A DNA stretch of 57,693 nucleotides from the IMG/VR virus record IMGVR_UViG_3300025030_001169, positions 1 to 57,693 of that record, one strand, 5' to 3'. The stretch is from a virus. Below the pieces are notes generated by a model. It was not told the DNA's origin, searched no databases, and worked only from the letters and a program-made list of their open reading frames with translations. A program made the translations under genes and the position numbers. Positions 1-57,693 of this stretch are shown piece by piece; position 1 is the stretch's first letter, and each line of letters opens with the position of its first letter.

Positions 1-1
1 T

Positions 2-1180
2 GGTCTTAAGATAGTAACAGAAAAAACATATGGTCTTTTTGTGTACCAAGAACAAATTATGCAAGCCACTATGGTTCTTGGAAATCTTTCAGCCGCAGAA
101 TCGGATACGGTCAGAACAATTATTAAGCATTTTTTGCGTGAGAAGATGGAATTATATGAAAAGAAATTTATACAGGGGGCGATAAAAAATGGTTGTGGGG
201 ACTTGGAGGCAGCAAAAATTTGGAAAAAACTTCTCTTGTTTTCGGAATATGGATTTAATCGTTCTCACAGTTGTGCATATGCTATTATGGCGTATCAATC
301 ACAGTGGCTCAAATGTCATTATCCTCTCGAATTTTATACGACAGCTTTTTCCTTTGGTGATAAGGATTATGATATTCCAAATATCATTAATGAGATCAAT
401 CAACGCAAGATTAAAATCAAAATCAACCCACCAGACATAAATGAGTCTCAATACAGTTTCAGCTGTGATCCCAATATAAACACAATCTATTGGTCTTTGA
501 TAAGTGTGAAAGGAGTGGGCGAGGCAACAATTAAAGCATTATTTGCAGTAAGGAAAGAAGGGAAATTCAAGAGTTTGAAAGACTTTATTGACAGAACAGC
601 TGGGAGAGGCGTTAAAAAGAATATTGTAGAGGTATTGATACTTGCGGGATGTTTTGATATCATAGAAAACATTAAAGACGAAAGACAAAGAAAAAAATTG
701 TTAGAAGAAGCATACAAACAAAGTAACACAACTTTTCCAGAAAAATATAGTGAGAGCAAGTACAATAGAAATTATAGTTGGATATTGTTGCAGAAAGAAG
801 TGGCAGGATTTGGTCAATTGAATTTTGAGGAGATATTGAACGCATACGACCGCCGTCTTTCAAGGTTATATCTTTCAGCCGAAAGTTTTTTAACTGGTAA
901 GAACAACTTTAAACAAGGCATTGTTGTTGGGTTTTTGACTTCTATAAGGGAACGGAAAAGCAAGAGAGGGAAGTTTGCTGAATTAGTGGTGCAAAATAAT
1001 TATGAGACTTTGTACGTTACAGCGTGGTCGGATATATACGGTGAAAATAAAAAGCAATTGGAGAAGATTAAAAAAGAAGAGACATTGTTTGCTGTTACCG
1101 GCAAGATAAAATATGATGATTACAAGGGATTCAATGTTTTATATACCGACACAGAACATACAAAAATAATAGAATTATAA
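2..1180 (+). CDS. dnaE: DNA polymerase III alpha subunit (DnaE type), C-terminal part
   Basis: Replicative DNA polymerase, family C, cut by the left window edge. The reading frame is open back to base 2, so the real start lies outside. The visible part opens with the conserved VYQEQIM segment (bases 41-61). The FSEYGFNRSHSCAYA block and its LKCHYP continuation follow. Next come a helix-hairpin-helix stretch around ISVKGVGEATIKAL and a C-terminal OB-fold region around ERKSKRGKFAEL. These are, in order, the fingers end, HhH and OB parts of bacterial DnaE. The PHP and palm catalytic aspartates would lie to the left and cannot be checked. A family C polymerase beside T4-like recombination genes is a mixed replication set. 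A YfbR-like nucleotidase follows 31 bases downstream. Confidence 0.93.
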   Translation, partial: GLKIVTEKTYGLFVYQEQIMQATMVLGNLSAAESDTVRTIIKHFLREKMELYEKKFIQGAIKNGCGDLEAAKIWKKLLLFSEYGFNRSHSCAYAIMAYQSQWLKCHYPLEFYTTAFSFGDKDYDIPNIINEINQRKIKIKINPPDINESQYSFSCDPNINTIYWSLISVKGVGEATIKALFAVRKEGKFKSLKDFIDRTAGRGVKKNIVEVLILAGCFDIIENIKDERQRKKLLEEAYKQSNTTFPEKYSESKYNRNYSWILLQKEVAGFGQLNFEEILNAYDRRLSRLYLSAESFLTGKNNFKQGIVVGFLTSIRERKSKRGKFAELVVQNNYETLYVTAWSDIYGENKKQLEKIKKEETLFAVTGKIKYDDYKGFNVLYTDTEHTKIIEL

Positions 1181-1211
1181 TTGGTGAAAAAATAAAAAGA
1201 AGGAGAATAAT

Positions 1212-1847
1212 ATGGTAAGAATGTTAGAAAAAATTTTAAAAGAAAAAAGTTTTGATATTTTTTATAATTTAAATCGTTGGAATGGTAGTCGTGTTGTAAA
1301 TAGGGAATCTGTAGCCGCACATTCGTATTTTGTTGTTTTTGTTGTAAGAATAATGGTTGAATATTTGTTTGTTGAGGACAAAGATAAGTTGAGATTGACA
1401 GATAAGGCTATGTTGCATGATTTTGACGAAACATATGATTTTGACATAAATCATAAAATTAAACACAATGATTGGAACGGAAAACAAATAAGAGATTGTA
1501 TTGATATGTATTGCAATTTTATGTTTGATAAAGATTTTCCAGAAGATTCATGGCTAAGAAGAGTTTTCAAGAAAGAAGGAATTTATGCCCTCAAGGATGA
1601 ATTGGACTCTGCAATAATTAAGATCGCTGATTGGTATAGCTGTATATTTTATTTAAGAAAAGAAATAGGGATGGGAAATAAACAATTAATGGAAGAATAT
1701 GGGCGATCCTTAATAGGCTTCAAGAACAGTTGCCAATTATTGGAAGATATTTCTTCAGGATTCAATCCAGATCAATTAAACAAAGAATTCATTGGAGAAT
1801 TAATACAATATTCACAAAATTTAATATCAGAAAATTATGTCGGATAA
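1212..1847 (+). CDS. YfbR-like HD-domain 5'-deoxynucleotidase
   Basis: Predicted HD-superfamily metal-dependent phosphohydrolase acting on deoxynucleoside monophosphates. The motif order matches YfbR: RESVAAHS (His37), then AMLHD (His69-Asp70), then KIADW (Asp140) as the last ligand. At 211 residues it is close to the usual length of about 200. The ATG at 1212 follows a good Shine-Dalgarno-like aaggag about 8 bases upstream, which is rare in this window. The 3' end overlaps the next gene by 11 bases. Phages use such enzymes to shift host dNTP pools. That could matter for the base-modification genes at 39-45 kb, but this link is inference. Confidence 0.8.
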   Translation: MVRMLEKILKEKSFDIFYNLNRWNGSRVVNRESVAAHSYFVVFVVRIMVEYLFVEDKDKLRLTDKAMLHDFDETYDFDINHKIKHNDWNGKQIRDCIDMYCNFMFDKDFPEDSWLRRVFKKEGIYALKDELDSAIIKIADWYSCIFYLRKEIGMGNKQLMEEYGRSLIGFKNSCQLLEDISSGFNPDQLNKEFIGELIQYSQNLISENYVG

Positions 1848-2283
1848 GGATGTTTATTTGGTAAAAATTAACAAGCAAGTTGACTCTGATTGGTTAGTGC
1901 CTTATATTGGTAGAGAATTGCATGTGACTACATATAATGGAGCATATTGGAAAATTAAATCATTGGATGAATCATTGGATGGTAGAACATTTTCAAAAAG
2001 TTGTGCTATTGTGATTAAAGAAGAATCAAGGGATTATGACTTTGTTAATCACCCTCAACATTACAAAAATTATTCTGTTGAAGTCATTGATATGATTGAA
2101 AGAATATGGGGAGTAGAAGCAACCATTCATTATTGTGAGGGGAATGCTTTAAAATATCGTATGCGTGCGGGAACCAAACCAGGCATATCATTGGAGCAAG
2201 ACTTTGAAAAGGAGAAATGGTATTTAAACAAAGTTAAAGAATTAAAACAAAAATTAATTTGTATAGGACAAGAAAATAAATAA
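1837..2283 (+). CDS. DUF3310 family protein (SaV-like)
   Basis: Small phage protein of the DUF3310 family, often annotated as a SaV-like or nucleotide-kinase-related protein; its biochemical role is not established. The family signature fills the C-terminal half: VNHPQHY, then EVIDMIERIWG, then a GNALKYRMRAG segment and a final WYLNKVKEL helix. The N-terminal ~65 residues resemble nothing I recognise and may be a small beta-rich add-on. It starts inside the end of the HD nucleotidase gene and is followed after 4 bases by the next gene, so it is part of the replication operon. Confidence 0.75.
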   Translation: MSDKDVYLVKINKQVDSDWLVPYIGRELHVTTYNGAYWKIKSLDESLDGRTFSKSCAIVIKEESRDYDFVNHPQHYKNYSVEVIDMIERIWGVEATIHYCEGNALKYRMRAGTKPGISLEQDFEKEKWYLNKVKELKQKLICIGQENK

Positions 2284-2287
2284 TAAA

Positions 2288-2809
2288 ATGGAAAAAATAA
2301 CAGTTAATTTGGGCGAAAGGGTGCTAACAATATCGGTAGATTTATTTGCAGACGATATTGATGTTGACAAATTATTAAAAATTGATTACCAGTCGCTCAT
2401 AGCAGAGGTTGCCACCTTCCCGGTCATATTAAATAGGTTCGGTCTCTTGTTAGCGCAAATGAATAACAGGAAGAATGAGGTCGAATTGGGTTATCGTATA
2501 TTTAAAGCCAAGATACGTGAAGAGGCCAGAATTTATTATGAGAATAAAGGTATTAAATGGACTCTTGATATGATTGATTCCTATCAGCGAAAGAGCCCAG
2601 TATATCGTGCAAAGAGCACCCAAGTTAATAATGTAAAAAAGGAACAAGAGATGATTAATAGTATCTATTGGGCTGCGAAGGCAAAAGCAGATATTCTTCA
2701 AAAGTTGTCTCTTACAATACAACCAGGAGATATTGATTTGAAACAATTAATAAAAACATATAATGGAATTACAATAAAATCACAAGACGTATTAATAAAA
2801 AACAAGTAA
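2288..2809 (+). CDS. possible UvsY-like recombination mediator
   Basis: A 173-residue, mainly helical protein with no confident match by eye. The central part (about residues 50-140) resembles T4 UvsY in layout. A helix loads a charged segment (KAKIREEARIYYENKG), followed by a Met-Asp/Tyr segment, a basic KSTQVNNVKKEQEM stretch and a hydrophobic C-terminal helix where UvsY has its hexamer-forming region. Position supports the idea: it sits directly before the gp32-like protein and just ahead of UvsX, its expected partners. It carries about 50 extra N-terminal residues. It could instead be an unrelated Rad52- or gp59-type loader. The call rests on context and weak similarity. Confidence 0.4.
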   Translation: MEKITVNLGERVLTISVDLFADDIDVDKLLKIDYQSLIAEVATFPVILNRFGLLLAQMNNRKNEVELGYRIFKAKIREEARIYYENKGIKWTLDMIDSYQRKSPVYRAKSTQVNNVKKEQEMINSIYWAAKAKADILQKLSLTIQPGDIDLKQLIKTYNGITIKSQDVLIKNK

Positions 2810-2813
2810 AACA

Positions 2814-4127
2814 ATGGCGAAAGAAAAAGATTTGTATGCAAAGTACTCCGCAACCAGTGTAAATACACTGAAAAATAAGATTGCGGAGGAAAATCAGGAA
2901 TTCAACAATTCCTTTAGTGACTTTCTCACAATAGATGAGGGCACTACAAAGTTTCGTATCCTTCCTAAACATGAAGGAGAGAACAGTTTTTATTCAGTCC
3001 GTGGCGTTCATTGGATTTCAGTGGAAAAGGAAAACAATGAATTGGGTCGTTCAACCGTTCTTAATGGCCGCATCCATGGCGGAGGTAAAAGGGATATTAT
3101 TGAGGAATATGTGGCGCTCGCCAAAAAGAAGTTAGCTGATGATGACAATAATTCTGAAAAGTTAGCAGTATTAACTCATTGGCAGGACGGATTGCTCCTC
3201 CAGTTTACTTGGATTATGTATGCTTTGAAAATCACCAAAGTGGGAGAAAAGACAGTAAAAGAATTCGGTCGTTTGGAAGTAAAGAAGTCCATAAGAGATC
3301 AAATGAATAGCATTTCTACAACGGAAGATGTTGATGAGCCAATTGAAATTGATCCCTTTACAGATCCCAAGAAAGGCATTCCAATTCTTATTACTTGGAA
3401 TCCTAAAGCGAAGAAGCCAGCCGACAAATATAAGGTTAATCTCGCTAAGAGTCCCATGCCTTTAACAATTGAGGAATTAGGCGAATTGGATAAGTCAAAA
3501 CCCTTATCAGAATTGTACGGTGATGTATATACCATAGATGATTTTGAGAAAGCCTGTGAGGGATTGAGGAATTTTGATGAAGTTAATGAGATGGGATTGT
3601 TTGATGATGAAGAATTTCAAGAGATCTTGGAAGAGGTTAAAAAACAATATAGTGAAAGTAGCCGGAAGACCAGCAAGAAAGGTGATGATTTTGACGAAAT
3701 GGATCGGGAAACATTGAAGAAACATATTAAGAAAGAAGGTTTGGATATTAAGGTATTTTCTAAAATGACTGACGATGACATACGCAAAGCCATTCGAGAA
3801 GTAACAGCAGTTGAAGAAGAAGCTGAGATTGAAGAACCAGAGGAAGAGGAAGTTAAAGAGGAAGAAATACCAGGAATTGATTTGGATGCTCTTGACCGCA
3901 ATGCTTTAAAGATGTTGATAAAAGAACAAGGATTGGAAGTCAAAGTATTCCCCAGCATGACCGATGATAATATTCGGGATAAAATCAGGGAAGTAATGCC
4001 TTCCGCAGGGGGAACAGAAGATGTGCGGGAAGAGGTTGAAGAACCAGAGGAAGAGGAAGTTGAAGAACCAGTAGTAAAGAAAAAGCCGACTTTGGCGGAT
4101 ATTAAGAAAAAATTACAAGGAAAGTAA
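2814..4127 (+). CDS. gp32-like single-stranded DNA-binding protein with duplicated C-terminal module
   Basis: Likely single-strand DNA-binding protein of the T4 gp32 type. The first ~230 residues hold an OB-fold-like part, including TTKFRILPKHEGENSFY and a VHWISVEKE segment, as in phage gp32 relatives. A long acidic tail follows. It contains two related ~37-residue units at about residues 298-334 and 361-397, each with a DRETLK/DRNALK start, a GL(D/E)(I/V)KVF middle and an MTDD(D/N)IR end. Glu/Val-rich linkers separate them, and a short lysine-rich tail closes the protein. The units look like small helical HeH/LEM or Rho-N-type modules. At 437 residues it is longer than gp32 (~300). Neighbours are the putative mediator and UvsX, which fits a replication/recombination filament set. 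Confidence 0.65.
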   Translation: MAKEKDLYAKYSATSVNTLKNKIAEENQEFNNSFSDFLTIDEGTTKFRILPKHEGENSFYSVRGVHWISVEKENNELGRSTVLNGRIHGGGKRDIIEEYVALAKKKLADDDNNSEKLAVLTHWQDGLLLQFTWIMYALKITKVGEKTVKEFGRLEVKKSIRDQMNSISTTEDVDEPIEIDPFTDPKKGIPILITWNPKAKKPADKYKVNLAKSPMPLTIEELGELDKSKPLSELYGDVYTIDDFEKACEGLRNFDEVNEMGLFDDEEFQEILEEVKKQYSESSRKTSKKGDDFDEMDRETLKKHIKKEGLDIKVFSKMTDDDIRKAIREVTAVEEEAEIEEPEEEEVKEEEIPGIDLDALDRNALKMLIKEQGLEVKVFPSMTDDNIRDKIREVMPSAGGTEDVREEVEEPEEEEVEEPVVKKKPTLADIKKKLQGK

Positions 4128-4139
4128 TTGAAGACAAAG

Positions 4140-4213
4140 AACAACGTAGCTCAGCTGGTTAGAGCGGCAACCTTCTAAATTGCAAGTCACAGGTTCGAAT
4201 CCTGTCGTTGTTC
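4140..4213 (+). tRNA. tRNA-Arg (anticodon UCU)
   Basis: A 74-base cloverleaf can be drawn by hand. The acceptor stem AACAACG pairs with CGTTGTT. The D arm is GCTC/GAGC with an AGCTGGTTA loop. The anticodon arm is GCAAC/ATTGC around the loop CTTCTAA, giving anticodon TCT. The T arm is ACAGG/CCTGT with the loop TTCGAAT. The last anticodon-stem pair (C-A) is mismatched, the discriminator is C, and a full CCA is not encoded in register. It would read AGA, a codon used heavily in this AT-rich phage. It lies between the single-strand binding protein and UvsX and leaves no room for a separate promoter. Confidence 0.85.
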
Positions 4214-4234
4214 CAAATAATTAAAAACAATATT

Positions 4235-5311
4235 ATGGAATTGATAGATAAAGTTTTACAGCGTATTAATTCGGACGATGTTATTAGATTTAGTGAAAAG
4301 AATCCCTTTGAGGATGTTTCAACCTGGATCAGTACAGGTAGTCCAGAACTGGATTATAATATAAGAACACTTGGTTTCCCTGTTGGGATAACAGAAATAT
4401 CCGGCAAATCCAAGTCAGGGAAGACCACTATCGCTCTTCACGCAATGAAGAACTTTCAACAAAAACATAAAGATGGTATTTGTATCATTCTTTCTTCAGA
4501 GAACAGGGATAGCAAGTTGTACGCTGAGAAGATAGGTGTAAAAACCAAGGATGTAATAATCATTAAAAGTAAATTTGTGGAGGATTTGTTTTTCAAACTT
4601 CAAAATTATATCAATGAGATATCAGATATATGGAGGGAAGAAAAACTTCCCGGAAAGCCAAAGATTTTTGTGTATTGGGACAGTTTGGGTGGCACACTCT
4701 CCAGAGCTGAAGTTGAGGCATTTCAAGCGAATGCTAAGATAGAGCAAAAAAATGCAGAGAAAGGTACAAAGACTGAATATAAGCACGCTCAAATGGGGAG
4801 CTTTGCTAAGAATGCTAAGGCAGCTATGAAAGCTATGCTCGCACAAATATACGAAAAGGATATTGTATTTATTATATTAAACCATGTTATTGATAACTTT
4901 ATGACCGGAGGCAAGGACTCCCCAGGTGGGAGTTGGGTTGAATTTCTTCCTTGTTTAAGGCTGAGGACTGCAAGAAAATCATGGGAGAAGTTGGATGAGG
5001 AAGAAGTGGCGCAATATACTGAAGTGAAGGTAGAGAAGAATGATTTTGGGCCAAGAAAAAAGACAACAATTGAGATTCTTTTGGGTTATGGCGTGGTTAT
5101 AAGTGAGGAAGATATTGAATACGCTGTGGAGAAAGGTATAATAAAGAAAGAGACAGCCAATAAATACAACTTTATGAATGGTAAAATGACTTGGAGTAGC
5201 AAGCGTACATACTATGCTAACTATATCAATGGAAGCAAATTCATCCCAATACTCCTTAGCAAGATAACAAAAGAGCGTCATGCGGATGTATTAGCTAAAC
5301 AAGAATTATAA
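4235..5311 (+). CDS. uvsX: UvsX/RecA-like recombinase
   Basis: ATP-dependent strand-exchange recombinase of the RecA superfamily. The Walker A loop is GKSKSGKTT at residues 57-65. The Walker B strand KIFVYWDS ends at Asp149. A later FIILNHV strand and a glycine-rich GGKDSPGGS loop fit the RecA L2/core region. At 358 residues it matches phage UvsX. I start it at the ATG at 4235. A longer reading from a TTG at 4208 would begin inside the tRNA and is unlikely. The stop overlaps the start of the SbcD-like nuclease by one base, so the recombination genes are co-transcribed. Confidence 0.85.
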   Translation: MELIDKVLQRINSDDVIRFSEKNPFEDVSTWISTGSPELDYNIRTLGFPVGITEISGKSKSGKTTIALHAMKNFQQKHKDGICIILSSENRDSKLYAEKIGVKTKDVIIIKSKFVEDLFFKLQNYINEISDIWREEKLPGKPKIFVYWDSLGGTLSRAEVEAFQANAKIEQKNAEKGTKTEYKHAQMGSFAKNAKAAMKAMLAQIYEKDIVFIILNHVIDNFMTGGKDSPGGSWVEFLPCLRLRTARKSWEKLDEEEVAQYTEVKVEKNDFGPRKKTTIEILLGYGVVISEEDIEYAVEKGIIKKETANKYNFMNGKMTWSSKRTYYANYINGSKFIPILLSKITKERHADVLAKQEL

Positions 5312-6348
5312 TGAAGACGTTCCTTTTCAGCGATTTACACTTGAAGGAAGATAATTTGCAGGAATGTAAGGAAATCATAGATCAAGGAATAGAGAAGTCT
5401 GAAGAACTCAAAGTAAGGGAGTGGATATTTCTTGGAGATATGTTTGTCAATAGGTCTGCTCAAAAATTAGCTGTATTACTTTGTTTTTCCGAAATATTGA
5501 AGAAATTGGAAGACCATAAAATTAAGTTGTATGCTATCCCAGGAAACCACGATAAGACCGATTTAGAGAGCGAATTAAACTATTTGGGGTTGTTTAAAAA
5601 TTCTAATTTTTTATTATCAAGTGAAGAGGACGTTTATCTCAATGATAATGGGACTAAATGGTATTTTCTACCATACTTTAAAGAAAATGGTTCTCTCATA
5701 GGAAGATTAAATGTCTTACAAGAAGAAGCGTCAAACGGGGAGCGAGGAAAGTATTTATTTATGCATTCTGCTGTAAATGGAATAAAAAACAATGATGGAA
5801 CACTGGTTAAGGATGGCTTGCAACAAGGATTGTTTAGCTCTTTCAGTAAGGTCTTTGTAGGACATTATCACAATTATTGCAAATTAACAAATAAAATAAC
5901 CTATATTGGATCTGTAAAACCACATAATTATGGAGAGGATAATGATAAGGGATTTTGGTTGTTTGATGATAAAGATGGTGAGATCACGAGAATCCCAATA
6001 AACTTTAAGAAATATATAAAAGTTGTATTAGATTTAGATGTAAGAAACAAGATTTTTATTGAAACGATGCGGAAGAAGTTTGCGAATTCAACAAACAATA
6101 TCCGTTTCATTTTCCAGGGGACTGAGGATCAATTAGCGATGATTGATAAGAATATGTTTGAGGATGTAGGGATAGAAGTGAAAAAAGAAAATAAAAATGT
6201 TGTTAGATCATTACAATTATTGGAGGAAGTTGGAACAATACGGTTTGACAATAAGAGCATAATGAAGAACTTCATTCAGTATTGTGCTATTAATAAAGTA
6301 CAGTCAGAACAAAGACAAATAGCAATGAATTATTTTAAAATGTTGTAA
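5311..6348 (+). CDS. sbcD: SbcD/Mre11-like nuclease (T4 gp47 type)
   Basis: Calcineurin-type metallophosphoesterase forming the nuclease half of the SbcCD/gp46-47 complex. It trims DNA ends to feed recombination-dependent replication. The five metal motifs are in order: SDLHL at the N-terminus, GDMF (42-45), GNHD (78-81), MHSA with His152, and GHYHNY (184-189). At 345 residues it is the size of gp47. The partner ATPase is at 6636, separated only by a 91-residue protein. It starts one base inside the uvsX stop codon. Confidence 0.88.
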   Translation: MKTFLFSDLHLKEDNLQECKEIIDQGIEKSEELKVREWIFLGDMFVNRSAQKLAVLLCFSEILKKLEDHKIKLYAIPGNHDKTDLESELNYLGLFKNSNFLLSSEEDVYLNDNGTKWYFLPYFKENGSLIGRLNVLQEEASNGERGKYLFMHSAVNGIKNNDGTLVKDGLQQGLFSSFSKVFVGHYHNYCKLTNKITYIGSVKPHNYGEDNDKGFWLFDDKDGEITRIPINFKKYIKVVLDLDVRNKIFIETMRKKFANSTNNIRFIFQGTEDQLAMIDKNMFEDVGIEVKKENKNVVRSLQLLEEVGTIRFDNKSIMKNFIQYCAINKVQSEQRQIAMNYFKML

Positions 6349-6349
6349 T

Positions 6350-6625
6350 ATGAAAACAGTGCAATTTGAAGCGACTATTCAAATAACAATAGATGGAGCG
6401 AGATGTCTTGTTAATCAAATATTTGCTTGTCCTGATGGAAGTGAGGAGTTTCAAAAGAATAAATTTCATATAATGGCCTTGCTTCATAAGGGTATATTAA
6501 TTAATACAAGCGGACAATACGATAGATATTCTTTGAGATTATCAGATTGGGGGGAGCAATATTTTTGGAAAGTTAGAAATTATATGCAAGAGTGGTTCCC
6601 AGAATTGGTGGAAAATAAATATTGA
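6350..6625 (+). CDS. hypothetical protein between the SbcD and SbcC genes
   Basis: A 91-residue protein not recognised by eye. The N-terminal half is beta-prone (VQFEATIQITIDGA) with two cysteines and no paired zinc motif. The C-terminal half is rich in Trp/Tyr and looks like a short helix pair (WGEQYFWKVRNYMQEWF). It lies 1 base after the SbcD stop and 10 bases before the SbcC start, so it is certainly co-transcribed. T4 has small genes in the same place, but I see no sequence relation. Confidence 0.7.
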   Translation: MKTVQFEATIQITIDGARCLVNQIFACPDGSEEFQKNKFHIMALLHKGILINTSGQYDRYSLRLSDWGEQYFWKVRNYMQEWFPELVENKY

Positions 6626-6635
6626 AAAGAATAAT

Positions 6636-8489
6636 ATGTGGTATTTAGACAATATACGTCTGGTGAATTTTAAGTCCCACAGGGATACTACAATAGAATT
6701 CAATAAGAATAAAACGACTTTGATATATGGAATCAATGAAGACGATAAGGGAGCAGATAGTAATGGGGCAGGAAAATCTTCAATTGTAGAAGCCATAACA
6801 ATATTATTATTGGATGTTTATACAAAAGAACTAAATCAAGAGGATTTTATCAACGATCAATCAACTTTTTCAGAGCTTATTGGGGAATTAAGCAATCCAT
6901 TAATAAAAGCAAAATTAGGAATACATAGAATATTTAGGAGAAATCATACATCTGTATGCAGTATATCAGATAATGGTATTCCAAATGAAGTATTGGTTTC
7001 TGTGGCTGAAAAGAATAAATATGTTCTTCAGCGAATAGGAATCACTAAAGACGATATATTAAATTACTTTATCATTAATCAAGACAATAGTAATTCCTTC
7101 TTTATGGCTTCTGATATGCAAAAGAAGGAAATAATAGGGAGATTTACAAATTCTGTAACAGTAGATAAGTTGATAGAATTTGTAGCGGAAGATTTATATA
7201 AGATTGATACTAACATACAGAGTAATAATAATCTCATTGATGCAGCTCAAGCTCAAATTGAATCTTTGGAAGAGTCATTAACTTATGAAAAAGAAGAAAG
7301 ATTGAAGGAATACAATGAGGAAATGGTTTTGTTACAGGATAAGGTAAAAGAATTGAAGCGAGAAGTGACTGAGGAGTTAAACAAACTAAACACTTCAAAG
7401 ACTGAAAAGACGATGAAGGACAAACAATTAGTGAATTTAACAAAACAAAAAGTTGATGATAATATTAGTTCGGACATACAAACAAAAGAGAAGTTATTGA
7501 GGATCTTACAAACAGAACGAAGAGAATCAATAGTTATAAAGAATGATTTGGAAATAAAGATTGACGGAAATATGGTCTGTCCAAAATGTAAGTATAAATG
7601 GTCTACCATTGATCCCACAGTTGATTTCAAAACACTGGAAGAAACATTGAAGCAATGTAAAGAAGTTATAAATACGTATGAATTTGGGATAGATTTGAAA
7701 GAAACTGAAATAAGTGGGTTAAGAAAGAAATTGGACGATCAAAAAACAAGTGCATCCAAACGAATTCAAATTAATAATGCTATTGAAAACATTGAAAAGT
7801 CAATAGGATATACTGAAAGAAACATAAAGACTCTGAAGGAACAATTAACCAGCAATACAAAGAAATTAGAAGAGTTGAAAGTCTTTAAGAAGAATATTAA
7901 GCGGATTCAAGATTTAGAAGCTGAGAGACGAAAGAAGTTAGAGGAAGTTGGTATATTAGTTGTAAATAACGAAAAGTTGACCGAGCAAAAGAAGAATTAT
8001 GAATTTTGGAAGGTTAATTTTGGGCTGTTAGGATTCAAGACCTTTTTGGTAAACAAAACACTCTCAATCATTGAATCCGTTGTAAATTCATTCCTTTACA
8101 GGTTTGAAATGAATCTTCTTGTAAAGATAAATGGTTTTAAAGTATTGAAGTCCAAGGAAGTTAGGGAGAAAATTGATATATTAGTAAGCAAAAATGAACA
8201 AATTTGGAGCAAGTTCCGTAAATTTTCTGGCGGACAACGAAAGAGAATCAATATTTGCGGGATATTAGCATTGCAAACATTGATTAATTCAGCTTCAGAT
8301 AGCGGGGGATTGGATTTTATGGTACTTGATGAGACGTTCGAGAGCCTGGATAATGCAGGGCAATTAGAACTATTGAGGATATTAGATAAGAGTCAACAAA
8401 CGAATTTAGTAATATCGCATCAAAACAACGATATTGGTCGGGAGAATCAAATATTTGTTAAATATAAGAATGGGGAGAGTTGTATATGA
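6636..8489 (+). CDS. sbcC: SbcC/Rad50-like ATPase (T4 gp46 type)
   Basis: SMC-family ATPase partner of the SbcD-like nuclease. The Walker A region is split by an insert: GINEDDKGADSNGAGKSS, residues 32-49, a form seen in phage gp46 proteins. Two coiled-coil arms (about 190-310 and 330-450) flank a zinc hook with CPKC at 315-318. The signature FSGGQRKR is near residue 530 and Walker B FMVLDETFESLDN near 560, with a final switch histidine in ISHQ. At 617 residues it is a short Rad50, typical of phages. Its last codons overlap the RuvC-like gene in an ATGA arrangement. Confidence 0.92.
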   Translation: MWYLDNIRLVNFKSHRDTTIEFNKNKTTLIYGINEDDKGADSNGAGKSSIVEAITILLLDVYTKELNQEDFINDQSTFSELIGELSNPLIKAKLGIHRIFRRNHTSVCSISDNGIPNEVLVSVAEKNKYVLQRIGITKDDILNYFIINQDNSNSFFMASDMQKKEIIGRFTNSVTVDKLIEFVAEDLYKIDTNIQSNNNLIDAAQAQIESLEESLTYEKEERLKEYNEEMVLLQDKVKELKREVTEELNKLNTSKTEKTMKDKQLVNLTKQKVDDNISSDIQTKEKLLRILQTERRESIVIKNDLEIKIDGNMVCPKCKYKWSTIDPTVDFKTLEETLKQCKEVINTYEFGIDLKETEISGLRKKLDDQKTSASKRIQINNAIENIEKSIGYTERNIKTLKEQLTSNTKKLEELKVFKKNIKRIQDLEAERRKKLEEVGILVVNNEKLTEQKKNYEFWKVNFGLLGFKTFLVNKTLSIIESVVNSFLYRFEMNLLVKINGFKVLKSKEVREKIDILVSKNEQIWSKFRKFSGGQRKRINICGILALQTLINSASDSGGLDFMVLDETFESLDNAGQLELLRILDKSQQTNLVISHQNNDIGRENQIFVKYKNGESCI

Positions 8490-8944
8490 AAATATTAGCT
8501 ATTGATCCAGCTACAGAGTCTGGGTGGGCATTATTTGTAGATAAAAATACCACATTGTGGGGAATTTGGGATTTGCGTACAAAGAAAGACGAGAGTTGGG
8601 GAATGAAGTTAATTCGCCTACAGACTAAGTTGCAAGAAATATATGATGCCTATAAGTTTGATGTTGTAACTTATGAGAGACCAGGAGGGAGAAACACCCA
8701 AGGAGTTATAACACAATCCAAAATAATAGGACAAATTGAAAAGTTTTGTGTAGAGAATAAAGTGGAATATAGAGCATATAGTTCAAAAGAAATGAAGAGA
8801 TTCGCCACAGGAAATGGTAATTGCGGGAAGCCAGCTATGGTGAGATCAGCAATCTTAAAATTAAGATATAAGGGCGGTAATAATAATGAAGCAGATGCGA
8901 TGTGGTTATTAGCACTTACAAAATCAGACTTAAACATTAAATAA
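8486..8944 (+). CDS. RuvC-like Holliday junction resolvase
   Basis: RNase H-fold endonuclease expected to resolve four-way junctions made during recombination and packaging. Asp7 lies in the first strand (ILAIDPATESGWA), Glu64 in VTYERP, and Glu135/Asp137 in NNEADAMWL. This is the acidic set and spacing of RuvC relatives. A KGGN segment precedes the last motif. I use the ATG at 8486, whose ATGA overlaps the sbcC stop; a TTG two codons earlier is possible. At 152 residues it is slightly shorter than bacterial RuvC (~170). Confidence 0.75.
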   Translation: MKILAIDPATESGWALFVDKNTTLWGIWDLRTKKDESWGMKLIRLQTKLQEIYDAYKFDVVTYERPGGRNTQGVITQSKIIGQIEKFCVENKVEYRAYSSKEMKRFATGNGNCGKPAMVRSAILKLRYKGGNNNEADAMWLLALTKSDLNIK

Positions 8945-8945
8945 T

Positions 8946-9221
8946 ATGGAATTTAAATGTAGTGATTGCGGACATGTGACTGTTATACATGTCTATACAT
9001 TAGGACAAAAAGTTAAGTGTGAGAAATGTAAGAGTATTAACACAAAATTTGTTGCCCCTGAGGGAGATTACGATAATGTTAATATTGGTGAATTTTCCAG
9101 TAAAAATAGTGAAGGAAAAAAGAAGATATTGAAAGAACGTAGTCATAATCATTTTAAGAAGTTTGATGAAGAAAAGAAAATGGATATGATTAAGAATCAA
9201 TTCAAACCGAAGAAAAAATGA
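8946..9221 (+). CDS. zinc-ribbon protein
   Basis: A 91-residue protein with an N-terminal zinc ribbon. CSDCG (residues 5-9) and CEKC (about 26-29) are spaced as a classic four-cysteine ribbon. A basic, lysine-rich tail follows and could bind nucleic acid. Such ribbons are common in phage transcription or DNA-binding accessory proteins, but the partner is unknown. It overlaps the next gene, a putative sigma factor, by 4 bases (ATGA). A role as a transcription accessory is a guess from that pairing. Confidence 0.7.
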   Translation: MEFKCSDCGHVTVIHVYTLGQKVKCEKCKSINTKFVAPEGDYDNVNIGEFSSKNSEGKKKILKERSHNHFKKFDEEKKMDMIKNQFKPKKK

Positions 9222-9856
9222 AGATTACATTCAATTCTTTGTGTGGCGAGAAGATTGAGTACGACGAGCAAAGAGTTGTACAATCTATTCTCATTTGTAG
9301 GAAGTGTGGAGAAGAGAAAGTTCTTGAAAGACACAGAGTGAGATTGTTTAGATATTTATCAAAGATAATTGTAAAAAATATAAATAATTTTGCTTTTCTT
9401 ACATGTGAATATGAACGAGAATTGGTGTTTACAAAAAATGATTTAATTTCAGAGTGTTATATAGTGTTGGAGAAGTGTATTTGTTCCTTTGATTTGCGTA
9501 AAAAAAAATCATTTTATTGGTTTTACAATAAGGCTCTTTCGAGACATTTGTTGAGATTAATTGAGAGGAATTGTAGGAAACACATTAAGGATATAGGAAT
9601 TGATTTGGTTAAAACATCTGTAAACGGCATTACAACAACATCAGAGATTGATTTTTTGAATTATTATTTGAATAAGATTGATTTTACAGATGAAGAAAAG
9701 AAGTTAATAGAATCACGGTTAAGTATGGTGAAGTTGAATGATTATGTCAAGAAAGTTGTTGGTATGAATGGGAGTAGATATTATCAATTGCTACAAAGCG
9801 TTAAACAAAAAATAACTAAATTTTATGAACAAGATCATCAAAATATTGACGGATAA
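9218..9856 (+). CDS. divergent RNA polymerase sigma factor
   Basis: Likely phage-encoded sigma factor that redirects host RNA polymerase. Residues about 70-120 resemble sigma-70 region 2: NDLISECYIVLEKCI, then a FDLRKKKSFYWFYNKALS segment where the core-binding and -10-binding helices fall. The C-terminal ~50 residues (FTDEEKKLIESRL to VKQKITKFYEQ) look like a region 4 helix-turn-helix. The N-terminus carries CRKCGEE and a lone upstream Cys, possibly a small zinc-binding element. The 212 residues suit a gp55-like late sigma or an ECF-size factor. A good target would be the CAGTTAT(A/T)A motif found before late units. It may instead be another helix-turn-helix regulator. Confidence 0.55.
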   Translation: MKITFNSLCGEKIEYDEQRVVQSILICRKCGEEKVLERHRVRLFRYLSKIIVKNINNFAFLTCEYERELVFTKNDLISECYIVLEKCICSFDLRKKKSFYWFYNKALSRHLLRLIERNCRKHIKDIGIDLVKTSVNGITTTSEIDFLNYYLNKIDFTDEEKKLIESRLSMVKLNDYVKKVVGMNGSRYYQLLQSVKQKITKFYEQDHQNIDG

Positions 9857-10106
9857 TGGATATAATGTGGTATTCTTTCCGGAACACAATGAGATTTGGA
9901 TAGCGAATGAATTTAAAGACAACTTCTCACAGGGATTCAACCATATTACAGGATTTAATATGACGGAATTCTTTAAACAACAGACGCATTTGGAGACGCA
10001 ATCAGAAGCGTATGTTCTTCAAAGAGTGGAAAATGAAATGGCGAATATGAATGTTTTAAAGTGTAGAATGAATTCAAGAATTCATTATTTTTGTTATGGA
10101 AAATAA
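9825..10106 (+). CDS. hypothetical protein
   Basis: 93 residues, not recognised. It starts 32 bases inside the end of the putative sigma gene and ends 11 bases inside the next gene. That tight packing supports real translation. The first half is beta-rich (YNVVFFPEHNEIWIANEF). The second half is mixed helix with two cysteines near the end. No signal peptide or membrane segment. Confidence 0.55.
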   Translation: MNKIIKILTDNGYNVVFFPEHNEIWIANEFKDNFSQGFNHITGFNMTEFFKQQTHLETQSEAYVLQRVENEMANMNVLKCRMNSRIHYFCYGK

Positions 10107-10344
10107 AGAAATCAATGGAAAATTCAAAGTAGATAAAAACAGGATTAAGAGTCAAATTAAAATCTACTTTCAAACCCATAATTTATGGGTGCAAAATAAA
10201 TTAATACAAAAAGCATTAATATTTATTGACGGATATGTATGTTGCTTGGTTCAAATGGGGGAATTTCCAATGAGAGAAAAAGAAATTGAGGATGTTATTG
10301 TAGAGGAAGCGATTTCGTACATAGAAAATAAATTAATAAAATGA
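10096..10344 (+). CDS. hypothetical protein
   Basis: 82 residues, not recognised. Basic N-terminal ~30 residues (KFKVDKNRIKSQIKIYF), then a hydrophobic central segment (ALIFIDGYVCCLVQM) too short and interrupted for a clear membrane helix. The C-terminus is an acidic helix (EKEIEDVIVEEAISYIENK). It overlaps both neighbours, the following one by an ATGA. Confidence 0.55.
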   Translation: MENKEINGKFKVDKNRIKSQIKIYFQTHNLWVQNKLIQKALIFIDGYVCCLVQMGEFPMREKEIEDVIVEEAISYIENKLIK

Positions 10345-10709
10345 ATTTTGCCCGCAAAGTTAATATAAATACCTTTATAAAGGTTGTGAAAGAGGGAGCT
10401 AATATGAAAAAAAGAAAGAAAATATTAGACATATTAAAAATAGTTCAACCAGTTCTTGATGGCGGATACTGGATGACTGCAAACAAATTCTTTCAAATTT
10501 ATCCTCAGCGAAAGGATAATTGGTCTGAGATATTCTCCTGGCTTTATAGAAATACTCAAATTTTGGAGCGCAAACCTGTTAAAGGAATAGTGATGAAGAG
10601 ATTACCATTTCCTTATAGCCCATATAGATGTAAGTGGGCGTACAGATTGAACGCCAAGGAATACGCTGCATTCGTCAATGGCGGAGAACAATTAAAATTA
10701 GCGATATAA
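10341..10709 (+). CDS. hypothetical basic protein, possible winged-helix fold
   Basis: 122 residues from the ATG at 10341. A second ATG at 10404 has a purine-rich agaggga upstream and would give a 101-residue protein, so the start is uncertain. The body (KILDILKIVQPVLDGGYWMTANKF to a beta-like RCKWAYRLNAKEYAAF end) could be a small winged helix, with helix, turn, helix and a beta hairpin, but no family is recognised. It ends in a TAATG overlap with the next gene. Confidence 0.6.
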   Translation: MNFARKVNINTFIKVVKEGANMKKRKKILDILKIVQPVLDGGYWMTANKFFQIYPQRKDNWSEIFSWLYRNTQILERKPVKGIVMKRLPFPYSPYRCKWAYRLNAKEYAAFVNGGEQLKLAI

Positions 10710-11056
10710 TGTTTTATACACCGAAACAAAAAGGTCTTTTTTCAGCGCAAATTGATGAAATTTGCGAAAGACTGTTTAAGGAAGCTCAGGAAATGGGAGG
10801 ATATTGTGGAGATTGCGGCGTTCCTTCAATGACTAAACATGAAGAAAATTGTGATATTGCAAAGTGTACTTCTTGCGGCTTACAAAGATTAAGTTGTTTT
10901 TGCGAAGATGGAGATAGCGATATTTGGGAGGGACTTTGGCCGGGAATTAAGGATTGTTATGAATTGAAAATGATTTGTTTTGACACTGCAACTGGAGAAT
11001 GGTGTTTTGATTTAAATGAATGGGCGAGAATACAAATGAAACGTAAAAATAAATAG
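10709..11056 (+). CDS. cysteine-rich hypothetical protein
   Basis: 115 residues. Several cysteine pairs suggest zinc binding: CGDCG near residue 33, then CDIAKCTSCG, then CFCED. A WPGIKDCYELK segment follows, of a kind I associate with conserved small phage and Bacteroidota proteins of unknown role. I use the ATG at 10709, which overlaps the preceding stop as TAATG, instead of an upstream GTG at 10634 that would bury 75 bases in the previous gene. Confidence 0.65.
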   Translation: MFYTPKQKGLFSAQIDEICERLFKEAQEMGGYCGDCGVPSMTKHEENCDIAKCTSCGLQRLSCFCEDGDSDIWEGLWPGIKDCYELKMICFDTATGEWCFDLNEWARIQMKRKNK

Positions 11057-11058
11057 TT

Positions 11059-11451
11059 ATGGATATTTCAGAAAAATACATTCTCATGTGTAGCAAAGCT
11101 ACAGAGATACAGGAAAAATACAATTTGTCCCATAAGGGAGATTGGTTTTGCCATGTGACAAATATAATTATTGTTTGCAATAAAGATACAACTCAGAAAG
11201 CAGGTGTTTGGTTGCCTCGCCAGGATCAATTACAAGAAATATATAAAGAGGATAAACAATTCAGCATTTATCAATTATCTTTAAGAGTACATGTTTTAGC
11301 TAAAGATACAACAATGGCAGGAGTAATGTCGGAACAATTTCAAAAGGATTTTGGGGAAATTACTTTTGAAAAATTGTGGTTAATAGCTATTATGCAAGAT
11401 AATTACAGCAAAGAATGGAGTGAAGAAAAACGAGACTGGACGAATGTATGA
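11059..11451 (+). CDS. hypothetical protein
   Basis: 130 residues, not assigned to a named family. The start (MDISEKYILMCSKATEIQEKY) and a WLPRQDQLQEIY segment resemble small conserved phage proteins of unknown function. Helical with several Trp residues, and no membrane or signal segment. It overlaps the RNase H gene by 8 bases. Confidence 0.65.
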   Translation: MDISEKYILMCSKATEIQEKYNLSHKGDWFCHVTNIIIVCNKDTTQKAGVWLPRQDQLQEIYKEDKQFSIYQLSLRVHVLAKDTTMAGVMSEQFQKDFGEITFEKLWLIAIMQDNYSKEWSEEKRDWTNV

Positions 11452-11893
11452 CGTTTATACAGACGGCAGTTGCAACAATAGACTCTCAAAGTCAAAACGA
11501 CTTGGCTCCTGGGCAGCAATCATCCTCCAGGACGATAAGATAGTAAAAATTCTTACAGGAATAAATAGAACATCACCGACCTCACAAACAATGGAACTCA
11601 CTGCTGTAATTAGAGCATTAGAGTTCTTTCGTTCTTTCAGAAATATAGATTGCGTGAATATTTATTCAGATTCCGCATATATAATTAATTGCTTTAAAGA
11701 TAAATGGTATGAAACTTGGTTCCTTAGGGACTTTCTAAATGTCAAGAACGTTGACTACTGGAAAAAACTACTTGATTTGAGCTTAAATTCAAAATTCAAA
11801 GTTAATTATTTTAAAGTGAAAGGTCATAGCGGAAACAAGTGGAATGAAATGGCTGATAAATATTGCGGTATATCAACAAAAACAAAGAGATAA
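11444..11893 (+). CDS. rnhA: ribonuclease HI
   Basis: RNase H type I, which removes RNA from RNA-DNA hybrids such as lagging-strand primers. The active-site set is complete: Asp7 in YTDGSC, Glu51 in MELTAVIRAL, Asp76 in YSDSAY, then His128 in VKGHSGN and Asp138 in EMADKY. At 149 residues it is full length and lacks an N-terminal hybrid-binding domain. The ATG at 11444 places the first catalytic strand at the very N-terminus as usual. It sits apart from the main replication block. Confidence 0.92.
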   Translation: MYDVYTDGSCNNRLSKSKRLGSWAAIILQDDKIVKILTGINRTSPTSQTMELTAVIRALEFFRSFRNIDCVNIYSDSAYIINCFKDKWYETWFLRDFLNVKNVDYWKKLLDLSLNSKFKVNYFKVKGHSGNKWNEMADKYCGISTKTKR

Positions 11894-12465
11894 TGGAAAA
11901 GAGCAAGTATCAATTAAGTTTCTACAGTAATACAACCCACGTGGGAATTGAAAAGGTGGGATTTCATCCGAATTTGTTGCCATTTATGCAAAAGGCAATA
12001 GACAGTATTTTGAGACAAAATAAGGGAGGAGCCAAAAACGCAACAGCAACAATTCCTTTCGTTATTTTCCCCAGTGTGAAGAAGTCGCTTATACGATACA
12101 ATAAGATACATCATAAAGATTTCATGATTTTATATAGTAATCATGTCCCAATAGGAGTCATTGATGAGGACATCCCGAGAGCATATCCTATTTGTCCGCA
12201 TTGTGGAAAAGACTTGATTAAGAAAGTTATTACTATTGATCCCGCTGATAATAAATGGAAGAGAATGGTGCGTTGGTTAACAACACATATTATTAAGATC
12301 AATATAAATATCCCTCAGTTTGATGTGAGAGACAAAGCGGGGAAATTTTATGGAGACATTACAGGATACAAGAAAGGAAAATTCGTCGCTTGGGAGAAAG
12401 AGAAATTTACAAGACTTGTTTGTAGAGATCATTCAGTTGATAAACCAAAATACATAATTATATGA
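11893..12465 (+). CDS. hypothetical protein with zinc knuckle
   Basis: 190 residues from the ATG that overlaps the RNase H stop (TAATG). A CPHCGKDL motif near residue 115 suggests half of a zinc site; no matching second pair is obvious, though a single Cys occurs near the C-terminus. The rest is beta-rich with basic patches. No family recognised. It overlaps the next gene by 4 bases. Confidence 0.65.
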   Translation: MEKSKYQLSFYSNTTHVGIEKVGFHPNLLPFMQKAIDSILRQNKGGAKNATATIPFVIFPSVKKSLIRYNKIHHKDFMILYSNHVPIGVIDEDIPRAYPICPHCGKDLIKKVITIDPADNKWKRMVRWLTTHIIKININIPQFDVRDKAGKFYGDITGYKKGKFVAWEKEKFTRLVCRDHSVDKPKYIII

Positions 12466-12647
12466 TAACCAAAGATTATGATCGTAAATTAGTAGAGGAC
12501 AAAATGAATGCCCTTTCAATTGTAAGGGATGGCGGAGAAGTCGTCACAAAATATCACGGAATAGTAATTAATGAAGCTGAATTGAGCGACCGATACGGCA
12601 TCTTTCAATTCGGAGAGTTCATCAATCAATTACTCCCTTCCAGATAA
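12462..12647 (+). CDS. hypothetical small protein
   Basis: 61 residues beginning with an ATG that overlaps the preceding stop (ATGA). A helix with charged residues is followed by a short beta/turn region (GIFQFGEFINQLLPS). No family recognised. Overlaps on both sides support expression. Confidence 0.5.
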   Translation: MITKDYDRKLVEDKMNALSIVRDGGEVVTKYHGIVINEAELSDRYGIFQFGEFINQLLPSR

Positions 12648-12775
12648 TGCTAAATTTATTGATGATCCAGACGCAAACGGAAGAAAAGAACATAGAGAAT
12701 TGGTTAAAAAATGAAAAGAGGTTAAAAAATGGAAAGAAGCTAAATAATTATGAAAACAGTTCTCCCATTATCTAA
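12647..12775 (+). CDS. possible 42-residue protein
   Basis: A short reading frame starting with a TAATG overlap to the gene before it and ending 26 bases inside the gene after it. The product would be an Asn/Lys-rich helix (KNIENWLKNEKRLKNGKKL). The overlapping start is the pattern used by real genes here. The size and low complexity keep this uncertain. Otherwise the ~100 bases before 12750 are non-coding. Confidence 0.3.
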   Translation: MLNLLMIQTQTEEKNIENWLKNEKRLKNGKKLNNYENSSPII

Positions 12776-13577
12776 CAAACTTCACGACTTTCATAAAGTT
12801 AATCTTATTACAGATAAGAATGTGAGAAATTGGTATCGCTGCAATAAATGTGGTCTTTCTGGTTATCGTCCAGGTTTGTCTGATAAAATAATTATTGATG
12901 GGACTGAAAAACAAATAAGAAATTGCAGCGGACAACGGAATTTACAAGTAGAGTACATTAAATACATTAAGACCTTCAAGACACAAGTTGTAAAAATTGT
13001 TACGCCAATAGCAATAATGGGTTGTGAGAATTTAGGGTTATATACAGAACACAATACCGTCCCTTGTCCCTTCAAACATTTTAGTAATCAAAAGATTGGG
13101 GAGATTTGGTTGAGAAATAAGAAAAAACTTCCTTGCAGACTTTGGAATCATGAATATAGATTGGTTGAGAATGGCGAGGATCAGAAAGGTAAAGAGATGG
13201 CCGAGAATAAAACTCAATCTAAAGTCAATAAAGTATCCATTAACTTAAAGTTACAAACAAGAATAATGGTGCGAGTTGCCGAGTTTTTGACGGAGAAGTT
13301 TTTTATTGAGGGATTAGACATTTCATCAGGATTTAAAGATGAAAGTTGGACTTTATATTGCAATAATATGTTTCTTGTAACAGGAAAGAAGTTTAATTTG
13401 TGGAATAAAGTGTTGGTGAAGAAATACAGTAAATTTGTCTCTTGGAAGATGCAGTATTTGCATGATATCACAAAAGCGGTATTGAAAGAGGATCATAAAG
13501 TGTTATTTGTTAGTTCTATCAGTAAGATCAAAGGAACAATAGTCACTCAAATAATAACAAATGAAAACAAAAGTTGA
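12750..13577 (+). CDS. hypothetical protein with N-terminal zinc finger
   Basis: 275 residues, not recognised. Near residue 30 is YRCNKCGLSGYRPG, a CxxC zinc knuckle common in small phage proteins, with further Cys at CSGQ and in the C-P-CPFKHF area around residue 110. A lysine-rich linker (about 145-170) leads to a C-terminal domain that may be a separate alpha/beta unit. It could be two domains with the first binding nucleic acid, but that is a guess. It overlaps the lytic transglycosylase gene by 17 bases. Confidence 0.6.
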   Translation: MKTVLPLSNKLHDFHKVNLITDKNVRNWYRCNKCGLSGYRPGLSDKIIIDGTEKQIRNCSGQRNLQVEYIKYIKTFKTQVVKIVTPIAIMGCENLGLYTEHNTVPCPFKHFSNQKIGEIWLRNKKKLPCRLWNHEYRLVENGEDQKGKEMAENKTQSKVNKVSINLKLQTRIMVRVAEFLTEKFFIEGLDISSGFKDESWTLYCNNMFLVTGKKFNLWNKVLVKKYSKFVSWKMQYLHDITKAVLKEDHKVLFVSSISKIKGTIVTQIITNENKS

Positions 13578-14136
13578 TCGTAGTGGTCTTTTTGTATTAT
13601 TGTTAATTATTTCTATAATTTCAATAGTATTTCTCGTAAGAGGGAATTGGATTCTTCCAATTCGAGATCAAAAAGAAAGGTTTATTGAGGATACTATTGG
13701 ATTAAATAAGATCATTAAGGAGAAACAACGAGAAATTGATAGTCTTAAACATTTTGGTGATAGTTTGAGGTGTTTGACTGTGAGAAACAAATATGAAATA
13801 GCATATAGTTTTTCTGATCGAGAAATAAAGACTGTACTGAGATTGTCTAAGAAATTGCAAATTCCCGAGCATATTTGTTTTAATTTGATAAAAAGGGAGA
13901 GTTGTTACGATTCCACAGTCCTCTCAGCTGAGGGATGCTTAGGATATTTACAATTGAATCCAAGATATTTTGCATTTGAAAACAGTGAAGATAATTTGAA
14001 GAAGGGATTTTGTTTTTTAAGAAAACAATATGATAAATTGGGTTCTTGGGAAGAAGCATTGATTTATTATAATTCAGGAGAAAAACATTATAGAAACAAT
14101 AGATATATTGATTATATTTTACACAATAATGAATAA
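13561..14136 (+). CDS. membrane-anchored SLT-family lytic transglycosylase
   Basis: Peptidoglycan-cleaving enzyme of the soluble-lytic-transglycosylase fold. Residues about 9-27 form one hydrophobic membrane segment, followed by a short coiled stretch. The catalytic domain covers about 85-185. Glu113 in LIKRESCYD is the expected general acid, then GCLGYLQLNP replaces the usual GLMQLxP, and ALIYYNSGEKHY corresponds to the ALAAYNxG motif. It sits among small early genes, far from the M15 endolysin at 22342. It may act in entry, lysis support or local wall remodelling. As a membrane protein it would face the periplasm. Confidence 0.75.
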   Translation: MKTKVDRSGLFVLLLIISIISIVFLVRGNWILPIRDQKERFIEDTIGLNKIIKEKQREIDSLKHFGDSLRCLTVRNKYEIAYSFSDREIKTVLRLSKKLQIPEHICFNLIKRESCYDSTVLSAEGCLGYLQLNPRYFAFENSEDNLKKGFCFLRKQYDKLGSWEEALIYYNSGEKHYRNNRYIDYILHNNE

Positions 14137-14656
14137 TTTTGAAGAACATTTGTTTAAGTTGGTTAAAGAGTTTTACACTCTTAAACAAACCAAGCTAAAT
14201 TTTGAAAAATATTTTCAAGAAAGATTGAAGATTTTTGTTAAGAATGGCTTCAAGGATTTTTACAATCTTTTAATGACTTCTTCAATAGAAGAATTTGATT
14301 TAAAGTATAAACAATGGGAGTCAAATTTATTAAAAAATATGGTTTTTGAAGGAAATATGACTTTGGAATCTTTATTATGTGTTTGCGTTAATGTTAGAGA
14401 GGATGTAACCATACAAGAAATAAAAGGAAAAAGTAGAAGAAGGGATTTCGCTGATGTGAGATTTGTTTATTATAAAATAGCTAAGAAATTTAATGTATCT
14501 ACAAATCAAAATATAGCTGGATATATTAATAGAAACCACACGATAGTGACTTATGGTTGTAAAAAATGTGATGATTATATAGAAACCAATGAAAAATTTA
14601 GGGAATATTTTAATAAATGTTTTGCAGTATTTTCAGATAAAGCAAGACAAGATTGA
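14129..14656 (+). CDS. DnaA domain IV-like DNA-binding protein
   Basis: 175 residues from the ATG at 14129. The C-terminal ~75 residues match the DNA-binding domain of the initiator DnaA. VTIQEIKGKSRRRDF aligns with the domain entry, VRFVYYKIAKKF with the helix before the motif, and NRNHTIVTYGCKKC with the DnaA signature around DHTTV. The ATPase domain of DnaA is absent; the N-terminal 90 residues are helical and unrecognised. It could compete with host DnaA at DnaA boxes or mark a phage origin. The family match is by eye and the role is inference. Confidence 0.6.
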   Translation: MNNFEEHLFKLVKEFYTLKQTKLNFEKYFQERLKIFVKNGFKDFYNLLMTSSIEEFDLKYKQWESNLLKNMVFEGNMTLESLLCVCVNVREDVTIQEIKGKSRRRDFADVRFVYYKIAKKFNVSTNQNIAGYINRNHTIVTYGCKKCDDYIETNEKFREYFNKCFAVFSDKARQD

Positions 14657-14876
14657 AAAATTCGATGAGGGAGATTTGGTTCAATTCTTTCATCAGGGAG
14701 ATTGGTATGAAGGAATAATTAAATATCATTTTTGTGGAGATATTTATGATGTTTGTTATTATGAGAAATATTGGAGAGGATACAATCAAGCATTTAATTG
14801 TATAGTTTATGTTAAAGAGAACAAAGCAACTAAAATAAATAAAACATTATGGCGAACATATCGGGAACAAACTTAA
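14589..14876 (+). CDS. hypothetical protein with possible Tudor/SH3-like barrel
   Basis: 95 residues. The body from about residue 22 (KFDEGDLVQFFHQGDWYEG) is a short beta-barrel pattern of the Tudor/KOW kind. The ATG at 14589 lies 68 bases inside the previous gene, more overlap than usual here. The N-terminal 20 residues may therefore not be translated, and a downstream TTG could be the real start. It ends 28 bases inside the next gene. Confidence 0.5.
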   Translation: MKNLGNILINVLQYFQIKQDKIEKFDEGDLVQFFHQGDWYEGIIKYHFCGDIYDVCYYEKYWRGYNQAFNCIVYVKENKATKINKTLWRTYREQT

Positions 14877-15091
14877 CAAAGAAAGAAATTAAGATTTGGA
14901 TAGCGATACCAAATTATAAGGACAAACAAGGCAAAAAATTGTCCGAACTTCTTAAAATAGTAAATGAAAAGCAATCAGATTATAGGTTTGATGCACCAGA
15001 ATTTAAGATGATTTTGGATTCTTTATGTAGAAAGAATTGTGCTAAGAGGACAAAAAATGAGTTGGGGGAATTATTTTATAAGAAAATATAA
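14849..15091 (+). CDS. hypothetical protein
   Basis: 80 residues, basic, not recognised. Mostly helical, with two nearby cysteines (LCRKNC). The stop TAA shares its last base with the ATG of the next gene (TAATG), supporting a true coding unit in the early operon. Confidence 0.55.
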   Translation: MANISGTNLTKKEIKIWIAIPNYKDKQGKKLSELLKIVNEKQSDYRFDAPEFKMILDSLCRKNCAKRTKNELGELFYKKI

Positions 15092-15465
15092 TGACTCGTC
15101 CAGCATATAATCCAAATATTGGAGATCTTTATAGAGGAAAGAAGGTTGCGGATAAAAAAGATTATTTTGAGGTTCTCGGTAAAAAGGATTTGTCTTTAAA
15201 GGATCTATCAGAAACCAATTATTCTACTGTTTTAGCGTATAAATTATGTGAATTGATAGTTGTATTTAGAAGAGGAGATATTCAAAGAGAGCCAAGAGCA
15301 AGGCGATTTATAACGGATATTTATGCCTTTAAGAATACTGAAGTGGGCGATATTATTGAAATAAAATATTTGAGAAATTACAAACAATTTTGGGCGGGGA
15401 ATATTCGTTCAATTTATAATACAAGAAACAATTGGAGAATAAGAGCATTTAGAGAATTATGGTAG
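15091..15465 (+). CDS. hypothetical basic protein
   Basis: 124 residues, not recognised. Rich in Arg/Lys and aromatic residues (KYLRNYKQFWAGNIRSIYN), with a beta-like centre (TVLAYKLCELIVVF). It could bind nucleic acid, but no motif proves it. The end overlaps the next start by 7 bases. Confidence 0.55.
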   Translation: MTRPAYNPNIGDLYRGKKVADKKDYFEVLGKKDLSLKDLSETNYSTVLAYKLCELIVVFRRGDIQREPRARRFITDIYAFKNTEVGDIIEIKYLRNYKQFWAGNIRSIYNTRNNWRIRAFRELW

Positions 15466-15677
15466 CATACGGTTGGTTTAGAAATAAGAGCAATGGTAAG
15501 AAGTATTTTGTTATTGACTTCAAAGTTATTAATAAAACTAACAGAGATGATGGCAAAGAAATGGTATTATATAGCGCAGGAGAGGGGGAATTGTTTGTAA
15601 GAAATAAAAAAGAATTTTTTGAGAAGTTTGAGGAAGACAAGAAATTAAATGAAGAAACATACATAATAAGGAAATAA
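15459..15677 (+). CDS. hypothetical protein, faintly DUF1653-like
   Basis: 72 residues. The order of strands (KKYFVIDFKVIN), KEMVLYSAGEG, then an FVRNKKEFFEKFEE helix recalls the small DUF1653 proteins, in which a VVY strand is followed by a W/FVR segment. The match is weak. It overlaps the previous gene and lies one base before the next. Confidence 0.5.
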   Translation: MVAYGWFRNKSNGKKYFVIDFKVINKTNRDDGKEMVLYSAGEGELFVRNKKEFFEKFEEDKKLNEETYIIRK

Positions 15678-15678
15678 T

Positions 15679-15948
15679 ATGGTAACATCAATGTCAAAAA
15701 CAGACCGCCCAATAGATTCAAAGAAAATCTATATAATAGAAGCGTCCAGACGAGGACAATTTTGGCAGGAACAAGCGAGATTTGAAGAAGGACAAGAAAG
15801 TAAGTTGGGAGATGTAAAATTTATAGCGAATGAAAAGATAATTGTAGAAATGGCTAAATTGTTTAAAACAAAACATCAAGAAGAAACAAAAATTTTATCT
15901 GCATTTAGTGCGGTTGTTGAATTTATTGAGTTTTTTATTAATATGTAA
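15679..15948 (+). CDS. hypothetical protein
   Basis: 89 residues, not recognised. Predicted largely helical with a hydrophobic C-terminal helix (ILSAFSAVVEFIEFFINM) that could pack on a partner or touch a membrane. It is the last gene before the foldback element at 15955. Confidence 0.5.
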   Translation: MVTSMSKTDRPIDSKKIYIIEASRRGQFWQEQARFEEGQESKLGDVKFIANEKIIVEMAKLFKTKHQEETKILSAFSAVVEFIEFFINM

Positions 15949-15954
15949 TTTAAT

Positions 15955-16203
15955 GATTTTGCAAAAATCAAAGTGCGTAGGCAAAAATTATTAAAAAAAT
16001 ATTATTCGAATGTTTGAGTTGAAAAACCACAAAAGTATAGCGTCAAAGCCCGTGTTATGGAAGTGCGATTCCGGCATGGGCGGCGGCTCGTTTTAATGTT
16101 CCATAACGATTGGGGCTTTGCGCTGTACGAACGGGAATCACAATAGTTTGAGAAATGCACGAAAATATTTTTTAATAATTTTTTAAGGAGGGGGTTTAAA
16201 ATC
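15955..16203. repeat. ~250 bp imperfect foldback element (nested inverted repeats)
   Basis: The 284-base gap between genes holds a long imperfect palindrome. An A/T-rich outer arm at 15983-16003 is inverted at 16164-16184. A mixed-base inner arm at 16039-16062 (AGCG, CAAAGCCC, GTTATGGAA) is inverted at 16099-16124 (TTCCATAAC, GGGCTTTG, CGCT). Short GATTTT/AAAATC ends occur at 15955 and 16198. The ~36-base apex (16063-16098) is GC-rich, with GGCATGGGCGGCGGCTCG, unlike the surroundings. No open frame of note. It may be a MITE-like insertion, a structured RNA or a replication/regulatory site. I cannot tell which from sequence alone. Confidence 0.7.
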
Positions 16204-16232
16204 TTTTATTTATTAATTATAAACGAATAAAA

Positions 16233-16514
16233 ATGAAAACTTTAAAGAAAGTACCCTTAGAACTTGTGGAAGTAAAATTTATTCCACCGCATAATGAAAT
16301 GGAGTTTGGTAAACTATACTATTCCAAAGAGTATGAAACAACAAATCATTTATGTCCGTGCGGGTGTGGGATGCAATCTCCGATACCTGTTAACGATGTA
16401 GGATGGCATTTGACAATTAACGACAATAAAGTAACTATCAGTCCATCTATATTACATCGAATGGGTTGTCAATCCCATTACATAATTACTAACGGTATCG
16501 CTAATATTGTATGA
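16233..16514 (+). CDS. DUF6527 family protein
   Basis: 93 residues carrying the DUF6527 layout. A beta strand with FIPPHNEMEFGKLYYS is followed by HLCPCGCG, a W in VGWHLTI, then PSI and a C-terminal CQSHYIITNG. The Cys/His set (CPCGC plus C-SHY) is very likely a zinc site. Members are known next to ThiF/E1-, E2- and JAB-like genes of bacterial ubiquitin-like systems. None of those partners is visible here; the neighbour is a GNAT enzyme. The gene follows the foldback element and starts a new unit. The role of this solitary phage copy is unknown. Confidence 0.75.
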   Translation: MKTLKKVPLELVEVKFIPPHNEMEFGKLYYSKEYETTNHLCPCGCGMQSPIPVNDVGWHLTINDNKVTISPSILHRMGCQSHYIITNGIANIV

Positions 16515-16515
16515 A

Positions 16516-17064
16516 ATGAATGAAAAAGTTATTTTTAAACAAATTGGAGTAATTGACTTTATTGATTTAACCAAAAACAGAATCAATGAAGTTGCTGATT
16601 TGATTATATCAACCTATAAGGATGAAAAGATATGGTCAAATTTTACAATAGGACAAATGGAGGAAGAATTACTGGCCTCTTTCAAAAATATTTTATACAA
16701 ACCCTCATTTTTCATTGCTTTATCAAATAATAAGGTAGTTGGCGTGGGTAGTTATATGTGTTCTCATATTTCAATGCAAGCATACGAATTATCATTTGGT
16801 ACGGTTCATAAAGATTATCAAAAAAAGGGGATAGGTACATTTTTGATTTATTTACGTTTGAGGGAAATTATAAAAGAACGCACGGATGCCGTTATATTTG
16901 CTCGTTGTAGAAAACCCGAAATGTTCCAAAAATTTGGTTTTAGGTTTATTAAAAAATATTTAGGGAAAAGTTCTGCCGGAAGTGAATATTTATATTGCCC
17001 AGCCGAAGAAATAACTTTTTCATTTCTTAGTCCTTCATGTCAAAAATTCACGCTTAATAGATAA
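16516..17064 (+). CDS. GNAT-family N-acetyltransferase
   Basis: Acetyl-CoA-dependent transferase with unknown substrate. Motif order fits GNAT: a KVVGVGSYM strand, a FGTVHKDYQKKGIGT segment that supplies the acetyl-CoA pyrophosphate loop (Q-K-K-G-I-G), then a helix and a late ARCRKPEMFQKFGF motif. 182 residues from the ATG at 16516; a TTG nine bases earlier is less likely. It follows the DUF6527 gene by one base, so the two are probably co-expressed. A role in acetylating a host protein or small metabolite is possible but not shown. Confidence 0.75.
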   Translation: MNEKVIFKQIGVIDFIDLTKNRINEVADLIISTYKDEKIWSNFTIGQMEEELLASFKNILYKPSFFIALSNNKVVGVGSYMCSHISMQAYELSFGTVHKDYQKKGIGTFLIYLRLREIIKERTDAVIFARCRKPEMFQKFGFRFIKKYLGKSSAGSEYLYCPAEEITFSFLSPSCQKFTLNR

Positions 17065-17069
17065 CCACC

Positions 17070-17285
17070 ATGACAAAATCAATGGATTTACTAAAGAGTT
17101 TTGCATTATATTACCATGATGAATATGGAGAAAATATTGTATCTGGCGCAATAGATTCCTTTATTAAAACTTTAACGTCAAATGAGCAAAAAAAAGAGAA
17201 ATGCAACCCGTTATGTGACGGAAAAATTGGATATTTTGACTATCATGGTATGTGGGTTGGTTGTTCATGTAATCCAAAAAAATAA
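17070..17285 (+). CDS. hypothetical small zinc-binding protein
   Basis: 71 residues. A helical N-terminus is followed by CNPLCDGKIGYFDYHGMWVGCSC, a four-cysteine arrangement like a truncated DnaJ-type or rubredoxin-like knuckle. No family assigned. It is the last gene of the little DUF6527-GNAT unit. Confidence 0.55.
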   Translation: MTKSMDLLKSFALYYHDEYGENIVSGAIDSFIKTLTSNEQKKEKCNPLCDGKIGYFDYHGMWVGCSCNPKK

Positions 17286-17310
17286 ATTATGAAAAAATCA
17301 GAAATCGAAA

Positions 17311-17415
17311 ATGGCTGATGGAATACAAAAGATGAGCGATTTGATAGACAAAATGACAAAACAAACGGAGACAGAAATAGATAAACAATGTGATGATTTA
17401 AGAAAAAAAATATAA
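17311..17415 (+). CDS. possible 34-residue protein
   Basis: Short frame with ATG at 17311, giving a helical, charged product (MSDLIDKMTKQTETEIDKQ). It lies in an otherwise empty 143-base gap and could be translated as part of the polycistron, but there is no clear ribosome site. Low confidence. Confidence 0.3.
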   Translation: MADGIQKMSDLIDKMTKQTETEIDKQCDDLRKKI

Positions 17416-17428
17416 AGGGGGAAATGAG

Positions 17429-17731
17429 ATGTTAAAAAGAATTTGGAGAAGGTTATTCAAGAAACAACAAATAATACAATCATTTGAAATACCAAAAGAG
17501 ATAATTCCTATCAGGAAATTGCGTTGTGTTAAATTGTTAGATGAAAGGATCTTTGAATTGACTCTCGGTGTAGAAAAACAACAAATTGTTGAAAGATTTC
17601 AAAAAGATATGGAAAAGGAATTATTTAACGAATTAAGACCAGCAATCATTTGGGATAAACGAGAAGTTGAGCCGGGAATAATAAGATATGAAGCGATTTT
17701 GTTTGTAGGAGTAAAAGAAAAATCTTATTAG
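17429..17731 (+). CDS. hypothetical basic protein
   Basis: 100 residues, not recognised. The N-terminal 15 residues are strongly basic (KRIWRRLFKKQQ). The remainder looks alpha/beta. The ATG at 17429 follows a purine-rich aaaggggga, one of few strong Shine-Dalgarno-like sites here. It is the last gene before the packaging operon. Confidence 0.55.
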   Translation: MLKRIWRRLFKKQQIIQSFEIPKEIIPIRKLRCVKLLDERIFELTLGVEKQQIVERFQKDMEKELFNELRPAIIWDKREVEPGIIRYEAILFVGVKEKSY

Positions 17732-17788
17732 AAACTCAAAACAATTTTAAGTCTATTCTCCAACCAACACAATATAACTCAGTCTAAA

Positions 17789-17797
17789 CAGTTATAA
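17789..17797 (+). promoter_or_regulatory. putative promoter motif before the terminase operon
   Basis: CAGTTATAA, 54 bases before the putative small terminase start, in a 120-base gap. The same or nearly the same word occurs at 25514, 45426, 35436 and 40088, always in a gap. No matching upstream element is obvious. It may be the core of a phage-specific promoter. Confidence 0.4.
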
Positions 17798-17851
17798 GGT
17801 ATTAAAAGAAGTCCCAAGGAAACAACTCAAAACAAACAATCACACAGTAAA

Positions 17852-18985
17852 ATGAAGGATGCGGATCTCAAAGACTACGTAACTAATCAAGAGGCTTTTG
17901 AAAAATATCAGAAGCTGATGAATAACCCTTTTCTCAAGAAGTACGTAGACAAGCCATATGTAGCCAGTGATGGGACTAAAATAAATTTGATGCTACTCCC
18001 TCACTCCCTGAGAGCCAAGATTGAACATCTGCCGCAAGAAGAACAAACCAAGATTCTTGGGTTGAAGAAAGCCCACATCCATCTTTACAATACAGCGATG
18101 GGTTTCAAAGGAACTGCATTTGCATATAATCCTAAAAAGGTTGGAAAACCAGGGGTTGGGAACATATCAATGTTAGAAGGAAAGAAGGATGAGATAATAG
18201 AATTACTTGGTAGAATGTATACAATTGGAGAGGTACATCAGATAATAACAAAGGACTGGAAGATGCCCGTGTCTCTACAAATGTTTAATGTGTTTGCAAA
18301 GAAGTATAATGAGATAATAAGAGAAAGAACTGAAGTCTACAAACAATCATTTGAAGATGTGAGACTTGCGGTGAAGCGGAGTAGACTGGACGAACTAACA
18401 TGGATGTATGTGGTACACAAGACACAATATCAAAAACATAAGTATGGGAATGATATGCGGGTTCTTCTTTCAGTGTTAGAACAAATAAGAAAAGAAGTTG
18501 AGGGAGACACATTAAAAGTAGAAGGCGATATTGGGATAAAGATTGAGACGACTGTTAATACACATCTTCAAAAAGAAGTGTTTAGGGAACTCAATATACA
18601 AATGATAATCATTGCGAAAGTGGCTGCAAGAATGGGGGCAGATCCGATGATGTTATATAAGAGTTTGGTTGAGAGTTATTACAGTAAATACACAGGGATA
18701 AATGGTAAACCAGAATTTGATGAGGAGATAGCTTATCCCTCAACAGAGATATATGATTGGGTCGGTATAAGAGAAGCTAACGACAAGGTGAACGAAGCTG
18801 TGGAGGTAAATATATTGGCAAAACCAGAACAAACTGACGAGCAAAAGAAGAAGGATGAAGAGAAGAAGAAAATCAAATCAAAGTTGCTTGGTCTATTAAG
18901 TAAAGAGAAAGCTGATTTGCATTACAGAAAGAGTTTGGTTGAGAAATCAATATTAGATGGAGACACAAATAGAATTAAAGAATGA
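17852..18985 (+). CDS. putative terminase small subunit
   Basis: 377 residues. Residues ~105-180 read like a DNA-recognition domain: YTIGEVHQIITKDW followed by a second helix and a KRSRLDELTWMY segment, as in small terminases that select phage DNA. The N-terminal ~100 residues are unrecognised. The C-terminus is acidic and lysine-rich with a possible coiled coil (about 320-350), suitable for oligomerising. The gene opens a new transcription unit after a 120-base gap and lies upstream of the large terminase, although seven to twelve small genes intervene. The call rests on this context and the helix pattern. Confidence 0.5.
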   Translation: MKDADLKDYVTNQEAFEKYQKLMNNPFLKKYVDKPYVASDGTKINLMLLPHSLRAKIEHLPQEEQTKILGLKKAHIHLYNTAMGFKGTAFAYNPKKVGKPGVGNISMLEGKKDEIIELLGRMYTIGEVHQIITKDWKMPVSLQMFNVFAKKYNEIIRERTEVYKQSFEDVRLAVKRSRLDELTWMYVVHKTQYQKHKYGNDMRVLLSVLEQIRKEVEGDTLKVEGDIGIKIETTVNTHLQKEVFRELNIQMIIIAKVAARMGADPMMLYKSLVESYYSKYTGINGKPEFDEEIAYPSTEIYDWVGIREANDKVNEAVEVNILAKPEQTDEQKKKDEEKKKIKSKLLGLLSKEKADLHYRKSLVEKSILDGDTNRIKE

Positions 18986-19266
18986 ATAGAAAAGTGAAGT
19001 TCAGACGTTGGATACCATCTCGATACGATATGAGAGGTGGAAGCAAGGTGTTGAAGGATGGGACAGGAATATTTGAAGAAGAGTTCAATGGAAGAGGTAC
19101 ATTCTTGCAATGGGCTAATTGTTTCGAACAATTTGAAGAAGATGGTATTGGGAATTATACGGTTGCGTTGGTAGAGTTGAAGAACGGAAAGATTGAGGAA
19201 GTGTTACCCCAAAATTTAATGTTCGAAAACAAATATTATATAATTGTTAAACAAAGAGCTAATTGA
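18982..19266 (+). CDS. conserved phage hypothetical protein
   Basis: 94 residues. It opens with RKVKFRRWIPSRYD, then a GTGIFEEEF and a GTFLQWANCFEQFEE segment, and ends with a VEVLP-like EEVLPQNLMFE. I have seen this pattern in small phage proteins of Gram-positive and Bacteroidota phages, without a function. ATGA overlap with the previous gene, TTGATG overlap with the next. Confidence 0.6.
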   Translation: MNRKVKFRRWIPSRYDMRGGSKVLKDGTGIFEEEFNGRGTFLQWANCFEQFEEDGIGNYTVALVELKNGKIEEVLPQNLMFENKYYIIVKQRAN

Positions 19267-19457
19267 TGAAACCATTTACACAGCAAGAATTGGAGAACTT
19301 GGCTTTAAAGAGAAAGATTGAGGAGTTGGAAAAGCAGACAACTTCTCTCGCGCGAGAGATAAGTGGTCTCAAGAATGGGATGATCCGGATCACAAACTAT
19401 ATTGATATGAAGTTTGGTGAGTTAATTGAAATTGTTGAAAATAACGATAGGAAATAA
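19266..19457 (+). CDS. hypothetical coiled-coil protein
   Basis: 63 residues from the ATG at 19266. Almost entirely one amphipathic helix (ENLALKRKIEELEKQTTSL then REISGLKNG), with heptad-like Leu/Ile spacing, so probably a dimeric coiled coil. No function assigned. It sits in the terminase operon. Confidence 0.5.
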   Translation: MKPFTQQELENLALKRKIEELEKQTTSLAREISGLKNGMIRITNYIDMKFGELIEIVENNDRK

Positions 19458-19458
19458 T

Positions 19459-19575
19459 ATGGCTTCAAAGATTGTGAAGAACAACGGGATTAAAAAGGAA
19501 TTAATTGTGAGAGCAATAAGCAAATTGAATTCCTTGGAATCTAATATGGATAAGTTATTAAGGTTGATAAAATGA
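19459..19575 (+). CDS. hypothetical 38-residue protein
   Basis: A short frame with ATG one base after the previous stop and a TGA that overlaps the next ATG. The product is a basic helix (IKKELIVRAISKLNSLESN). Both junctions show the tight packing of genuine genes in this phage. Confidence 0.45.
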   Translation: MASKIVKNNGIKKELIVRAISKLNSLESNMDKLLRLIK

Positions 19576-19898
19576 GTGGAGAGACAGACGACGAAATTGA
19601 TGATAATCCTTTAAAAAAGAAGAAAGGGGATTGGAAACCAAAGGACGGCGGTAAACGACCGCAAGTTAAGATATTGATGGAGTGGGAGAGCGAAGCATTT
19701 GACCCTTGGTTTATCAAGAATATCAAGAGGGATGTTTATTATAGGGAAGACGTTGAAGACGGTTTGGGTTATCTTTTCAAAGTTATATTCGTTGATGAGA
19801 CGGAGTTGGAGTTTAAATATGATTATGAGACAGAAAGGGATGAGAAGTTAATTCAGTTTGAAGAAAAAATGGGTCGTTTGCGTGTGTTTGTTATTTGA
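19572..19898 (+). CDS. hypothetical charged protein
   Basis: 108 residues, not recognised. Acidic N-terminus (ETDDEIDDN) is followed by a lysine-rich patch (KKKKGDWKPKDGGK). A beta-like domain then carries WESEAFDPWF and repeated acidic strands. No motif points to a role. Confidence 0.5.
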   Translation: MSGETDDEIDDNPLKKKKGDWKPKDGGKRPQVKILMEWESEAFDPWFIKNIKRDVYYREDVEDGLGYLFKVIFVDETELEFKYDYETERDEKLIQFEEKMGRLRVFVI

Positions 19899-19910
19899 AA
19901 CTTGTAAGAG

Positions 19911-19976
19911 ATGGGCGATTTAGAAGAGTTTGTTGTAGTTGGTAAGAAGCAAGTTTTGACCCCAGGGAAAATCTAA
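19911..19976 (+). CDS. possible 21-residue peptide
   Basis: Short ATG frame (MGDLEEFVVVGKKQVLTPGKI) in the 118-base gap after 19898. The following bases read openly into the next gene in another frame, so this could be a leader peptide or a remnant. Little supports it beyond the start codon. Confidence 0.2.
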   Translation: MGDLEEFVVVGKKQVLTPGKI

Positions 19977-20016
19977 AGAGAAGTGGTTCAAGAGAAAAAT
20001 AAAAAAGAAACAAGAG

Positions 20017-20310
20017 ATGACTTTACAAATAATGTTGGATGATACTTCTGTAGTAAAGAAAGCGCAAAAAGTCAATTCAAGCGATAAAAGGAAGGACAAT
20101 TATTTCATCAAATCTTCTTCAGAGGAAAGAAGACTTTTTAAAGACAAAATAAATAGGTTATCTTTAATAGACAAGAAAATTCACAATATTATGTTAGAGA
20201 TACCAGAACTAAGAATGACGGTCTATTGCAAAGAAGGAAGTGATTTGAAAAGCATAAAGGAAAAATACTTAAAATTATCAAGAGAACCAATAAAAGAGGA
20301 AAATGTATGA
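20017..20310 (+). CDS. hypothetical basic protein
   Basis: 97 residues, helical and lysine-rich, not recognised. The frame is open another 20 codons upstream (KSKEKWFKRKIKKKQE) without an ATG, so the true start may be non-standard. ATGA overlap with the small membrane protein downstream. Confidence 0.5.
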   Translation: MTLQIMLDDTSVVKKAQKVNSSDKRKDNYFIKSSSEERRLFKDKINRLSLIDKKIHNIMLEIPELRMTVYCKEGSDLKSIKEKYLKLSREPIKEENV

Positions 20311-20387
20311 TTGAAATAATAATTATAATTGTTTGTGTAGGAGTGGTTGTAGGATTACCAATTTTAGTAGCGTTGATAGAAGATTGA
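20307..20387 (+). CDS. 26-residue single-span membrane peptide
   Basis: ATG overlaps the preceding stop (ATGA). The product is one hydrophobic helix (IIIIIVCVGVVVGLPILVAL) with acidic ends. Such tiny membrane peptides in phages can act as holin helpers or be inert. The M15 endolysin lies 2 kb downstream. Confidence 0.45.
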   Translation: MIEIIIIIVCVGVVVGLPILVALIED

Positions 20388-20441
20388 CGGGATAAATAAA
20401 CAAGAACAAAGTTATTAAAACAAACTAAAAAATTTAAAGTT

Positions 20442-21113
20442 ATGAAAACAAAAATTATTTTGTTCGCTTTGTTTGCTTTTATCGCTTTTTTAGGTAAAAG
20501 TCAAACATTTTCAATTCCTAACGATGCTGCGGTGATTAAAGATTCCACAAGCACTAACATAGAATATAATTATTGGGTTTGTTCTGAGGGGGAATTATAT
20601 GCTGATCTTGGAGGTATTAATGTCTTTATGGAGGAAGGATCAAAATGTTTATCTTGGCATTTAGGCGGTTCTAATTATTATGTGAAAAATAATGCCACTT
20701 TGTATCTTTGGGGAGAAGGTGGCAGCAATACTATTTATTACGAGCCAGATGCTATTATCTTTGATAGTTTATATGGCGGAGGATCAAATGTCTTTATTGA
20801 GTGCGCTGATTTGATATTTGATTATTATTTTGCTCCTAAGGATGGTTGCAATGAAAATACATTAGATATAGACGAAAATATTGGCTATTTTAGTGTCTCC
20901 CCCAATCCCACGACAGGCATAATTAATATTCGTTTAAAAGATGAAGATGTGGGAAATTATGTTTTAAGAATATTTGATAATATTGGAAAAGAAATATTTA
21001 AAAGCAATACTTCAACGCAAATAGATTTGAAGGAATACGGAAGTGGATACTATTTTTTAATTGTTTGCGATAATAAAGGGAGAATCAATAAGATAAAATT
21101 ATTGGTATTATAA
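20442..21113 (+). CDS. secreted protein with type IX secretion C-terminal sorting domain
   Basis: 223 residues in three parts. An N-terminal signal peptide (MKTKIILFALFAFIAFLGKS) directs Sec export. Residues ~22-145 form a repetitive beta-rich region with GG(S/I)N(Y/V) turns (GGINVF, GGSNYY, GGSNTIYY, GGSNVF), resembling a short beta-helix. Residues ~150-223 are a canonical Por secretion tail (TIGR04183 type): VSPNPTTGIINI, a VLRIFDNIGKEIF strand pair, then LKEYGSGYYFLIV and a final KIKLLVL. Type IX systems occur only in Bacteroidota, so the host must have one for this to work. The protein would be exported across the outer membrane and attached or released. It starts after a leader ending aaagttatg, following AAAGTTATTA at 20408. 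It may alter the cell surface during infection. Confidence 0.85.
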   Translation: MKTKIILFALFAFIAFLGKSQTFSIPNDAAVIKDSTSTNIEYNYWVCSEGELYADLGGINVFMEEGSKCLSWHLGGSNYYVKNNATLYLWGEGGSNTIYYEPDAIIFDSLYGGGSNVFIECADLIFDYYFAPKDGCNENTLDIDENIGYFSVSPNPTTGIINIRLKDEDVGNYVLRIFDNIGKEIFKSNTSTQIDLKEYGSGYYFLIVCDNKGRINKIKLLVL

Positions 21114-21130
21114 CTTAACAGCGTTAATAG

Positions 21131-21256
21131 ATGAATAGACAAGATTGGGATTTACTTCTGTTTGGAATGAAAGCGACTGAGATTGTAAGAAAAGACAACA
21201 AAGTTATTAAGAGAAGAGTGGATCCTACAATAATAAAATTAAAGATTTTGAAATGA
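21131..21256 (+). CDS. hypothetical 41-residue protein
   Basis: Short frame whose TGA overlaps the ATG of the exonuclease gene (ATGA). The product is basic (MKATEIVRKDNKVIKRR) with a W-rich start. The close junction argues for translation; no function is evident. Confidence 0.4.
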   Translation: MNRQDWDLLLFGMKATEIVRKDNKVIKRRVDPTIIKLKILK

Positions 21257-21906
21257 TTAATTATAACTATATCGTCTTTGACTGTGAGACTGGGGGATTA
21301 TCACCCAAGAGAAATCCAATAACAGAAATAGCATTAATCGCTTGTGAGTTCGGAACATTCAAGGAGATTAATCGCTTTGAGACCTTTGTTAGACCATACG
21401 CTGATTTAGTTATTGAGGAGAAGGCGTTGGAGATGACAAACATTACGTTGAAAGAGATCAATCAAGGGATAGACTATAAGGAGTTGGTTAAGTTGTTAAT
21501 TCAATTTTTTCAGCTTTCAACACCCAGAGGAGGCAAAGGAAATAGATTTTATCCAATTCTTGTAGGACATAATGTGAGTTTTGATATAGGGTTTGTAAAA
21601 GAGATATTTCAGTTTGCAGGACGAAATTTGCACGACTATGTGGCTTCTAACAATGAGGAAGTTGACCGAATATGCACGCTGAAACTATCTAAGGCAAAAT
21701 GGATAGACAACGGAAAATACAACTTAGAAGCCTGTTGCAAGAGGGCAGGAATAACATTAACAGATTCCCACAGAGCTATGGCGGATGTTGCAGCGACAAA
21801 GAAATTAGTTGAGATATTATTAAAACCAGTTATAAAGAATGCTAAGGGAGAGGTTGAAGAAGAGACCAATGGGGTTCAGGAATTTAGAAAACAATTTGAG
21901 ATTTAA
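21253..21906 (+). CDS. DnaQ-like 3'-5' exonuclease (DEDDh)
   Basis: Proofreading-type exonuclease, probably working with the DnaE-type polymerase. The DEDDh set is present: Asp10 and Glu12 in FDCETGG, GHNVSFD with Asp111, and DSHRAMADV with His173 and Asp178. At 217 residues it is a stand-alone epsilon-like domain with a short acidic tail; no clamp-binding motif is clear. It lies far from the polymerase gene, inside the packaging operon. Confidence 0.88.
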   Translation: MINYNYIVFDCETGGLSPKRNPITEIALIACEFGTFKEINRFETFVRPYADLVIEEKALEMTNITLKEINQGIDYKELVKLLIQFFQLSTPRGGKGNRFYPILVGHNVSFDIGFVKEIFQFAGRNLHDYVASNNEEVDRICTLKLSKAKWIDNGKYNLEACCKRAGITLTDSHRAMADVAATKKLVEILLKPVIKNAKGEVEEETNGVQEFRKQFEI

Positions 21907-22077
21907 ATGATTGATTTAACAAACATATCGTTAAAACAATTAGCAGAAATAATAGTTGATTGGGAGAAACACCACAAGGAAGAACATGGTTCTTTCATTT
22001 GTGAGACCAAAGAATGCTATTGTATTTATCTTCGGATGAAAGGGGTGTATTATTTGAAATTAGCTGAGGAAAATTAA
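21907..22077 (+). CDS. hypothetical 56-residue protein
   Basis: ATG at 21907 directly follows the exonuclease stop. The product (LKQLAEIIVDWEKHHKEEH then CETKECYC) is a helix followed by three cysteines. No family recognised. The frame was short but is stop-delimited and packed between neighbours. Confidence 0.5.
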   Translation: MIDLTNISLKQLAEIIVDWEKHHKEEHGSFICETKECYCIYLRMKGVYYLKLAEEN

Positions 22078-22154
22078 ATAAAGTTAATGTTTGGGAGATA
22101 AAGAAGCGAGATACAAAAAATTCTTATTCTTATATAGATGAGCGTGGGAATATA

Positions 22155-22340
22155 ATGGAACAATTGTCTATTGAGGGGCACAATGAGAAGATGAATGTGG
22201 GAGATATATTAAGAGCGAGAGGAAAGTATTGTGTAAGCGATTTTGAAATTGTTGAGGTAAAAAGACGAAGAAAACAAGAAGACCCAGCTAATTATATAAC
22301 TTTATTTAGTTTGAGATTGTTAGGACTAAAAAGAAACTGA
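22155..22340 (+). CDS. hypothetical protein, start uncertain
   Basis: 61 residues from the ATG at 22155 (MEQLSIEGHNEKMNVGDIL, then a basic KRRRKQE patch). The same frame is open for about 28 more codons upstream, and these look coding (VNVWEIKKRDTKNSYSYIDE) but have no ATG, GTG or TTG. Either a non-standard start is used or an original start was lost. It lies just before the endolysin. Confidence 0.5.
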   Translation: MEQLSIEGHNEKMNVGDILRARGKYCVSDFEIVEVKRRRKQEDPANYITLFSLRLLGLKRN

Positions 22341-22341
22341 T

Positions 22342-23025
22342 ATGGGATTAGATAAATTTGAAGAAGACATTCCGAAGGAAGATAATTTAGAATATTTGGG
22401 GGAATTAGTTAAGGGAGATGACTATAATGTTAATCCTGATAAGGATGTAAGAATAATTGATCCGGAAACATTAGACAACACATTAAATATTAATTTTATG
22501 GAAAATCAGATTATTTTAATAAACGGGATATTGACTCCTTTGAGTTCTTTCCAGTTAATTAGGGGATTGAAGGAAGACCAGCTTTCAAAACATTTTAGTA
22601 TTAAAGAAAAGAAGATTGGAGAGTTTCAACCCTTTTTATATGCAGCGCCATTAATAGAATTGTTAGAGGCATTTAGAGAAGAAATGGTCTCTCCAGTAAT
22701 AATCAATAGTGGTTTCCGCACGCATGAGAAACAAGAAGAGTTGAAGAAGGAGGGTTATCGTGCAGCCACTTATAGTCCTCACGAACAGGGGATGGCTTTT
22801 GATATAGACACGAAGACTTGGAAGGAAACGCAAGATCAGGTTGCAATCATCTCCAGAATTGCTAATAATATGAAGATAATGGTGCGGATAGGATATATGA
22901 AATACTGGCATGCAGACAAAATGACCTTCTTTCATATAGACGTATGTCCTATGTATTTTGCGGAGGGAATGCCTTATCATAGTAAAGAACATCCAAAAGC
23001 GTGGGAGAATGAAATAAAATGGTGA
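22342..23025 (+). CDS. M15-family peptidase (endolysin)
   Basis: Zinc peptidase of the D-Ala-D-Ala carboxypeptidase/endolysin type that cuts peptidoglycan cross-links. Residues 115-200 carry the family signature. IINSGFRTHEKQEEL is followed by YSPHEQGMAFDID with His147 and Asp154 as ligands, and a final FFHIDV with His198. The N-terminal 90 residues are unrecognised and may target the wall or regulate activity. No signal peptide, so release would need a holin; small membrane peptides lie at 20307 and 24981. It ends inside the start of the next gene. Confidence 0.8.
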   Translation: MGLDKFEEDIPKEDNLEYLGELVKGDDYNVNPDKDVRIIDPETLDNTLNINFMENQIILINGILTPLSSFQLIRGLKEDQLSKHFSIKEKKIGEFQPFLYAAPLIELLEAFREEMVSPVIINSGFRTHEKQEELKKEGYRAATYSPHEQGMAFDIDTKTWKETQDQVAIISRIANNMKIMVRIGYMKYWHADKMTFFHIDVCPMYFAEGMPYHSKEHPKAWENEIKW

Positions 23026-23234
23026 TAAAACTAAATATATTGGAAATTATAAGATATTCAATATCAGTTAAGGGGAGAACGGTTGCCCCTGATGTGGAGT
23101 TGGAAGAGCCCATTCTTATTGAGGACAGACAAGATCCAAAGGTTGAGGAAAATAGAAAAAGAATAATGGGGGAGGAATCTGTAAAGAACAATCAATTGGT
23201 AGAAATATTCTTCTATTTCAGAGAAAAGATTTAA
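23019..23234 (+). CDS. hypothetical small protein
   Basis: 71 residues, not recognised. An N-terminal strand pair is followed by an acidic stretch (ELEEPILIEDRQDPKVEE). It overlaps the endolysin by 7 bases and stops immediately before the large terminase ATG. It could be a terminase accessory, but nothing in the sequence proves it. Confidence 0.5.
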   Translation: MVIKLNILEIIRYSISVKGRTVAPDVELEEPILIEDRQDPKVEENRKRIMGEESVKNNQLVEIFFYFREKI

Positions 23235-24959
23235 ATGCCTAAGTTTACAAAGAAACCAAAAGATGGTGTAGGAAGTGCATTAGACGTTCCATATCATATA
23301 CCAAACATTCCACATGTAGAGACACTTCCAAAGATCACAGAGACTTATAAGATTGTAGAGACCATAATAGACAATTTAGACGATGAGGCTTTATCTCAGC
23401 TTTGTTCGGGGACTGAGGAAGACATTGATAAGTTATTTGGGGTACTTACTGACGAAACGTACAAAATGTTGTTCGGCAAAGGAGGAATAGTGCGAGAAAG
23501 CACATTTCTTTATTTAGATAAACTCACAAAGAGTGTCGAAGAAACATTTAGAATTGAGAGTTTGAACTACTTTATTGCGAGTGCTCTCCCTGACTTTGAG
23601 ATTAATTGGCACCATTTAGAGTGGGGCGAGATTGTGATGCATTATCTAAAATTTAGTATTTTGGCTGCGAGGGATCACGGGAAGTCATTCTTCTTCAGTA
23701 ATGCACTCCCTATTTGGAAGATGTACCGTGCGAAACCATATAGCGAAATGTTGGGATACAGGAGGAAAGACTTGTCTCTATGTTTGACTGGCTATATCAT
23801 TACAAACGAAATGGGATTAGGAGTAGACCTGTTAGAGATTGTTAAAGGAACAATTGAAAGTAGTCCTTCCATTAGAGACAGGCTGATGCCTGAAAATAAG
23901 AACGATGGTTGGGGAGCAGAAAGAATTAAGTGTAGGAATGGTAGCAGATTAAGTGTTAAGAGCTATGGGAGTTCCTTCAGAGGAAGACATCCTGGATATA
24001 TAATAGTGGACGATTTTTTGAAAGATAACATTATTTACAGCGATATCCAAAGACGAAAGAGCAACGACTATTTCCATGCTGTTATAATGAATGCAATTGT
24101 TCCAGGAGGACAAGTCCCGGTTGTAGGAACACCGTTCCATGAATTAGACTTGTATGGAGATCTCAAGACAAAGAAGGGTTGGTTGGTTTTAGAATATCCT
24201 GCTATATTTCCAGATGGCAGAGTCTTATGGCCGAGCAGATATACCTTTAAAGACCTTATCAATAAAAAAGAAGAACAAGGAAATCTTATATTTTCCAGGG
24301 AGTCCTTGGTGAGACCAATCATGAGCGATAGTTCGTTGTTTCCGTTTGAGTTGATAAAGAGAGCATATGCGGGGATGGAAAATTATACGTTGGTTAATAA
24401 TGTTGAAGCGTTTCCTGTTAAGTTCGAGCATATTGTAGTGGGTTGTGATTTTGCGATTAGTGCGAATGTGGGTGCGGACTTTAGTGTTTTCACTGTTTGG
24501 GGAATCACAGAACAACAAGAGATGTGGCTAATTCACTTTTATAGAGCCAAAGGGAGAACATATGGGGAACAAATAGCAGTTTTGGCGAGCATTAATGCTA
24601 ATTTCAGGCCAACTCTCTTTTATGTAGAGTCCAATCAAATGCAATTAATATTCGGACAAGGTATGGGAGATTTGGGCTTACCGATTATTACAGAAGCAAC
24701 AGGAGCGAACAAATATGATTTAAAGAAAGGTGTTCCGAGCTTGGTCTTGTTGTTTGAAAGAAATAAGATTAAATTTCCCAGAGGAGACAAATATAGTCGT
24801 GAAATGACTGATATAATGGCTGCAGAGTTTGCCGCTATGACTTGGACTGAAAAAGGATTAGAAGGAGTGGGAGCCCATGACGATACAGTTATGTCTACTT
24901 GGCAAGGAGAGAAAGGTATGGGGAATGTAAACTTTGGGTTTGATTTTGTAATGGCTTAG
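23235..24959 (+). CDS. terL: terminase large subunit
   Basis: Packaging motor ATPase and headful nuclease. Walker A is AARDHGKS (residues 144-151). Walker B is YIIVDD ending at Asp259-Asp260. The nuclease domain of RNase H fold has Asp405 in VVGCDFAIS, Glu465 in FYVESNQ, and Asp549-Asp550 in VGAHDDTVMS. At 574 residues it is a normal full-length TerL with about 100 extra N-terminal residues before the ATPase. Its partner may be the protein at 17852. The portal gene is 20 kb away, separated by the sugar and modification islands. Confidence 0.93.
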   Translation: MPKFTKKPKDGVGSALDVPYHIPNIPHVETLPKITETYKIVETIIDNLDDEALSQLCSGTEEDIDKLFGVLTDETYKMLFGKGGIVRESTFLYLDKLTKSVEETFRIESLNYFIASALPDFEINWHHLEWGEIVMHYLKFSILAARDHGKSFFFSNALPIWKMYRAKPYSEMLGYRRKDLSLCLTGYIITNEMGLGVDLLEIVKGTIESSPSIRDRLMPENKNDGWGAERIKCRNGSRLSVKSYGSSFRGRHPGYIIVDDFLKDNIIYSDIQRRKSNDYFHAVIMNAIVPGGQVPVVGTPFHELDLYGDLKTKKGWLVLEYPAIFPDGRVLWPSRYTFKDLINKKEEQGNLIFSRESLVRPIMSDSSLFPFELIKRAYAGMENYTLVNNVEAFPVKFEHIVVGCDFAISANVGADFSVFTVWGITEQQEMWLIHFYRAKGRTYGEQIAVLASINANFRPTLFYVESNQMQLIFGQGMGDLGLPIITEATGANKYDLKKGVPSLVLLFERNKIKFPRGDKYSREMTDIMAAEFAAMTWTEKGLEGVGAHDDTVMSTWQGEKGMGNVNFGFDFVMA

Positions 24960-24980
24960 AACAAAGTTAATAAAAGAAAA

Positions 24981-25100
24981 ATGATTAAGAGATTGTTTAA
25001 AATATTAACTTTTCAAGATTTTGATTATTTCTCAATAGTTGGAAAGTTTTGGACTTTAATTATTTTAATAATAATTTTCTTGATATGGTTAAAATCATAG
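24981..25100 (+). CDS. 39-residue membrane protein
   Basis: ATG at 24981. A basic and aromatic N-terminus is followed by one strong membrane helix (TLIILIIIFLIWL) near the C-terminus. It overlaps the next gene by 16 bases. It is a candidate small holin-like or superinfection-related peptide, only on size and topology. Confidence 0.45.
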   Translation: MIKRLFKILTFQDFDYFSIVGKFWTLIILIIIFLIWLKS

Positions 25101-25318
25101 CAAACGGTGAAGACTTCAATTGGACGGACAAACCAGTCTTAGGAGCAACATTAAGAGGACTTGGAGGAACAATGGACTCTTATAAACACGAAATCAAGAA
25201 AGATAAACTATACAGAGTTGGGAAGCACAAGACCGAAGGACAAGTAGTGATTCTTCCAGTAGAAAAAGAAAACAAAGATGAGAAAGATACCAAGGGATCA
25301 ATCGCTGGTTCCAATTAG
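25085..25318 (+). CDS. hypothetical protein
   Basis: 77 residues from the ATG at 25085 (MVKIIANGEDFNW). A TTG at 25049 in frame is less likely. Short beta region followed by a lysine/glutamate-rich tail (VEKENKDEKDTKG). Not recognised. Confidence 0.5.
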   Translation: MVKIIANGEDFNWTDKPVLGATLRGLGGTMDSYKHEIKKDKLYRVGKHKTEGQVVILPVEKENKDEKDTKGSIAGSN

Positions 25319-25508
25319 TCATTATCAACAAAATCTTTTACCAGTAGAGTATATTGAGACGGTAGAAGCAGAGGAAATTCCTTTTGAGGACAAGGAAATA
25401 GATCATAGGAATGATGCTACTTGTTATGTTACTGGTTTTGACTTTGGATATTTGGGGATAGGAACAGTTGAAATAAACATTCATCCCCGGTATGCCTTAA
25501 TTATTTGA
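25278..25508 (+). CDS. hypothetical protein
   Basis: 76 residues. Starts 41 bases inside the previous gene. Acidic middle (ETVEAEEIPFEDKEID) and a beta-like C-terminus (YVTGFDFGYLGIGTVEINI). Not recognised. It ends just before the promoter-like motif at 25514. Confidence 0.45.
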   Translation: MRKIPRDQSLVPISHYQQNLLPVEYIETVEAEEIPFEDKEIDHRNDATCYVTGFDFGYLGIGTVEINIHPRYALII

Positions 25509-25513
25509 AAAAT

Positions 25514-25522
25514 CAGTTATAA
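25514..25522 (+). promoter_or_regulatory. putative promoter motif before a structural gene
   Basis: TCAGTTATAA (25513-25522), 20 bases before the ATG at 25543. The ten bases are identical to those at 45425-45434 before the portal gene. A leader ending tttgttatg follows. Confidence 0.45.
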
Positions 25523-25542
25523 AGTAACAAATACATTTTGTT

Positions 25543-26646
25543 ATGAGTAATACAAGCGAATTAACACTATTGGACTATAAAGGTCATTTGAATTTTGAAA
25601 CATTTGGTGAAGACTTTAATAAAGGAATAACCGAAGTTGAATTTAATGACCGATTTCCCAAAGAAAGATTTGAAGTCTATACAGAGAAGGCTCTCCAGGC
25701 ATATACGATGTCTGTAAGAAAGAAGATAATGGAGATTCAAAAGGCAGAAGGTGAAGATGAGGATACTATTGAGAAGGCGAGGACAAAAGGAGCGAAGGAT
25801 AAGGTGAAGAGGAAAAGAAAAGACAGGCATAGTGAAGCATGGGATAAAGCTAATGAGGATTATGAATCTGGGGTAGAAGAATTGGCTGTAAAGTATAATA
25901 ATAAAAAGGATTGGCAATATACTAAAGCAGGTCATAAGGATATGATAGAGCTTTGGAATAAAAGAGCAGATGAACATAATAGAATAGCTGGTGAGAGAGG
26001 AGGTCACCCTCGTCCTAAAAAATCAGACATCTCTAAAGCATTCCTCGCAAACATCCAATTTCTCCAAAGAGTCATAAGATTAAATGAAGCTGGCGGACAT
26101 GATGTGTTGTTTGTAAAAGCGAAGGATATAAAGAAATCTATTGAAGATACAATTGAAAAAGGATTATCTGATACACTCCGTTACAATTCTGACATGTCTG
26201 TAACCAAAACAGGCAAGGAAGTCCGTGAAAAGGTTGCATCCGCAATAACAATAATAAAAGAAAAGATTGTTAAGACCAAGGAAAGAATGGAGGTCATTGT
26301 TGATGAAGTGGGAGAACAGCCCACAGAAAAGCCATGGTTTAACAGCGAAGACAATCCAATGTCTAAGGATTACAGGACATACAACTATAACAAGACTTGC
26401 TATAATTGTGATAAGGCGACCGTTAACCAGGGATCAGTTGCAGCATATTCCGAAACAGCCGGAAAGAGTATCTCTGGCGCTTCGTCTGAAGACCAAGCAA
26501 AGCTATGTAGCGAATACAATCAGTTAGTCTCAAAGTGTTATTCCATGTGTAATGACCTGGAGATAGCTGAAGTCTTTCTCAGGAATTTCGACGACAAGAA
26601 GAGTTACAAATTAAACATTCAACAACTGAAAGAATTTGGTTTTTAA
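25543..26646 (+). CDS. possible virion or assembly protein
   Basis: 367 residues, not recognised. Highly charged, with a long helical N-terminal region (KIMEIQKAEGEDEDTIEKAR, then a basic KVKRKRKDRH patch). A second helical block runs around 175-260. A C-terminal cysteine group follows (CYNCDK, LCSEYN, KCYSMC). It follows its own promoter-like motif and precedes a small beta-rich protein and a terminator, which suggests high expression as a unit. Structural protein is inference from place only. Confidence 0.5.
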   Translation: MSNTSELTLLDYKGHLNFETFGEDFNKGITEVEFNDRFPKERFEVYTEKALQAYTMSVRKKIMEIQKAEGEDEDTIEKARTKGAKDKVKRKRKDRHSEAWDKANEDYESGVEELAVKYNNKKDWQYTKAGHKDMIELWNKRADEHNRIAGERGGHPRPKKSDISKAFLANIQFLQRVIRLNEAGGHDVLFVKAKDIKKSIEDTIEKGLSDTLRYNSDMSVTKTGKEVREKVASAITIIKEKIVKTKERMEVIVDEVGEQPTEKPWFNSEDNPMSKDYRTYNYNKTCYNCDKATVNQGSVAAYSETAGKSISGASSEDQAKLCSEYNQLVSKCYSMCNDLEIAEVFLRNFDDKKSYKLNIQQLKEFGF

Positions 26647-26675
26647 GAATATAAACAATTAAATACAATAAAGTT

Positions 26676-26981
26676 ATGGCAACAACAAGTTCAGAAGCAG
26701 TTTACACTTTCAGAAAAGGTGTAGGAGATCATAAAATAACAATTAAGGCATTTCAAAGTGGCGATAAGAATATCATTGTAGCCACAATAAAGGCTGAATC
26801 GGTGGGAGTAGCTGACGGCGATCTTCAATTAACGATGGAAAACACCTTTAAGCTGGGGAGTAACATTACCGAGCAATCCTTAACAGATTGGGCGGACACA
26901 GAGGGTTATCATCTTAATAGAGCTGTAGGAGATACAGACGATGTTCTGTTTGACCCAGCAGCATCAGTCAGTGTTTCTTAA
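26676..26981 (+). CDS. possible small structural protein
   Basis: 101 residues, Thr/Ser/Val-rich, mostly beta strands (YTFRKGVGDHKITIKAFQSG, IIVATIKAESVGV), with no Cys. Compact beta proteins of this kind are often head-decoration or tail proteins. The leader ends ataaagttatg and a strong terminator follows at 27000. Function not shown. Confidence 0.45.
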   Translation: MATTSSEAVYTFRKGVGDHKITIKAFQSGDKNIIVATIKAESVGVADGDLQLTMENTFKLGSNITEQSLTDWADTEGYHLNRAVGDTDDVLFDPAASVSVS

Positions 26982-26999
26982 TTAAGTTGAATTAACGAC

Positions 27000-27027
27000 A
27001 GACGTTGAAAGACGTCTTTCTTTTATT
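27000..27027 (+). terminator. rho-independent terminator
   Basis: AGACGT / ACGTCT six-base-pair stem (27000-27005 with 27012-27017), loop TGAAAG, followed by TTCTTTTATTTT. It closes the 25.5-27.0 kb unit and separates it from the sugar island. Confidence 0.7.
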
Positions 27028-27046
27028 TTATAAAAACAAGAAGACT

Positions 27047-27628
27047 ATGAATCGTTCAACAATTATCAATTCTCTTATAAAGAAAAATGGCTACAAGAGC
27101 TATTTAGAGATTGGGTGTCAAAACAATCGTAATTTCAATGTTATTGTTTGTAAAAAGAAGACAGGCGTTGATCCTGTTAAGGGAGGGACAGTTACACTAC
27201 CAAGTGATATCTTTTTCAGAGGAGCGATAAAAGGAAAAGAAAAATTTGATATCATCTTTATTGATGGGGATCACACGAAAGAGCAAGTGGCGAAGGATAT
27301 TAAAAATTCTTTGTCGTGTTTGAGCCCAGGCGGGACGATTGTGGTTCATGATTTGAATCCATCAACATTTGAAATGCAAGCAGTTCCAAGGATTCAGAAG
27401 GCATGGACAGGAAATGGTTGGGAAGCTTGGGTTAAAATGAGAATGGAAAACAAAAATCTTTTGATGTGCTGTTTTGAGGGAGATTATGGTGTAGGTATTA
27501 TTCAGAAGGGAAGTCAGGATCTTCTCATTGCAAAGAGCGCAATCAACTTTAATAATTTTGTAAAGAACAAGAAAAAATGGATGAATATGATTTCTTGGGA
27601 AGAAGTCCAGGAGATCTTTTTTAAGTAA
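27047..27628 (+). CDS. class I SAM methyltransferase (Methyltransf_24 type)
   Basis: Predicted SAM-dependent methyltransferase of the sugar/cephalosporin-hydroxylase-like group. Motif I region is SYLEIGCQNNRNF, then FDIIFIDGDHTKEQV as the acidic motif with IDGDH, then LSPGGTIVVHDLNP. 193 residues from the ATG at 27047; an upstream TTG would start inside the terminator. A second copy of the same family is at 30628. Both are in the glycosyltransferase cluster, so O-methylation of a glycan is a reasonable guess. Confidence 0.75.
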   Translation: MNRSTIINSLIKKNGYKSYLEIGCQNNRNFNVIVCKKKTGVDPVKGGTVTLPSDIFFRGAIKGKEKFDIIFIDGDHTKEQVAKDIKNSLSCLSPGGTIVVHDLNPSTFEMQAVPRIQKAWTGNGWEAWVKMRMENKNLLMCCFEGDYGVGIIQKGSQDLLIAKSAINFNNFVKNKKKWMNMISWEEVQEIFFK

Positions 27629-27636
27629 ATGAAATT

Positions 27637-28332
27637 GTGAATAAGGATATTGTTGTCTTTAGTTGTATATTCGGAAATTATGATACCTTAAAAGAACCTC
27701 TGTATGTAAATACAGGGGTCTCTTTTGTTCTTTTTACAGATAATCCAAACATAAAGAGTAATACTTGGAAGATTATTTTAGTTGATTTAAAGTATTTGGG
27801 AGGGGATCCTCAAAGAGTAGCCAGAAGGATCAAAACAAATCCACATTTGTTTCTTCAAAAGAACCATAAAATAAGCGTTTGGGTTGATTCCAATTACCAT
27901 ATCAGGATTAGAGATATCAAGAATTTTTGCAATTTATCTTTAACAAATAATGATGTGGCGATGTATAAGCATCCAAGGAGAAATTGTTTATATAAGGAAA
28001 TTGATACTTGTATTAATTCAAAATTAGATAAACCAGAAATCTTGTTAGCTCAAAAGAATAAGTATTTGAAGGTAAAATTCCCGTGCGAGAATGGTTTATA
28101 TCATACTGCTGTAGTTATTCGTAGAAATAATACGAAAGTCAATAAGATAAATGAAGAGTGGTGGGAGGAAATAAAGAGATTCAGTCGAAGAGATCAAATT
28201 TCTTTACCTTATATATTTTGGAGAAACGGTATAGTTCCAAATATTGTTCCATCTGAATTTGGAGAGACGTTATATAGAACAGATTATTTTTTCAGATTTA
28301 AGCATAATCGTCAAAGAACTCGGTATGAATAA
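27637..28332 (+). CDS. DUF616-type glycosyltransferase-like protein
   Basis: 231 residues, GTG start at 27637 (a nearby ATG gives only three codons). The layout matches DUF616 (TOD1/MUCI70-like predicted GT): VFSCIFGNYDTLKEP, a VLFTDNP segment, GGDPQRVARRIKTNPHLF, then ISVWVDSN carrying the acidic pair of a GT-A-like site. Probably transfers a sugar to a surface or virion glycan. The stop overlaps the next gene. Confidence 0.7.
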   Translation: MNKDIVVFSCIFGNYDTLKEPLYVNTGVSFVLFTDNPNIKSNTWKIILVDLKYLGGDPQRVARRIKTNPHLFLQKNHKISVWVDSNYHIRIRDIKNFCNLSLTNNDVAMYKHPRRNCLYKEIDTCINSKLDKPEILLAQKNKYLKVKFPCENGLYHTAVVIRRNNTKVNKINEEWWEEIKRFSRRDQISLPYIFWRNGIVPNIVPSEFGETLYRTDYFFRFKHNRQRTRYE

Positions 28333-29170
28333 GCGAGGAGTCGTAGTCAAAGAAATGAAACCTGTTTTTGGGCCAATAGCGGATGCCATAAAGAAGACAG
28401 GAATAGATATGATGGACTTTTCTGAGGTTGAAAAAATCAAGGATTATGATTATTTGATTGTGTTTTACAATAAGTTATTCCCAGCATTAGAGACAAGGGC
28501 AAAAGTGGGATGGTGGATGAATGATTTGAATTCTCCAAGTAAAGTCGGAACAGGAATTAATTGGGGATTTGATTATATATTTCTTTGTAACATGGAATTC
28601 TTTGAGAGTTATAAGCAAGTGTTTGAGAGACCAGTATTTTATATGCCGCAATGCGGATTAGATAGTGATAATATTAGTTGCAGAGATATTAATTGGGAAG
28701 TTTTATTTATTGGAAGTGTCGCTCCACATAGATATAGAAATAATAGGAAAGAAATATTAGAAGGGATTGGAAAATCATTTTTTCTTAAAGTTATTAGTGA
28801 GGAACGAACCTCTGTGGATCAAAACATACTCTATAGAAACACGAAATATAATTTAAGCATTAGTTCACCATTAAATACAACAACGAGTAATCGTTTGTTT
28901 AATATATTGGCTTCTGGTGGATTCGCATTGGTATCGTATTTCCCAGGATTAGAGAAATTGTTTAAGAATCATCAACATTTAGTGTGGTTTAAGAAGTCAA
29001 AAGAAGCAATAAGGTGGATAAATTATTATGATAACAATCCTATTAAATACAGTAGAATTAAGAGATTAGGACATTTGCAATATTTGGAGAAACATACTGC
29101 TAAACATAGATTGGAGAATATGTTTGATATAATGGAAGGAAAAGAAACTAAATTTAGAGGATGGTTATGA
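28325..29170 (+). CDS. CgeB-like glycosyltransferase (GT-B)
   Basis: 281 residues from the ATG at 28325. The C-terminal half carries the Glyco_trans_1_2/CgeB signature: KYNLSISSPLNTTTSNRLF, then NILASGGFALVSYFPGLEKLF, and a terminal HLQYLEKHTAKHR helix. The N-terminal half is a Rossmann-like part (WWMNDLNSPS, FLCNMEFF). Expected to use a nucleotide sugar; acceptor unknown. It overlaps the genes on both sides and belongs to the sugar island. Confidence 0.75.
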   Translation: MNKRGVVVKEMKPVFGPIADAIKKTGIDMMDFSEVEKIKDYDYLIVFYNKLFPALETRAKVGWWMNDLNSPSKVGTGINWGFDYIFLCNMEFFESYKQVFERPVFYMPQCGLDSDNISCRDINWEVLFIGSVAPHRYRNNRKEILEGIGKSFFLKVISEERTSVDQNILYRNTKYNLSISSPLNTTTSNRLFNILASGGFALVSYFPGLEKLFKNHQHLVWFKKSKEAIRWINYYDNNPIKYSRIKRLGHLQYLEKHTAKHRLENMFDIMEGKETKFRGWL

Positions 29171-29925
29171 GAGATATAACATTATTATTTTATCCAGAAC
29201 CACTCAAGAAAGTTCCTCTTTCAAGAGTGTATAGAATATGTAAAGAATATGGGATTAATTTTCATAATGATTCTAAACTACCATATGATTTACATATATT
29301 TTGGAGTTACACAAAATGTAGAATTATTCCAGATGGATTTACTTTAAATGCAAAAGATTGTATAAATAAGGGGTGTTGGGATGTTGGGAAGGAGAGAGTT
29401 AATGATATTTTTAATGATATTAGAATTGATCCTACAATATTTAAAGGAATTTGTGTTGAGAAATTGGATCTTCAAGGTCGTCATGGCAGTCATCATTTGA
29501 TAGAATGTCCTGCGAAGGAAAGAGAGGGATATATTTATCAGAAATATATTGAAAATAAGGAAGGAGATTTGTTTTACAAATATAGAATATATTATGCAGA
29601 TGGTATAAATTATATTCTTAAAAGTTATAAGCCAAATCCTTTTGGGTCTGAATGTGTGAGACATGAGTTGATAGATAAAAATCAATTGTTTACAATAGAA
29701 CAAGAACAAGATTTTCATAAGAAGTGTAAAGAGTTTGGTTTTGATTTTGGGGAAATTGATGCTATGGTAGATAAAGGCAAGCTGATAATTATAGATGTTA
29801 ATAATGTAGTTGGAGGAGGATTTGTTTGGGGATTAACTGGGACGCAATTACATAAAGATATTGATTATACATTCATTAAGTTTTTGGAGAAGAGGATAAA
29901 TGATAAGACAAGCGAGATTTGCTAA
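29161..29925 (+). CDS. ATP-grasp-like protein
   Basis: 254 residues. The C-terminal part has the metal-binding end of an ATP-grasp fold: FDFGEIDAMVDKGKL, then IIIDVNNVVGGG, with Glu/Asp/Asn in the usual E-x-D...D-x-N order. Before it lie a YIYQKYIENKEGD strand and a YRIYYADG strand, like the nucleotide-binding part. ATP-grasp enzymes join carboxylates to amines or thiols, and in glycan islands may add an amino acid. The first 90 residues show no known domain. Starts within the end of the previous gene. Confidence 0.5.
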   Translation: MVMRDITLLFYPEPLKKVPLSRVYRICKEYGINFHNDSKLPYDLHIFWSYTKCRIIPDGFTLNAKDCINKGCWDVGKERVNDIFNDIRIDPTIFKGICVEKLDLQGRHGSHHLIECPAKEREGYIYQKYIENKEGDLFYKYRIYYADGINYILKSYKPNPFGSECVRHELIDKNQLFTIEQEQDFHKKCKEFGFDFGEIDAMVDKGKLIIIDVNNVVGGGFVWGLTGTQLHKDIDYTFIKFLEKRINDKTSEIC

Positions 29926-30631
29926 ATCAATAAGGTTTTTTAAGGAAGGATTTTTGAATCGTTGGGGATTAACTGATTATTCTAATAATCAAGAATCATG
30001 CATATTTGTAGGAATATATCGTTCAGAAGATGTTGATGTTGTTAATAATCATAAAGGATTTAAGTTAATTTGGAATACAGGAAGAATTAGAGATTGTTTT
30101 AAAAATATTGATCCCATTAATGTTGTTGTAATGGAAAATACTATAGATTGTGAGTTAATAAAGGGATTGTATAAAATAAAGCGTGCGAACATTGAAATAA
30201 AGGATTTCTCTTTGTTTAAACTGAGTGAGTTGGGGAATAAGGTTTATTGCTATTTAGGCAATGCGAAGGGAAAATTTGTAATGGGTTTTGATTTAATGAA
30301 AGAAGTTGAAAAAGAAATTAAATATGAGATAATACAAGGATTTCAGGGAAACACTATAGAATTTGTTAGAGATAATATTTATAATGAATGTTTTGTAAAT
30401 TTGAAACCAAATTTGACTGGAGGAATTACATCAGCGGTGGAATTAGCATTAATGGGAAGAAGGACAATTTCAAATACAATTGCTCCCTTTTGTATGGGAT
30501 ATAAAAGTGTTGAGGATATTGTGCGAATCATTAATGAGGAAAGTAAAAAAATTGGGATTATACAAGCATCAAAATTAGGAAATTATTTTGATACAGGAGA
30601 AGAGTGGAGAGAAGAAAAATTTTGGTTATGA
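29900..30631 (+). CDS. GT-B glycosyltransferase-like protein
   Basis: 243 residues. A late segment LTGGITSAVELALMGRRTISN resembles the donor-binding end of GT4-type enzymes, where a conserved acidic residue sits before ALMG(R/K). Upstream strands (SCIFVGIYRS, KLIWNTGR) suit a Rossmann domain. No closer family is evident. It overlaps the neighbour genes by 26 and 4 bases. Confidence 0.5.
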   Translation: MIRQARFAKSIRFFKEGFLNRWGLTDYSNNQESCIFVGIYRSEDVDVVNNHKGFKLIWNTGRIRDCFKNIDPINVVVMENTIDCELIKGLYKIKRANIEIKDFSLFKLSELGNKVYCYLGNAKGKFVMGFDLMKEVEKEIKYEIIQGFQGNTIEFVRDNIYNECFVNLKPNLTGGITSAVELALMGRRTISNTIAPFCMGYKSVEDIVRIINEESKKIGIIQASKLGNYFDTGEEWREEKFWL

Positions 30632-31257
30632 AAAGAAGAAATATTATCAATGATTTAATTGTTAAACTCAATTTTGAAAATTATCTTGAATTGGGGATAA
30701 GGACAAAAGAGACATTCAATAGCGTTATTTGTAAAAATAGAATGTCTGTTGATTGTGAAAATAAGTGGGAACCAACTTACTGTTATACAATTGATGATTT
30801 CTTTAAATTGTTAGATGGGGGATTTTTAGATATTGATAAGAATTATAAATGGGATTTGATTTTTATTGATGCTTGTCATAAAGCAGAATATGTGTATAGA
30901 GATACATTGAATTCTGTAAGACATTTGAATGATAAGGGAATATTGGTCTTGCATGATGTATTTCCAGTTAAATGGGAATTTACAATAGAGGATGATCAGA
31001 ACGGAACAGCTTGGAAGGTTGTTCCTTATATTTTGAAATATCATCCTGAATTAAATGTTTGCGTTATTCCAGAGAGAAATGGCGGATGTGGAATAGTTAC
31101 TAAAAATTTAGGAAAGTTAAGAGAGAATTGTTTAGATAAGGATTTTAATGTGTTTTATGATTTTTATTTAATGGATGTGAATAGAAAAAAATCGCAAAAT
31201 ATAATTGTATATTCTGATTTGATTGATTGGATTAAACAACCTTATTATAATAAATGA
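30628..31257 (+). CDS. class I SAM methyltransferase (second Methyltransf_24 type)
   Basis: 209 residues from the ATG at 30628 (ATGA overlap). Same fold as the protein at 27047. NYLELGIRTKETFNSVIC starts motif I, KWDLIFIDACHKAEYV is the acidic motif, and LNDKGILVLHDVFPV is the following strand. The shared N-terminal motif (NDLIVKLNFENYLELG versus NSLIKKNGYKSYLEIG) shows they are paralogues. An Ala-Cys replaces Gly-Asp in the D-A/G motif. Likely acts on a sugar or lipid-linked glycan. Confidence 0.72.
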   Translation: MKRRNIINDLIVKLNFENYLELGIRTKETFNSVICKNRMSVDCENKWEPTYCYTIDDFFKLLDGGFLDIDKNYKWDLIFIDACHKAEYVYRDTLNSVRHLNDKGILVLHDVFPVKWEFTIEDDQNGTAWKVVPYILKYHPELNVCVIPERNGGCGIVTKNLGKLRENCLDKDFNVFYDFYLMDVNRKKSQNIIVYSDLIDWIKQPYYNK

Positions 31258-31258
31258 T

Positions 31259-31855
31259 ATGGCAATCATTAAGTTTATCAAAGATAAAGAAGAACAAATT
31301 CTAACTGAATTAGGATTTCAATATAATGGTTTGAGATTGTGTGAATTGGGAAATCAGAGTTTTGGTGAGAGACCAGCTAAATTAATGTATGGTTTATTGG
31401 GTGCCTATCATGTATCAATAGATATTAATGGGAGAGATGGAGCATTTCCATTTAATTTATCAGAAGAGTTACCAGAATATATGGGAGGACATTTTAATGT
31501 AATTACAAATTATAGTACAACGGAACATGTTAGCAGTCAAATTGAGGTGTTTAAGAATATTCATAATCTTTGTAGAGTTGGGGGAATAATGATTCATGGA
31601 GTTCCTCTTATAAATAATTGGGCGGGACACGGGAGATATTATTATACATTAGAATTTTTCAATAAATTAGCGAATTTTAATGGGTATAAAATTTATGTTT
31701 TAGAGATTTTAGATAAGGATTTTTATGCGGCTCCAAAGAATTTAGTCTATTCAGTGTTAATTAAAGAAGTAAATAATGATTTTAAAGGTTTTGATTTTAA
31801 AGATATATTTGATTCTGGCAATGTAAGTCGTACGCAAAATTATGCTAAAAGATGA
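31259..31855 (+). CDS. class I SAM methyltransferase
   Basis: 198 residues from the ATG at 31259. RLCELGNQSFGER is the SAM-binding glycine region, HVSIDINGRDGA holds the acidic ribose contact, and FNVITNYSTTEHV then CRVGGIMIHGVPL are the later motifs. It differs from the two neighbours of the Methyltransf_24 group. Substrate unknown; part of the sugar island. Confidence 0.65.
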   Translation: MAIIKFIKDKEEQILTELGFQYNGLRLCELGNQSFGERPAKLMYGLLGAYHVSIDINGRDGAFPFNLSEELPEYMGGHFNVITNYSTTEHVSSQIEVFKNIHNLCRVGGIMIHGVPLINNWAGHGRYYYTLEFFNKLANFNGYKIYVLEILDKDFYAAPKNLVYSVLIKEVNNDFKGFDFKDIFDSGNVSRTQNYAKR

Positions 31856-32625
31856 AAGACTTTGTAAAAGAATATTGGGATAAAAATGCTCAAAAATTTG
31901 GTGGTTCTCATTGGGCTTCCTGGGGCGACAATTTTATGATAGAATTGGAGATTGATATTATTGCAAAGTATCTTAAGGACGGAGATTATGTTTTAGATGT
32001 AGGTTGCGGTAATGGTTATTCAACATTTGAGCAAGTTAAGAGACATAGTCTTTCTATTGAGGGAATTGATTATTCTTTGTTTATGATTAAGGAAGCCATT
32101 AAAAAAAGAAATGAAATAAAAAAGGAAAGAACTATATTATTCTTTGAGGGAGATGTTAGGAAACTTGACTATAAGGATGAATTGTTTGATAAGACATATG
32201 TTACGAGAGTATTGATTAATCTTCAAACTTGGGAAGAACAAATTCAAGGAATTAAAGAATGTCTTAGGGTCACTAAACCAGGAGGAACAATCATTCTTTT
32301 AGAAGCATTTTGGGAACCTCTTCAAAAATTGAATGCAATAAGATTAATTTGTGGTCTTCAACCTTTAGTGGAACATGATTTTAATAGATATTTGAAAGAA
32401 TCAAAGTTAATAGAATTTTTAGAGAGGGAAGGGATTAAATATAAAAAAGAAGAATTTAGTTCAGTTTATTACTTTGGAAGTCGTGTGTTAAGAGAACTTG
32501 TCACTGATTTTAAATCATTTGAAGGTTATGATAATCCAATAAATGAGGAGTTTTGTAAATTAGCAAAGAAATATAATGGCGGGGGAGTTGGAATTCAAAT
32601 TGCATATATACTTTATAAATTATGA
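31852..32625 (+). CDS. SAM methyltransferase (Methyltransf_11 type)
   Basis: 257 residues. Clear motif I VLDVGCGNGYSTFE at about residue 46, IEGIDYS acidic motif, FEGDVRKLDYKDELFDKTY, and VTKPGGTIILLEAFW. These define a UbiE/Methyltransf_11-type small-molecule methyltransferase. Substrate unknown; place suggests sugar or lipid methylation. ATGA overlaps at both ends. Confidence 0.85.
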   Translation: MKDFVKEYWDKNAQKFGGSHWASWGDNFMIELEIDIIAKYLKDGDYVLDVGCGNGYSTFEQVKRHSLSIEGIDYSLFMIKEAIKKRNEIKKERTILFFEGDVRKLDYKDELFDKTYVTRVLINLQTWEEQIQGIKECLRVTKPGGTIILLEAFWEPLQKLNAIRLICGLQPLVEHDFNRYLKESKLIEFLEREGIKYKKEEFSSVYYFGSRVLRELVTDFKSFEGYDNPINEEFCKLAKKYNGGGVGIQIAYILYKL

Positions 32626-33260
32626 GACATAATCCATACAAAATAGTTCAAATGTTTGAAGAAGAGATAGCAAATTATACTGGCGCTCCCTATGCGGTAT
32701 CTGTAGACAGTTGTACTAATGCATTATTCCTTTGTTGTAGATTTTTAAATGTTAAATGGGTTACAATACCAAGTAAGACATATCTTTCAGTTCCGCAATC
32801 TATTATGCACGCTGGGGGAAGTGTTATTTTTGATAAAAGAGAAATAACAAATAATTGGAAGGGAATATACCAATTGTTACCATATGGTATATGGGATGCT
32901 GCTAAGAGATTTACATTTAATATGTATTCTCAAAATACTGCACCGGGAGACTTTATGTGTTTATCATTTCATATGAAAAAGCATTTGAAGATAGGCAAAG
33001 GGGGTATGATTCTTACAGATAACGAGAAAGCTGTTGCGTGGTTTAAGAAGGCGAGATACGAAGGAAGAAGTCAAAAGATGTATCATGAAGATGATATTGA
33101 TATGTTAGGATGGAATATGTATATGACTCCTCAACAAGCAGCTCATGGTTTAGCATTAATGCAAAATATTGAAAAATATAATGATGACTTGGGTGAAAAC
33201 AATGGTTATAGAGATCTTACAGAATTTACAATATTTAAAAATAATCAAACAATCGAATGA
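32622..33260 (+). CDS. short DegT/DnrJ/EryC1-type sugar aminotransferase
   Basis: PLP-dependent enzyme related to sugar aminotransferases. FEEEIANYTGAPYAVSVDS with CTNALFLCC is the N-terminal signature, IPSKTYLSVPQSIMHAGG follows, then DAAKRF, and SFHMKKHLKIGKGG holds the candidate PLP lysine. At 212 residues it has only about half the ~370 residues of family members: the C-terminal substrate/dimer domain is missing. It could be a minimal phage version or a truncated, inactive copy. It overlaps both neighbours, which suggests it is still expressed. Confidence 0.72.
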   Translation: MRHNPYKIVQMFEEEIANYTGAPYAVSVDSCTNALFLCCRFLNVKWVTIPSKTYLSVPQSIMHAGGSVIFDKREITNNWKGIYQLLPYGIWDAAKRFTFNMYSQNTAPGDFMCLSFHMKKHLKIGKGGMILTDNEKAVAWFKKARYEGRSQKMYHEDDIDMLGWNMYMTPQQAAHGLALMQNIEKYNDDLGENNGYRDLTEFTIFKNNQTIE

Positions 33261-34000
33261 TTGAATTAACAGTTGCTCTTCCATTATTTAATAGCGGAAA
33301 AATCGCTTGGTTGGCATTAGAGGGATTATGCAATCAGAGAGATATTGATTTTGAATGGGAATTAGTGATTGCGGAAGAACAAAATGATTTAATGTTTGGA
33401 AAAGAGGGGATTTTAGAATATAAAGAAAGATTGGAGAGGATTGGATGTGTAAATATAACATATTTATATTTAATAAGGTGGATTTCTTTGGGAGAGAAAT
33501 GGAGATTGATAGCGATTAATACTAATGCAAATTCAAAAGCATTTCTTTTACAGGCTTCTGATTGTTATTCTCAACCATTTAGATTAAAGGCAGTATATCA
33601 AGCGATTGTTAAGAGTGATTTTGATTGGTATAAAAGTAATCAGGGATTATTTTATCATTTAAAAACAAAGAAAAATATTTTGTTTAGTGATGTAGAGAAC
33701 ATACAAAGAGGTGGATTAAATATGGCCACATTGACAAAATATGTTAAAAATTTACCATTAGAACAAAGAAGAGCAGTGGTCGATGGTTGGTTATATAAGT
33801 ATTGTAATCCCAAAAAGGTTTTTGTAGATATAGCGGATTATTGGGAATTGGGGGTTGATACTCATGGATTAAACCAAATTTCCTTAAAAAGAGATAAGTT
33901 TTTTAGGAATCCCACATTTCCGTTTGTAGAAACAGAATTAAATTGTAGAACATTATTGCCAGAATATATAATTCAGAAGTTTGATGATTTATTATTTTAA
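33257..34000 (+). CDS. GT2-like glycosyltransferase
   Basis: 247 residues. The N-terminus (ELTVALPLFNSGKIAWLALEGL) and FEWELVIAEEQ match the start of family 2 glycosyltransferases. A later LLQASDCYSQPFR replaces the DxD region, with Asp then Cys, so metal binding is uncertain. It overlaps the following GT-like gene; the two may be halves of one activity, since GT2 proteins normally hold both parts. Confidence 0.62.
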   Translation: MIELTVALPLFNSGKIAWLALEGLCNQRDIDFEWELVIAEEQNDLMFGKEGILEYKERLERIGCVNITYLYLIRWISLGEKWRLIAINTNANSKAFLLQASDCYSQPFRLKAVYQAIVKSDFDWYKSNQGLFYHLKTKKNILFSDVENIQRGGLNMATLTKYVKNLPLEQRRAVVDGWLYKYCNPKKVFVDIADYWELGVDTHGLNQISLKRDKFFRNPTFPFVETELNCRTLLPEYIIQKFDDLLF

Positions 34001-34517
34001 GCCATTTGATTTGGACAAGAAGTTGGGGCGAGCATATAATGAATATATGCGAATGCTTCCAAGTGATGAAGATTGGGGTTGTCTTTTAGATGGTGATACT
34101 ATGTTCCTTACAGAGGATTATGGAAAACAAATTCAAGAAATTGTAATGATGTACCCAAATACAGGGTTATTTACTTGTTTAACAAATAGGGTTGGTAGAA
34201 GGCAACAATGTTATAAAGGAGTTATGTCGGAGAATTGGGATATCAAACATCATTATCAAATCGCTCAAGAGGTTCAAAAATTTGCTCGTCACAACGTGTC
34301 TGAGATACATACTATAATCAGTGGGCACTTATTATTAGTTAAAAAAAAAACATGGCGAGAAGTAGGAGGATTTGTTGAGGAAGGCATTTTAAAAGTAGAT
34401 AATAAATTTAGTTGGGGGATTTTACAAGCGAGGAAGAAGATACTAATAATGAATGGCGTTTATATTTTTCACCGTTACAGAATTAATGGAATTAAATTTA
34501 GAGAACATTTAAAATGA
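33984..34517 (+). CDS. glycosyltransferase-like protein (GT-A)
   Basis: 177 residues from the ATG at 33984. LGRAYNEYMRMLPSDEDW, then CLLDGDTMFLTEDYG with a DGD motif (a DxD metal site), then FTCLTNRVGRRQQCY. This is the pattern of small GT-A enzymes in phage and capsule clusters. A late ISGHLLLVKKKTWREVGGF motif corresponds to the acceptor-side region of GT2. Overlaps the preceding gene by 17 bases. Confidence 0.65.
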   Translation: MIYYFKPFDLDKKLGRAYNEYMRMLPSDEDWGCLLDGDTMFLTEDYGKQIQEIVMMYPNTGLFTCLTNRVGRRQQCYKGVMSENWDIKHHYQIAQEVQKFARHNVSEIHTIISGHLLLVKKKTWREVGGFVEEGILKVDNKFSWGILQARKKILIMNGVYIFHRYRINGIKFREHLK

Positions 34518-34551
34518 GTATAGATCGTACAATATTGTATATAGTCAAGCC

Positions 34552-34695
34552 ATGAATGCGGTTTTTCGATTGGGAGAATATTTGAATAGGTTGATAAATA
34601 GTGAAGAAAGTAAGAAGACAATGAGTGAGGAAAAATTTAATAAAATAAGAGAATCTTTAGAATTGTCTAAGAAGATAATGAATAATTTAAAGTAA
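34552..34695 (+). CDS. hypothetical 47-residue helical protein
   Basis: ATG at 34552, with a TAATG overlap to the next gene. Product MNAVFRLGEYLNRL and then MSEEKFNKIRESLELSKKIMN is a helix with heptad-like spacing. It is preceded by a 13-codon frame at 34514 (MSIDRTILYIVKP) that may be the stump of a lost glycosyltransferase gene. Tight junctions support translation. Confidence 0.5.
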   Translation: MNAVFRLGEYLNRLINSEESKKTMSEEKFNKIRESLELSKKIMNNLK

Positions 34696-35432
34696 TGCAA
34701 GAAATTGATGTTGTATATCCGGTTGGTATTGGGAGCATCTGGAAAGACAATGAAATGCGTTATTCCTTGAGGAGTTTGGAAAAGAACTTGATAGGATTAA
34801 GAAATGTATTTATTGTCGGCCATCTCCCTCAGTTCATTCAAAGAGTTATTCACATTCCAGCAGCGGATATATACAGAGAGAACAAAGATGCAAATTTAAT
34901 AATGAAGATTTTGATGGCTTGTGATCATCCATCTTTATCAGAAAATTTTGTAAGACTCAGTGATGATCAATTAGTTTTGAAACCAATTTGTGAGGAATGT
35001 TTTGAGAATTGGTGGTATGAGGATTTAAAAGATAGACATTTTGGTCGTTTAAATAATTGGGGAAAGAGACTTAAGAATACTTATAATTTGTTAAAACAAC
35101 AAGGTCTCCCAACAAAGAATTATGATTCACACATTCCAATGATTTATAATAAGAAGAGTTTTGTAGATATAATGAATCGTTATCCTTGGAATAAAGATGG
35201 AAGCGGGGAAGGATTTACAATAAATACATTATATTTTAATAATATTTATAAAGGCGAGAGAGTCAAAGAAGGAATAAGATTTAATGTTGAAACACCATTA
35301 GATAAAGCCACTCTTCAGCGAGGATTTGAAAAAAATATGTTTTTAGGATATGATGAAAGAGGAAGAAATAATGAGTTGGAAGAAGTAATTCAAGAGGCGT
35401 TTCTTCAAAAAAGCAAATATGAAATTGATTAA
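34695..35432 (+). CDS. Stealth-like capsular polysaccharide phosphotransferase
   Basis: 245 residues. Motifs resemble the conserved regions of the Stealth family (hexose-1-phosphate transferases): DVVYPVGIGSIWKDNEMRYS with LRSLEKNL and VFIVGHLP, then IIMKILMACDH-like and LSDDQLVLK, and SHIPMIYNKKSF. Such enzymes link sugar phosphates in capsules and glycans. It is the last gene of the sugar island. Confidence 0.65.
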   Translation: MQEIDVVYPVGIGSIWKDNEMRYSLRSLEKNLIGLRNVFIVGHLPQFIQRVIHIPAADIYRENKDANLIMKILMACDHPSLSENFVRLSDDQLVLKPICEECFENWWYEDLKDRHFGRLNNWGKRLKNTYNLLKQQGLPTKNYDSHIPMIYNKKSFVDIMNRYPWNKDGSGEGFTINTLYFNNIYKGERVKEGIRFNVETPLDKATLQRGFEKNMFLGYDERGRNNELEEVIQEAFLQKSKYEID

Positions 35433-35435
35433 ACA

Positions 35436-35444
35436 CAGTTATTA
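35436..35444 (+). promoter_or_regulatory. putative promoter motif opening a non-coding interval
   Basis: CAGTTATTA four bases after a stop codon, within ACACAGTTATTA, the same string as at 40086-40096. It points into the 467-base gap that ends in a terminator, so it may drive a non-coding transcript. Confidence 0.35.
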
Positions 35445-35449
35445 TATAT

Positions 35450-35783
35450 AATTGGATAAATGGAAAAGTTCTTTGAGTTCAACATTGATAATAAATAAGT
35501 GTAAAAAAAATCCTGATAAAACAATTGAAAAGGTTGTTAAACAGGTAAAACAATTCTTGTAGTCGTATAGTGTCTTTTGTAATTGTTGGGATTATAATGC
35601 GCATAATCAAGTGATCGCGCATACCAGTCGCTTCGGTAACTGCAGAACCCGTGGCTAATACAATAAACCGTCCATCCCGATGTTGAATGAAAAGAACTTT
35701 AAATTTGGCTTTGTTTGTTTCCTTAATAGTTTGCTCATGGTTAGTAGGTTGTTCGGAAGATGCCCAGAAAATGGGGCATTTTT
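35450..35783 (+). ncRNA. candidate non-coding transcript in a 467-base gap
   Basis: The gap 35433-35899 has no convincing + strand gene. The longest forward frame is ~36 codons from a TTG at 35453. It is bounded by a promoter-like CAGTTATTA and a stem-loop terminator at 35760. The middle (35575-35690) is richer in G and C than its neighbours and holds an ATGCGC/GCGCAT inverted repeat. On the minus strand, 35799 down to 35479 is free of stops for 106 codons but lacks an upstream ATG. That could mean a gene remnant. RNA or pseudogene is unresolved. Confidence 0.3.
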
Positions 35784-35784
35784 C
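35760..35784 (+). terminator. rho-independent terminator
   Basis: ATGCCC/GGGCAT stem (35760-35765 with 35774-35779), loop AGAAAATG, then TTTTC. Acts in the + direction, ending the transcript from the sugar island or the candidate RNA. Confidence 0.65.
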
Positions 35785-35899
35785 ATTGGTTCTAATATGT
35801 TAATTTACAGTGTATAATAAAGTATTTTGGTGATGATTTTGAGATTGGAGAAAATAGACCGTAATTAGCTGCATAATTCATTATTAAAACCAAAATAAA

Positions 35900-36418
35900 A
35901 TGAGCAAAGCGTATCAATTGAAAGCCATAGAGGTCAACTCTGGCATAGAATGCACAAACTTGTGCATTATTAGCAACCCAAAGAAAACCATAGAAGAGGT
36001 CAAAGCATTAACCCCTAAGTTGATAGGACAAAGAAGAAAGTTAAAATGGAAAGGATATGTTTGTCCGAAGACAAAAAAGATTCAGTTTACTTCTTTTGCG
36101 GGCAAATTCCTTTTGGTTATTTCTTCAGCTAACAGTGAACGACCAATCATACCTTTTATTAAAAGGGAAATTGAGGGCAGACGTCCAACCGAGGACAAAT
36201 TCAAGCCAAATCCTGATAAGTATAGACATATAATGTTTGTATTGAAAGACAAGGTTCTTTACTGGAATCCGGTTGCTGGGAAATGGCACTCAACAAAGAC
36301 CGCTATTCCTGTAAGCATTTCCCAGGAAATGTTTAATGCAGTTAAGGCGAAGTTTGGAAAGAATGTGGTTATGACTGATTATTGTAAGACCGATGAATAT
36401 TTAAAGATTGTAAACTAA
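35900..36418 (+). CDS. hypothetical protein
   Basis: 172 residues, basic, not recognised. A CNxNLCIISNPKK-like start (ECTNLCIISNP), a KLIGQRRKLKWKGYVCP segment and a WNPVAGKWHS motif suggest a beta-rich protein. It is the first gene after the 467-base gap, with its own leader. It could bind nucleic acid given the basic patches. Confidence 0.55.
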   Translation: MSKAYQLKAIEVNSGIECTNLCIISNPKKTIEEVKALTPKLIGQRRKLKWKGYVCPKTKKIQFTSFAGKFLLVISSANSERPIIPFIKREIEGRRPTEDKFKPNPDKYRHIMFVLKDKVLYWNPVAGKWHSTKTAIPVSISQEMFNAVKAKFGKNVVMTDYCKTDEYLKIVN

Positions 36419-36435
36419 CATAGGAGAACAAAGCA

Positions 36436-36759
36436 ATGAGTGCAAAATTCGTAAAAGGTATTGGGATCGTCAAAAAATTAGACGATGTACCAAAGATTTT
36501 AATGGTTAAGAAAGAAGTTGCAAATGAGGAATGGTGTAAACATTTACCAACTCCATTAAAAGAAGGTGAGAAGGTTGTTGTTAAAGCGACGAGAATGGAT
36601 AGCTTATTTAACATGGGTATTCAAGTCAAACACGGAAATGGAATAAAAGGATTGAGTTGGTTTCATCATACCCATTTCGCTGATGTGTTCGGTCATCAAT
36701 TAAAAATTATTTTGGGAGAATTGTATATTCTCATTAAAGCAAAAAGGATTGTAAAATGA
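36436..36759 (+). CDS. hypothetical protein
   Basis: 107 residues, not recognised. Beta-rich, with GEKVVVKATRMD and GNGIKGLSWFHHTHF (two adjacent His). A purine-rich aggagaa lies 11 bases before the ATG. It overlaps the next gene by an ATGA. Confidence 0.5.
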   Translation: MSAKFVKGIGIVKKLDDVPKILMVKKEVANEEWCKHLPTPLKEGEKVVVKATRMDSLFNMGIQVKHGNGIKGLSWFHHTHFADVFGHQLKIILGELYILIKAKRIVK

Positions 36760-36977
36760 ATGATAATCTCTTTTTGTTTCTTGAAGAAACGTCCGCCATA
36801 GGTGGGAAGTTTCTCCCATTTAAAATGGATGATTTTGGCAAATATCCTTTGAGAGTATCATTAGATATAATATGCCGGTTGTTAAGGCCAGAAGAAGCCA
36901 GGGAGGTGTTGAAAGATTTTTTACCGTTATTTACAGATAAAAAATTTAAGACTTTATACGGGTCTGTAAACAACTAA
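36756..36977 (+). CDS. hypothetical small protein
   Basis: 73 residues. Mostly helical, with LRPEEAREVLKDFLPLF. Starts with an ATGA overlap. The 106 bases that follow contain a CCA/GAAG stem-loop (around 36996-37015) but no gene. Confidence 0.5.
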   Translation: MNDNLFLFLEETSAIGGKFLPFKMDDFGKYPLRVSLDIICRLLRPEEAREVLKDFLPLFTDKKFKTLYGSVNN

Positions 36978-37083
36978 AACAAACCAAAAGATCCTTCCAG
37001 AGAAGTGACTTCTGGTGAACAGCAATATAAGCGTATGGTTTAGCATAAAACAACGTTAAATTAAAGAAAAATTGTAAATTTGA

Positions 37084-37347
37084 ATGCCACTGAAGAAGCA
37101 AAATAATTTCTTTGAGGATTGGTCTAAAGCAATTAAGAGCATTGGGAAAGGTGAGGGAATCAAATGTAGAGTGGCCTGTAATACTAAATGCGTTAAGTGC
37201 GATGCATGCGAGCCAGAAATGGTATTGGTTGGAATAATTCCTTTTTGTGGAAAATGTTGGTCTAAATATATTAAGAAAGATGAAATATCTTTGAAGTTGT
37301 ATCATGTATGGTTGAAGATTTGGAACAAGAAAATTGGTAATGTATAA
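37084..37347 (+). CDS. cysteine-rich small protein
   Basis: 87 residues. CRVACNTKCVKCDACEPE followed by CGKCW gives six to seven cysteines, likely two zinc knuckles. Basic ends. No family recognised. Lies just before the lipoprotein gene. Confidence 0.55.
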   Translation: MPLKKQNNFFEDWSKAIKSIGKGEGIKCRVACNTKCVKCDACEPEMVLVGIIPFCGKCWSKYIKKDEISLKLYHVWLKIWNKKIGNV

Positions 37348-37375
37348 ATGTGTGTTAAAATAAAAGAAAATTGTT

Positions 37376-38032
37376 ATGAAAAATTTAATTTTAGTTGCTT
37401 TTGCCATATTATTAATGGCGAGTTGTAAAAAAGAAGATGTGTCTCCCGATCCGCAAAATGGGATTGATACAGTTTCTCCAATAATTACAATAATTGGTGA
37501 TAATCCATTAATTGTAAAACAGTTTGATGCTTACAATGATCCTGGAGCGATAGCAATAGATGCTATTGATGGAGAATGTATTGTGGATATTTCAGGACAT
37601 GTAAATATTGATTCTGCAAAGGAATATGTTGTAATTTATTCTGCAAGCGATTTGAGTGGAAATAGCAAAAACATATCAAGAACAGTAATTGTTTCAGGAG
37701 CCAAATATTTATCAGGAAGTTATATTGTAAGCGATTATCAAAGTGGAATATTAGTAATGTCTTACTATGATTCTATTCGGGGAGATTTAAACAACCATAA
37801 CAAGATATGGTTTAAGAAATTTGCAGGATATCAAAACGCTGTAATATATGGCGACATAGTTGGGAGTAAAATAGCAATACCGTCACAAGTGGTTCTTTGT
37901 GGTAGTCCTCAAATTCAACGAACATTTCAAGGATATGGGTCTTATGTTAAAGATTCAGTTAATTTTAATATAAATTATATAGAAACAACTAATGGGAATT
38001 CAACATCTGGAATATTGAAATTTAAGAAATAA
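37376..38032 (+). CDS. lipoprotein with DUF5011-like Ig domain
   Basis: 218 residues. The N-terminus is a lipoprotein signal: MKNLILVAFAILLMASCKK, with the lipobox LMAS followed by Cys17. Next comes an Ig-like domain (about 30-105) of the DUF5011 type: PIITIIGDNPLIVKQFDAY, NDPGAIAIDAIDGE, then VVIYSASDLSGNSKN. The last ~100 residues form a separate beta-rich domain (IWFKKFAGYQNAVIYGD). This would be displayed on the host envelope during infection, where it might block adsorption of other phages; that is inference. The leader ends aattgttatg. Confidence 0.8.
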   Translation: MKNLILVAFAILLMASCKKEDVSPDPQNGIDTVSPIITIIGDNPLIVKQFDAYNDPGAIAIDAIDGECIVDISGHVNIDSAKEYVVIYSASDLSGNSKNISRTVIVSGAKYLSGSYIVSDYQSGILVMSYYDSIRGDLNNHNKIWFKKFAGYQNAVIYGDIVGSKIAIPSQVVLCGSPQIQRTFQGYGSYVKDSVNFNINYIETTNGNSTSGILKFKK

Positions 38033-38053
38033 AATTGTTTAGGAGATTGTAAA

Positions 38054-39385
38054 ATGAAATTGTTATTACAAGCATTAGTTGATATCTCCAATTGCAAGGG
38101 AAGTGGCTCGAAAGAGAAACAATTGCAATTGTTGAGAGAAAATGATTCTGAGGAATTTAGAGAACTCTTACAAATAGCATTCAATCCTTACAGACCTCTA
38201 CATATAGCAAAAGTTGAAGGAGCAATATTTGAAGATTTGAAGGTACATGATTGTGTATTTGAGGACTTCAAATATATTGTAGAGAAACTGGAAGGAGTGA
38301 AGGCGATAAACGATCGCTTAAGAGGAATCGTGACTCAATTTGTGTGTACTGCGGATATTACAAAAGAACAAAGGGAGATATTAATTCAAGTGTTCTGCAA
38401 GTCATTAAACATTGGGATCGGCATAAAGACCATTAATAAAGTATATGACAAAGACTTTCTACCAGATGTCGAGCCAATGCTTGCGGAATCGGAGAATGAG
38501 GAAGTATTGAAAAAATGGTTGAAGGAATACGGTTATTTTTATTGCGAGGAAAAGTTTGATGGTTGTCGTCTTCTCATCCCAATAGAGAAAGGAGTTGTTA
38601 GGTTCTTCACCAGAGAATTCAGAGAATTAGACACCGCATGCCTTCCGAATCTGAAGAAGTCAATTGAGGCATTACATTTAAATAACTGTTTTCTTGATGG
38701 AGAATGGACTGATTTGAACCGGCAAACAGTTAGTGGGCGATTGAACAAGATATTGAAAGGAAATAAGGAGATACAAGATGAGGATACAATTGCTCACTTG
38801 TTTGCAATTAATCCGTTGGAGACATTTTACAATAAGAGAAATGGTTATAGTTATGAAACAAATAGGAAGATATTGGGAAGTGAACTATTTCAAAATGTAG
38901 AAGATGACAATCCTTGGAGAATAGTTATGGCATACAAATGTGATTCCTTAGATAGGATGAGAATGTATTATAATAGCGTTGTAAAAGCTGGCGGGGAGGG
39001 ACTTATTTGTAAACGTCCGGGACACACTTACCATATGAAGCGCAGTTCCGATTGGATCAAGAAAAAAGAAGAAAACATTTGTGATTTAAGAATAATAACA
39101 ACTTTCCCAGGAAAAGGGAAAAGGCTTGGAAAGATTGGGGGATTTATTTGTGAAAGCGAAGATGGTTTGTTGAAAGTAAATGTCGGCGGGGGATTCAGTG
39201 ACGAGTTAATTGATAAAGTTACGAAAAGTCCAGAGAATTATAAAAAGAAGATTGTTGAGATTAAATATAACATTAAGAGTCAAGACGAAAAGGGAAATTG
39301 GTCTTTATTTCTCCCAAGGTTAAATGGGAAAGAACCGTTCAGGATTGATAAAACTATCGCTAACAAATTGAAGGAGATAAAATAA
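38054..39385 (+). CDS. ATP-dependent DNA ligase (T4 gp30-like)
   Basis: Seals nicks during replication and recombination. The lysine motif is CEEKFDGCRL with Lys167 as the AMP acceptor. FTREFRELD is motif Ia-like, FLDGEW motif III, GGEGLICKRPG motif IV and SSDWIKKK motif V. The C-terminal OB fold includes KIGGFICESEDG. The N-terminal ~140 residues are the helical DNA-binding part of larger phage ligases. At 443 residues it is close to T4 ligase (487). A GTG-started kinase-like gene follows immediately. Confidence 0.92.
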   Translation: MKLLLQALVDISNCKGSGSKEKQLQLLRENDSEEFRELLQIAFNPYRPLHIAKVEGAIFEDLKVHDCVFEDFKYIVEKLEGVKAINDRLRGIVTQFVCTADITKEQREILIQVFCKSLNIGIGIKTINKVYDKDFLPDVEPMLAESENEEVLKKWLKEYGYFYCEEKFDGCRLLIPIEKGVVRFFTREFRELDTACLPNLKKSIEALHLNNCFLDGEWTDLNRQTVSGRLNKILKGNKEIQDEDTIAHLFAINPLETFYNKRNGYSYETNRKILGSELFQNVEDDNPWRIVMAYKCDSLDRMRMYYNSVVKAGGEGLICKRPGHTYHMKRSSDWIKKKEENICDLRIITTFPGKGKRLGKIGGFICESEDGLLKVNVGGGFSDELIDKVTKSPENYKKKIVEIKYNIKSQDEKGNWSLFLPRLNGKEPFRIDKTIANKLKEIK

Positions 39386-40000
39386 GTGGATAAGACACTA
39401 ATCATTTGGTTAATTGGGGGAAACTGTACTGGTAAAACAACGCAAGCCAGAGAGATACACAAATATTTTCAAAAATTGCAAACACATTCAACAAAGGAAA
39501 GAGTAATTGAGGAAAGTAATTTTTGTTATACCAGTATGTCTGACATATCTTGCAATGCGGGAAATCTTTTGAAAAGTCAATGTTCAGGAACAGATACACT
39601 TTCTACAAAACAACAAATTGAGGATTGCATCAATTATACAAAAGACCGTTATCCAATTGTTGTAATAGAAGGTATAATGGCAACCGGACAGTGGATTCAC
39701 TTTTTAAAACAGCAAGACACCATACTATTTACAGTGTTTCTTAATATGACGCCAGAAATCAATTTTAAGATGGTTTCTCAGCGTCGTGCCGCAAAGAAAG
39801 GTATTGCCCCAACTGATATACAGATCAGTCAGAAAACAAAGGAAAATATGGCTTCTAAATTACGAGGATTCTTTCTTTTATATAATAGGATGCAACCGTT
39901 ATCTGATTTTGCAATGAAGATTGACGTTGATGGGAAATCAATAAAGAAAATATTTGGCGTGATTGAGAGACAACTACAAACGATTTTACTTTCAGTCTGA
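39386..40000 (+). CDS. P-loop kinase (candidate DNA base or nucleotide kinase)
   Basis: 204 residues, GTG start immediately after the ligase stop. A P-loop GGNCTGKT (residues 11-18) follows the first strand. PIVVIEGIMATG is a likely Walker B region, and MVSQRRAAKKGI a lid-like basic helix. P-loop kinases of this size phosphorylate 5-hydroxymethyl-dU in DNA in some thymine-hypermodifying phages. The ADDT-like and helical-kinase-like genes 0.4-5 kb downstream make that reading attractive. It could instead be a deoxynucleotide or polynucleotide kinase serving the ligase next door. Confidence 0.55.
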   Translation: MDKTLIIWLIGGNCTGKTTQAREIHKYFQKLQTHSTKERVIEESNFCYTSMSDISCNAGNLLKSQCSGTDTLSTKQQIEDCINYTKDRYPIVVIEGIMATGQWIHFLKQQDTILFTVFLNMTPEINFKMVSQRRAAKKGIAPTDIQISQKTKENMASKLRGFFLLYNRMQPLSDFAMKIDVDGKSIKKIFGVIERQLQTILLSV

Positions 40001-40012
40001 AATCTTATTTCC

Positions 40013-40028
40013 AAAGTTATTATAAATA
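40013..40028 (+). promoter_or_regulatory. possible promoter: AAAGTTATTATAAATA
   Basis: Contains TATAAATA, the core word of T4 late promoters, joined to the AAAGTTAT variant seen elsewhere. It lies in the gap before the gene at 40137. With a gp55-like sigma predicted at 9218 this is suggestive, but AT-rich words recur by chance. Confidence 0.3.
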
Positions 40029-40087
40029 CATTTATTTAGTGTAAGAAGTGGGCGAAGTATTAACCAATAAAAGTAAATTAAGGAACA

Positions 40088-40096
40088 CAGTTATTA
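40088..40096 (+). promoter_or_regulatory. putative promoter motif
   Basis: ACACAGTTATTA (40086-40096 area), matching the string at 35434-35444, about 40 bases before the ATG at 40137. The gene it would drive ends in a strong terminator, forming a one-gene unit. Confidence 0.35.
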
Positions 40097-40136
40097 CCAA
40101 TAGTACTGTAAGTAAAAATAGTTTGTTTAACTTAAA

Positions 40137-40361
40137 ATGGAGATTAAAAGAATGGCTACAACAAAATTAGTTGCGTACTGCATGAAGACCAAACAGAAGA
40201 ATGTTCCTTTTGTTGGAAAACCCAAAATCATTAAGACCAGTCGTGGTTCGTATATGGTTCAGGGCGTTGATAAGGCAGGGAACAAAATGGCCACAACCGT
40301 ATCTGAAGCAGTCGCAATGGCTGCAATCAAAGAAGGTGTTGCTGTAAAGAACTGGAAATAG
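40137..40361 (+). CDS. small basic protein, DUF5679-like without zinc cysteines
   Basis: 74 residues from the ATG at 40137; the ATG at 40152 (MATTKLVAYC) is equally possible. The AYCMKTKQKNVPF start and a later GNKMATTVSEAVAM segment recall small DUF5679-type proteins. Only one Cys remains. Surrounded by a promoter-like motif and a strong terminator, so probably expressed alone and strongly. Perhaps DNA-binding because of its charge, but this is a guess. Confidence 0.55.
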   Translation: MEIKRMATTKLVAYCMKTKQKNVPFVGKPKIIKTSRGSYMVQGVDKAGNKMATTVSEAVAMAAIKEGVAVKNWK

Positions 40362-40387
40362 TCCGGTTGTGAGTGAATAGTTGTTAC

Positions 40388-40423
40388 GAAGTCCCATTGA
40401 AAAGTGGGACTTCTTATTTTCTT
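40388..40423 (+). terminator. strong rho-independent terminator
   Basis: Perfect nine-base-pair stem GAAGTCCCA/TGGGACTTC (40388-40396 with 40405-40413), loop TTGAAAAG, then TTATTTTCTT. Ends the unit of the small basic protein. Confidence 0.85.
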
Positions 40424-40427
40424 CAGA

Positions 40428-41393
40428 ATGAAAGACTATAGATTATCAGAAAACAGGTGGGAAGGTTGTAAACAATACTTTAAAGAGTATGTTGAGAGCA
40501 ATGATATAAATGTTGAGGAAATAGCAATAAAGAATTTAGTAGGATTGATTGGTTTATCCAGAGAACAAATGCTCTGGTATTCGTTTTTGTATTCAATGAC
40601 TCACAATGTCTTTTCAGCTTGGTCAATTCTTTATGAATTTCCAGAATGGAATAACATAAATATGACCAAATTTGAAAGATACTGGAAGCAAGAAAAAGTT
40701 AATTTGGAATTTACAAGCGATCGTAGGAGAGTAAAGAGTTATGATCTTCCAGGAAAAATAATAGAATCATACAGAGGGTTGATGCGAGAAGGACAAGAAG
40801 AAACACTTGGGAAGTATATTGTTGAAGACGCTAATAAGAGTTATTTGAATCTGATGAAATTTTGCGGGCAATTTTATTATTACGGGAGATATTCCATTGA
40901 TTTGTATTTAGGGAAGGCAACACACTTATTGGGATTGAACGTTGCGGGAGAAACAATTAATTTCAAAGAAGCAGAGTCAATTCGCAACGGGATGTTATAT
41001 GCTCTTAATATGAACGAATATATAACAATGCATCACCAAAAACCAATTAAAGTTCTTTCTCCAGCAGATTATGAATTATTAGATTCAAAGTTAAAGAAGT
41101 TAGTGCGAGAAGTGAATCAAGAAATGGGAAGTGAATTCTCCATTTGGGATATAGGAAGCACGCTGTGTCCATATAAAAAGTTGTTTTGGGGGGATAGGTA
41201 TGTAGGATATTATATTGACCGGCAACTTGGAGAATTAAGGCGAGCAGAAGAGAAACTGAAGAATATACCGTTTGATATGTTTTGGGAATTCAGAAAGAAC
41301 TATATGAATAATAATTATTTGGGCGAGTTGAACGGGTGGAGTGATATACGGAAGCCATTACAAAAGAAATTTCAACAAACAGGAGAATTATGA
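40428..41393 (+). CDS. ADDT-like protein (predicted amino acid:DNA transferase)
   Basis: 321 residues from the ATG at 40428; a GTG at 40404 would lie inside the terminator stem. The sequence resembles the ADDT domain described computationally in thymine-hypermodifying phages. An NRWEGCKQYFKEYVE start, REQMLWYSFLYSMTHNVFSA, an internal FYYYGRYSIDLYL, IRNGMLYALNM, then STLCPYKKLF and YVGYYIDRQ. The ADDT group is proposed to attach amino acids or amines to activated 5-hydroxymethyl-pyrimidine in DNA. A PIG-L deacetylase follows with an ATGA overlap. The family assignment is from memory, by eye, and needs a profile search. Confidence 0.55.
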   Translation: MKDYRLSENRWEGCKQYFKEYVESNDINVEEIAIKNLVGLIGLSREQMLWYSFLYSMTHNVFSAWSILYEFPEWNNINMTKFERYWKQEKVNLEFTSDRRRVKSYDLPGKIIESYRGLMREGQEETLGKYIVEDANKSYLNLMKFCGQFYYYGRYSIDLYLGKATHLLGLNVAGETINFKEAESIRNGMLYALNMNEYITMHHQKPIKVLSPADYELLDSKLKKLVREVNQEMGSEFSIWDIGSTLCPYKKLFWGDRYVGYYIDRQLGELRRAEEKLKNIPFDMFWEFRKNYMNNNYLGELNGWSDIRKPLQKKFQQTGEL

Positions 41394-42031
41394 AAATATT
41401 GATCGTACAACCGCATTCTGACGACGCATTATTGAGTTGTTATCACTTGTTTGATTCTACCAATAAAATAGTCATTCTTACAGTTGAAGACGATCAAAAA
41501 AGAATTAGTGAGGACAAACAATTACAGGATATATTTAATGATGTTGTGATTGACAATTGTAAAGATACAGTTGATGGGACATATTCAGATTATTGGAAGA
41601 AACATAAAATATTTAATTGGCGAGAAGTTTTGAAATTATATATTAAAAAATACGATTATGGGGAGTACAAACATTTGAAGTATCAATTGATAGATAAAAT
41701 CACTAAATGCAAAAACAAAGGATTCACAATATTTGTTCCTTTTGGAGCGGGGCACCCATTCCATTTGATAATTCACAAGATTTGCTATAATTTAGCTGAC
41801 TATTTCTACAGAGACTTTCCACATTCTTATAAGACACAGAGAGGGTTGAGATACTTTGAAGAGCAAAAGAACAACTATAGACTTGTATCAAGTACTGATG
41901 TAACCCCATTTCAAGCCGAGAAGATAAGAATTTTTGGCGAGGTCTATAAAAGTCAACGAGCGTTTCAATTTTATGAAAAGAATAATTTAGAAAAATGTTA
42001 TCCAGAAGAAATTTATGAAAGGATTAAATGA
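41390..42031 (+). CDS. PIG-L-type deacetylase
   Basis: 213 residues. The N-terminal VQPHSDDALLS (His9, Asp11-Asp12) is the zinc motif of the PIG-L/LmbE family, and GAGHPFH (His122, His125) gives the later histidine. These enzymes remove acetyl groups from N-acetyl sugars. Here it could unmask an amine on a sugar or side chain joined to the DNA base, or work on the glycan island products. It overlaps both neighbours (ATGA). Confidence 0.78.
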   Translation: MKILIVQPHSDDALLSCYHLFDSTNKIVILTVEDDQKRISEDKQLQDIFNDVVIDNCKDTVDGTYSDYWKKHKIFNWREVLKLYIKKYDYGEYKHLKYQLIDKITKCKNKGFTIFVPFGAGHPFHLIIHKICYNLADYFYRDFPHSYKTQRGLRYFEEQKNNYRLVSSTDVTPFQAEKIRIFGEVYKSQRAFQFYEKNNLEKCYPEEIYERIK

Positions 42032-42315
42032 TGGAAAATTGGTGTACTTGTAATATGATGGGAGAAGGAGGAAGTATGTCTCCCAGATTATGGATTTGTG
42101 AAAAACATGGTAAAACAGGAATGGTTGCATTTTATAGTCTTCAAAAGAAAATAGTTGAGGATCAAAATATATCTATGGATGAGGCATGGGATATTATGAA
42201 TAATATTTTTAAAAAGAAGAATGAGGAATTTAAAGCGCAAGGAAAAATATATTTTGACGAAGATTATTTATTTGATGATATTTGTAAGGAATTAAATTAT
42301 GAAAAAATTAGTTGA
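42028..42315 (+). CDS. hypothetical protein
   Basis: 95 residues. N-terminal WCTCNMMGEG and CEKHG suggest a small Cys/His zinc site; the rest is helical and acidic (EFKAQGKIYFDEDY). Start is ATGATG at 42028; it overlaps the radical SAM gene by 17 bases. Not recognised; may be an accessory of the modification cluster. Confidence 0.55.
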   Translation: MMENWCTCNMMGEGGSMSPRLWICEKHGKTGMVAFYSLQKKIVEDQNISMDEAWDIMNNIFKKKNEEFKAQGKIYFDEDYLFDDICKELNYEKIS

Positions 42316-43240
42316 TGTTCGAACAGAGAATGTAAGACTATTTAATACTCTTTCTATTGAGACTGGTTCAAGATGTAATAGGAAGTGTAAATTTTGTTTT
42401 TGTGGTCACTATGAGCGACCGGATGTATTGCTTGAAATGGATATACTTGTAAGAGTTTGTAAAGAATTAGGGAGTATTAATTATAATGGCTTGGTAGAGT
42501 TGCAAGGTTTTGATGAACCGATGAGAGACAAAAGAATAGAAAATATCATTAAATTATTCAAAAAATTTGTTCCCAAAAGTTCTTTGTTAATAGCAACCAA
42601 TGGGGATTATATTAAGAATAAACAAGATATTAAAAAATTGTTCAATGCAGGGCTGAATCAATTGGTTATAGATTGTTATGATCCCAATAAAGATCGTATG
42701 TTAAAAATGGTTGAATATTGCTTTGATTTGAAAGAAAATGATTTTAAAGATTTGAATTTTGGAGGAAAAGGAATGTATAGCTCTAAAAAATCAAAAACAA
42801 TTGATGTTATTGATAAAAGCCATATGCTTGAAAGAGACAACAGAAGTTTGTTTAATTATGATCACAAAGATAAAAAATATAATGATTGTCTTGCAAACAA
42901 TGCCGGAGCATTATTGGGAAAAGTGACTGGTTTGGGGGAACCAAATCAAAATAAGTATTGTGTGTTACCTTTCAGGAAAGCTACAATAGCTTATACAGGT
43001 ATGTTAACACTTTGTTGCCAACATGCTACAGGAGAAGTTAATTTTGGTGATTTAAGAAAAAATACTTTAATTGAATGTTGGAACAGTGACATCGCTAATG
43101 AGTATAGATTGTTTTTACAAAATAATATGAGAAAAAATCTTAAAGGTTGTGAGAATTGTAGTTTCTTTGGGGGATTTTATCCACATATGATTACCAAAGT
43201 TACTTTTGGAGAAGAAATGGATGAGAAATTATTATCATGA
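42299..43240 (+). CDS. radical SAM/SPASM enzyme
   Basis: 313 residues. The radical SAM cluster site is CNRKCKFC (Cys26, Cys30, Cys33). A Gly/Glu segment (LQGFDEP) and an ATNGDYI strand match the TIM barrel. The C-terminus has a SPASM-like cysteine set: CVLPF, LTLCCQHATGE, LIECWNS and GCENCSFFGG. SPASM enzymes modify peptides, sugars or other small molecules by radical chemistry. Between PIG-L, a GT and a helical kinase, a role in building the DNA base side chain is plausible but unproven. A glycan-tailoring role is the alternative. Confidence 0.82.
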   Translation: MKKLVDVRTENVRLFNTLSIETGSRCNRKCKFCFCGHYERPDVLLEMDILVRVCKELGSINYNGLVELQGFDEPMRDKRIENIIKLFKKFVPKSSLLIATNGDYIKNKQDIKKLFNAGLNQLVIDCYDPNKDRMLKMVEYCFDLKENDFKDLNFGGKGMYSSKKSKTIDVIDKSHMLERDNRSLFNYDHKDKKYNDCLANNAGALLGKVTGLGEPNQNKYCVLPFRKATIAYTGMLTLCCQHATGEVNFGDLRKNTLIECWNSDIANEYRLFLQNNMRKNLKGCENCSFFGGFYPHMITKVTFGEEMDEKLLS

Positions 43241-44067
43241 AGATTTTAATTGCAGTCCCAAGTAAGAATCGTTGGAGAGATAATCAAATTCAGCGAAAAA
43301 CATTAGCGTGGCTTCAATACACAAAATATGACTACGCAATCTTTGTAGAACCACAAGATTTACAAAATTATGTTAACAATATCCCTCAGAATATGGAGAT
43401 TAGACATCAGACTTTTGTTAATATAAAAGAGAATAATAAGGGAATGGGATATTGCAAGTTGATGATTCAGAAATATGCTCAAGAAAACAAATACGACTAT
43501 ATATTTAAGGCTGATGATGACATAATAGGTTGGAGAGACCCAGCGAATCGGGGATTGGGCCATAATGCTCCAAAGAGATCCAAAGAGTATCGTTGTAAAG
43601 AGATATTTGATCCAATGATTGACAAGTCTTTGGAGATGTTTAAAGAACTTGGAGAATATGTTGGGGGAGTCACCCTTCAGTATGGGAATGAAATGCGAGA
43701 CTATGATCCTGAAAAACCATGGATAGGAATAAACAAAAGATTACAATGTTGTTATATAGTGAGAACGGATTTGTTATGTCAGAGAGATGTAGAACATTTT
43801 AGTTTATTTGAAGATTTTATGACTTTTGTTCATTTGATTAAAAGTGGTTATAAGACCATAACATATGGATTAACAGGAATAGAATATGATGGAATTGCTA
43901 ATAGAGAAGGTGGTTTTCAAGATGTTGAAAGAATTAAAGGGAGTCTCCATACGATGATTATGGCGAAGAAAATATATCCTGATTTAATATGGAAGAAAGT
44001 GAATAAGCCATGGAAGTTTGAACCGGATTTTGCAAAAACAAAATTTATAGAAAGGATAAAAATATGA
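43237..44067 (+). CDS. GT-A glycosyltransferase, possibly DNA-base specific
   Basis: 276 residues. KILIAVPSKNRWRDN and a FVEPQDLQNY strand open a GT-A fold; KADDDIIGWRD at residues 91-100 gives the metal DDD motif. Next comes GGVTLQYGNEMRDYD and an acceptor-side FEDFMTFVHLI. The general pattern (SKNR, then a triple-Asp) recalls glycosyltransferases of the TET/JBP-associated and GREB1 groups that modify 5-hydroxymethyl bases. I cannot separate that from a generic GT2. It overlaps the radical SAM gene by an ATGA and belongs to the same unit. Confidence 0.6.
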   Translation: MKILIAVPSKNRWRDNQIQRKTLAWLQYTKYDYAIFVEPQDLQNYVNNIPQNMEIRHQTFVNIKENNKGMGYCKLMIQKYAQENKYDYIFKADDDIIGWRDPANRGLGHNAPKRSKEYRCKEIFDPMIDKSLEMFKELGEYVGGVTLQYGNEMRDYDPEKPWIGINKRLQCCYIVRTDLLCQRDVEHFSLFEDFMTFVHLIKSGYKTITYGLTGIEYDGIANREGGFQDVERIKGSLHTMIMAKKIYPDLIWKKVNKPWKFEPDFAKTKFIERIKI

Positions 44068-44417
44068 AACAAATTTTAATGCCAACCATATTTGTAAAGT
44101 ATGGTGAGACAGGAACAATAAAAGATTTTCTTGAGAATAAAGAAGATAAGGAAATTTATGGGGAGGATGTTAAAATAGTTTGCGAATTGTTAGAAGCAAA
44201 ACCAGAGGAAATAATATTGACGACTTCTGATGAAGATTTTAAATTCACAAAACAAGAACTTTATTTGATGGCGAAAGAATTAAAAAGTGATAGCGGAGAA
44301 ACATTGTATGAATATAATGGTTTGAAGTTTTGTTATCAATATGTAGAAGGAGGATTGGAAGTTTATCAATTTGTAAAAAATAATTTGAAAGAATATGAGA
44401 TCACCAGCAGTAAGTGA
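44064..44417 (+). CDS. hypothetical protein
   Basis: 117 residues, acidic, not recognised. Beta start (ILMPTIFVKYGETGTI) followed by helices (FTKQELYLMAKELKS). Overlaps the GT gene (ATGA) and the next gene by 23 bases. Probably co-expressed with the modification genes. Confidence 0.5.
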   Translation: MKQILMPTIFVKYGETGTIKDFLENKEDKEIYGEDVKIVCELLEAKPEEIILTTSDEDFKFTKQELYLMAKELKSDSGETLYEYNGLKFCYQYVEGGLEVYQFVKNNLKEYEITSSK

Positions 44418-45342
44418 CGCAAATGAACATTTATTACCAGATCAGAAAATAGATGTTGTTGAGGAAAATTTAAGGTTATTTTGGTATTGGATCTACGAAA
44501 GGCATAGCATATATCATCGTAGATTTATATTGAAACAGAAGCCACCCTGGACAAAAGATCCATTGTTGAGGGATTTTAAATTTACAAATGCTTATAGAGA
44601 ATTAGATAGAGTGTCGCAATGGGTCAAGAACAATATTATTAATACAGAAGACACCAAATTCAACAAACTTTTTACACTAATATCTTTCAAGTTGTTTAAT
44701 AAGATTGAGACATTTGAGGAGATTGGCCTACAGCATTATGATACATTTAACCCAATAGAGTTCGAGAAAGGTCTTAAGAGGATTGTAGATAGAGGAGGAA
44801 ATCCATTTACGGATGCTTATTTAGTCAATTCGATGGCGTTCCAAGGAATGAGAAAATACACTGCCTATTCAAGACATGTGATCCCTTTTGTCCATAAAGA
44901 AATGAAAGCATTTTATCGTACAATTCTAACAGCAAAAGAACCTGAAGAGATTATCAAACATTTCTCAGTAATAAAGGGAGTTAGTAATTTTGTGGCGTAT
45001 GAATTGTATTGCGATTTAGATTATTTTGATCCGCCAATAATGAAATTTGATCAGAATGATTATGTAAATACTGGACCAGGAGCAGCAACTGGGGTCGCTT
45101 GGATATTTCCTTCTCGGGCATCTTCTTACAAAGAATGTGAAAAAGTCATTTATGAGTTAAAAAACAAACAAAAGTATTATTTCCAGATATTCGGTTTCAG
45201 CGACTTCCCATATCTCAACAACAAATACGGTAAATTATCTCTAAGAGAAATTGAGCACTCCCTTTGTGAGTTCCAAAAATATAAAAAAATGCAATTGGGG
45301 TTTGGAAAAAGAAGACAGAAATTTATTCCACATATTTATTAA
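44395..45342 (+). CDS. 5-hmdU DNA kinase helical-domain-like protein
   Basis: 315 residues. LRLFWYWIYERHSIYHRRF, then PPWTKDPLLRDFKFTN and AYRELDRVSQWV, followed by MRKYTAYSRHVI and SNFVAYELYCDL. This fits the all-helical family first predicted as alpha-glutamyl/putrescinyl-thymine pyrophosphorylases and now grouped as the helical domain of 5-hydroxymethyl-dU DNA kinases. These act on 5-hmdU already in DNA in thymine-hypermodifying phages. A free-standing P-loop kinase (39386) and an ADDT-like gene (40428) lie in the same cluster. A hairpin (45343-45359) directly follows the stop. The family call is by eye. Confidence 0.7.
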   Translation: MRSPAVSDANEHLLPDQKIDVVEENLRLFWYWIYERHSIYHRRFILKQKPPWTKDPLLRDFKFTNAYRELDRVSQWVKNNIINTEDTKFNKLFTLISFKLFNKIETFEEIGLQHYDTFNPIEFEKGLKRIVDRGGNPFTDAYLVNSMAFQGMRKYTAYSRHVIPFVHKEMKAFYRTILTAKEPEEIIKHFSVIKGVSNFVAYELYCDLDYFDPPIMKFDQNDYVNTGPGAATGVAWIFPSRASSYKECEKVIYELKNKQKYYFQIFGFSDFPYLNNKYGKLSLREIEHSLCEFQKYKKMQLGFGKRRQKFIPHIY

Positions 45343-45359
45343 TATTGGTTCTACCAATA
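45343..45359 (+). terminator. weak stem-loop after the modification cluster
   Basis: TATTGG/CCAATA, loop TTCTA, immediately after the stop codon and followed by AAATTAATA with no T run. Could be a weak terminator or processing site. Confidence 0.3.
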
Positions 45360-45425
45360 AATTAATATCTGTAAACAATCAAGAACAATTGTAAGACAAC
45401 TCACTTCATATTTATTCAATGAAAT

Positions 45426-45434
45426 CAGTTATAA
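45426..45434 (+). promoter_or_regulatory. putative promoter motif before the portal gene
   Basis: TCAGTTATAA (45425-45434), identical to 25513-25522, 29 bases before the portal ATG in a 121-base gap. Confidence 0.45.
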
Positions 45435-45463
45435 TAAAAACAAACAGATTATACTGATATAAT

Positions 45464-47116
45464 ATGGGATTCCAAGAAAAAACCAAAAGCATTGATAGAG
45501 CCATTCAAATTTTAGAGATCAAGAAACAACAAGCGATCACAAAGGCTCTTAGTGGTAATGACCCGAATGATATATTGAAAGCGAGGGATGAATTTGAAGG
45601 GATTCTTCAGAAAGTGGAGAGTCAGAAGAAGTCATTTCTCTTTGACCCGCAGAGTTTTCAGCAGTCGATGGGATTTAAAGATAAGCCGACTGCGATGTCG
45701 TATGCTCTGCTTAGAAATATGGGGCGGACGTCCATAATTAATGCTGTAATAAAAACAAGAATAAACCAAGTTGCTTCCTTTGCGGAACCACAAAGAGATA
45801 AATATTCGTTGGGGTATAAAATTCAGAAGAGGGCCAATTTTGCTGGAGAGGAACAAAAAGAACTAACAACTTTGGAGAGGAAAGAAATTGACGGGATAAT
45901 GAATTTTCTTGAAAATTGTGGAAGAAATAACAAATGGGATGGCGATGATTTTGATGCATTTATCAGAAAAATAACGAGAGATAGTCTTGTTTATGATCAG
46001 AGTTGTTTTGAAGTGGTGCGGGACAGGAGAGGTTTGCCGGTAGAGTTTTTTGCTATAGATGGGGCTTCTATCAGAATAGCGCAGAGCTATGAAGACGCAA
46101 AGGAAGAACAAAAATTCTACAAGACTCCTCAAGAAGGTCAAAACACTTTTCGCAGCTTTTACAGCAATCCATTTAATAATTCAAAAGAGAAAGAAGTAAA
46201 AGGATATTATCCGTCACATGTGCAAATATATAATCAAATGGTGGTGGCCGAGTTCCTTCCCTGGGAGATCTGTTTCGGAATTAGAAATCCCGACACGAAC
46301 CTTTATCTTTTAGGCTACGGAACAAGTGAACTTGAGGAATTAGTTTCTACAATTACAGGTCTTTTGTGGGGAGAGGAATATAATCGTAGGTTTTTTAAGC
46401 AAGGATCAGCACCAAAAGGCATTTTGAAAGTAAAAAATGCGTCTTTAAATCCTTCTAAGTTACAGGAGTTCAGGCAAGAATGGATGGCTACCATGAGAGG
46501 AATTGGGGGAGCCCACCGGACTCCGATAATGGACGGGGACGTGGATTTCGTGGATCTTCAGAAAAATTCACGCGACATGGAGTGGGGGAAATGGCTTGAG
46601 TTCCTTATAAAGATCTCCTGCGCTGTCTTCTTAATCGATCCCGCTGAGGTTAACTTTCCTTTATCTGGTAATTCAGCAGGGAGAGCGTTATTCGAGGGGA
46701 GTAACGAGGCTCGTATTAAGCATTCTAAGGATAAAGGCTTGAGTCCCTTGCTCCGCTTTCATCAGAAGCGTTTGAACAAATATTTGATTACGCCTCTCAA
46801 CCCGAAGTACGAACTGGCTTTCTGCGGAATTGATTCCGCCACGCCGAAAGAAGAATTGGAATTAGATTCGCTTGCAGTTAAGACCTGTAATACTGTAAAT
46901 GAGATAAGGAAGAAGCGAGGAGACAAACCGATTGAGGGGGGAGATATAATTCTTGACGGTATTTTCACCCAGACTCTGCAAATGGAGAAGCAAAATGAAA
47001 TGATGTCTCAACAAGGAGTCCAGGAAGGGAATGAAGATGTAAATCCTGAAGGCCAAGGAGATGAGGAAGAGAACCCCTTTACGAAAGCGTTCACTGATTA
47101 TTTTAATAAATTGTAA
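45464..47116 (+). CDS. portal protein
   Basis: 550 residues. Fits a tailed-phage portal of the HK97/PBSX type. A helical N-terminus precedes RTSIINAVIKTRINQVASF. Next come DSLVYDQSCFEVVRDRRG and PVEFFAIDGASIRIA in the wing, then LGYGTSELEELV and NRRFFKQGSAPKGIL. A stem region contains PAEVNFPLSGNSAGRALFEG. The C-terminus is acidic. The portal forms the ring through which DNA enters and leaves the head. It opens the head operon behind a promoter-like motif. A homing-type endonuclease gene follows at once. Confidence 0.88.
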   Translation: MGFQEKTKSIDRAIQILEIKKQQAITKALSGNDPNDILKARDEFEGILQKVESQKKSFLFDPQSFQQSMGFKDKPTAMSYALLRNMGRTSIINAVIKTRINQVASFAEPQRDKYSLGYKIQKRANFAGEEQKELTTLERKEIDGIMNFLENCGRNNKWDGDDFDAFIRKITRDSLVYDQSCFEVVRDRRGLPVEFFAIDGASIRIAQSYEDAKEEQKFYKTPQEGQNTFRSFYSNPFNNSKEKEVKGYYPSHVQIYNQMVVAEFLPWEICFGIRNPDTNLYLLGYGTSELEELVSTITGLLWGEEYNRRFFKQGSAPKGILKVKNASLNPSKLQEFRQEWMATMRGIGGAHRTPIMDGDVDFVDLQKNSRDMEWGKWLEFLIKISCAVFLIDPAEVNFPLSGNSAGRALFEGSNEARIKHSKDKGLSPLLRFHQKRLNKYLITPLNPKYELAFCGIDSATPKEELELDSLAVKTCNTVNEIRKKRGDKPIEGGDIILDGIFTQTLQMEKQNEMMSQQGVQEGNEDVNPEGQGDEEENPFTKAFTDYFNKL

Positions 47117-47117
47117 T

Positions 47118-47990
47118 ATGACAAAAATAGAGATATACCAAAAAGCGTATGATGTCTTAATAAAGAAGGCAAGAAATAGAGCAAAGCCAGAAGGATATAC
47201 TGAAATCCATCATCCAATTCCTCGCTGTTTGGGTGGTGATGAAAGTAAGGAAAACAAAGTTGCCCTTACAGCAAAAGAGCATTATGAGGCGCACAAGTTT
47301 CTCGCTATGATATATTCAAGCCACCAAAAGATTCAATACGTTTGGTGGTCTATGTGTATTCAAGAGGCAGGAAATCAACAAAGATACAAGGTATCTGCTG
47401 AAGATTATGCGGCAGCGAAGGCAGCTTGGTCAAAAATAATGACTGATCAAATGAATGACCCCAATTCTAAACTTAGAAAATCAGCTGTAGAGGGGATTAA
47501 AAACAGAGTTTTTACAGAGGAAGATAGGAAATTATTGAGCGAGTCATCGAAGAAATTATGGGAAGACCCAGATTGGAGACAAAATCAAGTTGATAAGAGA
47601 ACAGGCAAACATCCCACAGAGGAAGCGAGAAAGAATATGAGTGAGGGACAAAAAGGAAAGGAAATTTCTCAGAAGACAAGGGATGCCACAGCTGAATCAA
47701 ATAAAAATAGAGTTTGGACTCCTGAAATGCGGAAAAACATGAGCGAAGCAAAGAAAGGTACAGTGATATCTGATAAAACCAGAAAGAAAATAAGCAAAAG
47801 CCAAAAAGGAAAGAAAAGAAGTCAAGAAACGAAAATGAATATAAGCAAGGGAATTAATAAATATTGGGAAGAACAGCGCAAAAAGGTTGCAAGTGGCGAA
47901 ATAATCAAACAACCAGATAATAAATTAAAAGACGAGCATGGGAAATATGCAAAGAAATACATAATAAAAATCAAGAAACACACCAAATAA
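47118..47990 (+). CDS. HNH endonuclease with NUMOD3 repeats (homing type)
   Basis: 290 residues from the ATG at 47118. HNH domain near the N-terminus: EIHHPIPRCLGGDES (His31, His32), NKVALTAKEH and HYEAH. Several NUMOD3 DNA-binding repeats follow, such as RKNMSEGQKGKEIS, RKNMSEAKKGTVIS and RKKISKSQKGKKRS. This is the layout of free-standing homing endonucleases. It sits between the portal and the next head gene without interrupting either. A close relative is at 52827. The two probably arose by spread of one selfish gene. Confidence 0.85.
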   Translation: MTKIEIYQKAYDVLIKKARNRAKPEGYTEIHHPIPRCLGGDESKENKVALTAKEHYEAHKFLAMIYSSHQKIQYVWWSMCIQEAGNQQRYKVSAEDYAAAKAAWSKIMTDQMNDPNSKLRKSAVEGIKNRVFTEEDRKLLSESSKKLWEDPDWRQNQVDKRTGKHPTEEARKNMSEGQKGKEISQKTRDATAESNKNRVWTPEMRKNMSEAKKGTVISDKTRKKISKSQKGKKRSQETKMNISKGINKYWEEQRKKVASGEIIKQPDNKLKDEHGKYAKKYIIKIKKHTK

Positions 47991-47999
47991 ATAACAAAT

Positions 48000-48827
48000 A
48001 TGAAAACAATTCAACAACACCAAGAAGACATTAGAACCAACATCCTCTCCAACATCAAAGGATCAGGAGTATTAACACTTTCTTCAGAAGTTCTCGAGAA
48101 AGCGGTCAAAGAGCAAGGACTCGAAGTGTATACAGATGAAGGTATAACAAAATACTTGGGGGATATCAGAAAGGGGATCCTCAGCGGGAATTTTGACCGA
48201 GAAGATCTGGAGAAGGCCAAGTTAGATACCGGAAAATTAATTAAGGTCATAGAGGTTGATAAGTCAGGACGTAAACATGGAAAGTGGATCAAGCGAGGCG
48301 ACGAAGAGAAAGAGGGAAAGAAGGTTTCAAGCATAGACAAGGTGTGGTGGAGCATGGATAAGAAGGAAAAGAACGAATATCTCACAGCATCCCGTTCCAA
48401 AGATAATGCAAAAATTGAGGAGTTCAAGAATAGAATGGTTGGGAAGTATGGAGAGAAAAAGGAGTCCAGTAAAAGAGGCGAATACGATGGCGAGGAACTT
48501 ACAGACAAGGAAAAAGAAATGGGCGTTGATTTTGCATATGAAGATAAGCCAAAGAAAGACATTGAATTCAATGATGAATCGAAGAGGGTGAAAAAAGAGA
48601 ATAGGGAGGATGAAGAGTTGCAGATAATAGTTAATTCTAAGGAATATAAAAATAAATATAAGGAATATTTAGAGGGAGATGTAAAACCATCTCAAAAATC
48701 TCGAGAAGATGCACATAGGTTCGCTTTTAATTTTGTTAAGAAGAAAGGTGGGGAGAAGAAAACATTTGGTTCGAGAGAATTTGATAGAAAATATAAAGCA
48801 AAATTGAAGGCTTTTAAACAAAGATAA
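48000..48827 (+). CDS. head-region protein carrying shared KL and WW modules
   Basis: 275 residues, not a named family. Residues ~77-98 (TGKLIKVIEVDKSGRKHGKW) and ~115-151 (VWWSMDKKEKNEYLTASRS, then IEEFKNRM) recur in the proteins at 49748 and 53820. The remainder is very charged, with a C-terminal lysine-rich part. Predicted helical. Place between portal and head morphogenesis gene suggests a virion or assembly role, and the shared modules suggest a common partner. Function unknown. Confidence 0.6.
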   Translation: MKTIQQHQEDIRTNILSNIKGSGVLTLSSEVLEKAVKEQGLEVYTDEGITKYLGDIRKGILSGNFDREDLEKAKLDTGKLIKVIEVDKSGRKHGKWIKRGDEEKEGKKVSSIDKVWWSMDKKEKNEYLTASRSKDNAKIEEFKNRMVGKYGEKKESSKRGEYDGEELTDKEKEMGVDFAYEDKPKKDIEFNDESKRVKKENREDEELQIIVNSKEYKNKYKEYLEGDVKPSQKSREDAHRFAFNFVKKKGGEKKTFGSREFDRKYKAKLKAFKQR

Positions 48828-48830
48828 TCA

Positions 48831-49751
48831 ATGTTCCTCTCACCCATGCAATTGCAAGAATTAGCTTCTATAATCGAAGTCCAGCATATTTCATTTGCAG
48901 CGAAAGTATGCGGGAAGGATTATCTCACCCCCTATGATGAATTAATTCTTGAAAAGAATGGTATAGATTTAAAATCAATTCCGGAAATAGGATCATTGGA
49001 GACCTCATATCGCTTTGGCATCCTTAGCGAAGCACTCGGTCATGCAAAAGCCAAGGAGATGAAATACACTGATTTCAAGAAGTTCTTACAATCCGGCAAT
49101 TATTTGCCATTGACTTCTCCAGAAAAAGAAGCATTGCAAAACGTGAAAACCAGGGCATATACTGATATTTCAGGTCTCGGAAATAGGATCAAAGGAGATG
49201 TAGCAAACTCCGCAATTGCAATAGATAAAAAACAAGCTGCCAAATATCGTGGTATAATAAAAAAGGAAGCTGTCGAATCAATTAAAAATAGAGTAACAGT
49301 TGGTGAGTTTGCTCGTTCTCTCGGGCATAAAACTGGTGACTGGGCCAGAGACTTTGGGCGGATAGCTGATTTTGTTCTTCATCAGGCATACGACGAAGGT
49401 CGTGCAATGTCTATATTAGAGAAATATGGGGATGAAGCATTGGTATATAAGCAGGTATTAGAGGGGGCATGCGATCATTGTATTTCTGCATATATGACTA
49501 ATGGCCTTAACAGTAAACCCATTGTATTTAAAGTAAGTGAATTAATTGCGAACGGTGATAATATTGGGCGAAAGACTAAATCGTGGCTTCCAGTTGTAGG
49601 ACCGATGCATCCATTTTGCAGGTGTACGATTTTTGGAGTCCCTAAGGGATTAAAATGGGATGAGAAAACAAAAGATTTCACAGCGCCAGTTTCTCAAAGA
49701 TTTTCAAAGAATAAAATTCGTATAATGGTCGGAGACAAAGAAATATTATGA
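48831..49751 (+). CDS. head morphogenesis protein (SPP1 gp7/Mu gpF type)
   Basis: 306 residues. The C-terminal part carries the family pattern: [18 protein letters not shown], then [20 protein letters not shown], with Cys/His pairs likely to bind zinc. The middle ([21 protein letters not shown]) is the helical region that contacts the portal in relatives. A few copies of this protein are usually built into the head at the portal. ATGA overlap with the next gene. Confidence 0.82.
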
Positions 49752-52700
49752 AAACAGACATCTTAAAAGCATATAGCCTTCTTGGTATGCCTCTTACAGC
49801 ATCTCAACAAGCAGACCTCGCACTCGACAGTCTCCTCCACTTCGAGAAAGCTAAACATAAAGAACTTGTAGAGGTACACGGTAAAACAAAGACCTTTACT
49901 CAGCTGAGAGAAGTCGGCTCAGACGAGGTTGAGGAAAACAAGGAACTCTCCACTAAAGATCTCTGGTGGCAAATGAACAAAGAAGAAAAAAATTCATTCT
50001 TAGCCATAACGAGAATCAAGAACAAGGAAAAGATTGAAGAGTTCAAGCAAAAAATGCAGAAGAAATATAGTGGGGAGATAAAGAAAGAGGAGAAGGTTGT
50101 TGATGAGAGGATAAAAAGAGTAGAACATTTAAGATTTGGACAAGGAACAATTGTTGAAGATGATGGTGAAAAAATTATTATTGATTTTGATACAGTTGGG
50201 AGAAAAGAATTATTAAAGAAGTTTGCTAATTTGAAAGGATTAGAGGGAGAAAATATTTTTCAGCAAAATAATGAGGAGAAAATAGAAAATCAAAAAGTTA
50301 AAAAGATAACTAAATATAATGTTCCTAAAGTTGAAAGGATAATAAGAGAGACAGAAAGAGCATATTTATTAGAAAGAAATGATATTCAATTTTGGATTCA
50401 AAAGAAATGGGTAAATAAAGAAGGCAAATTAACGATATCTGGTGAGGAAAGTTATAATAAAAAATTTGAAGAAGAAAAGGATAAAAAACCAGTATATTCT
50501 GATTCTTTCAAAATAATTAAACAAAGCGATTCTGGCAAGGCGTCATTAATTTCAACAAAAATTAATGATGGGATGGGAATTAGGAATATTAATTTTTATG
50601 TTCCTAATTCAACTCTTTCAGAAAAAGATGGTAAAGTGGGAATAAAGGGAGATATGTTGAGGGATAAATTAAAAGATTTAAGAGATAAATATGGTAAAAT
50701 GTCTGTTAAATTTGATAAAGAGACAGAGAAAGCGTATGGAATATCAATGTATATCGAAGATTATCATACAGAACGGGAATTAAAACGAATGATTTGGATT
50801 CCTAAAACACAAGTGAAAATAGGAGAGGAAAAAGATAATATAATAGTTCCTTCTTGGATGATAGAAAAGAAAATTGAGGAAGAAGTGGGATTAGTAAAAA
50901 CAGGAGCATATCAATATGTTAATTTAGGAAGTGGTTTGAAGAGAGAACATAAATATTTGTCTTTACAAATAGTTGATGAAAACAATAAAGTAATTGAAGA
51001 TTCAGATAATACAATAGAGAAATCCATTGAAGACACCATCAATCCCAACGGAGGAGAAAACATCGAAAAGGAAGCAAAGATAGTTAAAAACAAGAAACAA
51101 TACGTTGACGGTCTCTTATTCAATGAGAAAGATCAACTATTAATATTGAGGCGAACATTGTTTAATGATTTTGCCCCAAAACAATGGTGTCTTCCCGGCG
51201 GTCATGTAGATATTGGGGAGAAACCAGAAGACGCAGTCATCAGAGAAGTATTTGAAGAAACCAACTTAGAGGTTACAAATGCAGAGTTGGTTTATATTTA
51301 TGAGGATGAAGAGGTCAAGATTTACTATTATGAGTGCGAGTATATTCCTTCAGAACCAATATTAGACAATGCTGAACACAGTAATTATGTCTGGACAAAT
51401 ATTTGGATGGATTATGATTTATTGAAGAATTTGAAGAAGAACTTGGAAGAGATTATTCCAGAAAGAGTTTCATTATTGGAAAATAAACTAATGGAGATTG
51501 TTGATATCTTTGCAGATAGCGAGGGAGAAGAGTTTGAGAAAGGAATGCAAAGAGGAGGCAAACTCAATACAGGCAAATTAGTCAAAAAGACCATTGTAGA
51601 CAAAACAGGCAAAAGAACAACTAAATGGGTTCTCCCAAATCAACCAGAACCACAAAAGAAGGAAAAGAAACAAGAGGTTGAGGGACAAAAGAAGGAAGTC
51701 AAAGTAAAAGAAGGAACGGAAACACCAAAAAAGAATCCCGAAGACCATGCGAAAGAAACGAAAACCGAAGACCTGGTTAACTTTATGGAGAAGCATAAAG
51801 ACAAAGAGGAATTAAGAAAAATAGCCGAGACAGAAATCAAGAATCGCAAAGACGGGAAAAGTCAGGAACCAAAAGAAACAGCTGGGAAGAAAGTTGAGGG
51901 AGAAAAAGAGACCAAGAAACCAGTGAGGAAACCAAAATTCTATGACGAACTTCACAAGAAATATCAATTAGATCGTTTACCAGTAGGAATACCACAAGAG
52001 AAAGTTATTGTGAATCAAACAGACCCATTAAATCATTGGGTTATGCAATGGGAAGACCCAAAGAGCAAGAAACAAATGAATTCTTATGCTAAGGTGTTTC
52101 TTGAAAGAAATGCAAAAGAGAAATGGGATAGAGTATTAAAAATAAAACCACTTCAAATAAAATCAGTTAAGGAGAAAGCGATCAAGTTACTTTCAGACAA
52201 AGACAAATCAATCTCTCAAAGCGCAGCGATCATTGCAATTATATCAAATACAGGATTAAGACCGGGAGACAAAGCATTATTCAAGAAGTCAGGAAATCGT
52301 GGTATTAGTACACTCTCACCAGATAATATTGAAATAAAAGGTGATGAGATAACATTTAATTTTATTGGGAAAGCATATCATAAGAACAATGCGAGCATTA
52401 AAAACAAAGAGTTAGCTGAGTATCTTCAGAAGTTGAAAGAACAAAGGAAAGGAAAGGAATTTTTGTTTGATGTTACAAAGAATAAGATTGTGGATGTATA
52501 TAGAAATACGCTGGGATTCAAAGGATTTAAGTTGAAAGATATGAGAACATACGTGGCCTGTTCATTGGCGAAAGATGTTTTGTTCGGAGATAAAACACCA
52601 CCTCCTCCCTTACCAAAGAATAAGAATGAAATCAAAAAATTGATTGCTGATAAGATGACGAATGTGTGCGAGATTGTGGCGCAAAAATTAAATAATTCCG

Positions 52701-52840
52701 CAGCTATGGCGCGATCCAGTTATATACACCCGCAAATATTTCAAAATTGGCTTGTAAAACTTGGTGTTGCGCCTGATTTAATTCAAAAAGCAATAACATT
52801 AGAGGATATAATAAAGGAGAATAAGCATGAAAAACTGTAA
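49748..52840 (+). CDS. Nudix-topoisomerase IB fusion protein in the head operon
   Basis: 1030 residues. Residues 71-109 are the WW module ([16 protein letters not shown], then IEEFKQKM). About 130-440 is a mixed charged region of unknown fold. A Nudix hydrolase domain spans about 450-560, with box [19 protein letters not shown] then EETN from residue 484. The KL module is near 606-631. A low-complexity Lys/Glu linker (about 635-735) leads to a type IB topoisomerase domain. That domain has TGLRPGD with Arg838, [18 protein letters not shown] with Arg933, and SSYIHP with candidate nucleophile Tyr992. This joining of Nudix and topoisomerase in a head-operon protein is very unusual. It might be packaged with the DNA, but that is inference. 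Confidence 0.85.
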
Positions 52841-53483
52841 AAGAAAATATTGGGCTCTAATTAAAAAGGCTAAACAACGTCCCAGAATAAATAGATATGC
52901 GGAAAAGCACCACATTATTCCAAGATGTATGGGCGGGACAAATAAAAAGTATAATTTGGTGCGATTAACAGCAAAAGAGCACTATTATGTGCATGAATGG
53001 TTGGTTAAAATGTATCCTGACAATATTAAATTAATGCAGGCTTGGTGGTGTATGTGTATTATAACGAAGAATGAAAAAAGATATAAAGTTACAGCTTCTC
53101 AATATGAAAAATCTAAGATAAAGTTATGTAAAATGTTGTCTAAAAATGGGGGAAGAAAATGGACAGAAGAACAAAAAAGAAAAGTATCAAAATCTTTAAA
53201 AATATTGTGGGAGAATTTGGAATATAAGACGAAAATGAGTGAAAAGCAAAAAGGTAGAAAACATACAACTGTTTCAAAAAAGTTAATGAGCGATAAGGCA
53301 AAAGGAAAGAAAAAATCAAAAAAACATTGCAAAAATTTAAGTATGGCATTTACAGGAAGAAAAATGTCTGAAGAAACAAAGAAGAAGAAAAGTGATGCTA
53401 TGAAAATAGTATGGGCGGATCCAACATATAGGAAGAATACTGGATTGAAAATATCTTTAGGAAAATTACACAAAAATAAATAA
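52827..53483 (+). CDS. HNH endonuclease with NUMOD3 repeats, second copy
   Basis: 218 residues. Starts 14 bases inside the end of the fusion gene. [18 protein letters not shown], then [21 protein letters not shown]3-like repeats follow: [15 protein letters not shown] and [16 protein letters not shown]. Clearly paralogous to the gene at 47118: both open with a 28-residue lead then HH-IPRC-GG, and share QAWW/YVWW-MCI and an RYKV segment. Probably a homing endonuclease inserted between two structural genes. Confidence 0.83.
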
Positions 53484-53484
53484 C

Positions 53485-53796
53485 ATGAAAGACGCATCAA
53501 ATGCAGAAGAAAACATTCCTTCTTTGGAGAGCATTATCAGACAGAATAAACAAAAAGATTCTGAGCTGGATACAACAAGCGAATATAGCGATAATGATGA
53601 TGAAACGAACGATGATGTTGATCTTTTCCCAGTTCCGGATTGGTTAGAAATGGGAGAGCCAACCAAAGAGGCGAAAGCTAAGAAATATTTGGAGGAGAAC
53701 AAAGGAAAAGAAGTAACAAAAGAGGATATCAAGAAAGCCTTTTCAGATATGGGTTTTGAAGAAGAACAAATTGAGGAGATCATAATTCAGCTATAA
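53485..53796 (+). CDS. hypothetical acidic protein
   Basis: 103 residues, strongly acidic (SEYSDNDDETNDDVDLFP). The C-terminus has a small helical unit (KKYLEENKGKEVTKEDIKKAF, FEEEQIEEIII) like a helix-extension domain. Between two head genes; could be a minor scaffold or a chaperone-like peptide. Not recognised. Confidence 0.5.
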   Translation: MKDASNAEENIPSLESIIRQNKQKDSELDTTSEYSDNDDETNDDVDLFPVPDWLEMGEPTKEAKAKKYLEENKGKEVTKEDIKKAFSDMGFEEEQIEEIIIQL

Positions 53797-53819
53797 TTAA
53801 CATATAATAAGAAATTGTT

Positions 53820-55691
53820 ATGAAGGAAAATAAAGAATTACAAATAGGAACAAAGGTTGAAAGCGAGCATTTGCCAACATATGAGTTTATCAGAGATTAT
53901 TTTGAAGAGACTGGTAAACTTCCCGCAGCCAAACTTTTGTATATCAATATAGCAAAGGATCATCTTAAAGAGATGCCGGATTATTATAGTCGTTTGGAGA
54001 GAATGGAATCTGAGGCAAAAGAAGAAGGAGATGGAGACATCATTAAAGCACATCTTCTTCCAGATCTTCTAAAGTCTCACATCCTCATCACTGATCTCCA
54101 AAAATCAATAATCGAGGAAGAATACAATGACATACAAAAAGCTAAATGGGATTTTAGCAAACTTCAAAAGAAGACAATAGTAAATATTGATGGCAAAAAA
54201 CAAGTGGTTTGGATTCGTATAAAAAAGGATGAAAAGAAGGAGAAACCGATTGGAAATATTGGGGACGCTATGGCAAAACTGGAGAAGAAGATTGAGATCA
54301 ATAATATGCTTTTGAATAAAAAAAATGAAAAAGCTGATAAATTTTATACAGATGTTTACAATAGAACTAAGCAAGAAAATTTAAAGCTGGAAGAGATATT
54401 AAATAAATTGAAGAGCCAACAACAAAAACTTGATTTAAAGAAACATACAAAGAGAGTTGTGGATGAGATTAAAGGAGAGGAAATGTTTGATAAGATCAAG
54501 GATGCACAACAGATTGTAAAGACTCCTGAGGGAACTGGGAAAGAAGCGCAAGGCAAAGTTGATAAAGAGTTCTGGTGGCAATTAGATAAATTGCAAAAAT
54601 TGGAATATTTGGCTCTCACGAGAAAAAAAGACGTGGGCGAGATCAAAAAATTTAAGGAACGTGTACTTGGTACTGGTAAACCAGAGAAAAGTGAAGAGAA
54701 GGTTGCGAAACCAGCAAAAACAATGACTAAGGAGCAAGCCGATAAGATTGTAAATGTGACGCAATTTACTCAGGAAGAATTATTGAAGAAGAGACCGAAG
54801 TTTATCACTGACGAGGGACTTTGGGCAAGAGCGATTCAGACAGCAACAGATAATGGGGAAAAGACAACGAGCTTTGGGGCTGCCGTTCAAATTTATAAGA
54901 ACAAAGAGAAGATGATCATTCCTCCAGAGGTGATTAACAAAGTCAATAAAGAAAAGAAATCTGTTAAAGAATCAGAAAACAAAACAGAACCAACAAGAGA
55001 TCAATTCAAAGAAGGATCCCAAATCAAAACAAAAGACGGGAAAGAAGGAGAGATCATGGGCGTTTCTTATGCAGCGAAGGATCCCAAGCTAACCAGTTAT
55101 TGGATCAAGACCAAAGAAGGCAAAAAGTTTTCAGAGGTACATGGGAATTTGGAGAAGGTGAGAGAGAAATCAATAAAAATTGTTGAGACAAAAGAAGAAA
55201 AATTAAAAGGAATAACCAAATCAGATTTGTATAAAAAATGGTTTTATATTGGAGATAATTATGTTCGTTATGATGGAAACCAAAAGGATGGTGGATACGT
55301 ATTTGTAGAACCAGGCAGTAATAAAGAAACCATTATTAAAGAAAAAGACCTTCCCGATAAGGTCATCGCTTCAGATGTATATTTAGCGCATAAAAATAAG
55401 AAGGAAAATATTGTTTTTGAAAAATTTAAGGATGATTTTAATAAAGAATTAAAAACATTGGGGAGTCCTCCAGAAGGAGTTCAGTTTGAAGGATTGGTTT
55501 TTGATAAAGTGGGACAAGAGTATCATGTAGAACTTTGGAGTTCAAGAAAATTTAGACATCCTGAGGAGTATGTTGGCGAGGGATTTGATAAAAAGAGACA
55601 AGCAATGGAAGATTGGTACAATGGGGTGGATAATATAATTGAAAAATATGAAAAGAAATATAATGTTAGAATAGATACTTATTCAATGTAA
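53820..55691 (+). CDS. DUF5661-like N-terminus with shared KL and WW modules
   Basis: 623 residues. The first 70 (GTKVESEHLPTYEFIRDYF, then IAKDHLKEMPDYYSRLERM) match the DUF5661 pattern, a helical domain with HL and PDYY. The KL module is at ~109-135 (WDFSKLQKKTIVNIDGKKQ) and the WW module at ~250-286 (EFWWQLDKLQKLEYLA). A KOW/SH3-like unit (GSQIKTKDGKEGEIMGVSY) follows at about 402-440, and a folded unrecognised domain closes the chain. Long lysine/glutamate linkers connect them. It is between the acidic protein and the prohead protease. The leader ends aattgttatg. Confidence 0.6.
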   Translation: MKENKELQIGTKVESEHLPTYEFIRDYFEETGKLPAAKLLYINIAKDHLKEMPDYYSRLERMESEAKEEGDGDIIKAHLLPDLLKSHILITDLQKSIIEEEYNDIQKAKWDFSKLQKKTIVNIDGKKQVVWIRIKKDEKKEKPIGNIGDAMAKLEKKIEINNMLLNKKNEKADKFYTDVYNRTKQENLKLEEILNKLKSQQQKLDLKKHTKRVVDEIKGEEMFDKIKDAQQIVKTPEGTGKEAQGKVDKEFWWQLDKLQKLEYLALTRKKDVGEIKKFKERVLGTGKPEKSEEKVAKPAKTMTKEQADKIVNVTQFTQEELLKKRPKFITDEGLWARAIQTATDNGEKTTSFGAAVQIYKNKEKMIIPPEVINKVNKEKKSVKESENKTEPTRDQFKEGSQIKTKDGKEGEIMGVSYAAKDPKLTSYWIKTKEGKKFSEVHGNLEKVREKSIKIVETKEEKLKGITKSDLYKKWFYIGDNYVRYDGNQKDGGYVFVEPGSNKETIIKEKDLPDKVIASDVYLAHKNKKENIVFEKFKDDFNKELKTLGSPPEGVQFEGLVFDKVGQEYHVELWSSRKFRHPEEYVGEGFDKKRQAMEDWYNGVDNIIEKYEKKYNVRIDTYSM

Positions 55692-55692
55692 T

Positions 55693-57267
55693 ATGAGAGA
55701 TAAAAATAAATTTAACTTTTGGTTTCCTATTGAAATAGAGAAGGCAAAAGGAGAAAATGGCAAGGAGAATATGGGCTTTAAGGGCGTGGCCTCTACCTTT
55801 GACGAAGACACGGACGGAGAGTTTTTAGACCCGAAAGGCTTTGATCTGACATATTTAAAGAAATCGGGATTTTTAAACTGGCATCATTCCACTAAAGAGC
55901 GACCAAAAGCAATAATTGGTGAACCTACAAAGGCTGAGATTACAAGTAAAGGGCTGTACGTGGAAACAAAATTATATGATTCGCCCATGGCAAGAGAAGT
56001 TTTTGAGTTAGGAGAATTATTAGAGAAAAATTCAAAAACGAGAAGATTGGGATTTAGTGTAGAGGGAAAAGTCACGGAGAGAGACCCTTTAAATGAAAAG
56101 ATCATCCGCAAGGCCAATATAACTGGTATAGCAATAACCCACCTTCCAAAAAATCAAAAAACTTTTGCAGAAATAATGAAGGGAGAAATTGATTTTATAC
56201 CATTAGAATTTGATGAAGTAGAAAAGGGTGAGTCAGCCAACGGAGGCACAGTCACAATAATAGCGGATGTTACAAGGAAAGATGGTAGCAGAATATTATT
56301 AGATTCTACAGGAAACATAACATACAAAGCTCTTGATACAGCAGATACTGGAAAAGCACTTAAAAAAGAATCCTTGGAGGGAGCACCAAAAATATTAACA
56401 CACCCTGAGGACTCAAAACACCAATTTACAAAAGCCGAATTGTTTGAAAAAATATTTAATGATTTTTCAGCTATAACATTTGAAAAGGCGCAAGAAATTT
56501 ATTCAGAAATAATTAATCAAAACAATAAAACGGATATGAAAACCAAAGAAAAAGAAGAAGAAACCATTGAATTAACTGAAGACGTTATTCAAAAGGCATA
56601 CGAAATCCTTGGCCTCACCAGAGATGAGGATGAGGAAATTGAGAAAGGCGAGAAAGAAGAAGAAATTGAAGATGAGGACGAAGAAAAGCCCAAAAAGAAA
56701 ATCGAGAAGTGTGACGCCAGCCTGAAGAAAGGCGAGAACAAGAAAAAGGTTGAGAACGAAGAAGAAGAGGATGAAAAAGAAATTGAAAAGTCCGAAGAAC
56801 CTGACGAAACTGAGGAAGAAGAGGATGAGGACGAAAAGCCCAAAAAGAAAGAAGTTAAGGACAAGAAAATAGAGAAAGCCCAAAACGACGACCTGGGAAA
56901 GAATGAGGTTGTTGATATTGTAAAGGCTGTGGGAGTTGTTCTTTCAGATGTTCGCAAGGAATTCAAGAAAGGCTTGGAAGAGATGCGTGAAGAGTTGTTT
57001 GAAAAGATTGACGAAATCGGAGCCCAGCCGAACCCAAGGAAATCAATGATGAAAGCTCAGGAGCGTTTCAAGGAAGACCATCCCAACGCAATTTCCTTAT
57101 CTCAGAACAAGGGCAAAATATTGAACATTCTGGATTCACTGACCTTTGAAGGCGATAAAGTGAATGAAACATTTGCAAAAGGCATGACGATGTTGGAAAG
57201 TTCTGGACAACTCCCGGGAGATGTTATTTCAGCGTTGAAAGCAAAAGGATTTGACATAGTCCAATAG
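55693..57267 (+). CDS. prohead protease-scaffold fusion
   Basis: 524 residues. The first ~190 are a HK97/XkdF-type prohead protease: FKGVASTFDEDTDGEFLDP, then LNWHHS with the catalytic His64 or His65, and RRLGFSVEGKV with Ser122. A linker domain (190-270) follows. About 285-405 is a very acidic and lysine-rich tract of many EEE/KKK runs. The last 100 residues are helical (ALEEMREELFEKIDE-like, then NAISLSQNKG), as in scaffold or capsid-binding delta regions. Protease and scaffold in one chain, just before the capsid gene, are standard in some phages. Cleavage releases the acidic part during maturation. Confidence 0.82.
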   Translation: MRDKNKFNFWFPIEIEKAKGENGKENMGFKGVASTFDEDTDGEFLDPKGFDLTYLKKSGFLNWHHSTKERPKAIIGEPTKAEITSKGLYVETKLYDSPMAREVFELGELLEKNSKTRRLGFSVEGKVTERDPLNEKIIRKANITGIAITHLPKNQKTFAEIMKGEIDFIPLEFDEVEKGESANGGTVTIIADVTRKDGSRILLDSTGNITYKALDTADTGKALKKESLEGAPKILTHPEDSKHQFTKAELFEKIFNDFSAITFEKAQEIYSEIINQNNKTDMKTKEKEEETIELTEDVIQKAYEILGLTRDEDEEIEKGEKEEEIEDEDEEKPKKKIEKCDASLKKGENKKKVENEEEEDEKEIEKSEEPDETEEEEDEDEKPKKKEVKDKKIEKAQNDDLGKNEVVDIVKAVGVVLSDVRKEFKKGLEEMREELFEKIDEIGAQPNPRKSMMKAQERFKEDHPNAISLSQNKGKILNILDSLTFEGDKVNETFAKGMTMLESSGQLPGDVISALKAKGFDIVQ

Positions 57268-57344
57268 GACAACAAAAATATTAACTGTAAATTGAGATTG
57301 GTGAACGGAAATTAAATTAAAACAATTAAAAACAAAAATTTGTT

Positions 57345-57693
57345 ATGGAAAATTTAGGAATCAATTTACAGGACTATCAGAACAGCGACTTGGTGAATCA
57401 AGTGCTTTTTGGTAATTCCAATGCTACGCAGGAACAGGTCAACGACTTGGCGAAGGCATTGGAAGCAAAGGACATTACCGGCCAGGGAACACTGAATCTT
57501 ACTACAGCGAGTGGTGCGCCACTGAAAGTAGAGAGTCTGGATAAGAGTTTGAAACTCATTACTTTCCGGGAAAGCGACATTGTATTGTGGAAGAAAATAC
57601 CAAAACTGCCAGCCTATAACACCGTTGAGGAATACAATCAGTTGACCAGTTATGGTACTGAACGTGGCGGATTTGTGTTAGAAGGTGAATTAC
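57345..57693 (+). CDS. major capsid protein, N-terminal part
   Basis: Runs off the right edge. The visible 116 residues begin MENLGINLQDYQNSDLVNQV and contain GAPLKVESLDKSLKLITF, WKKIPKLPAYNTVEEYN and GTERGGFVLEGE. This resembles the N-arm and E-loop entry of HK97-fold capsid proteins of large phages, where the VESLD and TVEEYN segments recur. It follows the protease-scaffold gene by 77 bases with a leader ending atttgttatg. More codon use of GC-ending type than its neighbours suggests high expression. Confidence 0.72.
   Translation, partial: MENLGINLQDYQNSDLVNQVLFGNSNATQEQVNDLAKALEAKDITGQGTLNLTTASGAPLKVESLDKSLKLITFRESDIVLWKKIPKLPAYNTVEEYNQLTSYGTERGGFVLEGEL

Follow-up and report, generated by a model that had tools for sequence, protein, structure and literature searches.

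Which modification, if any, would be placed on phage DNA by a block of six enzyme genes that combines an amino acid:DNA transferase with sugar-related enzymes? The block lies in the window (57,693 nucleotides, virus record IMGVR_UViG_3300025030_001169), where a sequence-only reading had proposed a thymine-hypermodification pathway; all six claimed proteins are genuine open reading frames of the plus strand (Table 1). Our analysis indicates that thymine hypermodification of some kind is highly probable, and that the window most likely combines two known DNA-disguise routes which are otherwise almost never found together.

The record is a fragment (57.7 kb) of an uncultured virus, in which no end repeats were found. 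It begins within a DNA polymerase gene, and the genome is therefore incomplete. The terminase is found at position 23235 and the portal at 45464; two relatives with the same terminase and portal (G001 and G002) have lengths of 98.7 and 123.9 kb. The window also holds a second block of glycosyltransferase and methyltransferase genes (27005-35432).

Table 1. Features of the gene block, with positions in the window and the observations that support each assignment.
Feature	Positions	Strand	Remarks
P-loop part of 5-hmdU DNA kinase (predicted)	39386..40000	+	Walker A GGNCTGKT
Terminator-like hairpin	40388..40413	+	11-pair stem, T-rich tail; between kinase unit and ADDT operon
ADDT, amino acid:DNA transferase (predicted)	40428..41393	+	Pfam ADDT, phrog_3271
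PIG-L/LmbE-fold N-deacetylase (predicted)	41390..42031	+	overlaps ADDT by 4 nt
95-aa protein, function unknown	42028..42315	+	overlaps both neighbours
Radical SAM enzyme with predicted twitch domain, BtrN-like	42299..43240	+	Pfam, BtrN match, fold
TAGT-family GT-A glycosyltransferase, DDD motif	43237..44067	+	overlaps radical SAM gene by 4 nt
117-aa protein, function unknown	44064..44417	+	overlaps both neighbours
HMUDK_hel, helical part of 5-hmdU DNA kinase / 5-hmdU-DNA-associated protein (predicted)	44395..45342	+	Pfam HMUDK_hel

From ADDT to HMUDK_hel, the successive genes overlap by 4, 4, 17, 4, 4, and 23 nt (at 41390, 42028, 42299, 43237, 44064, and 44395, respectively). This series includes two further small reading frames: the 95-residue protein has no match in Pfam and no profile match in the other surveyed loci, and the 117-residue protein matches only phrog_16091 (E 2.5e-4). 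The kinase gene begins directly after the stop codon of a DNA ligase and, together with a 74-residue reading frame (40137-40361), is set apart from the ADDT operon by the hairpin. Since the hairpin stands right before the ADDT start, these two genes may form a separate unit; the hairpin scan found 4 terminator-like sites against 3.2 expected in shuffled sequences, which is weak evidence when taken alone.

The P-loop protein, claimed as a kinase, has the expected Walker A motif and only generic Pfam matches, and it aligns with the N-terminal part of phrog_800 (residues 34-192, E 4.9e-7). It shares 42% and 38% identity with the P-loop proteins of two ADDT/HMUDK_hel loci (L129 and L137, respectively), and tblastn gave no match in cultured phages. 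The helical kinase-like protein matches Pfam HMUDK_hel (E 1.1e-57, 195.9 bits, cut-off 25), has matches in 453 phage records, and covers residues 292-470 of the same phrog_800. As the two proteins match the two ends of one family, and as the P-loop kinase and HMUDK_hel are likewise encoded by separate genes in phage M6, they are probably, judging from these alignments, two parts of a single kinase.

The ADDT assignment holds, with a match above the Pfam cut-off (E 2e-6, 28.2 bits, cut-off 26.2, profile positions 20-227 of 232) and a match to phrog_3271 (E 2e-24). Thus, the profile search puts the 40428 and 44395 proteins in the ADDT and HMUDK_hel families and not in unrelated ones, the outcome that the sequence-only reading had named as fatal to its proposal. 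The ADDT start at 40428 is preferred over the GTG called by the program at 40404, because the hairpin extends over the latter and the relatives start at the residue matching 40428 (L137 with MKDYRTQDY). The window ADDT matches 343 phage records, mostly of ViI-like Ackermannviridae. A scan of viral contigs with the single ADDT sequence of the window, or with its single radical SAM sequence, returned nothing, while scans with alignments succeeded. The genome search with PF18724 misses even the ADDT of the window, so its ADDT negatives are weak; in the profile survey no ADDT was found in the relatives G001-G003.

The proposed PIG-L deacetylase falls below the Pfam cut-off (PF02585, 12.3 bits against 28.2, E 0.25), but the assignment is sustained by its predicted fold and its motifs. 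The AlphaFold model (pLDDT 84) matches the LmbE/PIG-L deacetylases with Z of 11 to 16, these enzymes occupying ranks 1-18 in VIA-align; the best match is Dbv21 (Z 16.3), teicoplanin Orf2 is also among the best, and unrelated folds reach Z 8.7 and lower. Foldseek alone gave no match at E <=0.001 and no LmbE protein among its top 50, and it was VIA-align, applied to the Foldseek candidates, that put the LmbE enzymes first. A 29-member profile of the family of the window protein finds Dbv21 (E 8.7e-8), and PF02585 is matched by 26 of the 29 members (best E among them 6e-6). The PHxDD, RxxE, HPxH, and K..SQ motifs are conserved in the family alignment, with P8, H9, D11, D12 and H122, P123, H125 (PHxDD and HPxH) invariant in all 29 sequences. 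No match to the protein was found in cultured phages by tblastn. Dbv21 is a GlcNAc deacetylase, and the nearest folds are deacetylases of glycosidically bound GlcNAc.

The next enzyme had been described as radical SAM/SPASM, and both Pfam profiles (Radical_SAM and SPASM) do score above cut-off; the full SPASM cysteine set, which would hold two auxiliary clusters, is however not present, as only C221, C239, C284, and C287 align. The CxxxCxxC motif (C26/C30/C33) and C239/C284/C287 are invariant, and C221 nearly invariant, in 23 relatives. On this cysteine pattern the protein is expected to bind one auxiliary cluster, like BtrN and other twitch enzymes. BtrN is also its sole strong sequence match among solved structures (E 7e-17, collinear over both domains) and its closest fold (Z 24.8, rmsd 2.6, 236 residues; runner-up Z 15.0), and for the phage relatives of the enzyme in G003, L049, and L059 it is likewise the sole significant match. 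The sequence is matched about equally well by BtrN and by NCBIfam models for maturases of peptides and metal cofactors, so the type of substrate is a lead and not a finding. In the tree, the window enzyme and that of L136 lie on a long branch, separate from the other 21. The only match in the phage collection, MT835743, was rejected as a phage relative: it is a fecal contig that looks bacterial, with ABC-transporter-like and ATPase-like genes seen by eye. Apart from it, no cultured phage matches the enzyme in tblastn.

The claimed GT-A glycosyltransferase belongs to the TAGT family according to Pfam (PF20691, E 3.8e-10, 40.5 bits against 27.5, although only positions 3-107 of the 205 in the profile are covered), and it matches phrog_842 (E 5e-15). 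TAGT enzymes are held to glycosylate modified DNA bases (T6; PMC13390438).

The substrate for both kinds of chemistry would be 5-hydroxymethyl-dU (5-hmdU), which in DNA is phosphorylated by a 5-hmdU kinase and then modified (PMC6449724). The dUMP hydroxymethylase expected elsewhere in the genome is absent from the 57.7-kb fragment (searched with PF00303 and PF02511) but present in the larger relatives; G001 and G002 each carry a PF00303 protein with 33-36% identity to M6 gp058. HMUDK_hel is found in 12 of the 14 PIG-L phage records that were checked, and a PF00303 protein is present in all seven that exceed 86 kb, an association that is not fully independent because one phage group accounts for most of the records. 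In the stretch read, neither L059 nor L171 shows a portal of this group. The link to 5-hmdU is strengthened in that HMUDK_hel, TAGT, the radical SAM enzyme, and PIG-L recur together with a thymidylate-synthase-type hydroxymethylase in independent phages.

Co-occurrence was surveyed in 70 dereplicated HMUDK_hel loci with flanks of ~9 kb; as the loci were chosen by HMUDK_hel likeness and many are fragments, the counts describe a sample and not a census. The kinase is present in 15 loci, ADDT in 10, and TAGT in 25. The kinase accompanies ADDT in every case (10/10, p 8e-9), while kinase and TAGT avoid each other (Fisher p 0.013). The locus in the window is the only one of the 70 with kinase, ADDT, and TAGT together, nor does the combination occur in any of 80 additional loci drawn from genomes of bacteria and archaea. 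The relatives include kinase-ADDT-HMUDK_hel loci, series of radical SAM, PIG-L, and GT4 genes, and, in many phages, triads of HMUDK_hel, TAGT, and hydroxymethylase in which neither kinase nor ADDT was detected by the profile survey. The frequent company of TAGT and hydroxymethylase with the kinase undetected suggests that HMUDK_hel is a general partner of 5-hmdU-DNA and not a kinase part only. A radical SAM gene adjoins TAGT in seven loci (L006, L008, L048, L055, L058, L059, and L061), and PIG-L and TAGT are fused in single reading frames in L070 and L072 (TAGT confirmed by Pfam, PIG-L by alignment). In L059 a single run comprises HMUDK_hel, TAGT, PIG-L, two radical SAM genes, TAGT, and hydroxymethylase, and there, as in L171, PIG-L is located directly by HMUDK_hel or TAGT. 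In most relatives PIG-L is instead found with a GT4-like gene kilobases downstream of the portal, not beside HMUDK_hel, and in such loci it might act on something other than DNA bases. L049 and L050 have a radical SAM enzyme in addition to ADDT, kinase, HMUDK_hel, and hydroxymethylase, but were rejected as repeats of the window set, since the GT-A-like neighbor there has no match to TAGT or to any Pfam family.

The reading we favor, with confidence a little short of even, is a post-replicative 5-hmdU pathway in which an amino-acid branch and a tailored-sugar branch are joined. The 5-hmdU would be supplied by a dUMP hydroxymethylase whose gene would lie in the part of the genome that the record lacks. 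In the first branch, the P-loop protein and HMUDK_hel would jointly phosphorylate 5-hmdU in DNA, and ADDT, a family that attaches an amino acid (as its name also says), would exchange the phosphate for an amino acid. In the second, TAGT would add a sugar either to 5-hmdU or to the amino acid bound to it; the PIG-L-fold enzyme would de-N-acetylate this sugar, and the BtrN-like enzyme could, by analogy, oxidize one of the sugar hydroxyls. Host nucleases would be blocked by the resulting thymine, which would be bulky and carry an amine in the form of an amino sugar. The sequence-only reading had raised an amino-sugar product, which gains support from the PIG-L fold, the PIG-L-TAGT fusions, and the BtrN-like radical SAM enzyme. 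The fold and the fusions, with the likeness to deacetylases that act on GlcNAc after its attachment, suggest that a GlcNAc-like sugar is converted to an amine. Amines are known from all three thymidine hypermodifications of M6, ViI, and phiW-14, a feature that an amino sugar would parallel. Such a product is nevertheless proposed tentatively, and its detailed form, an aminoglycoside-like amino-sugar thymine, possibly atop an amino acid, made by glycosylation on the DNA, de-N-acetylation, and radical SAM oxidation, no more firmly. The catalytic steps, their order, the acetylated sugar, and the action of both branches on the same base are, like the product, what we infer from the gene set.

The anti-association of kinase and TAGT gives the two enzymes the look of alternative fates of 5-hmdU, and the triads lacking detected kinase or ADDT agree with this. 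The window could thus encode two separate modifications, with an amino acid placed on some 5-hmdU residues, a tailored sugar on others, and HMUDK_hel as the 5-hmdU-DNA-binding partner for both. We regard this as unlikely, although it is the best placed of the alternatives; the genes from ADDT to HMUDK_hel form one overlapping series, which suggests a single product line. Rather improbable is an amino-acid hypermodification like that of M6 or ViI, with a minor or optional TAGT and no amino sugar, in which the radical SAM enzyme would rearrange the side chain and PIG-L de-acylate it. The constant presence of the kinase at the ADDT loci, and L049 and L050 with their full amino-acid set and no recognized TAGT, would fit it. 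The M6 radical SAM enzyme reportedly acts on an amino-acid side chain during thymidine hypermodification, and a radical SAM step in this chemistry is accordingly not new in itself, but BLASTP found no match between that enzyme and the window protein. Moreover, the closest solved relatives of both tailoring enzymes work on sugars or cyclitols, PIG-L is fused to TAGT, and in many phages the radical SAM and PIG-L genes accompany TAGT or GT4 genes without ADDT. Decoration of a virion protein or host surface glycan by the glycosyltransferase, PIG-L, and radical SAM enzyme, with kinase, ADDT, and HMUDK_hel alone acting on DNA, is very improbable: PIG-L-GT4 genes do lie among structural genes downstream of the portal in relatives, and the window has its second glycosyltransferase/methyltransferase block, but TAGT is a DNA-glycosylating family that neighbors HMUDK_hel and hydroxymethylase in many phages, and PIG-L sits directly by HMUDK_hel or TAGT in L059 and L171.

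In the joined-branch pathway that we prefer, the TAGT, PIG-L, and radical SAM enzymes would form an arm of thymidine hypermodification devoted to sugar tailoring, which recurs across many uncultured phages and would here be united with the amino-acid arm; the set also narrows down the enzymes in which new DNA chemistry could be sought by assay. An amino-sugar-bearing hypermodified thymine would be, to our knowledge, a class of DNA base without precedent.

Like the window, the Pseudomonas phages M6 and PaMx11 (NC_007809 gp051-gp058; JQ067087 gp46-gp51) encode ADDT, P-loop kinase, and HMUDK_hel by separate genes, close to a hydroxymethylase. They differ in that no TAGT above cut-off and no match to the PIG-L profile is found in either; the radical SAM protein of M6 is larger and unrelated, M6 also has a PLP enzyme, and the PLP, flavin, and acetyltransferase genes of these phages are missing from the window block. 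The closest cultured ADDT is that of the ViI-like Ackermannviridae (Salmonella phages, e.g. SFP10; ~25% identity over 90-96%), where the comparison concerns ADDT alone. In Brevibacterium phage LuckyBarnes and pelagiphages, HMUDK_hel is likewise accompanied by a TAGT-type glycosyltransferase and a thymidylate-synthase-type hydroxymethylase; the literature already describes a hydroxymethylase, aG/PT-PPlase1, and a glucosyltransferase there, and with them a glycosyltransferase next to HMUDK_hel and hydroxymethylase (PMC9599517). In contrast to the window, no kinase or ADDT was found in LuckyBarnes (the ADDT search being the weak PF18724 one), and no radical SAM or PIG-L gene was seen. BtrN (butirosin-type) and Dbv21/Orf2 (glycopeptide) are the nearest solved structures, but they act on antibiotics and offer a functional analogy only. 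The thymine hypermodification of Bacillus phage SP-15 includes sugars (PMC5977210), but the gene cluster reported for it resembles one for teichuronic acid (with CDP-glycerol and uridylyl transferases and a UDP-glucose dehydrogenase), unlike that of the window. Thymidine hypermodification based on 5-hmdU is known, and what is new in the window is that one cassette would house both an amino-acid arm and a sugar-tailoring arm.

The protein encoded at 25543-26646 in the window has relatives of low identity (~24%) in two of the comparison loci (L004 and L005) and in three relatives of the window phage (G001-G003). The relative is located directly upstream of HMUDK_hel, the helical part of the 5-hmdU DNA kinase, in L004, L005, G002, and G003, and close to the terminase in G001. 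The gene belongs to the terminase-to-portal core common to the window phage and its relatives.

In four comparison loci (L068, L070 at 7992-9497, L072 at 7995-9518, and L090), a PIG-L-like N-terminal domain and a TAGT C-terminal domain are joined in a single protein. A dUTPase-like gene, recognized by eye in L136 (1205-1660) and G003 (30283-30729), is flanked by HMUDK_hel on one side and a radical SAM or TAGT gene on the other.

Besides the 39386-45342 cassette, the window contains another densely packed block of glycosyltransferase-like and methyltransferase genes, which could serve sugar supply or sugar decoration, or could have no connection with DNA.

Genes of the block at 27005-35432
Feature	Position	Strand	Remark
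Methyltransferases (n=4)	27005, 30604, 31223, 31852	+	
Glycosyltransferase-like genes	27637, 28244	+	
DegT/PseC-like aminotransferase	32622	+	short, C-terminal part missing
Glycosyltransferase-like genes	33257, 33981	+	assigned by eye
Stealth-like protein	34695	+	

Just upstream of the ligase, the 37376-38032 protein carries a bacterial surface Ig-like domain (PF16403) behind a lipoprotein-like signal, and hints at a Bacteroidota host, since Bacteroidota are a frequent source of such proteins. L172, a phage-like contig binned in a Sulfuricurvum genome (MAG), carries HMUDK_hel, portal, PIG-L, and GT4, and represents the same phage group as the PIG-L/GT4/portal relatives.

HMUDK_hel-family genes are also present in bacterial contigs (L186-L251; e.g., Agromyces, Microbacterium, Micropruina, and Kocuria genomes), often with a convergent thymidylate-synthase-type gene and no kinase or ADDT alongside. 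The genes in these contigs suggest a possible cellular role for the family.
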